A stretch of 64,000 bases of DNA, from positions 1,612,001-1,676,000 of the forward strand of contig NZ_QXMH01000001.1 of the NCBI RefSeq assembly GCF_003568665.1, written 5' to 3'. This document shows positions 1 to 64,000 of this stretch, piece after piece; positions within the stretch are counted from its first letter, which is position 1, and each line of letters opens with the position of its first letter. The notes under the pieces are model-generated. The model made no database searches. It saw only the letters and a program-made list of their open reading frames with translations, and was not told where the DNA came from. Origin of the DNA: Chitinophaga alhagiae (GTDB lineage Bacteria > Bacteroidota > Bacteroidia > Chitinophagales > Chitinophagaceae). The position numbers and the translations under genes are program-made.

Positions 1-1350
1 CAGGTCTGGTAACTTGGTATCGTTGCCGGGAATACCGGTGGGGCGTTTCCGTAATATGTTGATGGATTTGTCCAGGTCCTCCTGTGTAATGCCGGGCTGG
101 CCCAGCGTGCCCAGTTCAGCGGCCGCTTCGGCGTAGTTTACCAGCACTTCTCCGTAACGGATCACGGGGGCATGGGTGGGATTGAGGTTGGAAAGACCGA
201 TGGACTGGTCCTTAATTTCATCATTCAGGAACTTGAGCGTGCAATAACCGGAAGTAGACACGCCCAGCAGGTTCGTTTTGTTATAAGAGCCGTTCGGGCG
301 GACCTCCATGTTGTAGGTGCCGAACATACGCGGGTCACGGTTGGCCATTACCTCGTTAATATTCTTGTCTCCCACATAGAGCGGGTTGGGATTTGCGCCG
401 GAGGGATCTATGGGCAACCCGTTCACACAAAGATAGGTTTCGACCAGGTTTTTGTTAGGCCCTGTCTGACCTTCCCGGTTCACATAACTGTTGAGGGAGT
501 GAGTGAGCAATCCGGTAGCGTACCTGCGGTACATGATCATGTCTTCGTTCTTGGACAGGTCCAGCGAATTGAAAGACTCGCGGTAGGCATTGGTAAATTT
601 AAAGCCGCCTTTGGTGATCACTTCATTGCCCGCCCATTTGGCAGCAGCCAGGTACTCTGCCGCCTTGGCGGTGCTCAGGTTATGGTACTTTTGCCAGGTG
701 CCTTCAAACAGCATGATGCGTGACATATAGGCCATCACCACCCATTTGGAAACGTTCAGGCCTTTTTCTCCATCTGCCGCACGCACATTTTCCGCGGCAA
801 ACTTGAAGTCTGCCAGCACGCTGTCCATCACCACGGCACGGGGGTCCCGGGGTTTATAGATCAGCTCTTCCTCTGATGACAGCGGCGGTTTGCCAAACCA
901 GGGAACATCCCCATACGTATTTACCAGGTCGGAGAAAGCCAGGGCGCGGAAAAAGCGGGCAACGCCCAGCCAGTGGTTCCTGGCTTCGTCTGAAAGACCC
1001 GGCACCGTGCCTATCCTGTCTATAAAAATATTGGCCTTGCGAATGTTGGTAAAGCTCCAGCCGCCATCTGTGGCGGGAACAACTTTAGTGAACTGCGGAG
1101 GGCTGGTAGGGCCAAAGTCGTCATTCAAAGACTGGCCCTGGTAAAAGTACGGCCCAAAGGTGAACCCGCTGGCGTAGCCTACAAAATAGGTGGTATAAAA
1201 GCCGTAGGCAAAAGTGCGCAGGTTTTTTTCGTTGGCCCAGTAAGAATCATCGTCCAGTTTGTCAAGCGGGTCGCGTACCAGGAAGTCTTTCTTACACCCT
1301 GCCATCAAACCTGCCATCAATATCAGAGCTAAATATATTCTCGCTTTCAT
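1..1350 (-). CDS. SusD/RagB-family outer-membrane lipoprotein, 3' end cut by window edge
   Basis: Surface glycan-binding lipoprotein that partners the SusC receptor encoded just upstream. The ATG at 1348-1350 opens a typical lipoprotein signal peptide (MKARIYLALILMAGLMAGC, lipobox cysteine followed by KKD). The following residues (DFLVRDPLDKLDDDSYWANEKN) are the usual SusD start, with the frequent patterns around RKANIFIDRI, ARFFRALAFSDLVNTYGDVPWF and a late VIRYGEVLVNYAEAAAELG segment. About 450 residues are present; the C-terminus lies beyond base 1, so no stop is seen. It follows the SusC gene by 18 bases on the same strand, so the two are surely cotranscribed. Substrate cannot be read from the sequence; the nearby GH9 enzyme suggests a beta-glucan, but this is inference. 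Confidence 0.93.
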   Translation of the reverse strand, partial: MKARIYLALILMAGLMAGCKKDFLVRDPLDKLDDDSYWANEKNLRTFAYGFYTTYFVGYASGFTFGPYFYQGQSLNDDFGPTSPPQFTKVVPATDGGWSFTNIRKANIFIDRIGTVPGLSDEARNHWLGVARFFRALAFSDLVNTYGDVPWFGKPPLSSEEELIYKPRDPRAVVMDSVLADFKFAAENVRAADGEKGLNVSKWVVMAYMSRIMLFEGTWQKYHNLSTAKAAEYLAAAKWAGNEVITKGGFKFTNAYRESFNSLDLSKNEDMIMYRRYATGLLTHSLNSYVNREGQTGPNKNLVETYLCVNGLPIDPSGANPNPLYVGDKNINEVMANRDPRMFGTYNMEVRPNGSYNKTNLLGVSTSGYCTLKFLNDEIKDQSIGLSNLNPTHAPVIRYGEVLVNYAEAAAELGTLGQPGITQEDLDKSINILRKRPTGIPGNDTKLPDL

Positions 1351-1368
1351 AATTATCCGGTTTAAATA

Positions 1369-4300
1369 TTAAAAGGTGACTTGAAGGCCGAAAGAAATTT
1401 CTTTGCGGTAAGGATACACACGGCCAAAGGATGATGCATCCGTCTGTTCTGCCGTCAGATCCACTTCAGGGTCAATGGGCACGCTCAGGTTGTCCCAGGT
1501 GAGCAGGTTTTCACCGCTGATGTACACGCGTGCCTGCCTGATGTGCGCCCTGTTGGTAAGGTGGGCGGGCAATGTATACCCCAGTGAAATGTTTTTCAGG
1601 CGGAGGTAAGACATATCCAGCAGGTAGCGGGATTGCACAAAGAAGTTGCGGCTGTTGTTGGACTTGCCGGCGTCGGTGGGGCGGGGATAGAAGGCGCCTG
1701 TACGGTCTGCCCTCCAGTAATCCATCTGGTGGGTGTACCAGCCTTCCGCGGCATTGAAACCGGGTATCACTACCGGGCCGCTGGGCCACAGTTCACGTTT
1801 GCCTACGCCTTGCAGGTAGAAGCTGAAATCGATCCCTTTCCAGTCCGCACCTGCACGCAGGCCGTACTGGTAGCGGGGAGTGGAATTGCCTATCACCCGC
1901 AGGTCTCCATAATCATCCAGCGTGCTGGTGCCGGAGAATACTTCGCCACTGCCATCCAGGTCTTTGTACTTCACATCTCCAGGGCCATATTGGAACCAGT
2001 TGGTATTGCCGGCCAGCTTGGTCTGGCTGGGGATGCCTTCTTTCGGTATCCAGTTGTTCCCGTTTTTGGTGAAGTCGCTTTCCTGGAAGAGGCGGTCTGT
2101 TTCATACCCCCAGATCTCGCCCAGCAATTTACCGTCGTAATAACCGCTGATAGCCCTTGTACCGGAATAGCGGATAATCTCTTCCCTGAAATCAGACAAG
2201 GTGGCCATGGCGTTGATACGGATGCCGTTGTCAAGCGAATGGTTCCAGTCAATGGCCAGTTCCCAGCCGGTAGCCTGCATGGCGCCATAGTTACGGGTAG
2301 GAATGGTGCCGCCGTAAGTACTGGGCAGGGTGATGCCCGGGGTGATCATGTCTGTTGTTTTTCTCTTATACCAGTCAAATGAAACGCCCAGCGCATTGTT
2401 CAGAAAACGGATATCTGCACCAAAGTCTGTAGTGGCCACGGTTTCCCAGCTGAGCGAGCGGGATACTTCCTGCGGGGTACCCACGGTGGTCATGTTCGTA
2501 TTGCCTATCAGCCAGCCTGAAGTAGTACCGCTCATGGTAGGAATAAACCTGTAGTCGCCAACGTTCTGGTTACCCACAGAACCATAGGAACCGCGGAATT
2601 TCAGGAATGACAGCACCGGTTTGGCAAATTCCATGAATTTCTCTTCCGAGATCACATAGCCGGCTGAAGCAGATTTGAAGAAGGCATACTGGTCGTTTTT
2701 GGGGAAACGGGAAGAGCCGTCATAACGGCCGTTCAGTTCCAGCAGGAATTTGTTTTTATAATCATAGGTGATCCTTCCAAAGTAACCATTGGTAGCCCAA
2801 TGGCCGCTGGAGCCGCCTACTGTCTGATCTCCGGTTGCCAGTGAAAGCTCGCCCCTGTCAGGGTCTATCAGCCCTGTTCTTTTGGATGACTGGCCGCCAT
2901 TGGTATACACGTCTACGTCCGTACCCACCATTACCTTCACGTTGTGCGAGCCCAGGCTCTTGGTGTAAGTGGCAAACGCCCTGCCGGAGTTCATATCGTT
3001 CCAGGAAGAATAATAGGCTACATAGTCATACGCGGCAGACTGGTAGTTGGGGAGATAGTTCAATGAACCGCCCCAGAAATCTATACCGGCCGTACCACCG
3101 CCCACGTTCCGTTCACGGGTGTTGGTGGCGGAATAGGTGTAGTCCACATCTATGGTGAGATCTTTCAGCGGGCGGAGGGTGGTACCCACCTGTACCCGGT
3201 TGAAGCGGGACTTGGTCTCGTTCATATTAGCCTGCTGCACTTCTGTTAATGCGCTGCGGAAAGACTTGCCGTCAAGCGTACCGTAGGGGTAGATCCTTGG
3301 CCAGCGGTAAAGGTAGTACCAGGGGCCGTAGGTATCTGCGGAGAAGGTGAAAGGCGTTTCGAAATTGGTTTGCGCCAACATTATTTTGCCGCGAACGTCT
3401 ACCCAGTCGTTCACCTTGGTAGTAACGTTCACATTGGCGTTGTACCGGTCAAATTTATCTGTCTTGAATTTCAGCACACCGTTCTGGTTCAGGTAGCCCA
3501 GGCCCACGTGGAAGGTTGTTTTTTCCGTTCCGCCGGTGAATGACAGGTCGTGCTTCTGCATCATGGTATTTTTCTTCATGTACTCTTCGGCCACGTCCCA
3601 GGGGCGGTAGAAGAAGAGTTTGCCGTCCCTGATCTCCAGGTCGCGGCCCATTACCATTTCGGGGCCGAGGTTCTGGCCGCCGTACGTTTTTTCCCAATCC
3701 CTGATCTTCTGGATACCAATATCATCGAAATACATCCCCAGCACGCCAAACTGGCTTTGGGCGGGGTTGTTGCTGGAGCGGCGCAGTACTTCCAGCACGG
3801 TTTCCGCGCCTTCCGCGGCAGGGGCCATGGTAGGCAGTTTGGTAGGCCTGCTGAAAGAGAAGTTATTGGAATAGTTAATGCTGGCGGGCGCGCCTTTTTT
3901 GCCGGATTTGGTGGTGATCAACACCACGCCCCATGCCGCACGCGTGCCGTAAATGGAGGTGGAGGCGGCGTCTTTCAGCACGGAGATGGTTTCAATATCC
4001 TGCGGGTTTACCATTTGCAGGCTGGGTATTTCCACATTGTCTACCAGTATAAGAGGCCTGGCGCCGCCGCTGCTGTTGAGCGAGCCGGTGATGCCGCGCA
4101 GCCTGATGCTGGGGTTGCGGCCCAGATCGCCGCTGGTGGTGGTGATGGTAAGGCCTGGAACGGCGCCCTGCAGGCCGCGGCCCACATCAGACAGGGGGCG
4201 AGATTCCAGCGTTTTTTTCACATCTACGGTAGATACGGCGCCGGTAACGTTGGCCTTTCTTTGCGTACCATAACCTATTACCACCACATCGTCCAGTTTA

Positions 4301-4989
4301 CGGTTGTCTGCCTTCAGCGTGATGTTCACCGCGGAGGCCCTGCCAGCTACATGCTCATGGGTTACCGCGCCAATGGAGCTGAAAATGATCACATCGCCAC
4401 GGTTCACGGTAAGGGTATACCCCCCCGCAGCGTCTGTAAAAACGCCTTTGGTGGTATTTTTTACCCTTACAGATACACCGGGCATGGGCATGCCGGCCTC
4501 GTCCGTTACCCGCCCTTTTATTGTCACTGTGGTATCTGCCGCCTGCTGGTCCGCTACAGGGGCGGGGGGCAGCTCATGGCGACTTACGATCATAATGGTA
4601 TTGTCTGACAACTTGTAGCCGAGGTCCGTATTGTTCAGCAAGGCCTTCAGCGTGGCGCTGACGCTCCTGGTAGCAAAGTCGAGAGACACGCTGGCATATT
4701 TAGCCACATTTTTTGAGGCATAAGCAATCCGGAAACCGGAGAGTTTTTCAAGCTGGCCCAGAACTTTCTCAAGGGTGGCATTGGAGGCCTCCATAGTCAC
4801 TTTCTTCTCGTCAAGTGCCTGGCCTTTGGTGGGTATTGCCCACAAAAGGTGGATGCTGGCCAACATGCAAATGAGGGTGGAGAGGCTCAATCTCATAAAA
4901 AAACGCATTTGCGTAGAATAAACTGCTGTTGTAAAAGCCGGCAATAGCCGTCTATTAGCAAAAACCACGGATTTTTGCATAATTTGCAA
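1369..4989 (-). CDS. SusC/RagA-family TonB-linked outer-membrane receptor with STN signalling domain
   Basis: TonB-dependent transporter that imports glycan fragments across the outer membrane with the SusD lipoprotein. Order of domains: signal peptide (to about residue 57), STN/secretin domain (about 60-140), carboxypeptidase-regulatory-like beta domain (about 153-230), the SusC signature DDVVVIGYGTQRK, plug (about 240-365) and a long beta-barrel ending in aromatic-rich FGLQVTF. 1206 residues is normal for the STN subgroup. The STN domain normally contacts a FecR anti-sigma factor across the periplasm; the FecR and ECF sigma genes lie directly upstream, so a trans-envelope signalling loop is inferred. 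The long N-terminus before the hydrophobic stretch leaves the start open: residues 1, 4 or 28 are possible. Confidence 0.95.
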   Translation of the reverse strand: MQIMQKSVVFANRRLLPAFTTAVYSTQMRFFMRLSLSTLICMLASIHLLWAIPTKGQALDEKKVTMEASNATLEKVLGQLEKLSGFRIAYASKNVAKYASVSLDFATRSVSATLKALLNNTDLGYKLSDNTIMIVSRHELPPAPVADQQAADTTVTIKGRVTDEAGMPMPGVSVRVKNTTKGVFTDAAGGYTLTVNRGDVIIFSSIGAVTHEHVAGRASAVNITLKADNRKLDDVVVIGYGTQRKANVTGAVSTVDVKKTLESRPLSDVGRGLQGAVPGLTITTTSGDLGRNPSIRLRGITGSLNSSGGARPLILVDNVEIPSLQMVNPQDIETISVLKDAASTSIYGTRAAWGVVLITTKSGKKGAPASINYSNNFSFSRPTKLPTMAPAAEGAETVLEVLRRSSNNPAQSQFGVLGMYFDDIGIQKIRDWEKTYGGQNLGPEMVMGRDLEIRDGKLFFYRPWDVAEEYMKKNTMMQKHDLSFTGGTEKTTFHVGLGYLNQNGVLKFKTDKFDRYNANVNVTTKVNDWVDVRGKIMLAQTNFETPFTFSADTYGPWYYLYRWPRIYPYGTLDGKSFRSALTEVQQANMNETKSRFNRVQVGTTLRPLKDLTIDVDYTYSATNTRERNVGGGTAGIDFWGGSLNYLPNYQSAAYDYVAYYSSWNDMNSGRAFATYTKSLGSHNVKVMVGTDVDVYTNGGQSSKRTGLIDPDRGELSLATGDQTVGGSSGHWATNGYFGRITYDYKNKFLLELNGRYDGSSRFPKNDQYAFFKSASAGYVISEEKFMEFAKPVLSFLKFRGSYGSVGNQNVGDYRFIPTMSGTTSGWLIGNTNMTTVGTPQEVSRSLSWETVATTDFGADIRFLNNALGVSFDWYKRKTTDMITPGITLPSTYGGTIPTRNYGAMQATGWELAIDWNHSLDNGIRINAMATLSDFREEIIRYSGTRAISGYYDGKLLGEIWGYETDRLFQESDFTKNGNNWIPKEGIPSQTKLAGNTNWFQYGPGDVKYKDLDGSGEVFSGTSTLDDYGDLRVIGNSTPRYQYGLRAGADWKGIDFSFYLQGVGKRELWPSGPVVIPGFNAAEGWYTHQMDYWRADRTGAFYPRPTDAGKSNNSRNFFVQSRYLLDMSYLRLKNISLGYTLPAHLTNRAHIRQARVYISGENLLTWDNLSVPIDPEVDLTAEQTDASSFGRVYPYRKEISFGLQVTF

Positions 4990-5044
4990 TAGTTTAAAAT
5001 GATGAAGAAATAGCCCATTGAGGCTGTTTACGTTTTAAGCGATA

Positions 5045-5078
5045 CCCCTCCCGACCTACCACAGACGGAGGGGTTTTT
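5045..5078. other. Hairpin between fecR-like and susC-like genes
   Basis: A 7-bp perfect inverted repeat (CCCCTCC at 5045-5051, GGAGGGG at 5067-5073) with a 15-base loop lies in the 183-base gap between the two minus-strand genes. The T run follows on the plus strand, where no gene ends, so it does not look like a simple terminator of fecR. It may stabilise or attenuate the message. Function is unknown. Confidence 0.4.
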
Positions 5079-5172
5079 CGTAGCCCACCTCACTCAGGAC
5101 GGCGGGCCCATACTAAATGTCATGGTATAAGATTTTGGTTTACTGAACTTGATTGCTACCAGTTATTCTCTT

Positions 5173-6159
5173 TTAATTGTCCGAACATCCTTCTCCACTG
5201 ATCACCACATCTCTACCTGAAATGGTGTAGGAGGCATTGCTCACCGTACAAAGCACAAACAATACTTTGTCAAGCGTTTCAGTGCCTTCAAAAGTGGCCC
5301 TGATGCGGCATTTTTTCATTACTTCGTTGGCAAACCTGATGTTTACCTGATATTGTTCATTGATCTGTTGGGCAATATCGTCAAACGGTACGGCGTTGAA
5401 GTCCATCCCTTTTTTCAGCCAGGCTACCGTTTCGGCTGATTTTACAGGGGTTGTTTCCACCTTTCCGGGGTTATATACGATCTGTTGGTCAGGGTGCAAT
5501 ATGCCCAACAGCTTGCGCCCTTCTTCTTCCTCTATTTTTACCTTCCCCCGGGTTACCGTTACAGTTACGGATGCCTGGTCCGGATAGGCTTTAATATTAA
5601 ATGCCGTGCCCAGCACGGTGGTTATCAGTTTGCCGGAATGGATGAGAAAGGGTTGGCCGGGCCGGTTTTTGATGTCGAAGTAGGCCTCCCCTATAAGCGT
5701 AACCTCCCGGGTGGCGCCGTTGAACTTTTCAGGGTATTTGAGGCTGCTGCCTTCACGCAGTACCACGGTACTGCTATCCGGCAGCAGGATGAAACGTTTA
5801 CTGTCCGGTTTCTTGGCGGCAATGGCCAGTACCGGCCCGGCGCCGGCTTCTTCCGCTGTGGAAGCGGGACGGCTGAACCAGAGCAATGCCCCAATGCCTA
5901 TAATAGGGGCCAGTACGGCAGCGGCCCTCCACCAGGTATGACGGCGCTCTCCATTGAAAAGAGCGTCTTTCCGGCGGCGCACCTCCCGGAAGTCCTGCAG
6001 CAGTTCCCTGGCAAGCTCTTCATCAGACCGCCATTCCACCGCTTCCGCGGCGGGGTGCTTCCAGGATTCGTACCAGCTTTCCAGAGCCTGCAATTCCTCC
6101 GGACTGCACGTTCCGGCCTTATATTTTTCCAGTAATTCTTTTACGTCAAACAGGCTCAT
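5173..6159 (-). CDS. FecR-family anti-sigma factor
   Basis: Inner-membrane anti-sigma factor of 328 residues. The N-terminal 70 residues (LLEKYKAGTCSPEELQALESWYESW...) are the cytoplasmic sigma-binding part. One membrane helix spans about residues 75-95 (TWWRAAAVLAPIIGIGALLWF). A periplasmic FecR domain (about 110-215, including FILLPDSSTVVLREGSSLKYP and REVTLIGEAYFDI) is followed by a DUF4974-type STN-binding domain (FNAVPFDDIAQQINEQYQVNI to the end). It is divergent from the ECF sigma gene and upstream of the STN-type receptor, the standard arrangement for receptor-anti-sigma-sigma signalling in Bacteroidota. It is expected to hold the sigma factor until substrate-loaded SusC signals through its STN domain. 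Confidence 0.94.
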   Translation of the reverse strand: MSLFDVKELLEKYKAGTCSPEELQALESWYESWKHPAAEAVEWRSDEELARELLQDFREVRRRKDALFNGERRHTWWRAAAVLAPIIGIGALLWFSRPASTAEEAGAGPVLAIAAKKPDSKRFILLPDSSTVVLREGSSLKYPEKFNGATREVTLIGEAYFDIKNRPGQPFLIHSGKLITTVLGTAFNIKAYPDQASVTVTVTRGKVKIEEEEGRKLLGILHPDQQIVYNPGKVETTPVKSAETVAWLKKGMDFNAVPFDDIAQQINEQYQVNIRFANEVMKKCRIRATFEGTETLDKVLFVLCTVSNASYTISGRDVVISGEGCSDN

Positions 6160-6206
6160 ACGTTAAAAATAAACTTCGGTTACATATATGGACAAACAAT
6201 AAAAAC

Positions 6207-6284
6207 GAAACCGTTATGCGCTTAAAAAAAATAATTTTTTAACGGTTTCACTTTGTATTTAGCGCTTATTTTTCCTTACATTTA
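6207..6284 (+). promoter_or_regulatory. Promoter of the ECF sigma gene with a 10-bp inverted repeat
   Basis: A perfect 10-bp inverted repeat (GAAACCGTTA at 6207-6216, TAACGGTTTC at 6240-6249) is followed by TTTG at 6252-6255 and TACATTTA at 6277-6284, 21 bases apart. This fits the Bacteroidota -33 TTTG / -7 TAnnTTTG pattern apart from the final base. It would start transcription near 6290, 30 bases upstream of the proposed ATT start codon. The inverted repeat could be an operator shared with the divergent fecR gene. Confidence 0.5.
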
Positions 6285-6320
6285 ACTTACGCAAAAGAAC
6301 CAAAGTCTATTCCACATTAC

Positions 6321-6875
6321 ATTCACCATACAGACGTAGAGCTCCTCTCATTCTGGAAAAAGGGCGATCAGGGCGCGTTTGACGCGCTTTACGAGCGCTA
6401 TGCCGTTATGTTGCTGAAAAAAGCATATGAAAAAACGGGTGATAAAGAGACCGCCCGCGAATTTGTACAGGAAGTATTCCTGGAATTGCTGGAAAGAAAA
6501 GACAGGCTGGAGATACATACTTCTTTCAAGGCATATATTTTTACCGCGCTGCGTAACCGGGTACTGAACTTCCTGCACCGGCAGGCCATTCACCAGAAAT
6601 ACGAATTGTTCCAGGAAACACGGCCGGCCGCTGCCAGCAATGATGTGGAATCCTACCTTTCCCATAAAGAACTGGTGCTGCAAATGTCAGAGGCTATTCA
6701 GCAGCTGCCCGAAAAATGCCGCCAGGTATTTTTATTAAGCCGCAACGGCGAGCTGAGCAATAAGGAAATTGCGGAGCGCTCCGGCATTTCCGTTAACACC
6801 GTGGAGCAGCATATGCGCAAAGCGCTGCGTTTGCTGCGCAACGGGCTTCACCGCATCAGCATTTTCATTTTTTAG
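6321..6875 (+). CDS. ECF-family RNA polymerase sigma factor (probable non-ATG start)
   Basis: Sigma-70 factor of the extracytoplasmic-function group, partner of the divergent FecR. Region 2 reads VELLSFWKKGDQGAFDALYERYA ... EFVQEVFLELLERKDRLEIHTSFKAYIFTALRNRVLNFL, region 4 reads IQQLPEKCRQVFLLSRNGELSNKEIAERSGISVNTVEQHMRKALRLL. The first in-frame ATG (6408) would remove the first helix of region 2, which is plainly coded upstream in the same open frame (open from 6243). No ATG, GTG or TTG occurs there; the best placed candidate is ATT at 6321 (then HHTDVELL), about 30 bases from the predicted transcription start. The 3' end overlaps the convergent GH9 gene by 11 bases. Confidence 0.88.
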   Translation: MHHTDVELLSFWKKGDQGAFDALYERYAVMLLKKAYEKTGDKETAREFVQEVFLELLERKDRLEIHTSFKAYIFTALRNRVLNFLHRQAIHQKYELFQETRPAAASNDVESYLSHKELVLQMSEAIQQLPEKCRQVFLLSRNGELSNKEIAERSGISVNTVEQHMRKALRLLRNGLHRISIFIF

Positions 6876-8649
6876 CCTTTCCCTCATTTTCTTTTAAAGC
6901 CATCAGGTAGATCAGCGAGGCCGTACCGTCCATGGTGGGTTCGTTGGTACTGTAGTCCCCATAATCATCGTGATATACCACCAGGCCGCTCTGGAAAGCA
7001 GCGTACTCATCCGGCTCCGCCAGGCGTATGCCAATGAGACTGCCGTAGATGGTGCCATACACCGGCCCGTCTACCAGGCCGCCGTCTATCGGGTAATTTT
7101 TCAGGTGAGTGAACGCAGAATGCGGGTCTGCCGGGGTATCTCCCCATGCCGGCAGGCCATACACCATGCTGGTGCCCCAGGGGTTGCAGCCAAACAACCA
7201 GTCTACATTGGCCTGGGCCAGGGCGGCGTAAGTGTTGTCTCCGCTCAGTTGCTGGTACCAGTAGCACTGTATGGCAAAAGCCGTGGTGAGGTTATTGCTG
7301 CACCAGATAAAAGGCACCCCGCGGTAAAAGGCGTTCTGTTTCGCCTTGGCCCATACTTTTTCAATGCCGCTTTTATAGTAGCCGGCCAGCTGCGTTTTTT
7401 GTTGTGCCGCAGCCACTTTGCCCAGCTCAAAATGCCCGATGTTGATGAAAGGGTACCACTGATAGTGGCTGGCCGTGTCTGCGCCCAGCCAGGGGGTTAC
7501 AGGCTCCTGTTCTGCGTAGGCCATGCCCGCCTGCAGCAATGCCGGTTTATGTGTTACACCATATAATTGCGCGGCGGCCAACTCCATGTCATCCGTCCAG
7601 TTGTCTTCCGCATAAATATAGGGGGAAAGTACAGACGCCGTTTGCTGCACGCCCGGCTTTTGCAGGCCCAGCCGGTAAGCGGAGCCAGCGCGTTCCAGCA
7701 GTGCCGCCGCGTAGGCGGGGTCGTCTTTTTTCAGTAATGAATGGCCCAGCGCAAAGGCACTGGCAAATTTTCCGGCGGTAGAAGCCACCCCGGTGCTTTT
7801 GTTCATTTTTTTATACTTCACGCCCTGTACCTGCGGCTGGCCGGAACAGAAATATACCGGTCTTTCAAACCCGCGGCCATAAAAAGAATCCAGGGCAGGC
7901 AGGCGCATGCCGCGGTGGTCACGGTCGTCAGCGATCTGGTTAAACAGCCAGTCGCTGCGGGGGTGCATGCGCATCAGCCAGTCAAGCCCCCAGCGCGCTT
8001 CATCCAGCACATCAGGAATATTATTGCTGCCGGGCAGGCCGCTGGCATTGTGCCGGTCCGTAAACACCGCCGGAAAATCCCGATAAGCTGCCAGCAGGTG
8101 CCAGGCGGTATTGGCGGAAGTAGTGGAATATTGCAGGTAATCACTGGCATCGTGCCAGCCACCGATGGCGTTGATACGCGTACTGTCAGGCATGGGGCCG
8201 TACAGGGTGTAGCCGTCAAAAGTATGGCAGGAATCTTTCAGGAAAGGATTGAACCCGCAGCGCTGCTGGCGGAGGTAACGCAAACAGAAATCTGCCGCGC
8301 CGTCATAAACGTGTGCGCCTATACGAAAAACCGGGGACCGGGCATTGCCTGCTCGCAGGAAGTAGGCGCCGGGTTTGTTGAACTTTGAGAAATCAAGCCG
8401 GAAACTCTGCCTGAAGGGGCCATAGGCGCCGAAAGCCCGGCCGGCAGATGCTTTGTAGACCACTTTGTTGCTGGCGGAGTCTACCAGTTCAAACCGGCTG
8501 ATCACAGACCCGCCGAGGCTCCCCCACACCGCCGTTTTCACTCCTCCCGGCAAATAACCAAGCTGGTTAATGCGGATGTAATCCGTGGTTCCTTCCCGGG
8601 CAGCCATCAGCAAAGGCAGCAGCAAAATAAGCAGTATACAGCGTTTCAT
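6865..8649 (-). CDS. Glycoside hydrolase family 9 enzyme (endoglucanase-like), secreted
   Basis: Probable beta-1,4-glucan-cleaving enzyme. The ATG at 8647-8649 is chosen because it starts a good signal peptide (MKRCILLILLLPLLMAA); another ATG lies 10 codons upstream. An Ig-like cellulase N-terminal domain (YIRINQLGYLPGGVKTAVW to about residue 110) precedes the (alpha/alpha)6 catalytic domain. Visible GH9 signatures: GGWHDASDY (about 163-171, the base aspartates), NIPDVLDEARWGLDWLMRMHP, NVDWLFGCNPWGTSMVYG, and near the end YSTNEPTMDGTASLIYLMA with the catalytic glutamate. About 594 residues, normal for the family. It sits beside the sigma/FecR/SusC/SusD locus, so it may act on the same substrate. 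The stop overlaps the convergent sigma gene. Confidence 0.92.
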   Translation of the reverse strand: MKRCILLILLLPLLMAAREGTTDYIRINQLGYLPGGVKTAVWGSLGGSVISRFELVDSASNKVVYKASAGRAFGAYGPFRQSFRLDFSKFNKPGAYFLRAGNARSPVFRIGAHVYDGAADFCLRYLRQQRCGFNPFLKDSCHTFDGYTLYGPMPDSTRINAIGGWHDASDYLQYSTTSANTAWHLLAAYRDFPAVFTDRHNASGLPGSNNIPDVLDEARWGLDWLMRMHPRSDWLFNQIADDRDHRGMRLPALDSFYGRGFERPVYFCSGQPQVQGVKYKKMNKSTGVASTAGKFASAFALGHSLLKKDDPAYAAALLERAGSAYRLGLQKPGVQQTASVLSPYIYAEDNWTDDMELAAAQLYGVTHKPALLQAGMAYAEQEPVTPWLGADTASHYQWYPFINIGHFELGKVAAAQQKTQLAGYYKSGIEKVWAKAKQNAFYRGVPFIWCSNNLTTAFAIQCYWYQQLSGDNTYAALAQANVDWLFGCNPWGTSMVYGLPAWGDTPADPHSAFTHLKNYPIDGGLVDGPVYGTIYGSLIGIRLAEPDEYAAFQSGLVVYHDDYGDYSTNEPTMDGTASLIYLMALKENEGKAKK

Positions 8650-8697
8650 AATAGCAGCATTGTTCCGGTAAAGAGACAAACTGCATATTATGAACCG

Positions 8698-9480
8698 TTA
8701 TGCCTCATGTCCGGTACCTGAAAGGTACTGCTTTTGCATGGGCAGCTGGATCATTTTGGAAGCGGAGAGATATTGCCGGTCAGGACTGTAGATAAACAGG
8801 CAGGAGCCGTTCTGTATTTTGCCGATAATTTTTTTATGCAGGTTTACCGGTACGGCGGGGCAACCCAGGCTGCGGCCAATGTAACCCTGCCTGCGGCCCA
8901 GCTTTTCATTCACATAATCTGCCGCATGCATCACAATGCCCCTTTCCATGGCATTATCGTTAATGCCCTGCTCTTCGCCCTCCAGCCTGAGGGAATAACC
9001 GTGCGCCCCCCTGTAGGTACCGCCAGTTACATAGAAACCAAGACTGGACTTAAAACTTTCCGGGGCATTGGAAAAATTGGTGGCCATTTCCCGGCCTGAA
9101 TTGCGGCCGTGAGATACCAATGTATTAAACAACACCCGGCCAGCAGCCAGGTCTATTACAAACAGCCTCTTTTTGGTAGAAGGAAGGCTGAAGTCAACAA
9201 TAGAAATAATATCCGTGTTAGATAACCTTCCCGCTTTCAGCAGGCTGTCGTGCCCCTGCAGCGCATACTGGAACGCCTCATGGGAAAGGCCCAGCGAGTC
9301 CAGCGACAATTGCCCGTACAGCATTTCAGCAGCCGATGCTGTTACGGCTGTTACTGCGGGCGCTACAACCCCTGTGCTCTTTTTGCCAATGGAAGATACT
9401 TTCAGGCTGAAAAGGGACGTGAGTACGATAAAGGGAAGTATAAAGGTCTTTTTGCTAATACGTAAATTCATCCGCATCAA
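8698..9480 (-). CDS. Murein L,D-transpeptidase catalytic-domain family protein (YkuD_2-like), exported
   Basis: A 260-residue exported protein. An N-terminal hydrophobic stretch (TFILPFIVLTSLFSLKV) is followed by a helical part and then the catalytic domain: LFVIDLAAGRVLFNTLVSHGRNSG, SSLGFYVTGGTYRGAHGYSLRLEG, RGIVMHAADYV and GRSLGCPAVP. The cysteine in SLGCPAVP and the upstream histidine (VMHAADY) are the expected catalytic pair. The family is usually annotated as peptidoglycan L,D-transpeptidase, though substrates are mostly untested. It lies 48 bases upstream of the GH9 gene on the same strand and may be cotranscribed with it. Confidence 0.88.
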   Translation of the reverse strand: MMRMNLRISKKTFILPFIVLTSLFSLKVSSIGKKSTGVVAPAVTAVTASAAEMLYGQLSLDSLGLSHEAFQYALQGHDSLLKAGRLSNTDIISIVDFSLPSTKKRLFVIDLAAGRVLFNTLVSHGRNSGREMATNFSNAPESFKSSLGFYVTGGTYRGAHGYSLRLEGEEQGINDNAMERGIVMHAADYVNEKLGRRQGYIGRSLGCPAVPVNLHKKIIGKIQNGSCLFIYSPDRQYLSASKMIQLPMQKQYLSGTGHEA

Positions 9481-10171
9481 TTTCTTTTTTCATTCAACAA
9501 AACGGTTTTTCAAAAAGTATAGTCCACAAAAATAACGAAAATTCATTATTCGTATTGTTGTTAAAGAGAAAGAATTGTCTGGTTTTGGTCAGTTTTTAGT
9601 AGAAGGTGGGGAACTTCCTGCCGCCGGCATTGCCATCTGCAAGCCTTGTTCCCGCTGCGGTGATGGCCAGTACCTGTCAATTAGCCGTCAGCTAGCCAAG
9701 TGGCTTGTTGGCTGGTGAGGGTTGTTTTTATTACAGGAAATGATACTTTTCCGGGCGCAGGAACAGGCAGCTTTTTGCTTTCCTTATTACCGCTACTGTA
9801 ATGGCAGGTCAGGCAACCCGCATCGTTATGCGGCGTAGCAGGCTGGCGCCGCTGCCAGCAAGCAATATAGCCAGAAATAATACGGACCGTTTCATCATTT
9901 TACAGGGGAAAAAAGTTAATCCTGATTCAAAGTATGAAAAGATTTTAATTTTCTTATCTTCATGACCTGTCAACAACCGCGTACGCATTGCAGATCATTG
10001 GTGTATTCCATCGTTGCATGAATCCGCATTTATCCCTTGATACTGACATTACTCACGGGGAAAGAATCCGGAAACGATTGCTAAACCAGCCATGGCAAAG
10101 GATTGCCGGGCAAAAACTGTCTGTGGCCGGCGCTGGCGTATGGATGTGGCGCGCCACAAAAGACTAACAGC
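9481..10171. other. 690-base stretch without a clear intact gene
   Basis: It holds one probable decayed minus-strand gene (9681-9898, separate entry). On the plus strand 10018-10167 is an open frame of 49 codons (MNPHLSLDTDITHGERIRKR...) ending 4 bases before the SDR start; its codons show no recognisable family and I do not call it a gene. The part 9541-9680 shows no motif that I recognise. Confidence 0.5.
9681..9898 (-). pseudogene. Remnant of a small exported CxxCH protein (frameshifted)
   Basis: From the ATG at 9896-9898 the frame gives a clean signal peptide (MMKRSVLFLAILLAGSGAS) and then stops at 9809. In another frame the same strand continues as QPATPHNDAGCLTCHYSSG... to a stop at 9681, including CLTCH, which fits the CxxCH heme c motif. 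A single indel around 9840 would join them into a protein of about 70 residues. Either this is a broken small cytochrome-like gene, or the signal-peptide resemblance is chance, or there is a sequencing error. No family name can be given. Confidence 0.35.
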
Positions 10172-10960
10172 ATGGGATTTTTTACGAACAAGGTAGTATG
10201 GATCACGGGGGCATCCTCCGGGTTGGGGGAAGAACTCGCCCTGCAGCTCTCCCGCGAAAACGCCCGGCTGATACTGACCGCGCGGAACGCGGAGGCATTG
10301 GCCAGGGTGAAGGAGCAAACAGGCGCAACATGTTTTCTGCTGCCCGCAGATCTGGAAAAAGATAATCTGGACCAGTTGAGCGCGGCGGCATTACAAGCCT
10401 TCGGCCATATTGATATCCTGATCAACAATGCCGGCGTTACGCAACGCGCCCTGGCAGAAGATACCAGGCTGGAAGTAGACCGGCGGTTGATGGAGATCAA
10501 TTTTTTTGCGCCTGTGGCGCTCACCAAAAGCCTGCTGCCCCATTTCCGGGAAAGAAAAACGGGCCAGGTGGTGGTGATGAGCAGTATGGCGGGACTGATG
10601 GGCTTCCCCCTGCGTACCTCCTATGCAGCGGCCAAACATGCGCTGCAGGGGTATTTTGAGACCTTGCAGGTGGAACATACCATTCCGGGGTTTTCAATAC
10701 TGATTGCCAGTCCCGGCCGCGTCAACACCCCTATTTCCCTGCATGCGCTTACCGGCAGCGGCCAGGCGCATAATAAAATGGACAAGGGGCAGGCCAACGG
10801 TATTCCCGTGGCTACCTGTGCCAGGAAAATTGTGGCGGGTATGCGGAAAGAGAAAAAACGGGTGATAGTGGCCCGGAGCGAGCGGCTGCTATGGGTATTC
10901 CATAAATTTTGCCCGCCCTTGTATTATTATATTGCCCGCAAAGTGGGGGCCAATCAATAA
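10172..10960 (+). CDS. Short-chain dehydrogenase/reductase
   Basis: NAD(P)-dependent oxidoreductase of the classical SDR fold, 262 residues from the ATG at 10172. That start puts the Rossmann motif TGASSGLG at residues 12-19; an upstream in-frame ATG at 10103 would add 23 residues unlike the family. Other signatures: NNAG at 85-88, catalytic Ser138 (VVVMSSMAG), Tyr151 and Lys155 (SYAAAKHAL). The C-terminal segment with KKRVIVARSERLLWVFHKFCPPLYYYIARKVG may associate with the membrane, as in the DHRS7-like subgroup. The substrate is unknown. The VOC gene follows after 18 bases, so they may be cotranscribed. Confidence 0.9.
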   Translation: MGFFTNKVVWITGASSGLGEELALQLSRENARLILTARNAEALARVKEQTGATCFLLPADLEKDNLDQLSAAALQAFGHIDILINNAGVTQRALAEDTRLEVDRRLMEINFFAPVALTKSLLPHFRERKTGQVVVMSSMAGLMGFPLRTSYAAAKHALQGYFETLQVEHTIPGFSILIASPGRVNTPISLHALTGSGQAHNKMDKGQANGIPVATCARKIVAGMRKEKKRVIVARSERLLWVFHKFCPPLYYYIARKVGANQ

Positions 10961-10978
10961 AAGCCTAAATCAACTGTT

Positions 10979-11995
10979 ATGACTTACATTACCGGAATTC
11001 AGCAAATAGGGATCGGTGTGAGAAATGTCCGAGAGTCCATGCTGGGCTACAAGGAACATTTCGGCATGGACGTGCTGATATTTGATGACACTTCTGAAGC
11101 CACGCTGATGACTCCCTATACCGGCGGTACCGTACACCGCAGGCGCGCCGTACTGTCCCTGAACATGCAGGGCGGCGGCGGGTTCGAGATCTGGCAGTTC
11201 CAGGACCGCCAGCCTGTAGCGCCCGCGCAGGTGCCCCAGTATGGGGACCTGGGCATTTATGCCGCCAAGATCAAATGCCGCAACATTGAAGCCGCCCATC
11301 AACACCTGAAAAGCTCCGGCTCCGTAAAAGTGGGGGAACTTACCAAAGACCCTGCCGGGCAGCCTCATTTTTATGTAACAGACGCCCACGAAAATGTGTT
11401 TGACGTAGTAACGGGCAACCACTGGTTCCATAAAAACAGCAATGCCTGCGGCGGCGTTACCGGCGCGGTAATAGGCGTGCGGGATATGGAAAAGGCCGTT
11501 GGCTTTTACCGCGACATTCTCGGTATAGATAAAATGGTGTACGACGTGTCAGATGCCAAATTCCGTAAAGTGCTGCTGAGAAAACATCCGGGCAGCATCG
11601 GCGCCTTCCATAAACTGCTGGGCTCCGTAGAAATTGAACTGGTGCAATGCCTTGACCGCGAGCCGGTGAAAATTTATCATAACCGTTACTGGGGAGACTG
11701 CGGTTTTATCCATCTTTGTTTTGATGTAATAGACATGTGCGCGCTGAAAGATCACGCCTCCAAATACGGCTATCATTTTTCCATTGACAGTATGGATTCT
11801 TTTGCCATGGAAAGTGCCGCCGGCCGCTTCTGCTATGTGGAAGACCCGGACGGTACGCTGATAGAACTGGTGGAAACACATAAAGTGCCGCTCTATAAAA
11901 AATGGGGCCTTTACCTCAACCTGAAAAAACGTTCGCTGGAAAAACCCCTGCCGGACTGGATGATCAGGATGCTGTCTCTCAGCAAGGTCAAATAG
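10979..11995 (+). CDS. VOC-superfamily protein with two glyoxalase-like domains
   Basis: A 338-residue protein built from two vicinal-oxygen-chelate modules. Module 1 starts ITGIQQIGIGVRNVRESMLGYKEHFGMDVLIFDD, module 2 starts GAVIGVRDMEKAVGFYRDILGIDKMVYDVSDAKF and ends with RFCYVEDPDGTLIELVETHKVP, in which the glutamate is a typical metal ligand. Such proteins are metal-dependent dioxygenases, isomerases or lyases; nothing here tells which. It ends in a basic tail (LYLNLKKRSLEKPLPDWMIRMLSLSKVK) that is also found in small-molecule-metabolism relatives. It overlaps the convergent acyltransferase by 8 bases. Confidence 0.8.
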   Translation: MTYITGIQQIGIGVRNVRESMLGYKEHFGMDVLIFDDTSEATLMTPYTGGTVHRRRAVLSLNMQGGGGFEIWQFQDRQPVAPAQVPQYGDLGIYAAKIKCRNIEAAHQHLKSSGSVKVGELTKDPAGQPHFYVTDAHENVFDVVTGNHWFHKNSNACGGVTGAVIGVRDMEKAVGFYRDILGIDKMVYDVSDAKFRKVLLRKHPGSIGAFHKLLGSVEIELVQCLDREPVKIYHNRYWGDCGFIHLCFDVIDMCALKDHASKYGYHFSIDSMDSFAMESAAGRFCYVEDPDGTLIELVETHKVPLYKKWGLYLNLKKRSLEKPLPDWMIRMLSLSKVK

Positions 11996-12881
11996 ACTTG
12001 TACTCTTTATAACACCACGCCGTAAAGGGCAGCAGCACCAGCAACAACCAGCCCCAGGGGCCAAGGAAGGCCGCGGCTGCCCCGGCAACTACCAGCAGCA
12101 AAAGCGGGTAGGTGAGGAACATGCAGGCAAATAGAACGGAATCATAAAAAACCGTGCCCTTCGTTTTCTTCCTGGCAAAATTCCGCCAGATCACATAGAA
12201 CCATCTTTGCGTGAACCAGCCTATGGCCGCCGGCAATGCCAGCAGCCAGCGGTTCCGCTTTGCGGGTGCAATATCCTGCAGGCCGGCCTGCATACCGGTT
12301 TCGAGGCGGTGGTGCAGGGTATCATTGAACGTTTTGCCGTGATGGGATTCCGGTATGATCTCCCCGAAGTGTACGTGAATGCTCTTAGGCACGGCATCAA
12401 AAGAATCATACACAATAGAAACTGGCTGTATGTGCAGCGACGCAAGCCCTTCGTTCTTCCAGGCATTGATGGCCATCCTGAACGTGCCTTTCCGGAGGGG
12501 TCTCACCTTGTATTCATTCACACAAATCCCTTCCGGGAAAATCAGTATGCAACCGTTTTTCCGCAATATCTCCACAGACCGGTGAAAGGTTTCTTCATTT
12601 TTCACCAGGTTTTCTTTCCCTTCGCTGAGCCTGAAAATAGGTATCATATGCATGGCGCCCAGCAACCGTGCCACCGCGGGTTTTTTGAACGCGTCCCCGC
12701 GCGCCAGGAAGTGGATGCGCCGGGGCATCAAAGCGCCCATGATCATGGCGTCCAGGAAAGAATTGGGATGAGCGCAAGCCAGGATACAGGGATCGTGATT
12801 TTCCTTATAATGAAATACGATGCGTTTACAATAGAATTGCAAAGCTATCCGTACCCATATTTTGAGAAGACTATACAGCAT
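11988..12881 (-). CDS. PlsC-like 1-acyl-glycerol-phosphate/lysophospholipid acyltransferase family protein
   Basis: Membrane-bound acyltransferase of 297 residues. Motif I appears as ACAHPNSFLDA (a one-residue-longer version of the HX4D box, which I believe is common in Bacteroidota homologues), motif III as ILIFPEGICVNEYKVRPLRKGTFRMA and motif IV near LHIQPVSIVYDSF. Two hydrophobic segments near the C-terminus (VLFACMFLTYPLLLLVVAGAAAAFLGPWGWLLLVLLPFTAW) anchor it. It probably transfers acyl chains in phospholipid or aminolipid synthesis; the exact acceptor is unknown. Confidence 0.85.
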   Translation of the reverse strand: MLYSLLKIWVRIALQFYCKRIVFHYKENHDPCILACAHPNSFLDAMIMGALMPRRIHFLARGDAFKKPAVARLLGAMHMIPIFRLSEGKENLVKNEETFHRSVEILRKNGCILIFPEGICVNEYKVRPLRKGTFRMAINAWKNEGLASLHIQPVSIVYDSFDAVPKSIHVHFGEIIPESHHGKTFNDTLHHRLETGMQAGLQDIAPAKRNRWLLALPAAIGWFTQRWFYVIWRNFARKKTKGTVFYDSVLFACMFLTYPLLLLVVAGAAAAFLGPWGWLLLVLLPFTAWCYKEYKSI

Positions 12882-12886
12882 GTTTC

Positions 12887-12969
12887 TACGCCAGACAGTG
12901 GCAGATATTTTTTAGTTCGCTGCACCGTTCAAAAAAGGTGCGTTACAATATCGTGCATTGTCTGGCGTA
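12887..12969. repeat. 83-bp near-palindromic element upstream of the acyltransferase gene
   Basis: Outer arms TACGCCAGACAGTG (12887-12900) and CATTGTCTGGCGTA (12956-12969) pair with one mismatch. Further in, GATATT pairs with AATATC and GCACC with GGTGC, so nearly the whole 83 bases can form one long hairpin. It begins 6 bases from the acyltransferase start codon and ends 30 bases before the end of the next gene. It could be a REP/MITE-like repeat or a structured leader. Confidence 0.6.
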
Positions 12970-12998
12970 AAACAAGGCCTGCCCGTAAAATTATTCCA

Positions 12999-13379
12999 CT
13001 ATTTAGGGTCAAGGCCAAGCGGCCTGCCGGGGCCGTTCTGCCCGCCGGTTGCCATTTGCAGCAACTGTACCAGCAGCTTGATGATGGCTTCCAGTTTGGT
13101 AATTACATAGGGGTACATAGGAGAATCATCATCCTGCATGATGACGCATTTTCCCCTGATAACGTTCAGCAGGTCTTCCTCCGAAAAAGAGAAAAAATTA
13201 CGCGTGCTGAGGTTATAGATGGCCAGGATAGACTCCAGCCTGCCATAATGGATGTTGGAGAGGCCCTGCTCCATAGATACGTAGGTAGACCCTGCAATGT
13301 TCAGTTGCTCCGCAATGTAGTTCTGGGTGTAATTGTGAAGAATGCGGAGAATGTAGAGCTTTCTGCTGATTTCTTTCAT
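12999..13379 (-). CDS. XRE-type helix-turn-helix transcriptional regulator
   Basis: A protein of 126 residues from the ATG at 13379 (another in-frame ATG at 13421 would add 14 residues of weaker character). HTH: LYILRILHNYTQNYIAEQLNIAGSTYVSMEQGLSNIHYGRLESILAIYNLS, a classic lambda-repressor-like domain. The second half (FFSFSEEDLLNVIRGK... TKLEAIIKLLVQLLQMA) is helical and may dimerise. It lies downstream of the Crp-like gene on the same strand, separated by 66 bases. No target can be named. Confidence 0.8.
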   Translation of the reverse strand: MKEISRKLYILRILHNYTQNYIAEQLNIAGSTYVSMEQGLSNIHYGRLESILAIYNLSTRNFFSFSEEDLLNVIRGKCVIMQDDDSPMYPYVITKLEAIIKLLVQLLQMATGGQNGPGRPLGLDPK

Positions 13380-13445
13380 ATGCAATGGATTTATCACAAA
13401 AATAGATACATCCATTTTCACAAGTCTTGATATATATCAAAAAAT

Positions 13446-14051
13446 TCAGTAGGTGCCCGAACGGATCCGGCTCAATGTTTCTGCTGATATGCCCAGGTAA
13501 GACGCTATGTAACCGATCGGCACCCGGGTGATAATATCAGGATGCTGGGCCACCAGCCGGTCATACCGCTGCCGCGCATCATCCATCCTTAAAGAAAAGG
13601 CCCGGTTCTCCATCTGGATATAATAGTGTTCCGTCAGCTTCCGCCCTACAAAATTAAATTCGGGGAACTTGCGGTAGATTTCCTCGAGCACGTCTATCCG
13701 CAGCGAGATGCATAAGGTGTCATCAAGCGCTTCCAGCACCTCATGGCTTTCCGTTTGCGTGAAAAAGCTCTGCACGGAAATAATAATATCGCCTTCTTTC
13801 ATGAACCATGAGGTGATCTCCTGCCCGTCATCCTTTATATAATACGCACGCACCATGCCCTTCAGCCCGAAGTAACAATTGCGGCATATTTTTCCGTGTT
13901 CCAGGATGATAGACCTCCTTTTAAAGAACACAATATTCGTATGGCGGCGGATGGTTGCCAGCACTGCTGGCGAAAGCGGGTACAACTGGTTAAACAATGC
14001 AAACATATTTGCGTACATCGCATCACGCTGGGCTTCGCTAAACTGTTCCAT
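13446..14051 (-). CDS. Crp/Fnr-family transcriptional regulator
   Basis: A 201-residue regulator: cyclic-nucleotide-binding-like beta-barrel (about 25-120; FFKRRSIILEHGKICRNCYFGLKGMVRAYYIKDDGQEITSWFMKEGDII), long dimer helix and a C-terminal HTH (RVPIGYIASYLGISAETLSRIRSG). The two cysteines in KICRNCY are notable but do not form a known cluster motif. It is divergent from the copper ATPase gene with 227 bases between them. A role in controlling that gene is possible but unproven. Confidence 0.9.
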   Translation of the reverse strand: MEQFSEAQRDAMYANMFALFNQLYPLSPAVLATIRRHTNIVFFKRRSIILEHGKICRNCYFGLKGMVRAYYIKDDGQEITSWFMKEGDIIISVQSFFTQTESHEVLEALDDTLCISLRIDVLEEIYRKFPEFNFVGRKLTEHYYIQMENRAFSLRMDDARQRYDRLVAQHPDIITRVPIGYIASYLGISAETLSRIRSGTY

Positions 14052-14278
14052 ATTTCTCTCTGATTTTGGTTTTCCATAATTATTGGAGCGCCTTTGGCAG
14101 GCAGTGGCTGGTTAACGGGGGAAAACAACTTTTCAAATATAGATTAAATATAAAAGAAAGGCAAAATTATATAATGACATGCCGCCGGCAGCAGCCTATT
14201 TTTGTTAGCGCCTTCCGGCAACAAGCAGTACGAACAAAGCCTGTCACTTAATGTTATAACCATAAACCCTTCAAGCAT

Positions 14279-16297
14279 ATGGACCATCATGCACATCACC
14301 AGCATACATCAATGGCCGCGGACCATAAGGAACATGATCATACCGGCGGCTACAACGAGCATGCGGGGCATCATACCGCCAACTTCCTTCAGCGTTTCTG
14401 GATTTGTATGCTGGTCACCGTACCTGTACTCCTGCTTTCCCATATGATACAGCAATGGCTGGGGTTCCACATGGCCTTTCCCGGAGACCGGTACCTGTTG
14501 CTGGCCCTCAGTACTTTCATTTTTATATATGGGGGATGGCCCTTTCTCACAGGGCTGGTCAACGAACTGAAACATGGCAACCCCGGCATGATGACGCTGG
14601 TAGCGGTTGCCATTACTACTGCCTATGTATACAGCGTGGCGGTAGTGTTCGGCCTGCCGGGAATGGATTTCTTCTGGGAGCTGGCTACCCTTATAGACAT
14701 TATGCTGCTGGGCCACTGGCTGGAAATGAGATCGCAGATGGCCGCCTCGCGCGCGCTGGAATCGCTGGTGGAACTGTTGCCGGCCACTGTGCATGTTGAG
14801 CATCATGATCATGTAATGGATATTCCGTTAAAAGAACTGCAGCAGGACCATGTAGTGGTGATCAAGCCGGGCGAAAAAATACCGGCAGACGGTATCATTC
14901 TTGAAGGCAGCTCTTACGTGAATGAAAGCATGCTCACCGGCGAAAGCACACCGGTAAAAAAAGAAACAGGCGCTTCCGTGATAGGCGGCGCCGTGAATGG
15001 AGACGGCGTCCTGCGCGTTCGGGTAACCGGTACGGGCAGCAACAGCTATCTGAATAAAGTGATCAGCATGGTACAATCCGCGCAGGGAGCCAAATCAAAA
15101 ACGCAGAACCTGGCCAATAAAGTGGCCAAGTGGCTGACCATTATTTCTATCAGCGTGGGCGTGATCACCTTCATTGTATGGCTCACCGCCGGCCGTGAGC
15201 TGGCGTATGCGCTGGAGCGTATGGTAACCGTAATGGTAACCAGTTGCCCGCATGCGCTGGGCGTAGCCATTCCGCTGGTAGTGGCCGTATCCACCACGCT
15301 TTCCGCCACACATGGCCTGCTGATCCGCAACCGCACGGCGTTTGAGAACGCACGGCGCCTCACCACCATCATATTTGACAAAACAGGTACGCTTACCAAA
15401 GGAAGCCATGAAGTACAACAGGTTATTCCGCTCAATGAACAGTTCAGCGCAGATGAAATACTGCAATACACCGCCGCTGTACAACAAAATTCGGAACATC
15501 ATATTGCGCACGGCATACTGAGAAAGCTGAAGGAGAAACAACTGGCACTGTGGAAATCTTCAGACTTCCTGTACATGCAGGGCATTGGCGTAAAGGGTAT
15601 GGTGAACGAAAAGAAGGTCGTAGCGGCCGGGCCCAATTATTTCAAACAGGAAAAACTGACCATGCCTGCTATTCCTGACAGTGTTGACCAGTCTACAGAC
15701 ACCGTGAACTTTGTATTGATAGACGACCAGCCCGCCGGCATCATTACGCTGGCAGACAGCATCCGGGAGTCTGCCGCCGAGGCCATTGCGGAGCTGAAGA
15801 ACATGAACATCAAATCTTTCCTGCTTACCGGCGATAATGAGCAGGTGGCCGCCGCCGTGGCAAAAAAACTCCGGATGGACGGCTACCTGGCCAATGTGCT
15901 ACCACATGAAAAACAAGGCAAAGTGAAAGAGTTCCAGCAGAAAGGGGAAATTGTAGCCATGACCGGAGACGGGGTGAACGATGCGCCCGCGCTGGCACAG
16001 GCGGATGTAGGCATTGCTGTTGGTTCCGGTACAGATGTGGCGGCAGAAACGGCAGACATCATACTGGTGAACAGTGACCCGAAAGACGTAGTGCAGATGA
16101 TCGCTTTCGGGAAGGCCACCTACCGGAAAATGGTGCAGAACCTCCTCTGGGCCGTTGGCTACAACGTGATTGCCATACCGCTGGCAGCCGGGGTGCTGTA
16201 CCCCCAATTCATGCTGAGCCCGGCTATGGGCGCTATCCTGATGAGCGCAAGCACTATAGTGGTAGCGGTAAATGCAAGAATGCTGCGGGTGAGATAA
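14279..16297 (+). CDS. copB: P1B-type copper-translocating ATPase, CopB-like (CPH motif)
   Basis: Heavy-metal-exporting P-type ATPase of 672 residues. The N-terminus is rich in histidine (MDHHAHHQHTSMAADHKEHDHTGG...) and has no CxxC metal-binding domain. The membrane metal site reads SCPHALG (CPH at 323-325), which marks the P1B-3/CopB group rather than CopA (CPC). Also visible: LTGES actuator motif (about 220), phosphorylation site DKTGTLT (Asp367) and hinge TGDGVNDAPAL. CPH pumps are associated with copper (Cu2+ or Cu+) export; silver is also possible. A strong terminator follows. Confidence 0.92.
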   Translation: MDHHAHHQHTSMAADHKEHDHTGGYNEHAGHHTANFLQRFWICMLVTVPVLLLSHMIQQWLGFHMAFPGDRYLLLALSTFIFIYGGWPFLTGLVNELKHGNPGMMTLVAVAITTAYVYSVAVVFGLPGMDFFWELATLIDIMLLGHWLEMRSQMAASRALESLVELLPATVHVEHHDHVMDIPLKELQQDHVVVIKPGEKIPADGIILEGSSYVNESMLTGESTPVKKETGASVIGGAVNGDGVLRVRVTGTGSNSYLNKVISMVQSAQGAKSKTQNLANKVAKWLTIISISVGVITFIVWLTAGRELAYALERMVTVMVTSCPHALGVAIPLVVAVSTTLSATHGLLIRNRTAFENARRLTTIIFDKTGTLTKGSHEVQQVIPLNEQFSADEILQYTAAVQQNSEHHIAHGILRKLKEKQLALWKSSDFLYMQGIGVKGMVNEKKVVAAGPNYFKQEKLTMPAIPDSVDQSTDTVNFVLIDDQPAGIITLADSIRESAAEAIAELKNMNIKSFLLTGDNEQVAAAVAKKLRMDGYLANVLPHEKQGKVKEFQQKGEIVAMTGDGVNDAPALAQADVGIAVGSGTDVAAETADIILVNSDPKDVVQMIAFGKATYRKMVQNLLWAVGYNVIAIPLAAGVLYPQFMLSPAMGAILMSASTIVVAVNARMLRVR

Positions 16298-16304
16298 AAA
16301 GGGG

Positions 16305-16350
16305 TTCCCTTGCTGGCCCAGGGCCCCGGAACAAAGGGAATAATTTTTTT
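16305..16350 (+). terminator. Rho-independent terminator of the copper ATPase gene
   Basis: TTCCCTT (16305-16311) pairs with AAGGGAA (16334-16340), with an additional GC-rich GGCCC/GGCC core inside, followed by seven T residues (16344-16350). Confidence 0.75.
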
Positions 16351-16354
16351 GTCT

Positions 16355-16391
16355 TACTAAATAATTTAGTATTATTGCTAAAAATATTAGC
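16355..16391. promoter_or_regulatory. Two adjacent palindromes in front of the mutasome cassette (candidate SOS operator)
   Basis: TACTAAAT-A-ATTTAGTA (16355-16371) is a perfect 8-bp inverted repeat, and GCTAA-AAATA-TTAGC (16377-16391) is a perfect 5-bp one. Both lie directly before the ATG of imuA at 16397. DNA-damage-induced imuA-imuB-dnaE2 cassettes are normally under LexA-type repression, so these are the obvious operator candidates. Which repressor binds is unknown. Confidence 0.5.
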
Positions 16392-16396
16392 TGTTG

Positions 16397-17131
16397 ATGT
16401 CTGCACAGAAAGCCGATATCATTGCGCAATTGCAAAAGGACATCCTTCTTTTACAAGGGCTCAGGCCGGCCTGTAACAGTGGTGTGGTGGATGTAGGGCT
16501 GGGGCCGGTAAAAAACGCCTTCCCGGGTGCAACGTTCCCTACGGGGGCTATTCATGAGTTCGTGAGTGAAGCGGCGGAACACGCTGCGGCCAGCGCCGGC
16601 TTCATCAGCGGGTTGCTGGGCGCCCTGATGCAAAACGGCAGTGTTTGTTTATGGATCAGCACCTCCGGTACTATTTTTCCCCCGGCGCTAAAAGCATTTG
16701 GCATTGAGCCGGACAGGGTCTTTTTTATAACCCTGCAACGGGAGAAAGATGTATTGTGGGCTATGGAAGAAGCGTTGAAATGTGAGGGGCTGGCCGCCGT
16801 AGTGGGTGAAGTAAGAGAACTGGACTTTACTGCTTCACGGCGGTTGCAGCTTGCTGTAGAACAAAGCCGGGCTACCGGTTTTGTGCTCCGCCATCAGCCC
16901 CGCCGCCTGCATGCTACGGCCTGCACTTCGCGGTGGCGCATTACCCCGCTGGCCAGCCAACTGGAAGCGCGCATGCCGGGCATGGGTTTTCCACGCTGGC
17001 AGGTAGAACTGCTGAAGGTGCGCAATGGCAGGCCAGGCACCTGGGCTATGGAATGGTTTGCAGGGAAGTTCCGGCAGGTGGGAGAACACACTATGGTGGC
17101 GCCGCAGCAGCCGGTGCGTAAAATTGTGTAG
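16397..17131 (+). CDS. imuA: ImuA-family RecA-like mutasome protein
   Basis: A 244-residue protein resembling a reduced RecA/SulA fold (FPTGAIHEFVSEAAEHAAASAGFISGLLGALMQNGSVCLWIS ... EALKCEGLAAVVGEVRELDFTASRRLQLAVEQSRATGFVLRHQPR). The first part replaces a true Walker A box (ATFPTGAIHEF). ImuA works with ImuB and DnaE2 in damage-induced translesion synthesis. I start at ATG 16397 rather than the TTG one codon upstream. imuB follows closely; its ATG lies 67 bases after this stop. Confidence 0.85.
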   Translation: MSAQKADIIAQLQKDILLLQGLRPACNSGVVDVGLGPVKNAFPGATFPTGAIHEFVSEAAEHAAASAGFISGLLGALMQNGSVCLWISTSGTIFPPALKAFGIEPDRVFFITLQREKDVLWAMEEALKCEGLAAVVGEVRELDFTASRRLQLAVEQSRATGFVLRHQPRRLHATACTSRWRITPLASQLEARMPGMGFPRWQVELLKVRNGRPGTWAMEWFAGKFRQVGEHTMVAPQQPVRKIV

Positions 17132-17198
17132 AAAGAGGTGGCATGAACAAAAATTAGTTGCGTCTCAACAGGTGGACCCATGCGTGAAAGTGAATAGT

Positions 17199-18701
17199 AT
17201 GAGGCAGCGTTTTATCTCCATATGGTTTAGGCATCTTACAACAGACTGGTGCATACGGCGGCAGCCGGTGCTGCGCAATGCGGCCTTTGTGCTGAGCGCG
17301 CCTGATCACGGCCGGCTGATGGTCACGGCCGCCAATGCAGCAGCCCGGCAGCAGGGAATAGATGCGGGCATGACGGTGGCCGATGCCCGAGCGCTTGTTC
17401 CGCACCTGCAGGTGCTGGATGATCAGCCGGGCCTGCCCGTCAGGTTATTGACCGCATTGGGAGAATGGTGCATCCGCTTCACCCCCCTGACCGCCATAGA
17501 CCCTCCTGACGGGCTCATCCTGAACGTGAGCGGTTGCGCGCACCTATGGGGTGGTGAAGAACCCTACCTGACAGATATTGTTACCCGCCTGAAAAATACC
17601 GGCTACGAAGTACGCGCCGCCATGGCAGATACGATGGGCGCAGCCTGGGCCATAGCCCGCTTTGGCAAGTTCTCCCCCATTATTGCTCCCGGAGAACAGT
17701 TCGCTGCCCTGCTGCCCCTTCCTCCCGCCGCCCTGCGCCTGGAGCCCGCAGCCATAGAGCGCCTGCACAAACTGGGGCTGCACCAGGTACGCGGTTTCAT
17801 TGGCCTGCAACGCTCCGCCTTACGGCGGCGCTTCGGTGCAGGCCTGCTGCAGCGGCTGGATCAGGCGTTGGGCCTGGAGAGAGAGGCATTCCTGCCATTG
17901 CAGCCCGTTGAGCCGTACCAGGAAAGGCTGCCATGCCTGGAACCAATTGTAACCGGCACAGGTATTGAAATTGCCCTCCAAAAATTGTTGGAAACCCTCT
18001 GCGCCCGTCTCCGGAAAGAAGAAAAAGGCCTGCGAACGGCCGTGCTGGAAGGACACCGTGTAGACGGGAAAATTGAACAGGTGGAGATAGGCACCAACCG
18101 CCCGTCTCACAATGCAGGCCACTTGTTCAAATTGTTCGAACTGAAGGTGCCCTCCATGGAACCGGCGCTGGGCATTGAGCTTTTTGTGCTGCACGCCACC
18201 CGTACAGAAGCAGCGCCCTCCCGCCAGGATGCTTTCTGGAACAGGAGCGGCGCGCTGGAAGATGTGAACATAGCAGAACTGCTGGACCGCCTGACGGGTA
18301 AAATGGGGCCGGGCATTGTACATCGTTATTTACCTGCCGAACACTACTGGCCGGAACGCTCCATGAAGCCGGCTGCAGATCTGCAGGAAAAAAACACGGC
18401 CGCCTGGCCTGCCAACAGGCCCCGCCCTATCCGAATGCTGCCGCGGCCGGAGCCCATCACCGTTACAGCCCCCATACCGGATTACCCGCCCATGCTGTTC
18501 CGTTACAAAGGGAAACTGCATACCATCAAAAAAGCCGATGGGCCTGAGCGGATTGAACGGGAATGGTGGCTGGAAGGCGGTGAGCACCGGGACTATTACT
18601 GCGTGGAAGATGAAGAAGGCCGCAGGTACTGGCTTTTCAGATCTGGCCACTATGACGTGAACAAACCACGCAACTGGTTTATCCATGGCTTTTTTGCGTA
18701 A
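17199..18701 (+). CDS. imuB: ImuB-like Y-family DNA polymerase homologue, probably catalytically dead
   Basis: A 500-residue Y-family relative that acts as the hub of the ImuA-ImuB-DnaE2 mutasome. The start ATG at 17199 gives MRQRFISIWFRHLTTDWCIRR; at this place an active DinB/UmuC enzyme has YIDMDCFFASVE, so the first catalytic aspartate is absent, as is typical of ImuB. The palm/fingers region (VLSAPDHGRLMVTAANAAARQQGI), a thumb HhH region (LHKLGLHQVRGFIGLQRSALRRRFGAGLLQRLDQALG) and a little-finger part follow. The C-terminus carries the ImuB-specific tail with VNKPRNWFIHGFFA. It lies between imuA and dnaE2. Confidence 0.88.
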   Translation: MRQRFISIWFRHLTTDWCIRRQPVLRNAAFVLSAPDHGRLMVTAANAAARQQGIDAGMTVADARALVPHLQVLDDQPGLPVRLLTALGEWCIRFTPLTAIDPPDGLILNVSGCAHLWGGEEPYLTDIVTRLKNTGYEVRAAMADTMGAAWAIARFGKFSPIIAPGEQFAALLPLPPAALRLEPAAIERLHKLGLHQVRGFIGLQRSALRRRFGAGLLQRLDQALGLEREAFLPLQPVEPYQERLPCLEPIVTGTGIEIALQKLLETLCARLRKEEKGLRTAVLEGHRVDGKIEQVEIGTNRPSHNAGHLFKLFELKVPSMEPALGIELFVLHATRTEAAPSRQDAFWNRSGALEDVNIAELLDRLTGKMGPGIVHRYLPAEHYWPERSMKPAADLQEKNTAAWPANRPRPIRMLPRPEPITVTAPIPDYPPMLFRYKGKLHTIKKADGPERIEREWWLEGGEHRDYYCVEDEEGRRYWLFRSGHYDVNKPRNWFIHGFFA

Positions 18702-18716
18702 AAGAACAGGGAAAGT

Positions 18717-21700
18717 ATGCGCTACACAGAATTACAGGTAACCTCCAATTTCAGTTTTCTACGGGGCGCCTCGCACCCGGAAGAGCTGGTAGAACAGGCC
18801 GCCGGTTATGGATATACTGAAATTGCCATCACAGACCGCAATACACTGGCCGGCATTGTGCGTGGCCATGTGGCTGCTAAAAAGAACGGGATACGCTTCA
18901 TTCCCGGCTGCAGGCTGGACCTGCAAGACGGGCCCAGCCTGCTCGCCTATCCTACTGACAAAGACGCTTACAGCCGGCTGTCTAACCTGCTCACCACAGG
19001 CAACCTGCGGGCAGAAAAAGGAGACTGCCACCTGTATAAAGCAGATGTATACCAGCATGCGCAGGGCATGCGGTTCATTGCCCTGCCGCCACCGGCACTG
19101 GATGAAACATTTAATTTCACCCCGTCATTTGTGGAAGCCTTGCAGGAATACCGGGAAGCCCTCGGCCGGCAACTCTACCTGTCTGCTACCCGCTCCTACC
19201 AGGGAGACGATCTGAAAAAACTATACCGCCTCTCACAACTGTCCGGCCAATTCAACATTCCGCTGGCAGCCACCAATGATGTACACTACCACCATCCCCT
19301 CCGCCGCGAGCTGCAGGACGTGGTTACCTGCGTACGGGAAAAATGCACCATTTATACCGCGGGCTTCCGGCTGCATCAAAATAGTGAGCGGTACCTGAAA
19401 CCCGCAGATGAAATGCACCGTCTTTTCCGCCAATATCCTGACGCCATACGCCATGCCTGCGAAATTGCCGACGCCTGCCGGTTTTCGCTAGACAGTTTGA
19501 AATATGTTTATCCGGAAGAGATCACCCATGATGGGCGCAGCCCGCAGGAAGAACTGGTATTTCTCACCTGGCAGGGAGCGCGTGAACGGTTTGGCGATGC
19601 CATTTCTCCTAAAATCACCGGCATCATTCATCACGAGCTGAAATTTATCAGGGAGACGGATTACGCCGCCTATTTTTTAACCGTGCATGACATTGTAAGG
19701 TATGCGCGAAGTCAAAATATCCTCTGCCAGGGGCGGGGTTCAGCGGCCAATTCCATTGTATGTTATTGCCTCGGCATTACCTCCGTTAGCCCGGAAAAAA
19801 TTGACCTGCTGTTTGAACGCTTCCTTTCTTCCGCCCGTAACGAACCGCCGGACATTGATGTGGATTTTGAGCACGAGCGGCGTGAAGAAGTGATACAATA
19901 CATCTATAACAAATATGGCCGTGACCGGGCCGCCATTGTGGCTACCGTTACCCAGCAGCGGCAGAAAGGCGCCATCCGTGATGTAGGAAAGGCCATGGGC
20001 CTGTCTGTAGATACCATCAACCGCCTTTCCGCATCCATCTGGGAGTTCACTCCGGAGTGGTTTGAAGAAGACCGCCTCACGGAACAAGGGCTCAACCCCG
20101 GAGACCCGCACCTGCGCAAGGTATTGCAACTCACGGAACAGTTCATGGGTTTTCCCCGCCAGCTGGGGCAACATACCGGCGGTTTTGTGATCACACAGGG
20201 CAAACTGTCTGACCTGTGCCCCATTCTGAATGCACGGATGGAAGACAGAACTTGTATTGAATGGAATAAAGATGACATTGATGCCCTCGGTTTGCTTAAA
20301 ATAGATGTGCTGGCATTGGGCATGCTTACCTGCATCCGCAAGGCCTTCGACCTTTTGGAAACACATCATGGCAAATCTTATACGCTGGCCAACATTCCGG
20401 AAGATGATAAGAAAGTGTATGAAATGATCAGCCATGCAGACACCATTGGCGTATTCCAGATAGAAAGCCGGGCACAGCAGTCCATGCTACCCAGGCTGAG
20501 GCCGAAAAATTTTTACGACCTGGTGATAGAAGTGGCCATTGTTCGGCCAGGGCCTATCCAGGGGGATATGGTGCATCCTTACCTCCGCCGCCGCAATGGG
20601 GAGGAGGACGTAGAATATCCTTCAGAAAAGCTGGAAAATATTCTTAAGAAAACATTGGGCGTACCCCTGTTCCAGGAGCAAGCCATGAAAATTGCCATAG
20701 ACGCCGCTGATTTTACGCCAACCGAAGCAGATGAACTGCGCCGCAGCATGGCCACTTTCAAAGCGCCCGGGCAGGTAACCAAATTCGAAACAAAGCTGGT
20801 AGAAGGTATGGTGAAAAACGGCTACGAACGTGAATTTGCCAAGCGCGTATTCCGCCAGCTGGAAGGCTTTGGCAGCTATGGCTTCCCTGAAAGCCACGCC
20901 GCCAGTTTCGCGTTGCTGGTCTACGTTTCCTCCTACATCAAGTATCACTATCCGGAGGTTTTTGCCTGTGCCCTGCTGAATAGCATGCCTATGGGCTTTT
21001 ACCAACCCGCCCAGATTGTGATAGATGCTAAAAAACATGGCGTGGAGGTGCGGCCTGTAGATATCAACCATTCTTCCTGGGATAATACACTGGAAGAAGC
21101 CGCCGGACAATACCGCGCCCTCCGCCTCGGTTTGAGGCAGGTAAAAGGGTTGAAGGAAGAGGATATGCAAACACTTCTTTCCGCAAGGGGCGCCGGCTAC
21201 ACCAGCATACCCGCCCTGCGCAATGCCGGCGTGCTGCATATTGCCCTGGAAAAACTTGCCGATGCCGATGCATTCAGGTCTGTAGGCCTTGACCGCCGCC
21301 GCGCCCTCTGGGAAGTATCCGCCCTGCATGACAGGCCCACCGGCATATACACCGGCCAGGCCACCCCGGAAACGCCGGCGCAGCTTCCCGAAATGCGGGA
21401 ATCGGAACATGTGGTGCAGGATTACGCCGCCACATCCCTGTCTTTAAAAGCCCACCCCGTGAGTTTTATCCGGGAAAAACTCCGCCTGCTGCATATCCTT
21501 TCCACAGATGAACTGAGCGCTCTGGCAGACGGCGCGCCGGTAAAAGTGGCCGGGCTGGTACTGGTGCGGCAGCGGCCCGGTACCGCCTCCGGCATCTGTT
21601 TTATTACCATAGAAGATGAAACCGGCTGCAGCAACCTCGTGGTTTTCAAAAACCTGTTTGCGCAATACCGCAGGGAGATCCTTCAGTCAAAACTATTGAT

Positions 21701-21860
21701 GGTGGAAGGAAAGCTCCAGCGGGAAGGGGAGGTGGTACACGTGGTTGTACAGCGGTGCTACAATTTGAACAAGCTGCTATTGCATCTTACAGCGGCAGAT
21801 GAAAAACCGGCAGACAGCGGCCAAACCAGGATTTTCCCGGAAGGGAGGAACTTCCGTTAA
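18717..21860 (+). CDS. dnaE2: Error-prone DNA polymerase III alpha-type subunit DnaE2
   Basis: Replicative-type C-family polymerase of 1047 residues used for translesion synthesis. N-terminal PHP domain (YTELQVTSNFSFLRGASHPEELVEQA, then YTEIAITDRNTLAGIVRGH), palm with catalytic aspartates in PPDIDVDFEHERREEV (Asp381 and Asp383), helix-hairpin-helix region and a C-terminal OB fold (VKVAGLVLVRQRPGTASGICFITIEDETGCSNLVVF). Its shorter length, compared with about 1150 or more for DnaE1, and the position after imuA and imuB identify DnaE2. Only 15 bases separate it from imuB. Expected to be induced by DNA damage from the palindromic promoter region ahead of imuA. Confidence 0.95.
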   Translation: MRYTELQVTSNFSFLRGASHPEELVEQAAGYGYTEIAITDRNTLAGIVRGHVAAKKNGIRFIPGCRLDLQDGPSLLAYPTDKDAYSRLSNLLTTGNLRAEKGDCHLYKADVYQHAQGMRFIALPPPALDETFNFTPSFVEALQEYREALGRQLYLSATRSYQGDDLKKLYRLSQLSGQFNIPLAATNDVHYHHPLRRELQDVVTCVREKCTIYTAGFRLHQNSERYLKPADEMHRLFRQYPDAIRHACEIADACRFSLDSLKYVYPEEITHDGRSPQEELVFLTWQGARERFGDAISPKITGIIHHELKFIRETDYAAYFLTVHDIVRYARSQNILCQGRGSAANSIVCYCLGITSVSPEKIDLLFERFLSSARNEPPDIDVDFEHERREEVIQYIYNKYGRDRAAIVATVTQQRQKGAIRDVGKAMGLSVDTINRLSASIWEFTPEWFEEDRLTEQGLNPGDPHLRKVLQLTEQFMGFPRQLGQHTGGFVITQGKLSDLCPILNARMEDRTCIEWNKDDIDALGLLKIDVLALGMLTCIRKAFDLLETHHGKSYTLANIPEDDKKVYEMISHADTIGVFQIESRAQQSMLPRLRPKNFYDLVIEVAIVRPGPIQGDMVHPYLRRRNGEEDVEYPSEKLENILKKTLGVPLFQEQAMKIAIDAADFTPTEADELRRSMATFKAPGQVTKFETKLVEGMVKNGYEREFAKRVFRQLEGFGSYGFPESHAASFALLVYVSSYIKYHYPEVFACALLNSMPMGFYQPAQIVIDAKKHGVEVRPVDINHSSWDNTLEEAAGQYRALRLGLRQVKGLKEEDMQTLLSARGAGYTSIPALRNAGVLHIALEKLADADAFRSVGLDRRRALWEVSALHDRPTGIYTGQATPETPAQLPEMRESEHVVQDYAATSLSLKAHPVSFIREKLRLLHILSTDELSALADGAPVKVAGLVLVRQRPGTASGICFITIEDETGCSNLVVFKNLFAQYRREILQSKLLMVEGKLQREGEVVHVVVQRCYNLNKLLLHLTAADEKPADSGQTRIFPEGRNFR

Positions 21861-21877
21861 AGAATGACCGGTCACAT

Positions 21878-22831
21878 TTATTTCTTTACAAGCGATGCGC
21901 TGGTAAGAGAACGGAGAAAGTTCTCAAGGTCTTGCTTGTCCTGCTCAGACAGGCGCAGGGGAGCTGACAACAACGTGTCCCTGTTTACCGGGTCATGCAC
22001 TATTTTGTCCGGGTCATCATAATAATCAATTACCTCCCGCAAGGTCCTAAACATGCCATTGTGCATGTATGGGGCCGTCAATGCAATGTTCCGCAAAGGC
22101 CCGATCTTGAACATGCCCACGTCTGCCGGGTTTTTAGTAATGGCTGCCCGGCCGCTGTCATGCAGTTGTTTTCCGTTAAACAACCCGATATTCCTGAATT
22201 CGGTGTTGCTGAAATCCGTTCCGAAGTGGCATTTAACACATTTGGCGCTGCCATTGAACAACTCAAATCCCCTTTTAACTGATTCGCTTACGGCAGATTC
22301 ATTTTCATTTGTTTTCCATTCGTCAAACGGAGAATCGTTTGTTTCCATAGAACGCTGAAATGCCGCCAGCGCCTTGCCCAGGCTTTGGGCTGAAGGTCTT
22401 TCTCCAAATATTCTTTGAAATGCCTCCTTGTAAAATTCGTTTCGCTGCAAGCGCTGTACTGCGCTGTCTACCGGCAGGTTCATCTCCAAAGGATTGGTGA
22501 TGGGGAACAGCGCCTGTAGTTCCAGTGTTGGCGCCCTGCCATCCCAGAAAAAGAAAGCCGCGGAATTGAGGTTCATGGCTGATGGCGTATTTCGCGCACC
22601 CTTTCTTCCAAATACGCCCGGGCTTACTGCGCTGGAGTCTGCAAATGCAAATTCCGGTTTGTGGCAACTGGCACAACTGATCTTTTTATTGGACGATAAA
22701 ATGGTATCAAAAAATAATCGCCTGCCCAGGGTAATATCATCCCCCGGCAATTCATCAGCATTACCGCAGAAGTAATTGGGTAACATTACTGTACTGGCTA
22801 TCAGTAATATGACGATGAAATAAATTCTCAT
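21878..22831 (-). CDS. Di-heme cytochrome c peroxidase / MauG-family protein
   Basis: Exported c-type cytochrome of 317 residues with a signal peptide (MRIYFIVILLIASTVMLPNYFC). Two heme motifs: CASCH (53-57) and CVKCH (198-202). Between them are family landmarks RGARNTPSAMNLNSAAFFFWDGRA and GKALAAFQRSM; after the second heme APYMHNGMFRTLREVIDYY, which supplies a methionine candidate ligand. The family reduces H2O2 in the periplasm or oxidises a partner protein. It shares orientation with the two small lipoproteins upstream, spaced by about 24 bases, so a three-gene operon is likely. Confidence 0.9.
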   Translation of the reverse strand: MRIYFIVILLIASTVMLPNYFCGNADELPGDDITLGRRLFFDTILSSNKKISCASCHKPEFAFADSSAVSPGVFGRKGARNTPSAMNLNSAAFFFWDGRAPTLELQALFPITNPLEMNLPVDSAVQRLQRNEFYKEAFQRIFGERPSAQSLGKALAAFQRSMETNDSPFDEWKTNENESAVSESVKRGFELFNGSAKCVKCHFGTDFSNTEFRNIGLFNGKQLHDSGRAAITKNPADVGMFKIGPLRNIALTAPYMHNGMFRTLREVIDYYDDPDKIVHDPVNRDTLLSAPLRLSEQDKQDLENFLRSLTSASLVKK

Positions 22832-22855
22832 GATACGTCATTTAACCTGCAATGA

Positions 22856-23230
22856 TCAGCCTTTCCTTATCCGATGCAGCACCGTGCCGTCCATATCGAA
22901 GCGCCGGGGCCGGCAACTGTCATCGATCACTTTGAAACGAATGGAATCGCCACCCAGAAAATCAACTTTATAAGTACCATAATACTCGCCGTTGCCGCCG
23001 CAAATAGGGTCATAGGCTTTTAACGTATCACTTCTGAACGTTGACTTTCCGCTGCTGAATAACTTTCCATCTATATAAAAGTCATGCGTTCCGTTACTAT
23101 GAAAACGTGCCTCTGCCATAGGGCCGCTGTTGAACTTTACGCGCCATTTGCCGTAAATACTGTGTTCCATGTGGTTTTGCCGGCAGGAAGAAAATATCAC
23201 TCCAGCAAGCAAGCATAAAATGAGTTTCAT
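22856..23230 (-). CDS. Small lipoprotein, paralogue of the next gene
   Basis: A 124-residue predicted lipoprotein (lipobox GVIFSSC, cysteine 16). The mature part has the repeated small beta pattern SIYGKWRVKF ... ARFHSNGTHDFYIDGKLFSSGKSTFRSDTLKAYDPICGGNGEYYGTYKV..DSIRFKVIDDSC. It resembles lipocalin-like or DUF-type small lipoproteins that begin with GxW. Function unknown. It lies between the peroxidase gene and its paralogue at 23253-23636, all on the minus strand with gaps of 22-24 bases. Confidence 0.75.
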   Translation of the reverse strand: MKLILCLLAGVIFSSCRQNHMEHSIYGKWRVKFNSGPMAEARFHSNGTHDFYIDGKLFSSGKSTFRSDTLKAYDPICGGNGEYYGTYKVDFLGGDSIRFKVIDDSCRPRRFDMDGTVLHRIRKG

Positions 23231-23252
23231 AAAAAATGTCTGATGTATGATG

Positions 23253-23636
23253 TTATTGTTTCACCCTTTTCATGGCCATGCCGCTGGAGCCATGCACCCT
23301 TTCCTGGCAGGTATCCTGCAGTGCATTAAAGCTGACGGAATCTTTGTAATAGGTCAGCTTGTATAAACCTTCGTAGTCCATATCGCAATTACCGTCCCTG
23401 AAGTAAATGGAATCACCCACCGTACGGTACTTGCCGCTCACTATCAGTTTGCCGTCAATAAAAGCATCGTACGTGCCATTATCTTTAAAGCGGCCGATCA
23501 CCACATATGGCTTTTCTTTGTAAGATAAATGGGCGTCCCATTCGCCCACGATGTTATGTTCGGGTTGCTTTTCCGGCGCGTTGTTACAAGCGCTGAAAAT
23601 GATGGTTGCGGTCAATAGTGTACTCAATTGTTTCAT
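23253..23636 (-). CDS. Small lipoprotein, tandem paralogue
   Basis: A 127-residue predicted lipoprotein (lipobox ATIIFSAC). It aligns along its length with the preceding gene: NIVGEWDAHL / SIYGKWRVKF, RFKDNGTYDAFIDGKLIVSGKYRTVGDSIYF / RFHSNGTHDFYIDGKLFSSGKSTFRSDTLKA, then YEGLYKLTYYKDSVSFNALQDTCQER / YYGTYKVDFLGGDSIRFKVIDDSCRPR. The conserved cysteines in DGNCD and DTCQER could form a disulfide. Function unknown; first gene of the likely operon with the di-heme peroxidase. Confidence 0.75.
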   Translation of the reverse strand: MKQLSTLLTATIIFSACNNAPEKQPEHNIVGEWDAHLSYKEKPYVVIGRFKDNGTYDAFIDGKLIVSGKYRTVGDSIYFRDGNCDMDYEGLYKLTYYKDSVSFNALQDTCQERVHGSSGMAMKRVKQ

Positions 23637-23791
23637 AACTGCTCTTTAATTCTCAAAGCTATGTTCTCCCATAAAAAAAGGCATTTGCCCGTGTTGCAAA
23701 TACCCTTGAATATGTTGTATCCCAAATTGTTGGTTTACAATCATTTGGAATTGTTGCAGCTACATTTGTTTTTGTTGCATAAGCGCGTTTG

Positions 23792-26785
23792 TCAGGAAAC
23801 CGCCCCGCGTTCGGGCACCGCGCTGGGTGGGTAGCCAAAATGTTTTGAAAAGGCCGTGGAGAAGTTGGCGGGATTGGTATAGCCTACCTTGTAACATACT
23901 TCGGCTACAGTGGCAGCATGTTGCTGCAGCAGGTCATGCGCGCGCTGCATACGGATGGTACGGATCAGTTCACCGGGGCTTTGGTCTGTCAGGTCTTTCA
24001 ATTTTCTATGCAATTGCGTGCGGCTCAAGCCAATTTTCCGCCCCAGGAAATCGGTGCTCAACTGGTCATTGTCCAGTTCGCTTTCTATAGCCGCATGTAC
24101 CCTTTCAAGGAATTTCCTTTCCATGGAAGGCAGTTCTTCCGTAACCGTGATCCAGTTATTGCCCTTGCTGTACTTTTTGCGTAATTGCTGCCGTGTCCGG
24201 ATCAGGTTCTCTATCAATGCCAGCAGCTCTTCTCTATCAAAAGGCTTGGCAAGATAGGCATCTGCGCCGGTTTCGATCCCTTTGATCCGGCTGTCCCGGT
24301 CTGTTTTGGCAGTTAGCATGATCACAGGGATATGGCTGGTGCGCTCATCCGTCTTTAAAGCGGCACAAAGCTCGTAGCCGTTTTTCTGCGGCATCATCAG
24401 GTCGGTGATCACCAGTGTGGGAATGGTCTCAGATGCCATTTTGATGGCATCTTCCCCGTCTTTTGCAGCAAGCACGGTATAATATGCTGACAATGACAGC
24501 GCAATAAACTGCCTTAGCTGCTCATTGTCTTCCACTACCAGTATAGTGGTGGCGTCAGGCTCCGTTTGCGGCACTGTCTCTTCTTCCTGCACATACCCGG
24601 GCGTACCCTCATTGTGCGGGGTTTTCGCTATTGCATCATTTGTTGCCTTCTCTGCCGCTTCTTGATAGGGCAACCTTAAAGTAAATGTTGTTCCTGCATG
24701 CAAGGCGCTGGTTACAGCAACGGAGCCTCCCAACAACTCTGACAGTTCCTTGCACAGGGCCAGGCCAATGCCGGCGCCTTCCCTGGACCTTGTGTCTGTA
24801 GCGTCTGCCTGGTAAAAACGGTCAAATACATAGGGCAGCTTCTCCGGCGCAATGCCGATCCCATTATCCTGCACGTTTATTTCAAACTGGTGGCCGGACT
24901 TTTTTGCAAAAGAAACAGTAATGATCCCTTCGTCCGTAACAAACTTAAAGGCATTCGAGATCAGGTTCTGCAGTATTTTCTCCAGTTTATCCGCGTCTGC
25001 ACTGATCCACAGCACCGGGGTATCTGTATGAAACGAAAGCCGCACCCGCCACTGTTCTGCCAGGGAACTGAATTGCTGCACATGGAGGCGCAACCACCGC
25101 ACTACGTCCAGGGCCTCATTTCTGATCTCCATCTGCCCGCTTTCCAGCCGGCTAAGGTCCAGCAGCTGGTTAATTAATTGCAGTAACCGTTCGCTGTTTT
25201 GCAAAATGAATCCCGCATATTGCCGGCCGGCATCTGTATCTGCCTGGCGCAACAATTCCTTTGCGGGGTTGGTGATGAGGGTAAGCGGCGTTCTGAACTC
25301 GTGGGTAAGGTTTACAAAGAAGCGAGATTTGACCATGTCCATTTCCTTCAGCTGCTCTGCCTGTTGCCTTACCTGGGCTGTACGCTCCTGCACGGTTTTT
25401 TCCAGCTGTTCAGCCTGTTCGGAAATGAGCCGGTTCTTTTCCTGCTCTTTTAACAGGTTTTCGGTGGATAGGCGTTCGTTCTCTTTTAATTGCGTGGCCA
25501 GTCTGCGGTTGGTGGCGGCTACCTCCAGGGCAATGTAAATGGAGAACAATACCGGCATTAACAGGTTTCCCCAGGCAAAAGCTATCATTACCTCTTTGAA
25601 AGTAAACCAGCCAAACTGATTTGACCCCACAAAGATCCCCATCAAATAGATCAATATCAACCCCGCAGCGATCAGCCATAGTTTTTGGTTCCCTTTTCTG
25701 ATCGCCTTTACGATGGAAATCATGGCATCCGTGTAAACAACCAGTACAAAAATGATCTGGTACCAGTTTGACAAGGCTGTTTTGAAGCGGTCATAATACA
25801 GGTCGTACCAGTCCACCCAAACCCAGATAGCCAGCGCCAGGGTGAGAGCGGCAATGGCCGCCACCCTCCAGCGGGGGATCTTTTCATATGCCGCGGCGTA
25901 CAGGAGCAATGCCCCGAAATTCAGGTGCAAAAGAACGAACCCAATAAAAAGTTTGATGAAGAACACCTGCAACCCCGGGTCTGTAGCCACCACCGTCTGA
26001 TACCTGGCATACAACCCAACGGCCACGGCGGCAACAAACAGCACATAGTACAGGTTTATCCTGTTTTTAGGGTAGAAAATGAACAACAGCAGGTGCAGGA
26101 GCGTAAGGATGCATGCCGCCGCCACGCTCATCAAAAGCTGGTCCATAAAACGTTGCGACGATTTTTGCGCAGCGTTCATCTGGTGCAGATCCTGTATATA
26201 CGCGTTGAAACCCGTAAAATCCGGAAAGAAATTGCCATAGTGGCTGTAGCGGATAGCGAGCAAATGCGGCAGGGTATCCGTAATTGCAAGCGGTATGGTG
26301 AGATAGGGGTTCCGGGCGGACCGCATCGTTTCCTTTGAATGCCCCAGCCGGCCCAGCGTCATAACCTTCTTCCCGTCAAAGTAGGTCTCAGACGCTGCAT
26401 CGTGGTTGATGTACAACCCCCATGTACCGGTAACCGCCGGGTCTGACTGCCTGATCCAGATCCTGAACCATCCAAAGCCCGTCCAGCCTTTGGGCGGATC
26501 TGCCCTTTTAAACTTCCCCGTGCCAAAGTTGGTACCGGCAATAACATCCCAATGACCATCCGGGTAGGCCGGGCTGGCCCAGGCCATGCTATCACCGGGG
26601 TGGAACTTCCACTGGCGGCCATCCAGCCATAGCGGTCTGGTAACGTTGCTGTCTGAAAGGATGACCGGGTTGTTTTGAGCAGATGCGCATACAAATAGAA
26701 AACAGCCAATGACCGTAATGGTCCAACAGCGTAACGTTGGTTGTATGGCGTAACCATTGCCTTTAAAACCGGGATTAAACATCAA
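23792..26785 (-). CDS. Hybrid two-component system protein: 7TM sensor, histidine kinase, receiver and AraC output
   Basis: A one-protein signalling system of 997 residues. Signal peptide (to about 36), extracytoplasmic beta-sandwich like the GH2 sugar-binding domain (about 50-170, PLWLDGRQWKF ... GFGWFRIWIRQ ... WGLYINHDAASETYFDGKKV), seven membrane helices (about 212-425), coiled coil (425-485), HisKA with His495 (FFVNLTHEFRTPLT), HATPase (N box LQNLISNAFKF, DNGIGIAPEK, GAGIGLAL), receiver with Asp795 (LVITDLMMP), and a C-terminal AraC HTH (about 900-990). This is the 7TMR-DISM hybrid type and not the typical periplasmic-propeller type of PUL regulators. It is divergent from the TPR lipoprotein gene. 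Confidence 0.93.
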   Translation of the reverse strand: MMFNPGFKGNGYAIQPTLRCWTITVIGCFLFVCASAQNNPVILSDSNVTRPLWLDGRQWKFHPGDSMAWASPAYPDGHWDVIAGTNFGTGKFKRADPPKGWTGFGWFRIWIRQSDPAVTGTWGLYINHDAASETYFDGKKVMTLGRLGHSKETMRSARNPYLTIPLAITDTLPHLLAIRYSHYGNFFPDFTGFNAYIQDLHQMNAAQKSSQRFMDQLLMSVAAACILTLLHLLLFIFYPKNRINLYYVLFVAAVAVGLYARYQTVVATDPGLQVFFIKLFIGFVLLHLNFGALLLYAAAYEKIPRWRVAAIAALTLALAIWVWVDWYDLYYDRFKTALSNWYQIIFVLVVYTDAMISIVKAIRKGNQKLWLIAAGLILIYLMGIFVGSNQFGWFTFKEVMIAFAWGNLLMPVLFSIYIALEVAATNRRLATQLKENERLSTENLLKEQEKNRLISEQAEQLEKTVQERTAQVRQQAEQLKEMDMVKSRFFVNLTHEFRTPLTLITNPAKELLRQADTDAGRQYAGFILQNSERLLQLINQLLDLSRLESGQMEIRNEALDVVRWLRLHVQQFSSLAEQWRVRLSFHTDTPVLWISADADKLEKILQNLISNAFKFVTDEGIITVSFAKKSGHQFEINVQDNGIGIAPEKLPYVFDRFYQADATDTRSREGAGIGLALCKELSELLGGSVAVTSALHAGTTFTLRLPYQEAAEKATNDAIAKTPHNEGTPGYVQEEETVPQTEPDATTILVVEDNEQLRQFIALSLSAYYTVLAAKDGEDAIKMASETIPTLVITDLMMPQKNGYELCAALKTDERTSHIPVIMLTAKTDRDSRIKGIETGADAYLAKPFDREELLALIENLIRTRQQLRKKYSKGNNWITVTEELPSMERKFLERVHAAIESELDNDQLSTDFLGRKIGLSRTQLHRKLKDLTDQSPGELIRTIRMQRAHDLLQQHAATVAEVCYKVGYTNPANFSTAFSKHFGYPPSAVPERGAVS

Positions 26786-26800
26786 AGCGGGGGATTGGTC

Positions 26801-26829
26801 GTAACTAAAGTTACGAAAGTTACCTTTGC
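26801..26829. promoter_or_regulatory. Repeated GTTAC boxes and a -7-like box between the hybrid kinase and TPR genes
   Basis: GTAAC-TAAA-GTTAC (26801-26814) is a 5-bp inverted repeat, followed by another AAAGTTAC (26815-26822 region) and TACCTTTG (26821-26828), a perfect TAnnTTTG -7 box for plus-strand transcription. The repeats lie 16-45 bases upstream of the kinase start and could be an autoregulatory AraC-domain site. The following 26830-27038 shows no gene. Confidence 0.35.
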
Positions 26830-27038
26830 GTCCATGCTTTTTTACCTATACCCGTGCCCGTGTGGCCCGGTGCGGCCGGAATTGCACACCGGCTTTAATT
26901 AATTTGCTTATATGATGCTTTTTCCTTAATTTAAAATGTTAGCTCCAACATCATGGTCATTGAAGTAGAACCCCATTCCATCGCTCGTTGGTGAATGCTT
27001 GGGCTAACCCCATTGGTAAAATCTAAAATCGTTGTTTT

Positions 27039-28772
27039 ATGCGCCAACGCTACCTAGCCGTTTTCCCCATCGCCATGCTTTTTGCCTGCGGCAGCCACAG
27101 CGGCAACAAGGAAAAACAGTCAACCGGCAAAGATTCCCAGACAATTGGCTGTTATAAACCCCCAACAAATGATAAAGAATGGTACGCAACCGGAAAAAAA
27201 GCGCCCAGGTTTGAAGGGCTGGAAGGTATTGATTGCAGGATATCAACATCCAGCAAGGAAGCACAGGAGTACTTCAACCAGGGATTGATGTTAGCTTACG
27301 GATTCAACCACGCAGAAGCAGCAAGGTCTTTTTACGAAGCCACCCGGCTGGATTCCACTTGCGCCATGGCTTACTGGGGATTTGCGTACGTGTTGGGGCC
27401 TAACTACAACGGCGGCATGGAAGAAGATAATTTTCAACGCGCGTATGAAGCGGCTGTAAAGGCTAATGCATTGATCGGGAACTGTACACCCAAAGAAGCG
27501 GCGCTGATCAAAGCATTAGCCGCCCGGTATGCGGCGGAGCCTCCGGCCGACCGTAGCCCGTTAGACATTGCCTATGCCGCAGCCATGAAAAAAGTGTATG
27601 CACAGTACCCTACAGACCCGGATATCGGGGCCTTATATGCGGAAGCCCTGATGGACCTGCACCCCTGGGATTTGTACGATAAAGAAACAAAGGCGCCGCG
27701 GGCCTGGACGCCGGAGCTGATGGCCATCCTGGAGCACTTGATCAAAACAAACCCGATGCACCCGGGTGCACACCATTTTTACGTTCACGCGCTGGAAGCC
27801 TCCGCCACGCCCGAAAAAGCCCTGGCCAGCGCAAAACTGCTGGAAACATTGGTACCCGGCTCAGGCCACCTGCTGCATATGCCCTCACATATTTACATCA
27901 ATACGGGAGATTACCATCTGGGCTCCGTTTCAAATATTCGCGCAGTAGAGGTAGACAGCATTTATACCACTGCCTGCCATGCACAAGGCGCTTATCCCTT
28001 ATCGTATTATCCGCATAATTACCATTTTCTCGCTGCAACCGCCACGCTGGAAGGCAACTCAACATTAGCCTGGAACGCGGCAAAAAAATTGCAGGCGCAT
28101 ACTGCCACAGACATCATGCGCACACCCGGGTGGGGAACATTGCAACATTATTATACCATTCCATATTACATTGCTGTAAAACTCTCCATGTGGGATACGA
28201 TCATTGCCATCCCCCCTCCCGCAAAAGACCTTGTGTACCCCAATGCCATCCTGCATTACGCCAAAGGCATGGCATACCTCGGGAAACACGATATCACCAA
28301 CGCACAAAAAGAAATGGACAGCCTGCGCATACTGGCGGCAGACACCTCACTTCAAGACCTCACCGTTTGGGGGATCAACACCACGGCAGACCTGGTGCAA
28401 ATTGCCACGAAGGTGCTTGGAGGCGGCATTGCATTTAAACAAAACAAGGTGGCTGCATCCGTTTCCTTACTGGAAGAAGCGGTGGCCATTGAAGACCGCC
28501 TCAATTATAATGAACCACCAGACTGGTTTTTCTCCGTCCGGCATCATTTGGGCGCTATTCTGCTCAAAGCGGAAAAGTATGGAGAAGCGGAGAAGGTCTA
28601 TAACAGGGATTTACAGACCTGGCGGAAAAACGGCTGGGCTTTGATAGGGCTGCATAACGCGCTGGCATTGCAGGAAAAACATGGTGAAGCGCAAAAAGCT
28701 AAATCTGCTTTTGATGAAGCGTGGAAGTATGCGGATTTCAAGATTTTGTCCTCTTCGAATATTGTGGAATAG
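27039..28772 (+). CDS. Tetratricopeptide-repeat lipoprotein
   Basis: A 577-residue predicted lipoprotein (MRQRYLAVFPIAMLFAC). TPR-like helical pairs fill the protein: AQEYFNQGLMLAYGFNHAEAARSFYEATRLDSTCAMAYWGFAYVLGPN, PDIGALYAEALMDLHPWDLY, NPMHPGAHHFYVHALEASATPEKALASAKLLETLVPGSGHLLHMPSHIYINTGDY and a C-terminal YGEAEKVYNRDLQTWRKNGWALIGLHNAL. Histidines are conspicuous (PMHPGAHHFYVHALE, LLHMPSHIY), a pattern known from a family of large TPR proteins, sometimes found with cytochromes or metal proteins. Function unknown. It is the last chromosomal gene before the mobile element. Confidence 0.85.
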   Translation: MRQRYLAVFPIAMLFACGSHSGNKEKQSTGKDSQTIGCYKPPTNDKEWYATGKKAPRFEGLEGIDCRISTSSKEAQEYFNQGLMLAYGFNHAEAARSFYEATRLDSTCAMAYWGFAYVLGPNYNGGMEEDNFQRAYEAAVKANALIGNCTPKEAALIKALAARYAAEPPADRSPLDIAYAAAMKKVYAQYPTDPDIGALYAEALMDLHPWDLYDKETKAPRAWTPELMAILEHLIKTNPMHPGAHHFYVHALEASATPEKALASAKLLETLVPGSGHLLHMPSHIYINTGDYHLGSVSNIRAVEVDSIYTTACHAQGAYPLSYYPHNYHFLAATATLEGNSTLAWNAAKKLQAHTATDIMRTPGWGTLQHYYTIPYYIAVKLSMWDTIIAIPPPAKDLVYPNAILHYAKGMAYLGKHDITNAQKEMDSLRILAADTSLQDLTVWGINTTADLVQIATKVLGGGIAFKQNKVAASVSLLEEAVAIEDRLNYNEPPDWFFSVRHHLGAILLKAEKYGEAEKVYNRDLQTWRKNGWALIGLHNALALQEKHGEAQKAKSAFDEAWKYADFKILSSSNIVE

Positions 28773-28833
28773 GAGACTGAATCCGGAAGTACTGCGCAGG
28801 GTGGTTTCAGTTTGTCTGCAGGGCTGGTTCAAT

Positions 28834-28860
28834 AAAAAAGCCACGAAGATCTCGCGGCTT
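28834..28860 (-). terminator. Original terminator of the tRNA-Asn gene, displaced by the insertion
   Basis: On the minus strand GCCGCGA (28852-28858) pairs with TCGTGGC (28840-28846), one G-U pair, followed by a run of T (plus-strand A residues 28834-28839). It stands immediately beyond the left attachment repeat, where the 3' flank of the tRNA lay before insertion. The stem pairs better on the minus strand (the G-U becomes A-C on plus), supporting that reading. Confidence 0.6.
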
Positions 28861-28862
28861 TT

Positions 28863-28905
28863 GCTCCCCCTGTTGGACTTGAACCAACGACCCTCTGATT
28901 AACAG
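28863..28905. repeat. Left attachment repeat (tRNA-Asn 3' fragment)
   Basis: 43 bases identical to 49185-49227, running from just past the tRNA 3' end to the anticodon loop. It is not a tRNA gene: the 5' half is missing and the following sequence (CCCTTGAGGAGG) does not restore it. Confidence 0.9.
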
Positions 28906-29032
28906 CCCTTGAGGAGGCCTAATCGGGGCTAACCAGGGTGAACTTGAATTAACTTAACTGTTTAATTATCAATCGTTTAATATTTTTTGACTAATTTGAC
29001 AAAAGCCGTCCGAAGGCCCTTTAACGGGACTT

Positions 29033-29053
29033 TGCTGGCAAATTGTTGGCAAA
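29033..29053. repeat. Left copy of a 21-bp arm-type repeat
   Basis: The 21 bases beginning TGCTGGCAAA at 29033 recur in the same orientation at 49117-49137. Internally it is two copies of TG(C/T)TGGCAAA 11 bases apart. It lies 128 bases inside the left att repeat and 46 bases before the integrase gene, the place for integrase arm or accessory-protein sites. Confidence 0.7.
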
Positions 29054-29098
29054 TTTTGGAGGTCGGAGAGCCATTGTGAACCTGAAAATTTAGTCAAG

Positions 29099-30439
29099 AT
29101 GTCATTGAGTATTTCGATCAGCCTGGACACCCGCCGGGCTAAAAAAACGGGAAAGTTTCCGGTGAAGCTGCTGGCAATTTTTAATCGCAAACCTCGCCGC
29201 TACCAGACGGTTTACGACTTGAGCGAGGAAGAATTCAAGGCTTTGTCGGCTAGGCAAAAATCAGAGTGCCTGAAAAAGATGCAAGAAACCCTCAAGCAAT
29301 TGCAGCGAAATGCCGAGGAAGCGGCGGCAGGATTGCAGCCATTCACGTTCGAAGGTTTCGAGAAAGCGTTCATTCTAAACAATCCTTCTTTTCACCAGCG
29401 GAAGGCGATCAAAGAAGTAGCTGAACTCGATAACCACCCTTTCAACCAGGTGATGTATGATAACCGCTTCCCTATTTTCCGGTTGCCCAAGCCAGAGCCC
29501 GACACGATCTTGGCGGTGTTCCTATTTTATATCAGCAAACTTTTGAACGAGCACCGCATCCGGACGGCTGTCCATTACCAGACTACGTACAATATACTTG
29601 CCCGTTTCAGCGGTAATGTACGGTTCGTTGATATTAATGTCAGCTATCTGAAGCGTTTTGAGGCCTGGATGCTGGAGCATGGATATTCTAAGACTACCGT
29701 CGGTATTTACACCCGTTGCTTGCGTGCCGCCTTTAATGAGGCCATTTTCCAGGGAATCATTAAGCGGGAGAACTGTTATCCTTTTGGCCGGAGGCTTTAT
29801 CAACCACCATCCTCCCGGAATATCAAGAAAGCGTTGACGCTGGAGGATGTGAGTAAGATATACTATTACCAGCCCGAAAATGAACGGGAACGGAAGGCGA
29901 AAGACTTTTGGTTGTTTTCTTACCTGGCGAATGGAATCAATCCTACTGATATCATGCATCTTAAATACAAGAATATAGACGGTGATTATCTCGTTTTCGA
30001 GCGGGCCAAGACAGTAAACTCTACAAGGCTTGATCCCCGCCCCATCACGGTATTTATTTCGGATGACATGCAACGGATTATTGACTACTGGGGGAATAAA
30101 GACAAGAGCCCGGAGAATTACATTTTCCCCTGGATGGAGCATAATGTTACACCTTTGCGCCAGGTGGAGTTATGCGAATTGTTTGTCCAGGCGATTAATG
30201 ACTGGATGGCGAAGATCCGGAAGAAGCTGGGTATCGAGAAAAAAGTGACGACCTACGTGGCCAGGCATACCTTTTCAACGATCTTAAAGCGGTCGGGCGT
30301 CAGCACGGAGTTTATCCAGGAATCTTTGGGGCATACCAGCATGAAGACAACGGAAAGTTACCTGGATAGTTTCGAAAAGTCGGTGAAGAAAGAATACTCG
30401 CAGCGTTTGGTGGCTTTTAAGGAGGGTATGGAAAGATGA
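29099..30439 (+). CDS. Tyrosine recombinase (integrase) of the element
   Basis: Site-specific integrase of 446 residues, expected to recombine the tRNA-Asn attachment sites. N-terminal arm-binding part (SISISLDTRRAKKTGKFPVKLLAIFNRK), SAM-like core-binding domain (about 150-240) and catalytic domain. Seen at the C-terminus: Arg389-His390 (VARHTFSTIL), His412 (SLGHTSMKTT) and nucleophile Tyr421 (ESYLDSF). Where most tyrosine recombinases carry the first arginine (TGLR), this one reads YLANGINPTDIMHLKYKNI, so Arg I is missing; this is also known for IntDOT of Bacteroides CTnDOT. The gene points inward from the left end. A terminator follows. Confidence 0.95.
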   Translation: MSLSISISLDTRRAKKTGKFPVKLLAIFNRKPRRYQTVYDLSEEEFKALSARQKSECLKKMQETLKQLQRNAEEAAAGLQPFTFEGFEKAFILNNPSFHQRKAIKEVAELDNHPFNQVMYDNRFPIFRLPKPEPDTILAVFLFYISKLLNEHRIRTAVHYQTTYNILARFSGNVRFVDINVSYLKRFEAWMLEHGYSKTTVGIYTRCLRAAFNEAIFQGIIKRENCYPFGRRLYQPPSSRNIKKALTLEDVSKIYYYQPENERERKAKDFWLFSYLANGINPTDIMHLKYKNIDGDYLVFERAKTVNSTRLDPRPITVFISDDMQRIIDYWGNKDKSPENYIFPWMEHNVTPLRQVELCELFVQAINDWMAKIRKKLGIEKKVTTYVARHTFSTILKRSGVSTEFIQESLGHTSMKTTESYLDSFEKSVKKEYSQRLVAFKEGMER

Positions 30440-30456
30440 ACTATTTCAAGGGCGAC

Positions 30457-30497
30457 TGAACGGCCTGGTTGTTCACTTTTGCGGGCCGTTCATTTTT
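30457..30497 (+). terminator. Terminator of the integrase gene
   Basis: TGAACGGCC (30457-30465) pairs with GGCCGTTCA (30484-30492), followed by five T residues. The stop codon of the integrase is 18 bases upstream. Confidence 0.7.
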
Positions 30498-30561
30498 AGT
30501 GAACAGTCTCAAAAAGTGAACAAATGGCTAATAGCTACAGTTAACGAGTAAAAAAAGTCTC

Positions 30562-30586
30562 AAAAGGGCATTATAGTGCCCTTTTT
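30562..30586. terminator. Second hairpin terminator, bidirectional-looking
   Basis: AAAAGGGCA (30562-30570) and TGCCCTTTT (30577-30585) form a 9-bp stem with a 6-base loop; A residues precede it and T residues follow. It insulates the toxin-antitoxin operon from the integrase. Confidence 0.65.
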
Positions 30587-30623
30587 ATTGTGTTTGGGCA
30601 CACTTCACACATATTTTAGTCGA

Positions 30624-30645
30624 AAAGTGCTTTTTGCTGCACTTT
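30624..30645. promoter_or_regulatory. Candidate HipB operator
   Basis: AAAGTGC (30624-30630) and GCACTTT (30639-30645) form a perfect 7-bp inverted repeat with an 8-base spacer, 54 bases ahead of the HTH antitoxin gene. HipB-type antitoxins repress their own operon at such palindromes. Confidence 0.45.
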
Positions 30646-30698
30646 ACAATGAATTTTTACTCCAGAATGCTTAAATTTACTATGAAAAAGGTATTATA

Positions 30699-30917
30699 AT
30701 GCACTCTAGGGAAATATTCAACATCGTGAAAGCCAGAAGAGAATCTCTAAATGTGACGCAGGAGACGCTCGCTCAACTTTCCGGCGTAGCATTGAGAACC
30801 TTGAAACAATTTGAAAGCGGCAAGGGCAATCCTACCTTGCAAACACTCCAAAAGCTCGGTGACGCGCTGGGGCTTGAAGTAACGGTCGTCATTAAAAACA
30901 AGGGGAATAACGTATGA
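30699..30917 (+). CDS. HipB-like HTH antitoxin/repressor
   Basis: A 72-residue XRE-type DNA-binding protein (EIFNIVKARRESLNVTQETLAQLSGVALRTLKQFESGKGNPTLQTLQKLGDALGLEVTVVIK). This is the form usually encoded before hipA. It overlaps the next gene by 4 bases (ATGA). Expected to bind the palindrome upstream and autorepress the three-gene operon; in HipBST systems it also augments neutralisation of the toxin. Confidence in the family is high, the role is inferred from context. Confidence 0.88.
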   Translation: MHSREIFNIVKARRESLNVTQETLAQLSGVALRTLKQFESGKGNPTLQTLQKLGDALGLEVTVVIKNKGNNV

Positions 30918-31237
30918 GAGCAGCCAACATTCTTTTCAAAGGGCAAGAAGCCGGCGTCTTAACACAACATGATGATGGTACGTTCACGTTCCAGTATAAC
31001 GCATCGTGGGTAGAAGACAGTAGCAAGCCAGCCATCAGCCTTACATTACCGAAGACCGCCTCCCCATACCATTCTAATTACCTATTCCCGTTCTTTTACA
31101 ACATGCTGCCGGAAGGATCAAACAAACAGGTCGTTTGCCAACTTAACCACTTGGACAAGACCGACTATTTCGGGTTATTGCTGACGATTGCCCAAACAGA
31201 TACCATCGGCGCGGTTACCTTGTCCAAAATCGATTAA
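30914..31237 (+). CDS. HipS-like protein (stand-alone HipA N-terminal subdomain)
   Basis: A 107-residue protein matching the N-terminal subdomain of HipA (AANILFKGQEAGVLTQHDDGTFTFQYNASWVEDSSKPAISLTLPKTASPYHSNYLFPFFYNMLPEG). In classical HipA this is fused to the kinase; here it is a separate gene before the kinase, as in the tripartite HipBST system, where HipS is the antitoxin that binds HipT. Stop and the next start are separated by 2 bases, so translation is probably coupled. Calling it the antitoxin is by analogy. Confidence 0.8.
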   Translation: MRAANILFKGQEAGVLTQHDDGTFTFQYNASWVEDSSKPAISLTLPKTASPYHSNYLFPFFYNMLPEGSNKQVVCQLNHLDKTDYFGLLLTIAQTDTIGAVTLSKID

Positions 31238-31239
31238 AC

Positions 31240-32226
31240 ATGAGTTTACCAGATATCCAACATTGTCCCGGTACGCTGGCCCCTGGCTATCGGACCTATA
31301 GTCGAACGGCACTTGTCCGGGTCTTCAAGGGCCGCAAGGTAAGTCATCTTCTTCCCTATGATTCACCCGCCTCTAATGCGGCAATGGACGAACTCTTTGA
31401 TGAGAACAGAAAACGCATTTCTATCTCGGGGGTACAAGAAAAATTTTCCGTTCTGCTCGGGAAGAACAAACTTCGATTGATTAACGAGGGCGAACGGGGT
31501 AGCTACATCCTGAAACCAATTCCGGCAGCCGGCCGGCGACCGGACCAGATGCCCGCAAATGAACACCTTACGATGCAGATTGCGCGACAAGTATATCATA
31601 TCGAAACGGCGGAGAATGCGCTGATTTTTTTCCGTAATGGAGCACCCGCGTACATCACCAAACGTTTTGATGTCGATGAAAATGATAGAAAACTCGCGCA
31701 GGAAGATTTTGCATCCCTAGCCGGGCGCACGCCTCAAACACATGGAGAACATTATAAATATCTGGGTAACTATTTGGAGTTATTTCAGCTCATGCAAAAA
31801 TACGTCCCGGCTTATCCCGTAGAAGCGCCCAAATTATTGAAATTGCTCATGTTCAACTATCTCTTCTCAAATGGTGATGCACATTTCAAGAATTTTTCTC
31901 TCCTCGAAACGCCGATGGGGGATTACCGGCTGAGTCCGGCGTATGACTTGCTTAACAGCCGGATCCACATTAAAGACAAGGATTTCGCCTTAGATGATGG
32001 CTTACTCCCCAAAAATTTGGCGCAGGGGAAAATTATGCAGCAGTTTGCAGTATTGGCCGATCAGGCAGGCATTTCCCAGGCCTCTTTCGATGCAATCAGG
32101 CAACTTATGCTTTCCCAAACAGATAAGGTGCAGGAATTAACGTTGGCGTCCTATCTGGATGAAACCACCAAGCGTAATTACTTGCAATCGTATCAAGGCC
32201 GATTGCGGCAACTGGAAAAGACGTGA
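31240..32226 (+). CDS. HipT-like serine/threonine kinase toxin
   Basis: A 328-residue HipA-fold kinase lacking the N-terminal subdomain that is encoded separately upstream. The glycine-rich loop reads RKRISISGVQEKFSVLL, with an SIS double-serine motif at 61-63; in HipT of Escherichia coli an SIS motif in the same loop is autophosphorylated. Other kinase landmarks: SYILKPIP (lysine 92), NGDAHFKN (catalytic Asp213, Asn218) and SPAYDLLN (metal-binding Asp236). HipA/HipT toxins phosphorylate aminoacyl-tRNA synthetases (GltX for HipA, TrpS for HipT); the target here is unknown. Last gene of the operon. Confidence 0.87.
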   Translation: MSLPDIQHCPGTLAPGYRTYSRTALVRVFKGRKVSHLLPYDSPASNAAMDELFDENRKRISISGVQEKFSVLLGKNKLRLINEGERGSYILKPIPAAGRRPDQMPANEHLTMQIARQVYHIETAENALIFFRNGAPAYITKRFDVDENDRKLAQEDFASLAGRTPQTHGEHYKYLGNYLELFQLMQKYVPAYPVEAPKLLKLLMFNYLFSNGDAHFKNFSLLETPMGDYRLSPAYDLLNSRIHIKDKDFALDDGLLPKNLAQGKIMQQFAVLADQAGISQASFDAIRQLMLSQTDKVQELTLASYLDETTKRNYLQSYQGRLRQLEKT

Positions 32227-32541
32227 AGATTAATCGACGATTGCAACTCAGCACTAGAATTCTCTATAGAAAGGAATCAGTCCCAACGCTCGGTTTTTCA
32301 CAAGGATATTTATTAGATAAGTTTAAGTTAGGTGGTTTATTCGTACTATGAGTACGGATATAGGAAGAAAAACAAACCAGTTCTGACGGTATCGCCTGAA
32401 GTGGCTAAAGAAACTACTTTGCACCCATGCCGAATATATTGCTACTGGACTGTCTAAGCGTAGCACATAAGTAAGTTGGCCCAAACTGTGATTTCCTTTG
32501 ACTGTTATTTCTTAAATTTCAGTAGAACAAATTATAGGGTC
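32227..32541. other. 315-base gap without a supported gene
   Basis: Only a short palindrome is seen (CGTACT-ATG-AGTACG, 32342-32356). An in-frame TTG at 32476 could extend the following gene upstream, but the added residues look arbitrary. Confidence 0.5.
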
Positions 32542-33405
32542 ATGGGAAATTTCAGAAATTGGCTTTCCTCGAACATGCTATTCCGTAATATTTTGGCCGA
32601 CTTCGGATCGAGGTCTGCCTATACCGGGGAACCGGGAGGGTTTATCGCTTATTTCCAATATAAGATAGGCACCTACCAGCGCGACCACCACCTTTACTTC
32701 CCCAAAGAACCCTTCGCCGTTCGATACAACAATGAGGTCTTCAATAAGCTATTCGAATACGCCGGAGAAGATATCTTTAAATACCTCGACTTCCACTTTG
32801 ACGCCTTTCCCGAGAAAAACGCCTTTATTTTATACCTCGACAGGCAATTGACAGAACGGTTAAAGAAAAGCCCCAGTAAAGAGCGCAAAATAAAACTGGA
32901 ATCAGCCGCCGATTGGGTGGCGGAGAAAAAGCAATTATTCCGGACAAAAGCGGAACTGACCAAAGAGGATATTTCGCGGGATCTCCAACTGGTAATCGAT
33001 AGTAAGGCGGCCGGCAAAGCTGATGAGGCGCAACAGCGACTGGATAAACTTGCAGATAAGCTGGACCACAGATTTGACGATGCAATTGCCCGATTGGAGA
33101 GCGCCTCAAGTCTACTTCCGACCGGTAGTATTGGCCTGAATAATCAAAACCACCAGGATAAGCTGGTGCAACTTCTTTATATACTACAGAACCTTCATAA
33201 CCCTAAAAATAGGACGGAGGCGCTCTTCAGCGGCTTCAGTAACATTAACCTGGCGGCTATACTACGGCACCATTTCCGAGATTTTGCAGATAAGAAATCC
33301 AACACGATCGAGAAAAATGCAAAAGCAAGTATCGCAAAGCTCAAGAATAACGACCCCAAAGTCCAAAAGTTGATCCTGGCTTTGGAGGAATTCTTCTATG
33401 CATAA
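32542..33405 (+). CDS. Unrecognised protein of the element, 287 residues
   Basis: I do not recognise the family. From the ATG at 32542 it reads MGNFRNWLSSNMLFRNILADFGSRSAYTG..., an aromatic-rich first third (GGFIAYFQYKIGTYQRDHHLYFPKEPFAVRYNNEVF), a long charged helical middle with likely coiled coil (about 125-215) and a helical end (INLAAILRHHFRDFADKKSNTIEKNAKASIAKLKNN). The C-terminal part faintly recalls regulators found on Bacteroides mobile elements (RteC type), but I cannot support this. No signal peptide or membrane helix. It stands between the toxin-antitoxin operon and the mobilisation genes. Confidence 0.6.
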   Translation: MGNFRNWLSSNMLFRNILADFGSRSAYTGEPGGFIAYFQYKIGTYQRDHHLYFPKEPFAVRYNNEVFNKLFEYAGEDIFKYLDFHFDAFPEKNAFILYLDRQLTERLKKSPSKERKIKLESAADWVAEKKQLFRTKAELTKEDISRDLQLVIDSKAAGKADEAQQRLDKLADKLDHRFDDAIARLESASSLLPTGSIGLNNQNHQDKLVQLLYILQNLHNPKNRTEALFSGFSNINLAAILRHHFRDFADKKSNTIEKNAKASIAKLKNNDPKVQKLILALEEFFYA

Positions 33406-33550
33406 GGTATAGCCAGTCTTAATTTACCCATACTGACCTTTTCGAACTGGCGCAAACCTATTGAATTTCAATAGATAAAAATCCATGACCAATCCGGCAT
33501 TGACTTCCCTTCCTGCTTAACCCATCTTGCGTCCATAACACAGAAAGTTT

Positions 33551-33856
33551 ATGGACACTTTATTTATTCCCAACGAGAACGATTTCCGGCGGTGGATCAG
33601 GGAGGCACTAAAGGAGTGCCTGGAGAATCTCCCGGTAAAAGAGGGCGCGACTTCCGACCCGCAGAAGGAGCCCTTGCTCACCCGCAAGGAAATCGCGGGC
33701 ATCTTCCGGGTGTCGCTGGTAACCCTCCATGAGTGGATGAAACAGGGTTTGCCCTTTCATAAGCAGGGAGGCCGGGTATACTTCCTGCGCTCCGAAGTAC
33801 TGGAATACCTCAAGCAGAAACGCAAATTCCAGGATAAACTGTCCGGGCATGAATAG
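33551..33856 (+). CDS. Excisionase-like helix-turn-helix protein
   Basis: A 101-residue protein with a winged MerR-like HTH_17 domain in the second half (LLTRKEIAGIFRVSLVTLHEWMKQGLPFHKQGGRVYFLRSEVLEYLKQKRKF). The N-terminal helix (ENDFRRWIREALKECLENL) is typical of the small HTH proteins of Bacteroidota mobile elements that serve as excision or mobilisation regulators. The stop overlaps the primase-like gene by 8 bases, so the two are cotranscribed. Confidence 0.82.
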   Translation: MDTLFIPNENDFRRWIREALKECLENLPVKEGATSDPQKEPLLTRKEIAGIFRVSLVTLHEWMKQGLPFHKQGGRVYFLRSEVLEYLKQKRKFQDKLSGHE

Positions 33857-34841
33857 GGTAACCATTCAGGAAGCCAAGTTGCTGGACCAGGTGGATTACC
33901 TCGCATTCCTGGGATTTTACCCGGAAAAGATCCGCGGTCAGGAATACTGGTACAGATCGCCATTGCGGGAAGTGCATACCCCATCCTTTAAGGTAGACAG
34001 GGCGAAAGGCGTATGGTACGATCATGGAATCGGCCAGGGAGGAACAATTATTGATTTCGGGAAAGCTTATTTCCACTGTAATGTTCGGGAGTTTCTGGAC
34101 AGGCTGACGCCATATCTTTCTTTTCATCGCCCCGAACTTCCCATGCAGGTTTCCGCTCCATCAGCCGTTCAATCCTCGACCAGCCAGGCTGGTGAAAAGA
34201 AAGGGATTGTTGTTTTGTCCGCCGGCCCGCTGGAGTCGCCCCAGCTTTCCCGCTATTTGGCCGAGCGCAAAATTCCCTTGTCGATAGCGGCCGCTTATTG
34301 CCAGGAGGTACGATTCGAGTTGTCCGGTCGGCGCTTTTTTGCCATCGGGTTTAAAAATGACCTGGGTGGCTTTGAGCTACGTAATGCGCATTTCAAAGGG
34401 AGCAGTGCCCCGAAGGCATCTACCTTCCTGGATCAGGGCTGTCATGAGCTGGCGGTATTCGAAGGCTTTTTCAATTTCCTGTCCTTTCTTACCCTCGGGC
34501 AATACCGCTCCCTACCTACCTGCAATTTCCTGGTCCTGAATTCCCTCGCTTACTTTCGGAAGAACAGATCCATCATGGATCAACATGCCGGGGTCACCCT
34601 GTACCTGGACCGGGATGCCGCAGGACTCCAATGCACCAGCCAGGCGTTGAAGTTCGGGCCGCAGTTCCGCGACGGAAGCCACTTCTACGTCGGTAATAAT
34701 GACCTGAACGAGTGGCTGATCCAAAATTTCCCAAGGTTGAAGCAAGATCAATCTATCCTCCCACAGGTAGGTAAGGTATTGCGGGATGTCCAACACCTTC
34801 CACCGGATATTTCTCAGAGTAAGAAGGGTAAGCGCATGTAA
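33849..34841 (+). CDS. Toprim-domain primase-like mobilisation protein
   Basis: A 330-residue protein of the kind found in Bacteroidota mobilisable elements. The N-terminal part resembles the DnaG CHC2 region without its zinc cysteines (YWYRSPLREVHTPSFKVDRAKGVWYDHGIGQGGTIIDFGKAYFHCNVREFLDRL). The toprim part has the acidic pair in VTLYLDRDAAGLQ and an upstream glutamate in LAVFEGFFNFLSFL. Probably primes or supports replication of the transferred strand. It begins within the end of the HTH gene and is followed by a small hypothetical gene. Confidence 0.82.
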   Translation: MNRVTIQEAKLLDQVDYLAFLGFYPEKIRGQEYWYRSPLREVHTPSFKVDRAKGVWYDHGIGQGGTIIDFGKAYFHCNVREFLDRLTPYLSFHRPELPMQVSAPSAVQSSTSQAGEKKGIVVLSAGPLESPQLSRYLAERKIPLSIAAAYCQEVRFELSGRRFFAIGFKNDLGGFELRNAHFKGSSAPKASTFLDQGCHELAVFEGFFNFLSFLTLGQYRSLPTCNFLVLNSLAYFRKNRSIMDQHAGVTLYLDRDAAGLQCTSQALKFGPQFRDGSHFYVGNNDLNEWLIQNFPRLKQDQSILPQVGKVLRDVQHLPPDISQSKKGKRM

Positions 34842-34905
34842 GTTCTTCAAGTCCATAATCTATTATACCAATTCAATCTATTTTTTAACAGTAAAAACGA
34901 CGCAG

Positions 34906-35214
34906 ATGGCAGATTTGAAACGCAAAACGCTCTCCCTCTCCAGCGGAAAGCTCCTGAAACTTTACGGCAGCAGCCTTGCCATTTCCAAAAGCCTGGAGAT
35001 CGGGGAAGGGTACGCCCCTAATATTTATTCATTCACCGAAGGTCAGTCTGGAGGAAAGGAGGCCGGTCAAGTAACCAACCCCCACAAGCTCGACCGGGAA
35101 GATCTGATGGAACTGGCCGACTTCAACATCCAGCTTTGGATGAATTTGAAAGCCAACCTCCGGAAATATGGCGTGGATAGCCCGAAGGTTTTCAACCAGG
35201 AATCCAGCAAATAA
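34906..35214 (+). CDS. Small conserved-looking protein of the mobilisation module
   Basis: A 102-residue protein from the ATG at 34906 (MADLKRKTLSLSSGKLLKLYGSSLAISKSLEIGEGYAPNIYSF...). The frame is open further upstream, but the 40 extra residues would overlap the preceding gene and look unlike the rest. A serine-rich start and acidic helical end (LDREDLMELADFNIQLWMNLKANLRKYG). I do not recognise the family. Position between the primase-like gene and oriT/mobC suggests an accessory role. Confidence 0.6.
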   Translation: MADLKRKTLSLSSGKLLKLYGSSLAISKSLEIGEGYAPNIYSFTEGQSGGKEAGQVTNPHKLDREDLMELADFNIQLWMNLKANLRKYGVDSPKVFNQESSK

Positions 35215-35312
35215 TGATGCCAGAATCATTGGGAGTACCGCGGCTTTTTCCCGCTTTGCAATTGCTCAAAACGGCGGTGGCTTGCAGGATCGATTTTAAG
35301 CGTCCGGTTTAA

Positions 35313-35349
35313 GGCAAGCGGTGTTTTTGTAGGACAAAAACCGCTTGCC
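35313..35349. other. Candidate origin of transfer (oriT) inverted repeat
   Basis: GGCAAGCGG...TTTTTGT (35313-35330) and ACAAAAACCGCTTGCC (35334-35349) form an almost perfect 16-bp inverted repeat with a 3-base spacer, in the 195-base non-coding gap directly before mobC and the relaxase gene. Such repeats next to the nick site are the hallmark of oriT. No T tract follows in the direction of the upstream gene, which argues against a terminator. The nick site itself cannot be read. Confidence 0.55.
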
Positions 35350-35409
35350 CCTTGCTCCCGTTGGTCACATGGGGAGAAGAAATGCACAGTTTCTCAGTTA
35401 AATCAAAGT

Positions 35410-35772
35410 ATGATGACAACGATAGCAACGAAGAAAAAAGCAGGAGGCCGTCCAGTGGCGGCGAAGAAGAAAGCAACAATTGTCCGGGTGCGCTTCGACA
35501 AGGAGCAGTATTTTATCCTCCGGCATAAAGCCCAGAAGGCCGGATTAAACTTCTCCGCTTATCTCCGCCAGGCTGCGGAAGTAACTGTAATCAAAGCCCA
35601 GCTTACCACGGAAGAGCGGGATTTCATCCGAAAGCTTGTAGGAATGGCCAACAACTTGAATCAGTTGGTAAAGGAATTCAAACAAGCCGGCATCTTAAAA
35701 ACTGCCGCCCATGTTGAAGGGCTAAGGGACAAAGTGGATCAGCTATTAAAACTATTGAGAAGTGATAAGTAA
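35410..35772 (+). CDS. MobC-like relaxosome accessory protein
   Basis: A 120-residue basic protein. A ribbon-helix-helix-like start (KKATIVRVRFDKEQYFILRHKAQKAGLNFSAYLRQAAEVTVI) is followed by the MobC signature LTTEERDFIRKLVGMANNLNQLVKEFKQAG. It helps the relaxase to open oriT. The stop overlaps the relaxase GTG start by 11 bases. A second ATG one codon further (35413) is equally possible. Confidence 0.88.
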   Translation: MMTTIATKKKAGGRPVAAKKKATIVRVRFDKEQYFILRHKAQKAGLNFSAYLRQAAEVTVIKAQLTTEERDFIRKLVGMANNLNQLVKEFKQAGILKTAAHVEGLRDKVDQLLKLLRSDK

Positions 35773-36724
35773 GGTTTTCGATGGACATAGCTTTTACCAT
35801 GCCTGCCGGTATATGTGTAACAAACAAGGCGCAGAAGTGCTGGCGACGGAGGGAGTGCGCGGGTATGACTACAAGCTGATGGCGGAAGATTTCATCGGCC
35901 AGGCCGCCCAACGACCTACTAAAAAGCAGGCTTGTTTCCACGCGGTACTGAGCTTTCATCCCCATGAAAAGCCGGAGGATTCCAGGATCGTTGCCATCGC
36001 AAGGGCGTACCTGCAGGAAATTGGCATCTCCAATACCCAGTTTGCCATTACCAAACATACCGACAAAGCGCACCTGCATGTGCATCTCATCGCTAATATG
36101 GTGAACAACGACGCCCGGAGTATCAAAGACAATCATATCGGGTTGAGAGGAAAAAAAGCCGCCCAACAGCTTACCCTGAAACACGGGCTCATCGTAGCCG
36201 AAAGGAAAAACCTGGACCTCACTCACCAGGAAGCGCTCGACCAGTCCGAAGCCAACCGTTACAAAATCTATACGGCTATCATGGAAAGCCTCACGAAATG
36301 CCGGAACCTGGAAGAGCTGGAAGCCCGCCTCAAAACTTATGGCATTGAGGTACTGTACAAGTTTAAAGGACAGACCCAGGAGCGGCAAGGCATCAGTTTT
36401 CGCCTGGAGAAGGATGTTTTCAAGGGCAGCAAAGTAGACCGGAACTTCTCATTGGGCAACCTTGAAAAGACGCTTTCACAGGGTCAGCGGCAAAATCCAA
36501 TCCAGGCTATGGGAGCGACGAATCCAATACCGTTATCCGGGCCTGGCGTTTCTAATACTTCCAATCCGGCTATTCAACTGGCCCAGGAACTTGAGAATAT
36601 AATGCTGCAATCAACCGGTAGCCTGCTATCGGATCTTATGAAGCCGGAGTATGTACCGCAGGGTGTTAACCCCGACTTGTTGCGCGAAGCTCGTAAAAAG
36701 AAGAAGCGTAAAAGACTGCGCTAG
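35762..36724 (+). CDS. Relaxase / mobilisation nuclease
   Basis: DNA-nicking relaxase of 320 residues, starting at GTG 35762 inside the end of mobC. The HUH motif is clear: ITKHTDKAHLHVHLIANMV (His99, His104, His106, His108). A tyrosine near the N-terminus (Tyr12 or Tyr17, in HSFYHACRYMCNKQ) could be the nucleophile. The C-terminal third is low-complexity with a basic tail (ARKKKKRKRLR). It would act at the inverted repeat 35313-35349. Shorter than many relaxases, as usual for small Bacteroidota mobilisable elements. Confidence 0.9.
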   Translation: MISKVFDGHSFYHACRYMCNKQGAEVLATEGVRGYDYKLMAEDFIGQAAQRPTKKQACFHAVLSFHPHEKPEDSRIVAIARAYLQEIGISNTQFAITKHTDKAHLHVHLIANMVNNDARSIKDNHIGLRGKKAAQQLTLKHGLIVAERKNLDLTHQEALDQSEANRYKIYTAIMESLTKCRNLEELEARLKTYGIEVLYKFKGQTQERQGISFRLEKDVFKGSKVDRNFSLGNLEKTLSQGQRQNPIQAMGATNPIPLSGPGVSNTSNPAIQLAQELENIMLQSTGSLLSDLMKPEYVPQGVNPDLLREARKKKKRKRLR

Positions 36725-36742
36725 ATCAGAACAGTATTTTAA

Positions 36743-37357
36743 ATGCCAAAAATTCAAACCATGAATGAGCATCTTTTGACCACCCTGACCGAGATCAGTG
36801 AAGGTCACACGAATAAATTAGAACAACACGACCAACAAATCAGCGCCTTGCAGGAAACTATGAGCCAGTTATCAGCATTGAAAGGCGCGCTCAATCACCT
36901 CACCCAAGCCGGCGGTCCCATTAATCAATTATTAATCCATCTACCCGAGCAGTCAAATCTGCACCAGCGCCTGGACCAGACATTGCGGGACACAATCACT
37001 GCCCTTTCACGGCCGCAGGTGCAAAATCACCATCATCATTTCCCCAAGGTTGCCTGGGCGACCGTAGGCTTATTCCTCATGTTATGCCTTGTAAGCACCG
37101 GGTGGTATCTCTCTGCTTCCTGGCTAAACGACTTCCGTGACAATGATATTAAATACCGCTATTTGCAACTTATCGACAACAAGCAGGTGGTCCACCTGCT
37201 GCATTTCACAGATAGTTTGCAAAGAGCGCAGCCTGACTATTTCCGGGACAGCGTGCTTTCTAAGGAAGCGGAAAAGCACCGCCGCCTGGAAATGCTCGAT
37301 GAAGCGAACCGCAAAGAAGCGGAGGCCGAGCAGCTTCGCCAGAGGGCTAAAAAGTAG
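36743..37357 (+). CDS. Coiled-coil membrane protein of the mobilisation module
   Basis: A 204-residue protein with a heptad-rich N-terminal half (HLLTTLTEISEGHTNKLEQHDQQISALQETMSQLSALKGALNHL), a histidine run (QNHHHHFPK) before a single membrane helix (VAWATVGLFLMLCLVSTGWYLSA, about 105-127) and a charged C-terminal helix (KEAEKHRRLEMLDEANRKEAEAEQLRQRAKK). Similar coiled-coil/TM proteins follow relaxase genes in Bacteroidota elements. Function unknown; it might link the relaxosome to the membrane. Convergent with the Cas12f-like gene. Confidence 0.7.
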   Translation: MPKIQTMNEHLLTTLTEISEGHTNKLEQHDQQISALQETMSQLSALKGALNHLTQAGGPINQLLIHLPEQSNLHQRLDQTLRDTITALSRPQVQNHHHHFPKVAWATVGLFLMLCLVSTGWYLSASWLNDFRDNDIKYRYLQLIDNKQVVHLLHFTDSLQRAQPDYFRDSVLSKEAEKHRRLEMLDEANRKEAEAEQLRQRAKK

Positions 37358-37369
37358 TAATTGCCTACT
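37349..37369 (-). terminator. Small terminator-like hairpin after the candidate guide
   Basis: On the minus strand AGTAG pairs with CTACT (37365-37369 and 37353-37357) with a 7-base loop, followed by TTTTT (37349-37353). The stem is only 5 bp, so it is weak. It would end a transcript running out of the Cas12f-like gene about 130 bases past its stop codon, and overlaps the end of the convergent gene. Confidence 0.35.
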
Positions 37370-37482
37370 CTAAACAAGAGAACCCACGCGTTGTATGCAT
37401 TATTATTAAAATGCTCCGTGAGTGCATCGAGGCCTCACGCTACGGGTGTACAAGCACCCTCGTAATAATATTTCGCCGGGCA
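37370..37482 (-). ncRNA. Candidate guide RNA (scaffold plus 20-nt guide) downstream of the Cas12f-like gene
   Basis: The non-coding 3' flank of the Cas12f-like gene folds as a three-way junction: closing stem TATTATTA/TAATAATA (37463-37470 with 37401-37408), hairpin GGGTG/CACCC (37444-37459) and hairpin CGTGAG/CTCACG (37417-37439). It is followed by AATGCATACAAC, similar to the end of Cas12f crRNA repeats (AAUGCAAC), then 20 bases (37370-37389) and the small terminator-like hairpin. In TnpB and Cas12f systems the guide lies 3' of the scaffold, which fits. The guide candidate reads GCGTGGGTTCTCTTGTTTAG; I see no convincing match elsewhere in the window. Boundaries and guide are inference. Confidence 0.42.
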
Positions 37483-38580
37483 CTATTCTACAACCAGGGC
37501 AATGCCCGCTTTGTTGGCTTTGTAGGCAATTTTGTCCTTCAGGCTGTAATAACTCCAGTTGCGCAGCAAAAATTCTTCCTCCTTTGCGGCGGCTTCCTTC
37601 CCTTGCTGACCGGTAAGCAGTAGGGTGGCAACCCGGTGCTTCAGGCATAGGTTGATCAACCGGCGACTGTAAACGTGCAGTTTATAGTTCACATACCGCT
37701 TTTCCGCGCCCCGGTAATGCTCCAGATTTTGCAGTTTCCGGGTTAAGCCGTTCTTTGACCGGTTATAGGTGGCGGATTGCTGGCAGCGATGAAGCGCTTT
37801 TTGAATGGCCAGCCGCCGGTACAGGAAATCTTCTTTGGTGCCGATGGAATAGCTATGCCGCCCGATTTTTACCCGGATCGGAATTTCCATCGATAGGGTG
37901 GCTTCGGCCACTACTTCCGGATGAAGGGCATGATCCTCTTTTGAAACCTCGAACGTCGCCAGCAGGAAGAACTTGTGCTCTTCCACCTGGATGGAGCTGG
38001 TGCACAGTTTATACTCTCCTCTGAGGGCGGCTTCCCAGATCGCCCGCTTGTCACCGCCCTTTTTTCCAAAATACAGGCGGAAGGTGTGGCCAAATATCTG
38101 GCAGGTATAAAACCGACCGCCGTCTTCCTGTTTTATCTGGCGGAGGTCAGTAGGGGCGATTGGCATCGGAATATCCCGTCGGAAACTCCTGAGTGACCGC
38201 TCCCCTTTCCAAAGCCTGTCCCTTTCCTTGCTGAAGCTAAACACCAGTATTTTATTCAGGCACCCCAGGATGCTCATGGGCATTTGTCCTTTGAAATACC
38301 GGCTGAGCAACTGGTAGGTAGTTCCGATCTGCGACATCGTGAGAATGCCGTCCTTATCTTTCTTTATGTCCGCCAGTCTTACCCGTACTTCATCCGTGAA
38401 ATAGAATAAGTCCTTGACCTGTTCCTGGATGAACTGGTGGGTGTAGATGAAATTGGCGGCCCGGTGGACCATTCGCTGCCATCGCCAGAAAGTTTCCCGC
38501 GTTTGGCGCTTCACTGCGGGATCTTCCGAATGGATCAATAGTTGGATTTTCCGGGTCAGCACTACCTTGTTTTCCTTCAT
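37483..38580 (-). CDS. Cas12f/TnpB-like protein, predicted nuclease-dead
   Basis: A 365-residue protein from the ATG at 38580, which overlaps the sigma gene stop (ATGA). The N-terminal helical part (WRWQRMVHRAANFIYTHQF...) and a beta-rich wedge-like part lead to a RuvC-like C-terminus. TnpB/Cas12-like features: KGERSLRSFRRDIPMPI, YKLCTSSIQVEEHKFFLLATFEV, YVNYKLHVYSRRLINLCLKHRVATLLL and NWSYYSLKDKIAYKANKAGI (341-360, matching the TnpB block W-x-F-x-x-L-x-x-x-x-x-Y-K-A). Catalytic residues are missing: VVAEATLSM (223-231) where RuvC-I GxDxG is expected, TLLLTGQQG (319-327) where RuvC-II has E; the protein ends at GIALVVE, before zinc finger and RuvC-III. It should bind RNA and DNA without cutting. 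Confidence 0.72.
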   Translation of the reverse strand: MKENKVVLTRKIQLLIHSEDPAVKRQTRETFWRWQRMVHRAANFIYTHQFIQEQVKDLFYFTDEVRVRLADIKKDKDGILTMSQIGTTYQLLSRYFKGQMPMSILGCLNKILVFSFSKERDRLWKGERSLRSFRRDIPMPIAPTDLRQIKQEDGGRFYTCQIFGHTFRLYFGKKGGDKRAIWEAALRGEYKLCTSSIQVEEHKFFLLATFEVSKEDHALHPEVVAEATLSMEIPIRVKIGRHSYSIGTKEDFLYRRLAIQKALHRCQQSATYNRSKNGLTRKLQNLEHYRGAEKRYVNYKLHVYSRRLINLCLKHRVATLLLTGQQGKEAAAKEEEFLLRNWSYYSLKDKIAYKANKAGIALVVE

Positions 38581-39380
38581 CGCTTTGCAGGTTTGAGGAT
38601 TTCTTGAGCTGACACGTACTCTTTCAGGGCTTGCCAAAGGGGAATATGTAACTCCTGGGCAATCCTGTCAAAACTGTATTGTCGCTCTAGCCTTAACTGG
38701 CAGACTTTTATTTGGAGATCATTGAGTAGCTTACTCCAATGAGAGGGTGGTGAACTGCCAGAGGCGATCTGGTAGGTGGGTTCCGGTAGCTTTATTCGCA
38801 GGATCATTTTTTTTAATGCATTAATACTTTCCTGCACCTCCTGGCTGATTTGTTGGTAAGGTGCGGCAAAGCGGCTGGCAATTTCCTTTAGGCTGAGGCC
38901 ATAGCGGAAGTAAAGCGTCATGATGGTTTGGCGGTTACCCGGCAGGTAGGGAATGGCGTCCTTTACCAGGTTAATTCTTTCCTGCTCCGTATTGGAAAGG
39001 CCTGCAAGATCTTCCTCCTTATCAGGATCGTATGCCGCTGCCTTATGATCCTCAAGGTATTCAGGATGTATAAGTTGACTGTAGAACCGGTTTGCCGGTT
39101 GCCGGAAATAGTCATAACAACCCCATCGGGTACATAACCGGATGAAGCGGAACAGGTGCAACATGCTGGTCATGCACTCCCGGAACTGCCAGGCGCGGAG
39201 AAAGGCTTCCTGGACAATGGTGTGATTGGCGAATTCATCCCCTGTTATGCGATTGGCGTAATATAGAACCGGTTTGTAGAGATGCTCATATATATAGGTG
39301 AAGGCTCCCTCCTGGCCTTTTTGATAAAGGAGGAAGTATGACTCGTTTTCCGGAGTATTCGTGGTTATGTAGTGATTCAT
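38577..39380 (-). CDS. ECF-like sigma factor with C-terminal extension, partner of the Cas12f-like protein
   Basis: A 267-residue sigma-70-family protein. Region 2 covers about 13-95 (YQKGQEGAFTYIYEHLYKPVLYYANRITGDEFANHTIVQEAFLRAWQF ... LFRFIRLCTRWGCYDYFR), region 4 about 135-195 (RINLVKDAIPYLPGNRQTIMTLYFRYGLSLKEIASRFAAPYQQISQEVQESINALKKMI). Beyond region 4 there are about 70 extra residues, ending in a further HTH-like segment (LRLERQYSFDRIAQELHIPLWQALKEYV) not present in ordinary ECF factors. No FecR or other anti-sigma gene is nearby. The ATGA overlap with the Cas12f-like gene implies coupled synthesis and probably a physical complex. The gene is preceded by a highly structured leader. Confidence 0.85.
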   Translation of the reverse strand: MNHYITTNTPENESYFLLYQKGQEGAFTYIYEHLYKPVLYYANRITGDEFANHTIVQEAFLRAWQFRECMTSMLHLFRFIRLCTRWGCYDYFRQPANRFYSQLIHPEYLEDHKAAAYDPDKEEDLAGLSNTEQERINLVKDAIPYLPGNRQTIMTLYFRYGLSLKEIASRFAAPYQQISQEVQESINALKKMILRIKLPEPTYQIASGSSPPSHWSKLLNDLQIKVCQLRLERQYSFDRIAQELHIPLWQALKEYVSAQEILKPAKR

Positions 39381-39409
39381 GGCGTCGGCAGCTTGTCAGT
39401 AAGTAATGT

Positions 39410-39600
39410 AAGCCCGTAAGGACCGGTGCTGCCCAACGCATAAAGAAGACGTGGGTTGGTCCTTACCGCACTGAAGGGCTGCGACACCCTGAATCCGAAT
39501 AAGAACGCCCACGCCTTTGCCTTTAAAGATATAAAGGAAAACGTGAGCGATTTACCCTATTCTCGGATTCTTGAAAGGTCGCAGTTTTCAGTGCGAGAAC
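39410..39600 (-). ncRNA. Large structured RNA immediately upstream of the sigma gene
   Basis: The minus strand forms a compact set of nested helices. CGCACTGAA (39587-39595) pairs with TTCAGTGCG (39467-39475) and CTGCGAC (39578-39584) with GTCGCAG (39479-39485). Inside, GAATCCG/CGGATTC (39564-39570, 39491-39497), CGCTCACG/CGTGGGCG (39542-39549, 39506-39513) and CCTTT/AAAGG (39533-39537, 39520-39524) stack up. Directly adjoining, GTAAGGACC (39458-39466) pairs with GGTCCTTAC (39416-39424), with an inner CCCACG/CGTTGGG stem. The last helix ends 36 bases before the sigma ATG. It may be a scaffold RNA (tracr/guide-like) for the Cas12f-like protein or a cis-acting leader of the operon. A weak promoter-like pair (TATTTG, minus strand at 39606-39611) precedes it. 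Confidence 0.6.
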
Positions 39601-39834
39601 TAAAGCAAATACGCTTAATTATTATATTTTGAAGCAACTATGTGCTGTTGGTAGATGAATGAGTCTTCATAAACAAAAAAATATGGATAATAACGAAGAT
39701 AGTAAATAGTTCCGAATTTCAGAAATATAATATCGTTATTAGGAAATTTAATTCTGTTTTTTAGCTTTTATCTGCTCAGAATGAATTATTTGAGGTTCTT
39801 ATATTGCCTACTTAATGGTGAAATTCGCTATTAT
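39601..39834. other. A+T-rich divergent promoter region
   Basis: It separates the sigma operon (minus) from the restriction system (plus). No gene is seen; the minus strand has TTGC (near 39635) and TATTTG (39606-39611), loosely fitting a Bacteroidota promoter with a rather long 23-base spacer. An in-frame ATG at 39781 could start the next gene 18 codons earlier. Confidence 0.4.
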
Positions 39835-40050
39835 ATGGTTGAAAAACGGACATTGAATAGAATAAAGAGCGTATTAGCCGACAAGGATAAAACGAACTTA
39901 TGGCTTGCTGAGAAATTAGGTAAAAATAAGAGCACCATTTCAAAATGGTGTACTAATGATCAACAACCTACATTGGAGACCTTATTTGATATTGCAGAAG
40001 CATTGGAGGTAAATGTTTGCGAGTTATTAATTAGTAAAAAGAAAATGTAA
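39835..40050 (+). CDS. XRE-type HTH regulator, probable controller of the restriction system
   Basis: A 71-residue HTH protein from the ATG at 39835 (MVEKRTLNRIKSVLADKDKTNLWLAEKLGKNKSTISKWCTNDQQPTLETLFDIAEALEVNVCELLISKKKM). It lies 21 bases upstream of hsdR on the same strand. Small XRE proteins ahead of restriction-modification genes usually act as controller (C) proteins that delay restriction on entering a new host. An in-frame ATG at 39781 would add 18 residues of hydrophobic character that do not fit the family. Confidence 0.82.
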   Translation: MVEKRTLNRIKSVLADKDKTNLWLAEKLGKNKSTISKWCTNDQQPTLETLFDIAEALEVNVCELLISKKKM

Positions 40051-40071
40051 TCGTATTCCCCTTTTTTGTCT

Positions 40072-42894
40072 ATGTCTGAAATATCCACTAACCAAAACCC
40101 GGAACAAATAGCCCGAGACCGAATTGATCGTATGCTTATGGATGCGGGCTGGATCGTTCAGTCTAAGAAACGTATTGATTTTAGTGCGGGTTTAGGAATC
40201 GCAATCAGGGAGTATCAGACAAGTGTTGGCCCAGCGGATTACGTTTTGTTCGTAGGTCAACAACCACTGGGGTTAATTGAGGCCAAAAAAGAAGATGATG
40301 GACACCGATTAACGGTTGTAGAAGATCAATCTGCCGACTATGCAACCGCCCACCTCAAATTTTTCACAAACACAGAGGGGCTGAAATATATCTATGAAAG
40401 CACCGGTGTGCTTACCAGATTTACAGATTATACCGATCCCAAACCGCGTGGCCGCAGTGTATTTTCTTTTCATCGTCCAGAAACGCTGCTGGAATGGTCC
40501 AAAAAAGAAAAAAGTCTCCGGGGCCGTTTTGCAGATTTTCCTAAATTGGATGAAACCGGCCTGCGCCCAGCACAAATTGTTGCCATCAATAACCTAGAAA
40601 AATCTTTTAAAGGAAATCGCCCCCGCGCATTGATCCAGATGGCGACAGGCGCGGGCAAGACATTTACAGCAGCCACTTTCATCTACCGGTTATTGAAATT
40701 TGCCAAAGCTAAACGGATATTGTTTCTTGTAGATACCAAAAACCTTGGCGAACAGGCGGAACAGGAGTTTATGGCCTATCAGCCAAATGATGATAATAGA
40801 AAATTTACCGAGCTGTATAATGTTCAGCGACTCGCGTCAACTTACATTGCAAATGAAAGCCAGGTTTGCATTTCTACCATTCAACGAATGTACTCCATTC
40901 TTAAAGGCGAAGAAATGGATGAGTTTGCTGATGAAACTAATCCCAATGAAAGCGGCTCCTGGCTGCAGCAGCATCTTAATAAAAAGGATCCGTTGCCCGT
41001 TGTGTACAATCCTAAAGTGCCGATTGAACAGTTTGATTTCATTATCATAGATGAATGCCACCGTTCTATTTACAATTTATGGAAGCAGGTACTCGACTAT
41101 TTCGATGCTTTTCTGATTGGGTTGACCGCTACCCCCGACAAACGCACCTTTGGTTTCTTTAATGAAAATGTAGTAAGCCAGTACACTTATGAAGAATCTG
41201 TGATTGACGGTGTAAATGTACCTTATGATGTTTACGAGATTGAAACTCATATCTCTCAAAAAGGAGCTAAAGTGAAAAAAGGGTGGTTTGTAGACCGTCG
41301 GGACAAACTCTCGCGGGCAAAAAGATGGCAACAAGAAGACGAAGACACCGAGTATTACAAAAATGATCTTGATAAGAAAGTTGTTAACCCCAGCCAAATA
41401 CGCACGATCATCAAAGCATATAAAGAGGCGCTGAGAAAAGATATTTTTCCGAAACGTATCGATGAAAATGGGGAATACGAAGTGCCGAAAACACTCATTT
41501 TCGCCAAAACGGACAGTCACGCAGATGACATCATTCAAATTGTTCGGGAGGAATTTGATGAAAGCAACGACTTCTGTAAAAAAGTGACCTATAAGATAGA
41601 AGAGGATCCCAAGTCGGTATTAAACCGCTTCCGCAATGACTATTATCCACGCATAGCCGTTACGGTGGATATGATAGCTACTGGTACTGACGTAAAGCCC
41701 CTGGAGGTGCTTCTATTTATGCGGGATGTAAAAAGCATCAATTACTTTGAGCAGATGAAAGGGCGTGGTACCCGAACTATTCCGCCGGATAAACTCCAAC
41801 TGGTTACTAAGACCGCAGATATCAAAACTCATTTTGTGATTGTAGATGCAGTCGGCGCTATTAAATCAAAGAAAACGGATAGCCGTCCCCTGGAACGTCA
41901 GCCTACAGTAGCTTTAAAAGATCTTTTGCAGGCGGTAACAATGGGGGTAAACGAGGAAGATGTGTTCCTTTCTTTGGCGAACAGGTTGATACGGTTGGAT
42001 AAACAGCTTACCGAAACTGAAGCCGTAAAGCTCCAGGAATACGCCAATGGCAGAACCCTGAAGCAGCTCACAAAAATGCTGATAGATGCCTGGGATCCAG
42101 ATGTGATCGAGACAAGGGCAAAAGCAATTATTGAACAGACTCCGCCGGTAGACCGCAGCCCAGCAATGGAGGAACAGGCAAGGCAGGATGCACAAAAGGT
42201 ATTGGCAAAAGAAGCCTCGCTGCTTTTTAATGGTAGACTGAACGAATACATAGATACGGTACGTCGCCAACACGACCAGATCATTGATCACATTAACTTG
42301 GATACGGTGCTAAAAGCCGAATGGAATAAAACATCCATGGATGCTGCCCAAAATCTAATAACCGATTTTACTGCCTACCTAGAAGCCAATAAAGACGAAA
42401 TAAAGGCGTTAAGTATTTTTTACAACCAGCCTTACAATCGGCGGGAAATAACCTTTAAGATGATCAAAGAAGTGATGGAAAAAATAAAGTTAGAAAAACC
42501 GATGCTTGCCCCAGCCTACGTTTGGGATGCATTTGCTATCATAGAAAAGACCAATGGAGACTGTCCGAAAGATGAGCTAACCGCATTGGTCTCGCTGATA
42601 CGCCGGATTTGTGGCATTGATAAAGAGCTACGGCCTTATGATAAGACTATTGACGACAATTTCAAAAAGTGGATTTTTGCGCAGAATGCCGGTCAGCATA
42701 ACCGTTTTACACAGGAGCAAATGGACTGGCTCCGTATGATCAAAGACCACATCATAAGTTCCTACCATATTGAATTGGATGACCTGGATTATACTCCTTT
42801 TGACGCCCGCGGTGGCCGTGGTAGGATGTATCAATTGTTTGGTAATGAAATGGATCAGATTATTAACGAATTAAACGAAGCGTTGGCAGCATGA
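40072..42894 (+). CDS. hsdR: Type I restriction enzyme, R subunit
   Basis: ATP-dependent translocase/endonuclease subunit of 940 residues. The N-terminal nuclease has a PD-(D/E)xK pattern (GPADYVLFVGQQPLGLIEAKKE). Superfamily 2 motor: Walker A LIQMATGAGKTFTAATFIYRLL, DECH box FIIIDECHRSIYN, motif III LIGLTATP, motif V/VI AVTVDMIATGTDVKPLEVLLFMR...FEQMKGRGTR. The C-terminal helical region binds the methylase core. I start at ATG 40072 rather than the TTG two codons upstream. It overlaps hsdS by 4 bases. Confidence 0.95.
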   Translation: MSEISTNQNPEQIARDRIDRMLMDAGWIVQSKKRIDFSAGLGIAIREYQTSVGPADYVLFVGQQPLGLIEAKKEDDGHRLTVVEDQSADYATAHLKFFTNTEGLKYIYESTGVLTRFTDYTDPKPRGRSVFSFHRPETLLEWSKKEKSLRGRFADFPKLDETGLRPAQIVAINNLEKSFKGNRPRALIQMATGAGKTFTAATFIYRLLKFAKAKRILFLVDTKNLGEQAEQEFMAYQPNDDNRKFTELYNVQRLASTYIANESQVCISTIQRMYSILKGEEMDEFADETNPNESGSWLQQHLNKKDPLPVVYNPKVPIEQFDFIIIDECHRSIYNLWKQVLDYFDAFLIGLTATPDKRTFGFFNENVVSQYTYEESVIDGVNVPYDVYEIETHISQKGAKVKKGWFVDRRDKLSRAKRWQQEDEDTEYYKNDLDKKVVNPSQIRTIIKAYKEALRKDIFPKRIDENGEYEVPKTLIFAKTDSHADDIIQIVREEFDESNDFCKKVTYKIEEDPKSVLNRFRNDYYPRIAVTVDMIATGTDVKPLEVLLFMRDVKSINYFEQMKGRGTRTIPPDKLQLVTKTADIKTHFVIVDAVGAIKSKKTDSRPLERQPTVALKDLLQAVTMGVNEEDVFLSLANRLIRLDKQLTETEAVKLQEYANGRTLKQLTKMLIDAWDPDVIETRAKAIIEQTPPVDRSPAMEEQARQDAQKVLAKEASLLFNGRLNEYIDTVRRQHDQIIDHINLDTVLKAEWNKTSMDAAQNLITDFTAYLEANKDEIKALSIFYNQPYNRREITFKMIKEVMEKIKLEKPMLAPAYVWDAFAIIEKTNGDCPKDELTALVSLIRRICGIDKELRPYDKTIDDNFKKWIFAQNAGQHNRFTQEQMDWLRMIKDHIISSYHIELDDLDYTPFDARGGRGRMYQLFGNEMDQIINELNEALAA

Positions 42895-45020
42895 TGAAAC
42901 GGGATTGGATAGAATGTAAATTAGAAGATATACTGGACACTACATCAGGTGGTACTCCCAACCGAAAACATGCACATTATTATAATGGAAATATTCCTTG
43001 GGTTAAATCTGGGGAACTAAAAAGTAATGTTATCATTTCAGCAGATGAGCATATTACTGGGGAGGCGATACAAAATTCAAGCGCTAAAGTATTTCCGAAA
43101 GGGACGATTTTAATTGCTCTATATGGGGCAACGATTGGAAGGATAGCTGTACTAGGTATCGATGCAGCCACAAATCAGGCAGTTTGTGGCATTTTTGAAA
43201 CCCCGTATGTTTATACAAAATTTACTTATCACCTGCTTCACAGCAAAAGACCTTTTTTACTTAAACAAGCTATTGGCGGAGCACAGCCAAATATAAGTCA
43301 AACTATTTTGAAAAGTTTGCATATCGCGCTTCCTCCACTTCCTGAACAACGTGCCATCGTAAAAAAAATAGAACAATTATTCTCAGCATTAGATGCAGGT
43401 ATTGCAGATCTGAAAAAGGCTCAGGAACAGTTGGAAGTATACCGGCAGGCCGTGTTGAAAAAGGCGTTTGAGGGAAAACTAACAAGAAAATGGAGGAAAG
43501 ACAAGGGATTGACTCCAGCTTTTGAATTCCTGAAAGATATTTCAAAAAAACGCATGAGTAGCGGCTATAAAAAAGGCTCAATATACCATAACAAATTGTC
43601 GCACGACTTCAAGTTCAGTGTTGATCCAAATATTTCAACTTGGGCCCGCGGCACGCTCGACAAACTAGTGTACATAGCCGCACGAATAGGGTGGAGAGGT
43701 CTTAAAAAAGATGAATATCAGAAAGAAGGTCCACTTTTCTTAAGTGTACATTCTTTAAATCATGGAAAATACGTTGATTACAATGAGGCATTTCATATAT
43801 CCATTGAGAGATATCAAGAAAGCCCGGAAATTCAATTAGAAGAGGGGGATGTTTTACTTTGCAAGGACGGTGCAGGTATCGGAAAATTAGGCATTGTTAA
43901 GAATTTGCCGAATAAAGCCACTGTAAATTCCTCCGTTTTAGTAATTAGGGGTATGGAAATTTTGAATCAAGACTTTCTATATTATTTATTTCTTGGCCCT
44001 GATTTGCAGAAAATAGTTTCTGAAAGGATCACCGGCAGCGCAACTCCCCATCTATTCCAAAATGATATCAGACAGTTCGAGTTGTCAATCCCTCCACCTG
44101 AAGAACAGCTACAGATTGTCAAGGAAATAGAAGCCCGGTTATCCATTTGCGATACACTTGAGCAACAAATAAATGCCAGCCTGCAAGAATCAGAAGCCTT
44201 GCGACAAAGCATTCTAAAAAAAGCATTTGCCGGAGAATTGCTTACCCGAGCGGAAATAGCGGCCTGCAAAAAAGAGCCGGATTATGAACCAGCTTCGGCG
44301 CTACTCGAAAGAATTAAAGAAGAAAAGGGAAATGTTAAGACCATAAATAAGAAAATAACTTCCTCGCAAGAAATAAAACCTGTAATCGTTAAGGCGCCCA
44401 AAATTTCCTCCGATATTCACGCAGGGCTTATTGCTAAGATTATAAAACTGCATGAAACAAATCCGGATCATAGGGATAAACTAAGTCATATAAAATGCGA
44501 GAAGATTGCCCATTTAGTAGAGTACCATGCGCAGGTTCCGCTAGGCCGTCAACCTGTAAAAGATGCCGCTGGGCCGGATGATTATCCACATCTGAAGAAG
44601 GTGGAAAGCCGCGCCATCAAAGCCGGTTTTTTCAAGATTAAGAAAAACAATATTGGTTATACATATTTATCGGGGAATCAAATTGATAGTGTAATTCATA
44701 AATTTGAAAACTCCCTCTCTATTGACCAAAATGATAAGGTGAATGCACTGCTTCAAGTATTCCTGCAATTTGACCTGGAACAGGCAGAAATTGCGGCAAC
44801 TACGTATGCAGGATGGAATAACCTGATCATATTGGGGAATAGTAATCCTTCCGATGAAGAAATAGTTACCGAATCCAGGGAGAACTGGTCTGCCCGTAAA
44901 TTGAAAATCTCGCGAGAGCGTTTTTTCAATGCTATTAATTGGCTAAGGAAAAAAGAAGTCAATTTAATTCCCACTGGTTACGGGCTACTTGTACCATCAC
45001 CTTTAAAAAAGAAGAAATGA
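42891..45020 (+). CDS. hsdS: Type I restriction system specificity subunit with unusual C-terminal extension
   Basis: DNA-specificity subunit. Two target-recognition domains with the usual conserved helices: TRD1 (about 5-150, WIECKLEDILDTTSGGTPNRK ... ISQTILKSLHIALPPLPEQRAIVKKIEQLFSALDA) and TRD2 (about 250-410, ending FQNDIRQFELSIPPPEEQLQIVKEIEARLSICDTLEQQINASLQ). After the expected end (LRQSILKKAFAGELL, about 450) there are some 250 more residues: a charged linker and an alpha/beta domain (DIHAGLIAKIIKLHETNPDHRDKLSHIKCEKIAHLVEYHAQVPLGRQPVKDAAGPDDYPHLKKVESRAIKAG...). Total 709 residues against the usual 380-460. Starts overlapping hsdR (ATGATG) and ends overlapping hsdM (ATGA). Confidence 0.9.
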   Translation: MMKRDWIECKLEDILDTTSGGTPNRKHAHYYNGNIPWVKSGELKSNVIISADEHITGEAIQNSSAKVFPKGTILIALYGATIGRIAVLGIDAATNQAVCGIFETPYVYTKFTYHLLHSKRPFLLKQAIGGAQPNISQTILKSLHIALPPLPEQRAIVKKIEQLFSALDAGIADLKKAQEQLEVYRQAVLKKAFEGKLTRKWRKDKGLTPAFEFLKDISKKRMSSGYKKGSIYHNKLSHDFKFSVDPNISTWARGTLDKLVYIAARIGWRGLKKDEYQKEGPLFLSVHSLNHGKYVDYNEAFHISIERYQESPEIQLEEGDVLLCKDGAGIGKLGIVKNLPNKATVNSSVLVIRGMEILNQDFLYYLFLGPDLQKIVSERITGSATPHLFQNDIRQFELSIPPPEEQLQIVKEIEARLSICDTLEQQINASLQESEALRQSILKKAFAGELLTRAEIAACKKEPDYEPASALLERIKEEKGNVKTINKKITSSQEIKPVIVKAPKISSDIHAGLIAKIIKLHETNPDHRDKLSHIKCEKIAHLVEYHAQVPLGRQPVKDAAGPDDYPHLKKVESRAIKAGFFKIKKNNIGYTYLSGNQIDSVIHKFENSLSIDQNDKVNALLQVFLQFDLEQAEIAATTYAGWNNLIILGNSNPSDEEIVTESRENWSARKLKISRERFFNAINWLRKKEVNLIPTGYGLLVPSPLKKKK

Positions 45021-46543
45021 CAGACGCAACAATAATATCAAAAATATGGAACCTGGCCAATGTAATGCGTGATGATGGAGTAGGTTATGGTGATTACCTT
45101 GAGCAGATCACTTACCTGTTGTTTTTAAAAATGATAGATGAGCTTAACAAACCACCCTACAGTAAAAAACTCCACCTGCCCAGGTTGAAGGATGTTGCTG
45201 GAAAAGAAATACCGAAAGGGGAAGTGTGCAACTGGCAGAATCTTACTAATAAAAATGGGGCAGAGCTTGAAGCATTTTATACTCAGTTATTACGTACTCT
45301 TTCCACTGAAAAGGGAATGCTGGGCCAAATTTATGTTAAGAGCCAGAATAAAATCCAAGATCCGGCTAAATTACAGCGTGTTATCAGCATGATAGAGAAA
45401 GAGAATTGGATGTTGCTTGGTGCCGATGTTAAGGGTCGGATTTATGAAGGGCTGTTGGAGAAGAATGCGGAAGACGTAAAATCTGGTGCAGGGCAATACT
45501 TTACCCCACGAGCGCTAATAAAAACAATGGTGAAATGTATTCAGCCCAAGCCGTTAAGGACAATTGCTGATCCTTCCTGCGGATCGGGTGGTTTTTTTTT
45601 AGCAGCTTACGACTGGATCACGGAAAACAACAAGTTAGATAAAGACGAGAAGGAATTTCTAAAGAATCAAACGTTTCATGGCAATGAGATCGTTGCAAGT
45701 ACACGACGTATGTGCTTGATGAACTTGTATCTGCATGGTATTGGGGAGATTGACAAGGAGCCTCTAATTGATTCAGGAGATGCATTGATATCGGAACCTA
45801 AACAAACTTACCACTATGTGTTGGCCAATCCACCATTTGGAAAGAAAAGCAGCATCACGATAACCAACGAAGAAGGCGAACTGGAACAAGAAGACCTGAG
45901 CTATAATCGTCAGGACTTTTGGGAGACCACCAGCAACAAGCAACTAAATTTCCTACAGCATATCAAAACGCTTTTGAGTATAGATGGTGAAGCGGCGGTA
46001 GTGTTGCCAGACAATGTTTTGTTCGAGGGTGGCGCAGGTGAGGAAATACGAAAGCAATTACTTAAGACTACTGAGCTGCATACCATTCTACGTTTACCTA
46101 CGGGAATATTTTATGCCCAGGGCGTAAAGGCCAATGTATTGTTCTTCAAAAATAAGCGGGGAGGAAAAGAGAACGCTACCAAAGAGCTTTGGATTTACGA
46201 TTATCGGACCAATGTACACCACACCTTAAAGAAGAAGCCATTAACAGAAGCCGATCTCGATGATTTTGTTAAATGCTACAATGCATCCAATATTTATAAA
46301 CGTAAAGAAACCTGGAGCGATTCTAATTCTGACGGGAGATGGCGTAAATTCAGCTATGATGATATTTTAGCTCGAGATAAAACCAGTTTGGATATTTTCT
46401 GGATTAAGGATAAAAGCCTAACCGATTTGGACAACCTTCCTGATCCTGATGTGCTGGCATTAGAAATAATTGACAACATTGAATCAGGGCTCGGAAACTT
46501 CCGACAGTTACTAGATGATTTAAAGGACATGGAGGCGAATTGA
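45017..46543 (+). CDS. hsdM: Type I restriction system DNA methyltransferase subunit
   Basis: N6-adenine methyltransferase of 508 residues. Helical N-terminal domain (IWNLANVMRDDGVGYGDYLEQITYLLFLKMIDEL), SAM-binding motif I ADPSCGSGGFFLAAYDWI, FTPRALIKTMV ahead of it, and catalytic motif IV VLANPPFGKKS (NPPF). The ATG at 45017 overlaps the hsdS stop; longer readings into hsdS are not needed. The gene order R-S-M differs from the common R-M-S or M-S-R. Confidence 0.95.
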   Translation: MTDATIISKIWNLANVMRDDGVGYGDYLEQITYLLFLKMIDELNKPPYSKKLHLPRLKDVAGKEIPKGEVCNWQNLTNKNGAELEAFYTQLLRTLSTEKGMLGQIYVKSQNKIQDPAKLQRVISMIEKENWMLLGADVKGRIYEGLLEKNAEDVKSGAGQYFTPRALIKTMVKCIQPKPLRTIADPSCGSGGFFLAAYDWITENNKLDKDEKEFLKNQTFHGNEIVASTRRMCLMNLYLHGIGEIDKEPLIDSGDALISEPKQTYHYVLANPPFGKKSSITITNEEGELEQEDLSYNRQDFWETTSNKQLNFLQHIKTLLSIDGEAAVVLPDNVLFEGGAGEEIRKQLLKTTELHTILRLPTGIFYAQGVKANVLFFKNKRGGKENATKELWIYDYRTNVHHTLKKKPLTEADLDDFVKCYNASNIYKRKETWSDSNSDGRWRKFSYDDILARDKTSLDIFWIKDKSLTDLDNLPDPDVLALEIIDNIESGLGNFRQLLDDLKDMEAN

Positions 46544-46677
46544 AGTAATTGATGACAAAAACGGAAGAAAACTGGACAATAATTATTTTGAAGAATAGTA
46601 TCATTAATTTAGATTGTAACCATACTAATGCATCCATTCAATTTTGGATATGGTAATACTAAACACGATACATATAG

Positions 46678-47931
46678 ATGATCGCTAATAAAATAACTAT
46701 TGAGTTTAACAAAATAAAAGAGAGCATAACTGATGTCTACATCGCCGTGGGTATGGTGACAGATAATAAATTTGATTTTTTCATGCGTAATGTTTCACCA
46801 AAAGCAAATATTGCGCTAATTACAGGAATACATTTGCCTACGCCCCCAAAGGTTTTACAGAAACTGAAGGAAAGTAACTTTGTCCGGGCTAAAGCCTACA
46901 CAAGGAAATTTTTCCACCCTAAACTATACTTATTTAAAACTAATAATGATTGGATAGCTTTTGTGGGCTCAGGTAACTTTACTAACGGGGGATGGCATGA
47001 GAACGAAGAACTATTTATTAAAATTACTGATCAAATAATCTGTCAAAAATTAAAGGAGAAATTCGATTCTTGGTTTGATGAAGCTGTTGATATTACTAAT
47101 AAATTTTTGGAAGTCTATTCCCAAATCTACTTCGCAAATTTGCCAAAACAGAAAGAGCTGCAATCAAACACTAAGCAGTTACTGGATCTATTAAATAATA
47201 CGTTTAACATCAACAATATTGATTTTTCGGGTCAGCTTTTCATCAAGAGTGATCATCAAGCTTTTGAGCCAGGAAAAACTCACCTTGAAACAGTGGAAAT
47301 TTTAGGTGAAAGAAGTGAGGTCCGCCGAAAACTATTTGAATTGAATGATCTATTAGTTGCTGCATTTCCACGCGAATGGTCAATATATCCACATTATGAA
47401 AATGAACATATAGTTGCGCATATTGAAAATCACTTTCATCATGACTTTAATGTGAAAGCTTTATGGATTGCATATGGACGAAATAGGCAAGAATTAAAAG
47501 AATATGGGGATTGGGCCACTCCACTGCTTTTTATGCGTATGCAAGTAATTGTACGCTACAATGAAATTGGAATTTGGTTGATGCCAGGCAAACAAGGAGC
47601 TGGACAAATTGATCGCGAAAATTTCGCGCTTCGAATGAGAGAAATTCAATTCAGATCAACCTTTTTTAACCTAATCAAACAATTAGGCGACTCTTTCTGG
47701 ATTGAAATCGCAGGAGATACTAAACCAGTGTTGGATTTTGAAACCCCAGAGGCTTTATGGGAATTCACTACCCATGATAATTGGCGTAATTACTATTTTA
47801 CTATTGGGAAGAATTTCAAATTAGGCACAGCAGAACTGAGCAAAACTAATATTGTAGAAACAATTTTAGATGTCTTTGGAAGATTTATTCCAATTTACAA
47901 TTTGATTAAAGATAATAGCCTGAATAAATAA
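46678..47931 (+). CDS. Phospholipase D-superfamily protein, probable nuclease or defence accessory
   Basis: A 417-residue protein with one HKD motif: FFHPKLYLFKTNNDWIAFVGSGNFTNGGWHENEE (about 79-112). The H-x-K-x4-D pattern here reads H-P-K-L-Y-L-F-K-T-N-N-D, followed by the typical GSGNFT. PLD-like nucleases with one motif act as dimers. The remainder (about 170-417) is not recognised. Codons are A+T-rich, unlike the mobilisation genes. It starts 134 bases after hsdM on the same strand, as accessory genes of restriction systems do. No membrane helix or signal peptide. Confidence 0.75.
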   Translation: MIANKITIEFNKIKESITDVYIAVGMVTDNKFDFFMRNVSPKANIALITGIHLPTPPKVLQKLKESNFVRAKAYTRKFFHPKLYLFKTNNDWIAFVGSGNFTNGGWHENEELFIKITDQIICQKLKEKFDSWFDEAVDITNKFLEVYSQIYFANLPKQKELQSNTKQLLDLLNNTFNINNIDFSGQLFIKSDHQAFEPGKTHLETVEILGERSEVRRKLFELNDLLVAAFPREWSIYPHYENEHIVAHIENHFHHDFNVKALWIAYGRNRQELKEYGDWATPLLFMRMQVIVRYNEIGIWLMPGKQGAGQIDRENFALRMREIQFRSTFFNLIKQLGDSFWIEIAGDTKPVLDFETPEALWEFTTHDNWRNYYFTIGKNFKLGTAELSKTNIVETILDVFGRFIPIYNLIKDNSLNK

Positions 47932-47952
47932 CAGTAAATAGGTACACGTCAT

Positions 47953-48951
47953 CTATTTTGGTTCTATAAGTAGCCAGTTTATTAAACAGATTCGACTCAA
48001 TTGCATGACCTCTATATGTAGCTGCCACTGTTCATTTTTTACTTGATCGTTAGACCAGTCAATTTCATTATCTCCTAAAAGAAGTAAACCTGTGTGGGCA
48101 ATTTTGGAGCGAAGTCCATAAATTTCAGTTATCTTCTTTTTAGTGGCTTCATTATCTATAGCGTACTTAAGAATATATTCCCTAAATTTTTTCATTACAG
48201 AATAATTAGAATTGCCACAGCTTTCGCAATTCACAGGTTTAACATCTTTATATTCATAGCTCACCATCGTTTCAATGCTAGATATAAAGGAAACGTATGA
48301 AATACTCTTCATAGATAGCCGTAGGTCTAGGCCATTGCTTATAAGAGTAGAAGCGGAATTTATAGTTTTCCTAGAAAGAGCATTAAGGAGATAGTAGTTA
48401 TGAAGAGCAGTATCAATATGCTCCGGAAAAATTACTTCATTGCTCCCTGATAAATCTAAGTCGATGTAATAGTCCGGCTGTTTTATCCTTTTTATTTCAT
48501 TGTGCTGTTGTGGTGAGAAACTCACAATGCTATTTTCTTGCCTAATCTCTGGATACCAATACGCCTGTAACCCTGGTTCACACTTACTTTTATTATATTC
48601 CTCTGGCGGTATGTCGTCCGGTAATGCAATAAACCATTTAATATCTGGAGTGGGATAATAAAATCGATAATTTGTTAAAGCGGATAATAATGATAGAAGT
48701 TCTTTCTGAGCATTTATTACTTCAGTAGACTGCCTCACATAGTCTTCTATTTCAGAAAGGTCGTCGGGAATTGGTGCATCGGGCTTGTGATCGATCCAGA
48801 ATTCCAGTATAAATGGGTATTGTTTTACCTTATCTGATTTTGGTGCGTTCTTTGATTCTAATGGATATAATTGGAAAATATCTTTAAATCGAAAAAATCC
48901 GGTTATAGGGTTACTACAAAAAACAATAACCTTGTAGAATTTTCTTTTCAT
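47953..48951 (-). CDS. HEPN-motif protein, possible RNase effector
   Basis: A 332-residue A+T-rich gene. Near the C-terminus YGLRSKIAHTG contains R-x4-H (Arg281, His286) within predicted helices (FVSFISSIETMV ... KKFREYILKYAIDNEATKKKITEIYGLRSKIAHTGLLLLGD), the pattern of HEPN RNases including the ApeA-like group. A Cx2C pair (CESCGNSNYS, 243-246) lies between the helices. The first 200 residues are not recognised. It is convergent with the PLD gene and is the last gene before the right end. HEPN proteins are frequent in abortive-infection and toxin-antitoxin systems; the role here is inference. Confidence 0.68.
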   Translation of the reverse strand: MKRKFYKVIVFCSNPITGFFRFKDIFQLYPLESKNAPKSDKVKQYPFILEFWIDHKPDAPIPDDLSEIEDYVRQSTEVINAQKELLSLLSALTNYRFYYPTPDIKWFIALPDDIPPEEYNKSKCEPGLQAYWYPEIRQENSIVSFSPQQHNEIKRIKQPDYYIDLDLSGSNEVIFPEHIDTALHNYYLLNALSRKTINSASTLISNGLDLRLSMKSISYVSFISSIETMVSYEYKDVKPVNCESCGNSNYSVMKKFREYILKYAIDNEATKKKITEIYGLRSKIAHTGLLLLGDNEIDWSNDQVKNEQWQLHIEVMQLSRICLINWLLIEPK

Positions 48952-49116
48952 TGGAAAATAATTACGATGCCCTTTGAATAACGTTTTAATTGGCGTTTCC
49001 CTATTGGCTCTAAAGCCTACACCGATACTATTCCTAGCCTATGGCTCGTTATCACAATGCGGCATTAATAATAATTCTGTAATTTACAATAGTAAGTCTC
49101 TACCTCACGACCACGC

Positions 49117-49137
49117 TGCTGGCAAATTGTTGGCAAA
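49117..49137. repeat. Right copy of the 21-bp arm-type repeat
   Basis: Identical to 29033-29053 and in the same orientation, 48 bases inside the right att repeat. Likely an integrase or excisionase binding site. Confidence 0.7.
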
Positions 49138-49167
49138 AAATAAAATAGGTCACCGAAGTGACCTATT
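49136..49167 (-). terminator. Element-borne terminator now serving the tRNA-Asn gene
   Basis: On the minus strand AATAGGTCAC (49158-49167) and GTGACCTATT (49144-49153) form a perfect 10-bp stem closed by a TTCG tetraloop and followed by a T-rich run (49135-49145). It lies 18 bases beyond the tRNA 3' end, inside the element, and so replaces the native terminator left at 28834-28860. Confidence 0.75.
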
Positions 49168-49184
49168 AAATGTTTGATAACCAA

Positions 49185-49227
49185 GCTCCCCCTGTTGGAC
49201 TTGAACCAACGACCCTCTGATTAACAG
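49185..49227. repeat. Right attachment repeat, inside the intact tRNA-Asn gene
   Basis: 43 bases identical to 28863-28905. Together with the unique 5' part (49228-49259) it keeps the tRNA gene complete, as is usual for tRNA-targeting integrative elements. Confidence 0.9.
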
Positions 49228-49259
49228 TCAGATGCTCTAACCAACTGAGCTAAGGAGGA
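49186..49259 (-). tRNA. tRNA-Asn (anticodon GTT)
   Basis: A 74-base cloverleaf on the minus strand: acceptor TCCTCCT/AGGGGGA with one T-G pair, D arm GCTC-AGTTGGTTA-GAGC, anticodon stem TCTGA/TCAGA with loop CTGTTAA (anticodon GTT), T arm GTTGG-TTCAAGT-CCAAC, discriminator G. CCA is not encoded. It is the insertion target of the mobile element; a Bacteroidota-type promoter lies upstream at 49304-49333. Confidence 0.96.
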
Positions 49260-49303
49260 ATTTTCCCTTTTACCAATTGAATCTCAATCGCAAATTGGGA
49301 TTG

Positions 49304-49333
49304 CAAAAATAGACAAATTTTTATTTCTGCAAA
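49304..49333 (-). promoter_or_regulatory. Promoter of tRNA-Asn
   Basis: On the minus strand TTTG (49330-49333) and TATTTTTG (49304-49311, perfect TAnnTTTG) are 18 bases apart, 45 bases upstream of the tRNA 5' end. Confidence 0.55.
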
Positions 49334-49396
49334 ATCTAATTCATCTTTTTTTCTAAACAGCCCTATTTCTGATATCTTTATACAGCCAGTGATATT

Positions 49397-50998
49397 ATGA
49401 AATGGATTCTGCTTAGCCTATTTTTTACCCTTGCTTCCACGGGAACGGGAGTGCAGGCCAGTAACCGTACGGACAGCCTCCTCCGCGAACTCAACCTCAC
49501 CATTGCCAAAACCGGCGAATTTGATGCCGCCAAAAAAGCCTCCCTCCAGCAACTGAAAAACGCTTATTCCCGCGCCCAGGCGCCGCAGCAAGAATACGAT
49601 GCCTGCCTCCTCCTCTGCGAAGCATATAAAGCCTACAACTATGATTCCGCCTTTTCTTACGCCCAACAGCTGCAGAAAATAGCGGAAAAACTGCAGGACC
49701 CGCAACGCCTTCTCTACGCCAGAATAAAGCTGGGCTTCATTCTCCTCTCTTCAGGCATGTTCCGGGAAACGGGCGAGCTGATGGATACCCTGCGTACCCG
49801 CCACCTGCCGGATTCCATGCGGGCGGAGTTTTTTGTGCTGATGCGCCGCTATTATTACGACCTGGCAGACTATGTAAACGATCAACATTATTCTCCCCAC
49901 TACCTCCGCGAAGCGGCCCGGTATACGGATTCTGCCGTGGCCCTCTATCCGGAAAACCACTTCCAGCGCCTCAGCTGCCTGGGGTACAAGTTCTTTAAAC
50001 AGGGCAACCTGGACAGCGCGCTGCATTACCTCAACCGCACCATTGCCCTCCCCGGCCTCAGCTTTCACGAGCAGGCCATGATCAATGCCAACCTCGGCAA
50101 CATATATGTTATCAAAAAAGAATACGATAAGGCGGTTGAACTGCTGGCCGGCTCCGCCATGGCTGATGCAAAAGGCTCCATCAAAGAGACCACGGCCGCT
50201 TTTAACCTGGCCTCCCTGCTCTTCCAGACGGGCGATATCAAAAACGCCTCCCGCTACATTGAGCGGGCTATTGCGGATGCCACCTTTTACGGCGCCCGCC
50301 AGCGCAAGGTGCAGGTAAGCGCCATTCTTCCCATCATTGAAGGGGAACGCTTCAGCGCGGTGGAAAGCCAGAAAAACCGCCTGTTCGTTTACCTCGGCAT
50401 CGCCACCTTTCTGCTGGCGGCCTCCATTGTGCTGTCTTACATCATCCTTAAACAGGTCAGAAAACTCAAAACCGCGCAGAACATCATTACCCGCGCTCAT
50501 CACCGCCAACGGGAAATCAACGATAAACTGCTGGAATCCAACAAGATAAAAGAAGAATACATCGGCTACTGCTTTCACATCGCATCGGCCTACATTGAGA
50601 AGATCGAAAAGCTCAAAAACCAGGTAGACGGCAAGCTGAACGACCATAAGCCGGCGGAGATCCGCTTTATTGTCAATAACATCAATATCAAACAGGAAAG
50701 GGAAGAGCTGTTCCGGAACTTTGACCGCATCTTCCTGAAGATATTCCCCAACTTTGTAGCGGAGTTCAATTCCTTCTTCCGGGAAGAGGACCAGGTCAGG
50801 CTGAAAGACAATGAGCTGCTGAATACCGATCTCCGCATCTACGCCCTCTTCCGCATCGGCATCAGCGAAAACGAAAAAATTGCCCGCATCCTGGAATATT
50901 CCGTCAACACCATTTACGCCTATAAAACCAAGATCCGGAACAAATCCATCGTTCCCAACGATGAATTTGAAAACAGGATCATGCAGATCAAGATATAA
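49397..50998 (+). CDS. SusR-like TPR/transmembrane transcriptional regulator (DUF6377 type)
   Basis: A 533-residue regulator that spans the inner membrane. Signal peptide ([21 protein letters not shown]), periplasmic TPR domain (about 30-310, e.g. [44 protein letters not shown]), one membrane helix ([26 protein letters not shown], about 327-352), coiled coil and a C-terminal domain with a LuxR-like HTH ([41 protein letters not shown]). This architecture is that of SusR, the maltose-sensing activator of starch utilisation in Bacteroides. It is placed directly before SusC/SusD and a GH31 alpha-glucosidase, so regulation of that operon by an alpha-glucan sugar is a good inference. Confidence 0.85.
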
Positions 50999-51111
50999 AT
51001 TTACCTATATTAAGGAAATTTATATTTATTTACAACTGACTGATAAACAAACTACTGCATCGCCATAACCCCGCATTTCCCCCTTTAATTTCTATACTCC
51101 GGCTATACTAA

Positions 51112-51143
51112 TTGGCAACGGTTGCAAGACCCGTTTACTTTGG
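51112..51143 (+). promoter_or_regulatory. Promoter and palindromic site ahead of susC-susD-GH31
   Basis: TTGG (51112-51115) and TACTTTGG (51136-51143) are spaced like a -33/-7 pair. Between them lies GCAAC-G-GTTGC (51115-51125), a perfect 5-bp palindrome that could be the activator or repressor site. The -7 box deviates from consensus by one base. Confidence 0.35.
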
Positions 51144-51217
51144 ATAATTCAACCAAAAACTGATTCCGCGTACAGTGATGTACTTATCCAAAACCTAAAT
51201 CTCAAAATCACTACGTT

Positions 51218-54172
51218 ATGACCAAAATGCGACTACTCAAAGCGCTGCTGTTCTGTTCGCTGCTTTTCTTGCTCGCTCCGACAGTTTTAGCCCAGACAAA
51301 ACCCGTTACCGGGAAAATTACGGATGAAAAAGGCGAGCCCATACCCGGCGCCACCATCTCCGTAAAAGGCACCAACACCGGCACCGTGTCAGACGCCGGC
51401 GGGCTGTTCAAAATGAACGTGCCGGTTTCGGCCACCACCCTCGTAATTTCTTTCATCGGCTACGCCCAGCAGGAGGTAGACGTTACCGCCTCTTCCAACG
51501 TAACCGTTTCCCTGCAGCCGGAAAACACCACGTTGACAGACGTGGTGGTGGTAGGCTACGGCATTGCCCGGAAAAAAGACCTCACCGGCGCGGTTGCCTC
51601 CCTGAAAGCCAAAGATTTTAACCGCGGCATCACCAACGCGCCGGACCAGCTCATACAGGGCAAGGTAGCGGGCCTTATGGTGGTGAACAACAACGGGGCG
51701 CCGGGCGCGGCGGCTACCGTACGCATCCGCGGCAACTCCTCCGTACGCTCCGGCAACCAGCCGCTGTACGTGATAGATGGCGTACCGCTAGACGGCAGGG
51801 TGGCCCGCCCCAACATCAACGCCAACAATCTGGGCCAGATGCCGGATGCCAACCCCCTCAACTTTGTGAACGCGGCGGATATTGCTTCCATGGAAGTGCT
51901 GAAAGATGCCTCCGCCACGGCTATCTACGGCTCCCGCGGCTCTAACGGCGTTATCATCATCTCCACCAAAAAAGCGCAGACCGGGCCGGCCAAGCTGGAT
52001 TTCGGCTACTCCGTAGGCGTCAGCAACATCATGAAACAACTGGAAGTGCTGAACGCCGCCGGGTACCGCGAGGCCCTGAAACAATACAACTCCTCCGGCG
52101 GGGATGATGGCGGCAATAGCGACGGCATGAAGGAAATTCTCCGCAACGGTGTTACCCAAAACTACAGCCTGGCCATCAGCGGCGGCAACGATAATGCCAA
52201 ATACCGCGCCTCCTTTGGCCTGATGGACCAGCAAGGCATTGTGCGCAAATCAGGCCTGAAAAAATATACGGGCAACCTCTCCGGGCAATTCAAATTCCTG
52301 GAAAGCAAACGGCTGGGCATAGATTTTAATGTAATGGCCGCCCAAACGGTAGAACAACTGGCGCCTATTACCAACAACGCGGGCTTTACGGGCAGCCTTA
52401 TTGCGCAGGCCCTGCAATGGAACCCTACCACGCCCATCCTGAACGCAGACGGCTCCTTCCACCTGCTGGCCAAAAACTCGCCGGTGAACCCGCTGGCCAT
52501 GTCTGAGGCCTGGGACGACAAGTCAAGCATCTCCTACATACTCGGCAATGTTTCGCCCTACTTCAAGATCACGGATGACCTGGAGTACCGCTTCCTGTTC
52601 TCCATCAACCGCCAGACCGGCATCCGCCGCGCGCAGATCCAGTCTTTCATCAACCTGGAAGGGGTGCAGGACCTCGGCCAGGCCTACTATGGCAATGCGG
52701 AGCTGACCACCAAGCTCTTCACCCATACCCTCAGCTACAACAAACAGATCAGCGCCGCCTTTAACCTGAACGCGGTGCTGGGTTACGAATACCAGGATTT
52801 CAACTTTCAGGGGGTAGACCTCGGGGCGCTGGGTTTCTCTACAGACGCGCTGCCCTACACCAGCATTCTGCAAAACGCCAGCCAGGCCAACACGTTCATG
52901 AGCGCTTACGTAAACCCTAACTCCGAGCTGCAGTCCATGTTCGGCAGGGTTACGGCTAACCTGCAAGACAAATACCTGCTCACTGCCACCCTGCGGGCAG
53001 ATGGCTCCAGCAAATTCGGGTCTAACAACAAATACGGTTACTTCCCCTCCTTTGCGGCCAAATGGAATATCCATAATGAAAGTTTCCTGAAAGGCGGCAG
53101 CCTCTTCCAGCAACTGGCCCTGCGCCTGGGCTGGGGCATTACCGGCAACCAGGAGTTCCCGGCCGGCGCCGCGCAGGAGCAGTATGTGCTGGGCGCAAGC
53201 GGCAGCGCTAACCTCTCCAACGTGGCCAACCCCGATCTGAAGTGGGAAAAGTCCAACCAGCTCAACGCGGGGGTAGATTTTTATATGCTGAACAACCGCC
53301 TCTCCGGCAACGTAGACTATTTCCATAAAAAAACGTCTGACCTGCTGTTCAACTTCCCCAGCATTCTCCCCGCCCCGGCATCCTTTTACTGGATCAACCT
53401 GCCGGGCGAGGTCATCAACAAAGGGGTGGAGCTGGCGGTAAAAGGAGAGATCATCCGCGGCAGAAAATTCTCCTGGATGCTGGGCGTAAATGCTACGTTC
53501 ATCAAAAACGAACTGCAGCATTACACCGGTCCCAACGTGCTCACCGGTTCCATCAGCGGGCAGGGCGTTTCTGACGCCTCCGTGCAGCGCTTTGCCAACG
53601 GGCATCCGCTCAATGTGTTTTACGTGCGCAAATTCCAGGGTTTTGATAAGGACGGGCAGGGCATTTATGAAAACAACGGCAATACCATGTATTACGCCGG
53701 AGACCCGAACCCCAAACAACTGCTGGGTCTCACCACGGAGCTGGGCTTCAAAAAATGGTGGCTCACCATCAACATGAACGGCGCCTTCGGGCATTATGTG
53801 TACAACAACACGGCCAATACGGTGCTGCCCATCAACAACCTGGGCTCCCGCAACATTGCAAAGGCATTGCTGGGCAACGGGGAAAATCCTTCCAACCCCA
53901 TTACCACCTCTGACCGTTACCTGGAAAAGGCCAACTTCCTGAAAATGTCTAACGTGTCCCTCAACTACAATGTGGGCAACATTGGCGGCGTATTCAAGAA
54001 CGTGAACCTCTCCCTCACCGGCCAGAACCTTTTTGTGATCACCAAATACAGCGGCTTTGACCCGGAAGTGAATACAGACAAAAGCATCAACGGCGTAACG
54101 TCTTTCGGCATCGAGTATTCTCCTTACCCCACGGCCCGGAACATTATACTGGGCATCACGCTGTCTCTGTAA
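51218..54172 (+). CDS. SusC/RagA-family TonB-linked outer-membrane receptor
   Basis: TonB-dependent glycan transporter of 984 residues without an STN domain. Signal peptide (MTKMRLLKALLFCSLLFLLAPTVLAQ), carboxypeptidase-regulatory-like domain (about 30-110, VTGKITDEKGEPIPGATISVKGT), the SusC linker LTDVVVVGYGIARKKDLTGAVAS, plug (about 120-235, ending ATAIYGSRGSNGVIIISTK) and barrel ending in RNIILGITLSL. The absence of STN fits control by the adjacent SusR-like regulator rather than by an anti-sigma factor. SusD follows after 18 bases. Confidence 0.95.
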   Translation: MTKMRLLKALLFCSLLFLLAPTVLAQTKPVTGKITDEKGEPIPGATISVKGTNTGTVSDAGGLFKMNVPVSATTLVISFIGYAQQEVDVTASSNVTVSLQPENTTLTDVVVVGYGIARKKDLTGAVASLKAKDFNRGITNAPDQLIQGKVAGLMVVNNNGAPGAAATVRIRGNSSVRSGNQPLYVIDGVPLDGRVARPNINANNLGQMPDANPLNFVNAADIASMEVLKDASATAIYGSRGSNGVIIISTKKAQTGPAKLDFGYSVGVSNIMKQLEVLNAAGYREALKQYNSSGGDDGGNSDGMKEILRNGVTQNYSLAISGGNDNAKYRASFGLMDQQGIVRKSGLKKYTGNLSGQFKFLESKRLGIDFNVMAAQTVEQLAPITNNAGFTGSLIAQALQWNPTTPILNADGSFHLLAKNSPVNPLAMSEAWDDKSSISYILGNVSPYFKITDDLEYRFLFSINRQTGIRRAQIQSFINLEGVQDLGQAYYGNAELTTKLFTHTLSYNKQISAAFNLNAVLGYEYQDFNFQGVDLGALGFSTDALPYTSILQNASQANTFMSAYVNPNSELQSMFGRVTANLQDKYLLTATLRADGSSKFGSNNKYGYFPSFAAKWNIHNESFLKGGSLFQQLALRLGWGITGNQEFPAGAAQEQYVLGASGSANLSNVANPDLKWEKSNQLNAGVDFYMLNNRLSGNVDYFHKKTSDLLFNFPSILPAPASFYWINLPGEVINKGVELAVKGEIIRGRKFSWMLGVNATFIKNELQHYTGPNVLTGSISGQGVSDASVQRFANGHPLNVFYVRKFQGFDKDGQGIYENNGNTMYYAGDPNPKQLLGLTTELGFKKWWLTINMNGAFGHYVYNNTANTVLPINNLGSRNIAKALLGNGENPSNPITTSDRYLEKANFLKMSNVSLNYNVGNIGGVFKNVNLSLTGQNLFVITKYSGFDPEVNTDKSINGVTSFGIEYSPYPTARNIILGITLSL

Positions 54173-54190
54173 ACACTAAAAACTACTACT

Positions 54191-55735
54191 ATGACCTTCT
54201 ATAAAAAAATAGCTTGCTTGTTGCTGATAGGGTCCGCTTTGACCGCCTGCACCAAGCTGGATGAAAAACTGGCTTCCACCATTACCAAAAGTGAGGCAGA
54301 CTCTGTTATCAAAGTACCGTCACTGTTGAAATCTGCGTACGATGCGCTGCAACTGCCTTACCAGGACCAGTCCAACTTCTGGTCGCTGCAGACCATGCCT
54401 TCAGACGAAGCGGTGGCCCCCACCCGCGGCGGCGACTGGGACGATAATGGCGCCTGGCGGGCGTTGAAAACGCACGACTGGACGCCCGAGCACATCCAGG
54501 TGGCCAACAGCTTCCGCAACCTGCTGTTGCTGCAGTTCAATGCCACCAACGTGCTCAACTTCAGCCCCACTCCCCGGCAGGCGGCGGAAGCCCGCTTCCT
54601 CAGGGCCTTGTCTATGTTTTCCGTGCTGGACGGCTGGGGCCAGGTACCCTACCGCAAACCGGAAGATAACCTGTTGCTGCCCCCGGCTGTATTGGAACCG
54701 GCGGAAGGCATGGAGCTGATCATCCAGGAACTGACGGAAATTATTCCCGACCTGCCGGAACGCAGCGCCGTAGCGGCTTTTGTAGCAAACAAGGATGCAG
54801 CCAAAACGCTGCTCATGAAATGTTACCTGAACAAAGGGGCCTTTATTACCCGCAACGCGCCCACTTTTGACGCGGCAGACATGCAAAAGGTGATCACGCT
54901 TGCCAACGAGATCGCGGCTGGCGGGCAATATGCGCTGGCGGATAATTACTTCGACAACTTTGCGTATAACAACAACGTACTGTCCAAAGAACTGATATTC
55001 ACGCAGGAAAACGGTCCCGGCGCCAGCACGGTGCGCGGCGGCAATGCGGCGTTCTGCCACTGGGCGCCCACACTGCACTATGCGCAAACGCCGGGCGGCT
55101 GGAACGGGTTCACCACCGTGTCTGACTTTTACGACAAGTTTGAAGCGGTAGATACCCGCCGTGGCGGCGCTTACCCCGGCGTTACCGAAGTAACAGGGCT
55201 GCGCGTGGGCTTTCTGTTAGGGCAGCAGTATAACAAAGACGGCGTAGCGCTCAAAGACCGTAAAGACAACCTCCTCATTTTCACCCGCGAGATCAAGCTG
55301 CAGGAAACCGGTAACGACCTGGAAGTAAAAGGCATCCGCGTAGTGAAATACCCGCCGGATATGGTAACGCTCAACGGCTCCAACACCAACAATGCCAGTA
55401 ACGACTGGGTGTTTTTCCGCTATGCGGACGTGATGCTGATGAAGGCGGAAGCCCTGCTCCGCAGCGGCGGCGCGGGGGCGCTGGCCATTGTGAACGAGCT
55501 GCGCGTGAAACGCAAGGCCACCCCGCTAGCCAGCGTCAACCTGGACGTATTGCTGGATGAGCGCGGCAGGGAATTTTACTGGGAAGGCTTTCGCCGGCAA
55601 GACCTGATCCGCTTCAACAAATTCCTGCAGCCCTGGCAGCTCAAGTCGAAAACAGACCCTACGTACCTGCTGTTTCCGATACCTGTAAACGATCTGGCTG
55701 TTAACCCCAATCTAAAACAGAATCCTGGTTATTAA
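54191..55735 (+). CDS. SusD/RagB-family starch/glycan-binding lipoprotein
   Basis: Surface lipoprotein of 514 residues, lid of the SusC transporter. Lipoprotein signal MTFYKKIACLLLIGSALTAC, followed by TKLDEKL. Typical SusD segments: AEARFLRALSMFSVLDGWGQVPYRKPEDN, DAAKTLLMKCYLNKGAF, DWVFFRYADVMLMKAEALLR, and the C-terminal LDVLLDERGREFYWEGFRRQDLIRFNKFLQPWQLKS ... YLLFPIPVNDLAVNPNLKQNPGY. Complete, and second gene of the susC-susD-GH31 operon. Confidence 0.95.
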   Translation: MTFYKKIACLLLIGSALTACTKLDEKLASTITKSEADSVIKVPSLLKSAYDALQLPYQDQSNFWSLQTMPSDEAVAPTRGGDWDDNGAWRALKTHDWTPEHIQVANSFRNLLLLQFNATNVLNFSPTPRQAAEARFLRALSMFSVLDGWGQVPYRKPEDNLLLPPAVLEPAEGMELIIQELTEIIPDLPERSAVAAFVANKDAAKTLLMKCYLNKGAFITRNAPTFDAADMQKVITLANEIAAGGQYALADNYFDNFAYNNNVLSKELIFTQENGPGASTVRGGNAAFCHWAPTLHYAQTPGGWNGFTTVSDFYDKFEAVDTRRGGAYPGVTEVTGLRVGFLLGQQYNKDGVALKDRKDNLLIFTREIKLQETGNDLEVKGIRVVKYPPDMVTLNGSNTNNASNDWVFFRYADVMLMKAEALLRSGGAGALAIVNELRVKRKATPLASVNLDVLLDERGREFYWEGFRRQDLIRFNKFLQPWQLKSKTDPTYLLFPIPVNDLAVNPNLKQNPGY

Positions 55736-55764
55736 AGACCTGCTTCTCCAGGCAGTCTGTCCAC

Positions 55765-55790
55765 CCGGGAGGCACCACAGTGCTTCCCGG
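55765..55790 (+). other. Stable hairpin between susD and the GH31 gene
   Basis: CCGGGAGGCAC (55765-55775) pairs with GTGCTTCCCGG (55780-55790), 11 bp with one G-U and a 4-base loop. It is not followed by a clear T tract, so it more likely adjusts transcript stability or the expression ratio within the operon than ends it. Confidence 0.45.
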
Positions 55791-55831
55791 TGGGCCTTCT
55801 TTGCCGGTAGCCATAAAAAAAGAATGCCTAT

Positions 55832-58399
55832 ATGATTTTCAGATCCATCACCCGGCTGTTGCTGAAACATTTTGTATGTGTGGATGGCCCGCTACACCTG
55901 CACCATCATTTATTTGCGCCCAAGTTGGTACCGCTGCGGGACAACTACCCGCCGGGCCGGCTATTATGCGCACCTGTAATTTCGCTGCTGCTGCTCTGCG
56001 CCACCGCCCATGCCCAGCAGGTCCTCGGCCCCGGCAATGTCACCTCAGTAAACATACAGCCGCAGGAAGTGCGGCTCGCCACACAAAACGGATATGCCTG
56101 CATCACTGCGTACAGCCCTTCCGTGATCCGCGTGCGGATGGACAAACAGGCGCCCGGCAGGGACTTCTCCTACGCCGTTGTGGCAAAACCCGCTCCGTTC
56201 ACGCCCCGCATCACGCAAAATGCGGAAGCGGTAACAGTGGAAACAGAATCCCTCACGGTGCGCATTGCCAAAAAGCCATTCGCCATTACCTTTTCCCGGC
56301 CGGATGGTACCGTCATCAATGCGGATGAACCGGGCCTGGGCACCTCCTGGATAGGAGAAGAGGTAACCACTTACAAAACCATGCAGGAAGGCGAGCGGTT
56401 CATTGGTTTGGGAGAAAAAACGGGCAACCTTGACCGCAGGGGCAATGCCTATACCAACTGGAATACGGATGCCTATGGCTACACTACCGGGCAAGACCCC
56501 ATTTACGCCACCATTCCCTTTTACATAGGCGTACACCACGGCATGAGCTACGGGATATTTTTCGATAACACCTTCCGCAGCTATTTCAATTTCGGCGCCA
56601 GCAATAACCGCTTTTCATCTTTCGGCGCGGCGGGCGGGGAAATGAACTATTATTTTATTTACCATAAAGACGTAGCCGGCATTGTTTCTTCCTACACCGG
56701 CCTTACCGGCCGCATGCCCATGCCGCCGCTCTGGAGCCTCGGCTACCAGCAGAACCGCTACAGTTATTACCCTGATACGGAAGTGTACCGCATTGCGCAA
56801 ACCCTCCGGGAAAAACAGGTGCCGGCAGACGGCATTACGCTAGATATTCATTACATGGACGCTTACAAACTGTTCACCTGGAACAGTACCCGTTTTCCCG
56901 ACCCGGCCGGCATGAATGCCCGCCTCGGCGAAATGGGCTTTAAGACCACGGTGATAGTAGACCCCGGCATCAAGGTGGAAAAAGGCTACCATGCGTATGA
57001 AAGCGGCCTGCGGGCCGATGTGTTCATCAAATACAGCGACGGGCAGCCCTACACAGGGCAGGTATGGCCCGGTTGGTGCCATTTCCCTGACTTTACCGGC
57101 GCAAAGGGCCGGGAGTGGTGGCAGCAGCAGATCAGGGCGTATGCCAATGCCGGTGTGTCCGGCCTGTGGAACGACATGAACGAAATTGCCACCTGGGGCC
57201 AGCACATGCCCAACAATGTGCTGTTCAATTTTGAAGGCCAGCCTGTTACACACCTGCAGGCACACAACGTATACGGCCTGCAAATGATACGCGCCAGCTA
57301 CGAAGGCGCGCGCAGCGTGGCGCCCAACAAACGCCCCTTTATACTCACCCGCGCCGGTTATGCCGGCCTGCAGCGCTACGCCGCCATCTGGACGGGAGAC
57401 AACCGCTCGGAAGAAGACCACATGCTGCTGGGCGTGCGCCTGCTGAACAGCCTGGGCCTCAGCGGCGTGCCCTTTTCCGGCATGGACATAGGCGGTTTCA
57501 CCGGCAACCCTACACCCAGCCTGTATGCCCGCTGGATGCAAATAGGCGCGTTCATTCCCTACTGCCGCAGCCACACCGGCGTCAATACCAAGTCCGCGGA
57601 GCCGTGGGCGTTTGGCGAAGAGGTGCTGGAAATCTGCCGCAACTACATCAACCTGCGCTACCGCCTGCTGCCTTACCTGTACGCCAGCTTTTATACGGCA
57701 TCGCAAACGGGGTTGCCCGTTATGCGCACACTGGCGCTGACAGACACGCATGACCCCAGGGTGTATGATGCCCGCTTCCAGAACCAGTTCTGTTTTGGCC
57801 CGTCCATACTGGTGGCGCCGTTTGAGAGCAGGGAAAACTATGCGCCCATGTATTTCCCCAAAGGCCGGTGGTATAGCCTGTATGACGATGCCCCGGAAGA
57901 AGGCGGCCGGGAAAAGATGCTGGGCCTTTCCTTTCATCAGCTGCCTGTTTACGTAAGGGAAAGCAGCATTATCCCCACGCAGTCACTGGTGCAGCATACG
58001 GGAGAAAAGCCGGCAGACACGCTGTTCCTCCACATTTACAACGGCGCCGTGAAGAACGGGTTTGAATACTATGAAGATGACGGGGAAACGTACGACTATG
58101 AAAAGGAAGGGTTTTACAAACGCCTCATCCGGTTTGAGCCCGGTACCCTTACGCTGGAGCCGCCCACCGGCCGGCGCTCCTCCCGGTTCCGGCACATCCA
58201 GCTTATACTGCACGGTTTTGAGGGGCAGGAAAAAATAACGGTGAACGGCCGGGAGGAGGCGCTTCAGCAAAGCACCGTGGCCTTCATACAGCCTATCTCC
58301 CGCTTTGACCCGCAGGGGGAGGCTAACCCGGAGATCAGTTGTAAAGTGCGGAAGGCCGTTATCCCGAACGGGAGCGAAAAGATCATCATCCATTTATAG
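55832..58399 (+). CDS. Glycoside hydrolase family 31 enzyme (alpha-glucosidase-like), exported
   Basis: An 855-residue GH31 enzyme. Nucleophile Asp448 in GVSGLWNDMNEIATW and acid/base Asp523 in AAIWTGDNRSEED; other family blocks: PPLWSLGYQQNRYSYYPDTEVYRIAQTLREKQVPADGITLDIHYMD, GLSGVPFSGMDIGGFTGNPTPSLYARWMQIGAFIPYCRSH, and RYRLLPYLYASFYTASQTGLPVMR. A C-terminal DUF5110-like beta domain follows. The signal peptide (RLLCAPVISLLLLCATAHAQ) starts only at about residue 43; no later Met is available, so either the N-terminus is really extended or a non-ATG start is used. It would release glucose from alpha-glucans taken up by the adjoining SusCD pair. Confidence 0.92.
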   Translation: MIFRSITRLLLKHFVCVDGPLHLHHHLFAPKLVPLRDNYPPGRLLCAPVISLLLLCATAHAQQVLGPGNVTSVNIQPQEVRLATQNGYACITAYSPSVIRVRMDKQAPGRDFSYAVVAKPAPFTPRITQNAEAVTVETESLTVRIAKKPFAITFSRPDGTVINADEPGLGTSWIGEEVTTYKTMQEGERFIGLGEKTGNLDRRGNAYTNWNTDAYGYTTGQDPIYATIPFYIGVHHGMSYGIFFDNTFRSYFNFGASNNRFSSFGAAGGEMNYYFIYHKDVAGIVSSYTGLTGRMPMPPLWSLGYQQNRYSYYPDTEVYRIAQTLREKQVPADGITLDIHYMDAYKLFTWNSTRFPDPAGMNARLGEMGFKTTVIVDPGIKVEKGYHAYESGLRADVFIKYSDGQPYTGQVWPGWCHFPDFTGAKGREWWQQQIRAYANAGVSGLWNDMNEIATWGQHMPNNVLFNFEGQPVTHLQAHNVYGLQMIRASYEGARSVAPNKRPFILTRAGYAGLQRYAAIWTGDNRSEEDHMLLGVRLLNSLGLSGVPFSGMDIGGFTGNPTPSLYARWMQIGAFIPYCRSHTGVNTKSAEPWAFGEEVLEICRNYINLRYRLLPYLYASFYTASQTGLPVMRTLALTDTHDPRVYDARFQNQFCFGPSILVAPFESRENYAPMYFPKGRWYSLYDDAPEEGGREKMLGLSFHQLPVYVRESSIIPTQSLVQHTGEKPADTLFLHIYNGAVKNGFEYYEDDGETYDYEKEGFYKRLIRFEPGTLTLEPPTGRRSSRFRHIQLILHGFEGQEKITVNGREEALQQSTVAFIQPISRFDPQGEANPEISCKVRKAVIPNGSEKIIIHL

Positions 58400-58429
58400 C
58401 AGAACAGCGCTCATCCATTGAAGGGCCCG

Positions 58430-58465
58430 CCGGTCAGAGCATTGCTTTGACCGGTTTTGTGTTTT
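58430..58465 (+). terminator. Terminator of the susC-susD-GH31 operon
   Basis: CCGGTCA (58430-58436) pairs with TGACCGG (58448-58454), followed by TTTTGTGTTTT. Confidence 0.7.
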
Positions 58466-58536
58466 ATGCGGTCCATGCGTTACAACAGCGGCCGGCCGGT
58501 CAAACCGCGCCTTTCTTCTCAAACACCGGTTACCTG

Positions 58537-58875
58537 TTACCAGCCCAGCCAGCTTTTCTCCAGCCCCACAAACACCCCTTCCTCCCGCAGCTCCACCGGG
58601 TACGTTTTGAGGTAAAAACCCTCGCCGCTGCTGTTATAGCCGTTCTTTATGTTAAAGCGGTAGCGGTGCAGCGGGCAGGTCACGTTGCCTTTATCGTCTA
58701 TATGCCCGTCTGCCATAATGCCGCCGGCATGCGGGCATTTGTAGGCAAATGCGTACAGCTGGCCCTCATGGCGGGTGAAACAGATCTTTTTACCGTTCAC
58801 TTCATGTACGGTAATATGCTTTTCTGCCGCCACCTGCTCGTCACCGAGGCGGTACCAGTTGTATTGTTTGGCCAT
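58537..58875 (-). CDS. Rieske [2Fe-2S] ferredoxin-like protein
   Basis: A 112-residue soluble Rieske protein: ligands Cys47 and His49 (YKCPHAGG), Cys67 and His70 (TCPLHRYRF). It is of the NirD / dioxygenase-ferredoxin size and has no signal peptide, so it acts in the cytoplasm as an electron carrier of unknown partner. The start codon overlaps the end of hflX by one base, so both are on one transcript. Confidence 0.9.
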   Translation of the reverse strand: MAKQYNWYRLGDEQVAAEKHITVHEVNGKKICFTRHEGQLYAFAYKCPHAGGIMADGHIDDKGNVTCPLHRYRFNIKNGYNSSGEGFYLKTYPVELREEGVFVGLEKSWLGW

Positions 58876-60065
58876 TAAAAGAAATATTCGGATTTGTAGG
58901 GGTAGCGCTCGCGGTAGAGCTGCACCACCTTGTCCAGTATGGTTTTGCGCAGTTCGTCAATATTGCGCCTTTCGGTAGCGGAAATGAATACGCTGTTGCC
59001 ATGGGTGCGGTGCTCCCAGCTTCCTTTAAGCTGCTGCAGAATGTCTTGCTTCACTTCGTCCGTCAGCCACTCGTCAAAGGTCTGGGCCTCATACAGGTCC
59101 ATTTTATTGAAAATAAGAATGGTGGGCTTGTCCAGCGCCTTCAGCTCGGTGAGCGTGCGGTTCACCACTTCTATCTGGTCTTCGTACTGGGGGTGGGAAA
59201 TGTCTACCACGTGCATCAGTATATCGCTTTCGCGTACCTCGTCCAGCGTGGATTTGAAGCTCTCTACCAGGTGGTGCGGCAGTTTGCGGATAAACCCTAC
59301 CGTATCGCTGAGCAGGAAAGGCGTTTGTTCAAATACTACTTTACGGGTAGTAGTGTCCAGCGTGGCAAAAAGTTTGTTCTCGGCAAATACTTCGCTTTTA
59401 GACAACAGGTTCATGATGGTGCTTTTGCCCACGTTGGTGTATCCCACCAGGGCTACACGGATGTATTCTCCGCGGTCTTTCCGCTGGGTGAGCGACTGTT
59501 TGTCTATTTCCGCCAGGCGCTTGCGCAGCAGGGATATTTTGTCTTTTACGATACGGCGGTCCGTTTCTATTTCCGTTTCACCGGGGCCTCTCATGCCAAT
59601 GCCCCCTTTCTGCCGTTCAAGGTGCGTCCACATACCGCGGAGGCGGGGCAGAATGTACTGGTATTGCGCCAGCTCTACCTGTACCTTGGCCTGCGCGGTG
59701 CGGGCGCGGCGGGCAAAAATATCGAGAATAAGGTCACTCCGGTCAATCACCTTTACCTTCAGCTCCTTCTGGATGTTGGCGATCTGCGAGCCGCTCAGTT
59801 CATCGTCAAATATCACCAGGCTGATGTCTTTCCCCACCACGTACTGCCTGATCTCTTCCAGCTTGCCCTTGCCTACAAAGGTAGCCCTGTCAGGGTGGGG
59901 CAGCCGTTGCGTAAAGCGCTTTACGGCTTCAGCGCCGGCGGTTTCCGCCAGAAAAGCCAGCTCGTCCAGGTACTCCTGCACCTGCGTATCCGTCTGCTCT
60001 TTATGAATAAGGCCTACCAGCACGGCCTGTTCGTCCCGGTCTACTACTTGTTGTTTTTCTATCAA
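58875..60065 (-). CDS. hflX: GTPase HflX (ribosome-associated)
   Basis: A 396-residue GTPase: N-terminal HflX domain (ELAFLAETAGAEAVKRFTQRLPHPDRATFVGKGKLEEIRQYV ... IFDDELSGSQIANIQKELKVKVIDRSDLILDIFARRARTAQAKVQVELAQ), the GPGE helix element (GGIGMRGPGETEIETDRR), G1 VGYTNVGKST, G3 DTVGFIRKLP, G4 NKMD. HflX splits stalled ribosomes under heat or antibiotic stress. The window copy looks complete. Confidence 0.95.
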   Translation of the reverse strand: MIEKQQVVDRDEQAVLVGLIHKEQTDTQVQEYLDELAFLAETAGAEAVKRFTQRLPHPDRATFVGKGKLEEIRQYVVGKDISLVIFDDELSGSQIANIQKELKVKVIDRSDLILDIFARRARTAQAKVQVELAQYQYILPRLRGMWTHLERQKGGIGMRGPGETEIETDRRIVKDKISLLRKRLAEIDKQSLTQRKDRGEYIRVALVGYTNVGKSTIMNLLSKSEVFAENKLFATLDTTTRKVVFEQTPFLLSDTVGFIRKLPHHLVESFKSTLDEVRESDILMHVVDISHPQYEDQIEVVNRTLTELKALDKPTILIFNKMDLYEAQTFDEWLTDEVKQDILQQLKGSWEHRTHGNSVFISATERRNIDELRKTILDKVVQLYRERYPYKSEYFF

Positions 60066-60156
60066 AGCGTCTCTTGAATTTGTGCAAAGTTAATGAATCC
60101 GGCGGGTAGGGTAAATTTTCCTACATTTATGGCTCATCACAACAAAATCTACACCA

Positions 60157-62166
60157 ATGCGTAAAACACTCCTGGTAGCAGGTATTTTATTCATTCAACA
60201 AAGCATGGCACAACAGAAAATGGACCCGCAATTGCTCTGGCAGCTGGGGCGGGTAGGCGGCGAAGCCGTTATGGAAGATGGAACGGTACTGTACGGGGTA
60301 TCCCGCTACAATATGGCAGACAATAAAAGCGAGCGTAACCTCTACGCCGTTGCCCTCAATGGCGGCGCCGCCCGGCAACTGACGCAGGGCGCCGGCTCCG
60401 AGTCAGGCGCGCAGGCATTGCCCGGCGGGCGCATCGCCTATAACTATAAAGGGCAATTATGGGAGATGGACAAAGACGGCGGTAATGCCGTACAAAAAAC
60501 CAATGTGGAAGGCGGCATGCAAAACATCCGCATTTCTCCCAAAGGCACCCACATTCTTTTTTCAAACGAAGTAAAACTCGAAAAAATAAGCGGAACAGAT
60601 CGCTACCCTGACCTGCCGAAGTCAAACGTGCAGGTATATACAACGCTCAACTACCGCCATTGGGACACCTGGGAAGACGGCAAGTACAACCATGTGTTCT
60701 ACGCCACCTATAATGCGCAAACAGGCCAGGTGGGCGAGCCGGTAGACATTATGAAGAACGAATTGTTTGACTGCCCGCAAATGCCCTTTGGCGGCGCGGA
60801 AGACTTTATCTGGGACCCCTCCGGCGCCAGCATCATTTACGTGTGCAAGAAAAAACACGGAAAAGACTACGCCCTCAGCACCAATACGGACATTTACCGG
60901 TACACCCTGGCCAGCGGCCGTACCGAAAATCTTTCCGAAGGGAAGACGGGCTACGATGTAGCCCCCGCCTTTGACGAAAGCGGCCGGCAACTGCTGTGGC
61001 TCAGCATGGCAAGAGACGGGTTTGAGGCAGACAAGAATGACATCATCCTCTACCAGGCAGACACCCGGAAGGCCGTCAACCTCACCAAAGATTGGGATGG
61101 CACCGTATCTGCCGCCCGCTTCAGCGCGGACGGGAAGAGCATCTATTTTCTGGCGGTGGTAAAAGGCACGGAGCAACTGTTCGAGATCCCCCTGCGGAAA
61201 CCTGCCATCCGCCAGGTAACCAAAGGGCCATTTGACGTGAACGGTTTTGTAGGCCAGCATGGCAACACCCTGGTAGTAACCCGCGCAGACATGAACCATG
61301 CCGCTGAACTGTACACGGTCAACCTGAAAACAGGCGCCATGCAGCAGCTCTCCACGGAAAACAATACTATTTACAACAATCTGCGGCTAAGCAAGGTAGA
61401 AGAGCGGTGGACAAAAACAACAGACGGCAAAGACCTGCTCTCCTGGATAATTTACCCGCCAGACTTCGACCCTGCCAAAAAATATCCCACGCTGCTCTAC
61501 TGCCAGGGCGGCCCGCAATCTGCCGTGAGCCAGTTTTACAGCTTCCGCTGGAATTTCCAGCTCATGGCAGCGCAGGGCTACATTGTAGTAGCCCCCAACC
61601 GCCGCGGCATGCCGGGCCACGGGGTGAAATGGAATGAAGACATCAGCAAGGATTGGGGCGGGCAGCCCATCCGGGATTACCTGGCCGCTATAGATGACGT
61701 GAGCAAAGAGCCTTATGTGGATAAAGACCGCCTTGGCGCGGTAGGCGCCAGCTATGGCGGGTACTCCGTATTTATGCTGGCCGGCGTGCATGAAAAACGG
61801 TTCAAAACGTTTATTGCGCACGACGGGCTGTTTGACCTCCGCAGCTGGTACGGCACCACGGAAGAGCTGTGGTTCGCCAACTGGGACATCGGCGCCTACT
61901 GGGATAAAGCGAACGCCAAAGTATATGATCAATTCAACCCCATCAATTTTGTAGACCGGTGGAACACGCCCATCATGATCGTACAGGGCGGCATAGACTT
62001 CCGCGTAGGCATTGAGCAGGGGCTGCAGGCCTTCCAGGTGGCGCAATTGAAAGGCATCAAAAGCAAACTGGTATATTTTCCCGAAGAGAACCACTGGGTG
62101 CTGAGCGCGCAAAACGCCATTGCCTGGCAGCGGGAATTTTTTGGCTGGCTGAAAGAAACCTTGTAA
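60157..62166 (+). CDS. S9-family serine peptidase (prolyl oligopeptidase / DPP-like), exported
   Basis: A 669-residue peptidase. A signal peptide (MRKTLLVAGILFIQQSMA) precedes a beta-propeller of PD40/WD-like repeats (about 25-400) and the alpha/beta hydrolase domain. Catalytic triad: Ser532 (VGASYGGYS), Asp614 (QGGIDFRV), His646 (EENHWVLS). Expected to remove dipeptides or cleave short peptides in the periplasm. The next gene follows after 12 bases, so the two are probably cotranscribed although the functions are unrelated. Confidence 0.93.
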   Translation: MRKTLLVAGILFIQQSMAQQKMDPQLLWQLGRVGGEAVMEDGTVLYGVSRYNMADNKSERNLYAVALNGGAARQLTQGAGSESGAQALPGGRIAYNYKGQLWEMDKDGGNAVQKTNVEGGMQNIRISPKGTHILFSNEVKLEKISGTDRYPDLPKSNVQVYTTLNYRHWDTWEDGKYNHVFYATYNAQTGQVGEPVDIMKNELFDCPQMPFGGAEDFIWDPSGASIIYVCKKKHGKDYALSTNTDIYRYTLASGRTENLSEGKTGYDVAPAFDESGRQLLWLSMARDGFEADKNDIILYQADTRKAVNLTKDWDGTVSAARFSADGKSIYFLAVVKGTEQLFEIPLRKPAIRQVTKGPFDVNGFVGQHGNTLVVTRADMNHAAELYTVNLKTGAMQQLSTENNTIYNNLRLSKVEERWTKTTDGKDLLSWIIYPPDFDPAKKYPTLLYCQGGPQSAVSQFYSFRWNFQLMAAQGYIVVAPNRRGMPGHGVKWNEDISKDWGGQPIRDYLAAIDDVSKEPYVDKDRLGAVGASYGGYSVFMLAGVHEKRFKTFIAHDGLFDLRSWYGTTEELWFANWDIGAYWDKANAKVYDQFNPINFVDRWNTPIMIVQGGIDFRVGIEQGLQAFQVAQLKGIKSKLVYFPEENHWVLSAQNAIAWQREFFGWLKETL

Positions 62167-62178
62167 AAATTACCGACC

Positions 62179-62955
62179 ATGTTTACCACGCTTCTCTTTC
62201 ACGTGCAAAACAACGTGGCTACCATTACGCTCAACAGGCCCGATGTGTACAATGCTTTTAATGACACGCTCAGTTATGAGCTGCAAGACGCGCTCAAACA
62301 GGCGGAGAAAGACGGGTCTGTAAGGGCGGTAGTGCTCACCGGCGCCGGCAAGGCTTTTTGCAGCGGGCAAGACCTTAAGGCGGCGCAGGAAGGCCACCGT
62401 AACCTGGGAGACTCGCTCCACAAGCGGTACAACCCCATCATCCGCGCCATCCGCAACATGCCCAAGCCGGTGATCTGCCGGTTGAACGGCGTGGCCGCCG
62501 GGGCGGGCTGCTCCCTGGCCCTGGCCTGCGATGTGATAGTGGCCGCGGAAAATGCCACCCTTATTGAGATCTTTATCAACATAGCCCTGGTGCTGGACTC
62601 CGGCTCCTCCTATTTTCTGCCCCGCACCATCGGCTACCACCGGGCGTTCGAGCTGGCTACCAAAGCCACCAAACTCACGGCCGCAGACGCCCTGCAGATG
62701 GGCCTGGTGAACAAGGTGGTAAAAGCGGAAGAACTGGACGCCGCCGTGGACACCGAAGCCACCTTCTACGCCCAGGCTCCCACCAAAGCCATTGCCCTCA
62801 TGAAAAAAATGCTGACCAAGGGCATGACGGAAGACCTGGACACCGTACTGGACTACGAAGCCTGGTGCCAGGAAATTGCCGGCAATACCCAAGACAACCG
62901 GGAAGGGGTGCGGGCTTTCCTGGAAAAGCGGAAACCGGCCTTTAGCGGTAAATAA
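62179..62955 (+). CDS. Enoyl-CoA hydratase/isomerase-family protein, PaaG-like
   Basis: A crotonase-fold enzyme of 258 residues. Oxyanion-hole segments GKAFCSGQDLKAA (about 55-67) and NGVAAGAGCSLALACDVIVAAENAT; the segment INIALVLDSGSSYFLPRTIGYHRAFEL carries an aspartate at the position used by PaaG-type isomerases (ring-opening of epoxyphenylacetyl-CoA) rather than the glutamates of true hydratases. No other phenylacetate genes are nearby, so the pathway assignment is tentative. C-terminal QDNREGVRAFLEKRKPAFSG is typical of the family. Confidence 0.88.
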   Translation: MFTTLLFHVQNNVATITLNRPDVYNAFNDTLSYELQDALKQAEKDGSVRAVVLTGAGKAFCSGQDLKAAQEGHRNLGDSLHKRYNPIIRAIRNMPKPVICRLNGVAAGAGCSLALACDVIVAAENATLIEIFINIALVLDSGSSYFLPRTIGYHRAFELATKATKLTAADALQMGLVNKVVKAEELDAAVDTEATFYAQAPTKAIALMKKMLTKGMTEDLDTVLDYEAWCQEIAGNTQDNREGVRAFLEKRKPAFSGK

Positions 62956-62986
62956 AACGCCAACAGACTTCCCTTTTTTTTCGGCA

Positions 62987-63152
62987 TCAATACGGGGGGC
63001 CGTCTCAAAAGTAATTTTTACCTGATCTTATTCGGGTACCTGATGGAGAGATTTTTCGTTTACGTGATTCTCGGGGCCATCAAATTACTTTTGAGACGGC
63101 CCCCTGATTTATTCAGGTACCTGGCGGAGACTTTGGTCAGCCCCGTATTGAT
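62987..63152. repeat. MITE-like element within nested inverted repeats
   Basis: A 23-bp perfect terminal inverted repeat (62995-63017 and 63082-63104; the arm begins GGGGGCCGTCTCAAAAG) bounds a 110-bp non-coding unit. The end sequence resembles the GGGG-(C/T)-GTCTCAAAAG-type ends of IS1182-like insertion sequences. Partly outside and overlapping it is a second inverted repeat, ATCAATACGGGG (62987-62998) and CCCCGTATTGAT (63141-63152). The internal unit around GGTACCTG is also duplicated (63033-63055 and 63116-63130 region). The element has no ORF and would depend on a transposase elsewhere. Confidence 0.6.
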
Positions 63153-63330
63153 TACAAAACCGCAAGACACCTGCAGCGGTCAACATCCACCCGTAATACA
63201 AACTTGTTTGGATCAATGGAATTTTCCGGGCAGGCCGGGGAAGCGATGTACATCCAGGCCGTATCCTGCATTTTCCGCCTGTCCCGGCCGCGCTGCCTTT
63301 GGCCGCTGGCCCATATTTTCATTATTCTCA

Positions 63331-63430
63331 GGTCTATATGAGGTTATCCTGGGGTTATCTTAGGGTTATTTATATAAAATTACCTAGGAAAACCCTAAGA
63401 TAACCCTAGGATGACCCTATAAATATAGAT
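63331..63430. repeat. About 100-bp long imperfect hairpin of TAGGGTTATC-type repeats
   Basis: The left arm (63331-63366, containing GGGGTTATCTTAGGGTT) pairs with the right arm (63391-63430, AACCCTAAGATAACCCTAGG and on to ATAGATC), about 35-40 bp with few mismatches around a 25-base A+T-rich loop. Each arm also has tandem copies of an octamer-like (A/G)GGGTTATC unit. No gene lies between 62956 and 63496. Confidence 0.6.
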
Positions 63431-63443
63431 CGGTGACCGCAAC

Positions 63444-63472
63444 AAAAAAGGCCGACCGTTTTCCGGTCAGCC
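63444..63472 (-). terminator. Terminator of the outer-membrane barrel gene
   Basis: On the minus strand GGCTGACCG (63464-63472) pairs with CGGTCGGCC (63450-63458), followed by TTTTTT (63444-63449). The stop codon of the gene is 24 bases upstream. Confidence 0.75.
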
Positions 63473-63496
63473 TTGTATTTGTGTATGTGTATCTTG

Positions 63497-64000
63497 TTAC
63501 AGTCCGCTCAGCGCAATGCCCAGGGAATAGGGCCTGATGTCTGATGCGGCGCCTGTATTGTCTTTAAACAGGGGGTTCAGGTTCACCGTGCCAAACACGG
63601 AGAAATTGCCGTACCCTATGCGCGCGGTGCCTGCAAAACGCCAGGGGTTGAAGAAACGTTTGTTTTGTTCCTTGATGATATTCTTTTCACCGCCCAGGGT
63701 GTTTTTACCCTTGGTATGAGCATTGACCAGCATGCCCACCTTTGCGCCAATAGAGGCCTTGAAACCTTTGTTGGCATTGTCTGCCACCTGCCGGTACCTG
63801 AATTCCAGGGGGATTTCCAGGTAGTTGGTGGATACCTTGTACTTTTTATAAGTGTCTGAAGAAACAAACCTCACCTCGTTAGAAGAGGTGTTGTTCATGG
63901 GTATTACCTGTTTGTTCAGGAAAATATTGCTGGAGCTGAAACCCAGGCCGGCCGCTACGCTGAAGTTCGATTTTGAAATGGGAATGTCATACATCAGGGC
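63497..64000 (-). CDS. Outer-membrane beta-barrel protein (PorT-family-like), 5' part outside the window
   Basis: The C-terminal 168 residues of a barrel protein: alternating amphipathic strands (SNFSVAAGLGFSSSNIFL, YLEIPLEFRYRQVADNANKGFKASIGAKVGMLVNAHTKGKN, WRFAGTARIGYGNFSVFGTVNLNPLFKDN) and the usual terminal strand pair RPYSLGIALSGL. YLEIPLEFRYR is the core signature of outer-membrane beta-barrel/PorT-like proteins of Bacteroidota. The reading frame runs past base 64000 without a required start (an internal Met at 63994 is in a strand). Function unknown. Confidence 0.85.
   Translation of the reverse strand, partial: ALMYDIPISKSNFSVAAGLGFSSSNIFLNKQVIPMNNTSSNEVRFVSSDTYKKYKVSTNYLEIPLEFRYRQVADNANKGFKASIGAKVGMLVNAHTKGKNTLGGEKNIIKEQNKRFFNPWRFAGTARIGYGNFSVFGTVNLNPLFKDNTGAASDIRPYSLGIALSGL

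Follow-up and report, generated by a model that had tools for sequence, protein, structure and literature searches.

Genes of the locus and the element that carries them

The window analysed in this study is a stretch of 64,000 nt of the Chitinophaga alhagiae contig NZ_QXMH01000001.1, and all coordinates are positions within it. It contains a mobilisable element of 20.4 kb whose integration site is tRNA-Asn. A perfect 43-bp direct repeat stands at 28863-28905 and again at 49185-49227, the latter copy within tRNA-Asn. The features that concern us are the following.

28863..49227, no strand: mobilisable element with 43-bp direct repeats at both ends
29099..30439, plus strand: tyrosine integrase (Pfam)
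35410..35772, plus strand: mobilisation protein (NikA-like/MobC)
35762..36724, plus strand: relaxase (MobA/VirD2-like; Pfam E 1.9e-31)
37370..37389, minus strand: predicted guide, beginning right after the scaffold
37390..37461, minus strand: guide-RNA scaffold of two conserved hairpins, a third short stem and then ATACAAC (alignment of downstream regions, pair counts, fold centroid)
37483..38580, minus strand: dCas12f gene, 365 aa, RuvC-dead, without zinc finger or RuvC-III (sequence, profile, PDB match, predicted fold)
38577..39380, minus strand: ECF-like sigma factor, 267 aa (Pfam; PDB match)
39443..39601, minus strand: leader RNA upstream of the sigma gene, predicted to form a long hairpin with two mutually exclusive helices and, at its end, a terminator-like stem and T-run
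39495..39515, minus strand: candidate own target of the guide, with the 5'-G at 39515 and the protospacer from 39514
39781..40050, plus strand: divergent XRE/HTH_3 regulator (Pfam HTH_3 E 1.7e-10)
40066..46543, plus strand: type I restriction genes hsdR, hsdS and hsdM

The repeats in tRNA-Asn, together with the integrase, relaxase, NikA/MobC and type I restriction genes, bear out the view of an earlier note, made from the sequence alone, that this is a tRNA-integrated mobilisable element. The sigma gene (39380..38577, minus strand) and the 365-aa gene (38580..37483, minus strand) overlap by ATGA, and both were found where that note had placed them. Pfam recognises sigma region 2 (E 1.5e-5) and region 4 (E 1.1e-7), and region 4 stops at residue 191 of 267, in agreement with the C-terminal extension that the note had described. 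Residues 16-263, the extension included, match the RpoE chain of PDB 9n9q (9n9q_C) at E 9.1e-25. The note had also seen neither an anti-sigma gene nor a CRISPR array nearby, and our results agree: in the neighbouring frames and the Pfam matches no anti-sigma gene was recognised, and the window has one scaffold and guide, with no array-like family among the direct repeats listed for 28500-49400. The sigma factor shares regions 2 and 4 with the ECF sigma factors of Bacteroidota (Sig70_bacteroi1), but differs from them in its pairing with dCas12f, its long C-terminal extension and the lack of a recognised anti-sigma gene nearby.

The 365-aa protein aligns over residues 7-364 with the PDB protein 'Nuclease-deactivated Cas12f' (E 7.1e-107), and its predicted fold resembles that of 9n9m, which with 9n9c represents the solved nuclease-dead dCas12f, with a TM of 0.83 and 46% identity. 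A Pfam search gave no match for it; in NCBIfam it matched TnpB at E 7.2e-10 and Cas12f2 at E 3.3e-5, in each case well short of the curated cut-off. In keeping with the earlier reading, the predicted fold is that of Cas12f and not an unrelated one, and the NCBIfam and PDB searches favour TnpB/Cas12f and prefer no unrelated family. The RuvC-I Asp is missing here, as had been claimed, and it is likewise missing in 11 homologues, which makes 12 of 12 aligned sequences. At RuvC-II the claimed loss of Glu stands, whereas the Thr said to replace it does not, the position being a gap in the alignment with Al3Cas12f. The zinc finger and RuvC-III, also rightly reported as absent, are judged so because the protein stops at the same end point as the solved dCas12f. 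Plasmid and phage collections gave only distant matches, in 3 of 72,556 and 1 of 50,697 records, respectively.

The guide RNA and the identity of the system

The predicted scaffold lies directly downstream of the dCas12f gene and is conserved across relatives. Fourteen of the 16 copies found were aligned, and 10 proposed pairs are kept in all 14, with two-sided variation in only one pair; the guide RNA has an ordinary folding energy (z -0.69). Towards its end the scaffold is similar to Cas12f crRNA repeats. The guide of the window is identical in genome G636 and agrees at 17 of 20 positions in C. eiseniae, and such conservation between species suggests a guide length of about 16-19 nt.

In 2025, dead Cas12f proteins of Bacteroidota were reportedly found to start transcription with an ECF sigma factor and a guide RNA. 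In these dCas12f-sigmaE relatives the guide is said to direct binding behind a 5'-G, with transcription starting there without an ordinary promoter. With the solved dCas12f-sigmaE entries (PDB 9n9c, 9n9m, 9n9o, 9n9q) the window system shares full-length dCas12f homology, the same end point, an adjacent sigma factor with matching C-terminal extension and a guide-RNA scaffold beside the gene, but it rides on a tRNA-integrated mobilisable element, and its probable target is the bistable leader RNA before its own operon. Because of the dCas12f homology and fold, the RpoE match and the guide-RNA scaffold, we regard the system as almost certainly a new member of this known kind, as far as family identity alone is concerned. 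The proposal of the earlier note, an RNA-guided system of a dead Cas12f and an ECF sigma factor, is therefore supported by sequence, predicted fold, partner sigma factor and neighbouring guide-RNA gene. That note had picked out neither the guide RNA with its guide nor the leader RNA.

Related systems fit less well. The fold is shared with type V-F Cas12f nucleases such as Al3Cas12f and AsCas12f, but an assignment to type V-F CRISPR-Cas was rejected on the absence of catalytic residues, the single scaffold with its guide in the window and the lack of an array-like family among the element's listed repeats; the zinc finger and RuvC-III of these nucleases are likewise missing. An IS200/IS605 TnpB was rejected, since the protein ends before the zinc finger and the genes that could be recognised around it are of the mob, XRE and hsd types. 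TldR repressors are TnpB-derived and are not known to have a sigma partner. In both sequence and fold the nearest relative of the window protein is dCas12f and not TnpB; it has an overlapping sigma gene and is a predicted activator, so that a TldR repressor was rejected as well. What it has in common with them is the dead TnpB-type protein as an RNA-guided transcription factor, as TldR proteins, which are TnpB-like and nuclease-dead, are described in PMC13418256. That dCas12f and its guide RNA mainly repress, in the manner of TldR, by blocking read-through of the leader is extremely unlikely. A dead RuvC protein can serve as a roadblock, and two systems (L029 and L030) have no sigma gene detected nearby; however, in our survey from the dCas12f side these are the only exceptions among 22 systems, the other 20 having a sigma gene beside dCas12f, and the sigma factor of the window overlaps dCas12f and matches the RpoE of a solved entry.

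The leader RNA and its resemblance to guides

A short conserved AGC...GCT element, reaching 39615, precedes the leader RNA. Two-sided changes occur in 22 of 29 pairs of the leader, with a covariation score of 0.498 compared with 0.198 when shuffled, and the competing terminator helix has 8 outer pairs that are 100% paired, of which 4 vary on both sides. Rfam gave no match up to E 5 over window positions 37300-39800, and on 8 leader loci its only output was a pair of Flavo-1 matches below threshold, which lie in L106 but not within the leader; the riboswitch and leader papers listed in a literature search held nothing relevant. The leader recurs in other Bacteroidota, often ahead of SusC/SusD operons or mobile genes, and is present in 8 of 9 genomes of the genus that lack dCas12f. 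The arrangement of regulator, leader and operon, XRE/HTH_3 regulator included, recurs in similar form at other leaders. What is new here is a predicted bistable leader that ends in a terminator and precedes the sigma gene; it shows strong covariation, matches nothing in Rfam and may be considered a candidate new structured RNA family. The genome of the window has a second leader-like match (G000:C8:1243771-1243918, E 1.2e-4) and two further matches at E 0.9. As a target, the second match was not counted: GCGTGGG is present, but there is no 5'-G and about 10 of 18 positions agree by eye.

The target motif of dCas12f-sigmaE is a 5'-G. In 8 of the 22 systems, the guide reproduces one and the same strand of a leader located in that genome, mostly preceded by such a G. 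The window guide matches its own leader at 12 of the first 16 positions behind G, the first 7 contiguous (shuffled-guide p 0.0070). With the 5'-G required, matches were 15/16 in G636 and 14/16 in G661 (both p 0.0003, the floor of 3000 guide shuffles), p values that are optimistic because the matched leaders were found by guide search, although model R1, built without these leaders, recognises both. In the own sigma leader of G636 the preceding base is A instead of G. Matches were 14/16 in G597a (p 0.0007), whose guide was picked from two possible repeat ends after the match was seen, and 13/16 in G633 (p 0.0023). Three held-out systems came from a later phylum search. In G761 the guide matches its own sigma leader at 15/16 behind G (p 0.0002, the lowest value that 5000 shuffles allow). 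For G753 and G979 the matches are 13/16 (p 0.0002) and 11/16 (p 0.008) with the guide taken to start one base later; under the scaffold rule, neither has a G before the sense match, and the best match of G979 is antisense (12/16). In two genomes the matched leaders, at 15/16 and 14/16, lie elsewhere than before the system's own sigma gene. In five cases measured, the T-run starts 66-71 nt past protospacer position 1.

In ten systems there is no leader match or no readable guide. The guides of G130, G663, G177, G597b, G367, G361, G287 and G664 match none of the leaders found in their own genomes (p above 0.4; the guide start is uncertain in several), and in G663 a sigma leader is present but unmatched by the guide. 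G662 is a borderline case (11/16, p 0.052); G342, G739 and G1007 gave no clear result. G660 and G1027 have a Mucilaginibacter-type guide and no matching leader found in their own genomes (20 kb searched for G1027). A first guide reading for L026/L027, before a second repeat-like copy, gave no leader match and was abandoned, and the leader of L027 matches neither reading. The guide pattern occurs at 14 sites in 60 genomes of the genus, comprising 3 guide-RNA genes, 5 sites in leaders (three of them in one genome, G650) and 6 that are not leader-like, of which 3 were checked with R1; because a reversed control pattern gave 37 sites, the number is not above chance and only the location is informative. 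The exact pattern occurs in 4 stretches of viral contigs, with no leader in them by R1. The guide of L003 finds in its own genome itself and two 3-mismatch sites, both within predicted genes.

These results bear on what the guide addresses. It is possible, though rather doubtful, that a working dCas12f-sigmaE activator targets a different gene, at another place in the genome or on a separate element, and that the likeness of the window guide to the leader was inherited from a leader-targeting ancestor. Such a reading would accommodate the window match of only 12/16, the many relatives whose guides are unlike leaders, and G636, where the better target, at 15/16, is a leader other than that of the sigma gene. 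Against it, the guide is conserved in G636 and C. eiseniae as given above, the held-out G761 matches its own sigma leader, and the genome of the window has no site other than the guide itself within 3 mismatches in 20. It is very unlikely that the guide RNA acts at the RNA level, with or without dCas12f, by pairing with the 3' arm of the terminator and preventing termination. The guide copies the sense strand of the 5' arm, and pairing is possible between its bases 2-9 and AACCCACG in the 3' arm; however, the best targets carry the 5'-G, the Mucilaginibacter guide is shifted and by eye has no match to the 3' arm, and the title of 9n9m, a solved complex, indicates a DNA R-loop formed by a relative. 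Finally, we think it unlikely that the system is decaying or silent and no longer has a function. Interruptions do occur in the dCas12f frames of G636 and C. eiseniae, the L006 homologue has a stop, and the sigma frames of G753 and G739 look split, but in the window both frames are open, and the guide is conserved across species.

Proposed mechanism and its meaning

By analogy with the relatives, we propose that dCas12f of the window would bind the guide RNA encoded just downstream, and that the guide would take it to DNA behind a 5'-G, where the partner sigma factor would recruit RNA polymerase for a start without an ordinary promoter. For the guide, the most likely address is the terminator arm of a bistable leader RNA, in the window the leader before its own sigma-dCas12f genes, and initiation would fall just past the leader terminator. 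No terminator can form in a transcript that begins downstream of this arm, so that the complex would escape attenuation and turn on its own operon. We hold this statement as a whole, a dCas12f-sigmaE system with a downstream guide RNA addressing the terminator arm of the leader for self-activation, target included, to be somewhat favoured. Counting against it are the window match of no more than 12/16, the lack of further sites within 3 mismatches in 20 in the genome of the window, the relatives whose guides match no leader, the leaders of genomes that lack dCas12f and the interrupted dCas12f frames. Further genes under leader control, for instance a TlpA-SusC-SusD operon, might be switched on as well in some relatives. 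The wider speculation, which we put just short of probable, is that a mobile and chromosomal dCas12f-sigmaE family is tied firmly, through its guide, to a bistable leader that had not been curated before, and bypasses this leader by starts just beyond the terminator, forming a self-sustaining RNA-guided switch that in some hosts is coupled to SusC/SusD uptake operons and mobile genes with the same leader. Positions 39495-39515 and 37370-37461 provide the exact sites at which these proposals can be tested.

If true, the native target logic of RNA-guided sigma factors would be the override of a leader-RNA attenuator, their own one included, so that a single guide could switch a class of genes under leader control. 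Such an RNA-guided regulator would, moreover, be carried on a mobilisable element, which may allow RNA-guided activation to spread between strains.

The dCas12f-sigmaE pair and its mobile element

By every test that we ran, the protein system of the window can be assigned with high confidence to the dCas12f-sigmaE kind, in which a nuclease-dead Cas12f acts with a sigma partner and a guide RNA. The kind itself was already known. The genes concerned are as follows.

39380..38577, minus strand: sigma factor, 267 aa, with Pfam regions 2 and 4
38580..37483, minus strand: dCas12f, 365 aa, full-length match to the PDB description 'Nuclease-deactivated Cas12f'
31240-32226: HipA-like C-terminal domain gene in the same mobile element
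46678-47931: PLD/NgoFVII-type nuclease-like gene adjoining the type I restriction genes

As the earlier note had described, the sigma gene overlaps the second gene by ATGA, and Pfam finds both sigma regions. The Pfam search of the 365-aa protein gave no match, and the Cas12f/TnpB affinity proposed for it is supported in NCBIfam by matches to TnpB and Cas12f2, though both are under cut-off. The protein matches PDB entries 9n9c, 9n9m, 9n9o and 9n9q over its full length (E 7.1e-107), and for the window sigma factor the match to RpoE of 9n9q takes in the C-terminal extension (E 9.1e-25). An AlphaFold model (mean pLDDT 76.6), for which 12 sequences were aligned, bears out the expected Cas12f fold, with 9n9m, titled as a dCas12f-gRNA-DNA complex with a partial R-loop, as the best match (TM 0.83, 46% identity) and active Cas12f entries ranking next. 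The RuvC-I Asp, reported lost, is absent in 12/12 aligned sequences. The dCas12f frames are broken in L067 (G636), L002 (C. eiseniae) and L006 (Mucilaginibacter lacusdianchii), where the gRNA and guide are still conserved; intact copies exist, for example in the window.

The proposed tRNA-integrated element is confirmed by a perfect 43-bp repeat (28863-28905 and 49185-49227) inside tRNA-Asn. The repeats enclose an integrase, the HipA-like gene, a CHC2/Toprim primase-like gene, NikA/MobC and a relaxase, and also XRE and hsdRSM, so that the dCas12f system indeed lies as cargo between mobilisation and restriction genes. The PLD/NgoFVII-type gene is perhaps additional defence cargo. In relatives, by eye, the gene past the leader, an RNA element before the sigma gene, varies, being PAPS-reductase/DndC-like in C. 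eiseniae and HsdM-like in G636.

With the window's own genome counted each time, dCas12f was found in 4/298 genomes by an order-level protein search, in 12/394 at the family level, several of these being fragments or weak TnpB-like matches, and in 8/395 by a phylum-level profile search; scanning genome contigs by pattern turned up 6 loci. Among 22 systems, excluding fragments L033-L035 (L033 is the remaining part of the G342 gene), the sigma gene adjoins dCas12f in 20. These 20 include G753 and G739, where sigma is split across two frames, and G342, where sigma is ~0.5 kb off and dCas12f is truncated by the contig end. No sigma gene was detected within ~5 kb of dCas12f in L029 (G367; 4950-6210) or L030 (G597b; 4900-6110), homologues that have a gRNA scaffold. 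The L030 guide reaches into the beginning of a response-regulator-like gene, a position that could suggest a repressor role for sigma-less dCas12f. In L180 of G1007 (2811-10589), the pair lies, by eye, downstream of SusC- and SusD-like genes.

Guide RNA and leader RNA

Downstream of dCas12f, the compared loci have in common a scaffold in which two hairpins are joined by a third, short stem; its last bases are ATACAAC or a variant, and variable sequence follows directly 3'. In an alignment of 14 of the 16 copies found, all 10 proposed pairs are intact in 14/14 sequences, with two-sided variation in only 1 of the 10. The predicted window guide (37389..37370, minus strand) starts GCGTGGG at 37389; the 20-nt guide of G636 is identical, that of C. 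eiseniae differs at 3/20 positions, and three Mucilaginibacter species have 16 guide bases in common. L025 (4700-4990), L026 and L027 (both 4850-4990) have, after the first guide, another repeat-like copy that ends in TACAAT, as a two-unit array would.

The leader (39443..39601, minus strand) is a conserved element that a DNA search detected in 27/60 genus genomes, window genome counted; among 30 loci displayed, other genes follow most copies. It folds into a long hairpin, then a terminator-like stem and a T-run. In a model-fitted alignment of 35 copies, which is biased toward its structure, 22/29 pairs show two-sided changes and covariation is 0.498, versus 0.198 shuffled and <=0.095 in slid versions. 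A MAFFT alignment (21/28 copies) supports both an apical helix and a competing terminator helix that use one common strand, and the leader RNA therefore looks bistable. No Rfam match to the element was found.

With the best 150 candidates per genome scored, leader copies occur in at least 14/17 genomes with dCas12f or a fragment and in at least 8/9 genus genomes where the protein search found no dCas12f; the leader is thus not specific to the dCas12f-sigmaE system. Downstream of leaders in dCas12f-bearing genomes, Pfam identifies SusD in 7/16 neighbourhoods and SusC in L123 only, and others carry mobile genes, recombinases among them; a further ten neighbourhoods were read by eye only. Most leaders are preceded by a small divergent frame, which is HTH by Pfam in 5/6 tested, including the window, with no Pfam HTH in that of L137. 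By eye, copies in L126, L129, L167 and L170 lie a few genes ahead of large serine-recombinase-like genes; others precede HEPN (L047, Pfam) or histidine-kinase-like genes. Leader and divergent HTH may form a control region of such elements. L068 of G257 (3536-3684) is a diverged leader (E 5e-11) followed by a stretch resembling the start of the window sigma gene, perhaps a decayed copy; the family protein search gave no dCas12f match in G257.

Matching of guides to leaders

Each 16-mer of every gRNA locus was slid along the leaders. In G636, G661 and G597a, sense matching peaked at the scaffold-guide junction, or in a tie between the junction and the 16-mer one base on; the same holds for G660 against the leaders of G661 and G662. 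The window junction ties for top score with neighbouring 16-mers, and that of G633 scores 13, with unrelated antisense matches at 14 and 13.

Guide positions matching leaders, with shuffled-guide p values computed with the base before the protospacer required to be G (5'-G); the values for G636 and G661 are optimistic because L081 and L091 were found by guide search.
G636: leader L081; 15/16; p 0.0003
G661: leader L091, before a TlpA-SusC-SusD operon; 14/16; p 0.0003
G597a: 14/16; p 0.0007 (guide chosen after the match was seen)
G633: own sigma leader; 13/16; p 0.0023
Window: own sigma leader; 12/16; p 0.0070
G662: 11/16; p 0.052
Eight other systems, including G130: no match with 5'-G, p > 0.4

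The L081 and L091 sites are leaders by R1, a search model built without them, and it is this, not the p value, that gives the G636 and G661 evidence its weight. The terminator's 5' arm holds the match in five systems (G636, G661, G597a, G633 and the window), where the T-run begins 66-71 nt past protospacer position 1.

Six additional systems (G761, G753, G979, G1027, G739 and G1007) came from a phylum search made after the first guide-leader tests. The scaffold pattern, from whose end the guide was read, was recovered in four, with no match to it in G739 or G1007. In G761, the guide GCGTGGGCTCTCTTAT agrees at 15/16 positions, behind a 5'-G, with the leader that precedes the system's own sigma gene. 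By the scaffold rule, the G753 guide gives a sense match without 5'-G (13/16, p 0.0008) and the G979 guide matches best antisense (12/16); read one base later, they give 13/16 (p 0.0002) and 11/16 (p 0.008), respectively. The G1027 guide is Mucilaginibacter-type, and its sole leader match within 20 kb is spurious (E 0.4).

Tally of the 22 systems, counted as systems and not as independent origins.
Same-genome leader match, 8/22: window, G636, G633, G661, G597a, G761, G753, G979
Borderline leader match: G662
Same guide type, matching leader not found: G660, G130, G1027
No leader match or no readable guide, 10/22 (guide starts uncertain in several): G663, G664, G177, G597b, G287, G367, G361, G342, G739, G1007

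A proposed leader-directed circuit

The dCas12f-sigmaE complex reportedly starts transcription ~46 bp past the R-loop. A start at that distance would lie close to where the leader's terminator stem ends, which would leave the new RNA without the terminator 5' arm. Judged from sequence comparison, we slightly favour a leader-directed, probably self-activating circuit, with comparative support in 8/22 systems and weaker support in the window. Two of the strongest p values come from leaders that the guide itself led to, which slightly lowers the odds of the leader-circuit readings. Our literature search, whose scope lay outside the primary dCas12f-sigmaE papers, found nothing on leader-RNA targets of these systems. 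The new part is the leader-directed circuit, not the protein system, and we tentatively suggest, as a wider possibility, that the dCas12f-sigmaE family may be tied by its guides to an uncurated bistable leader RNA.
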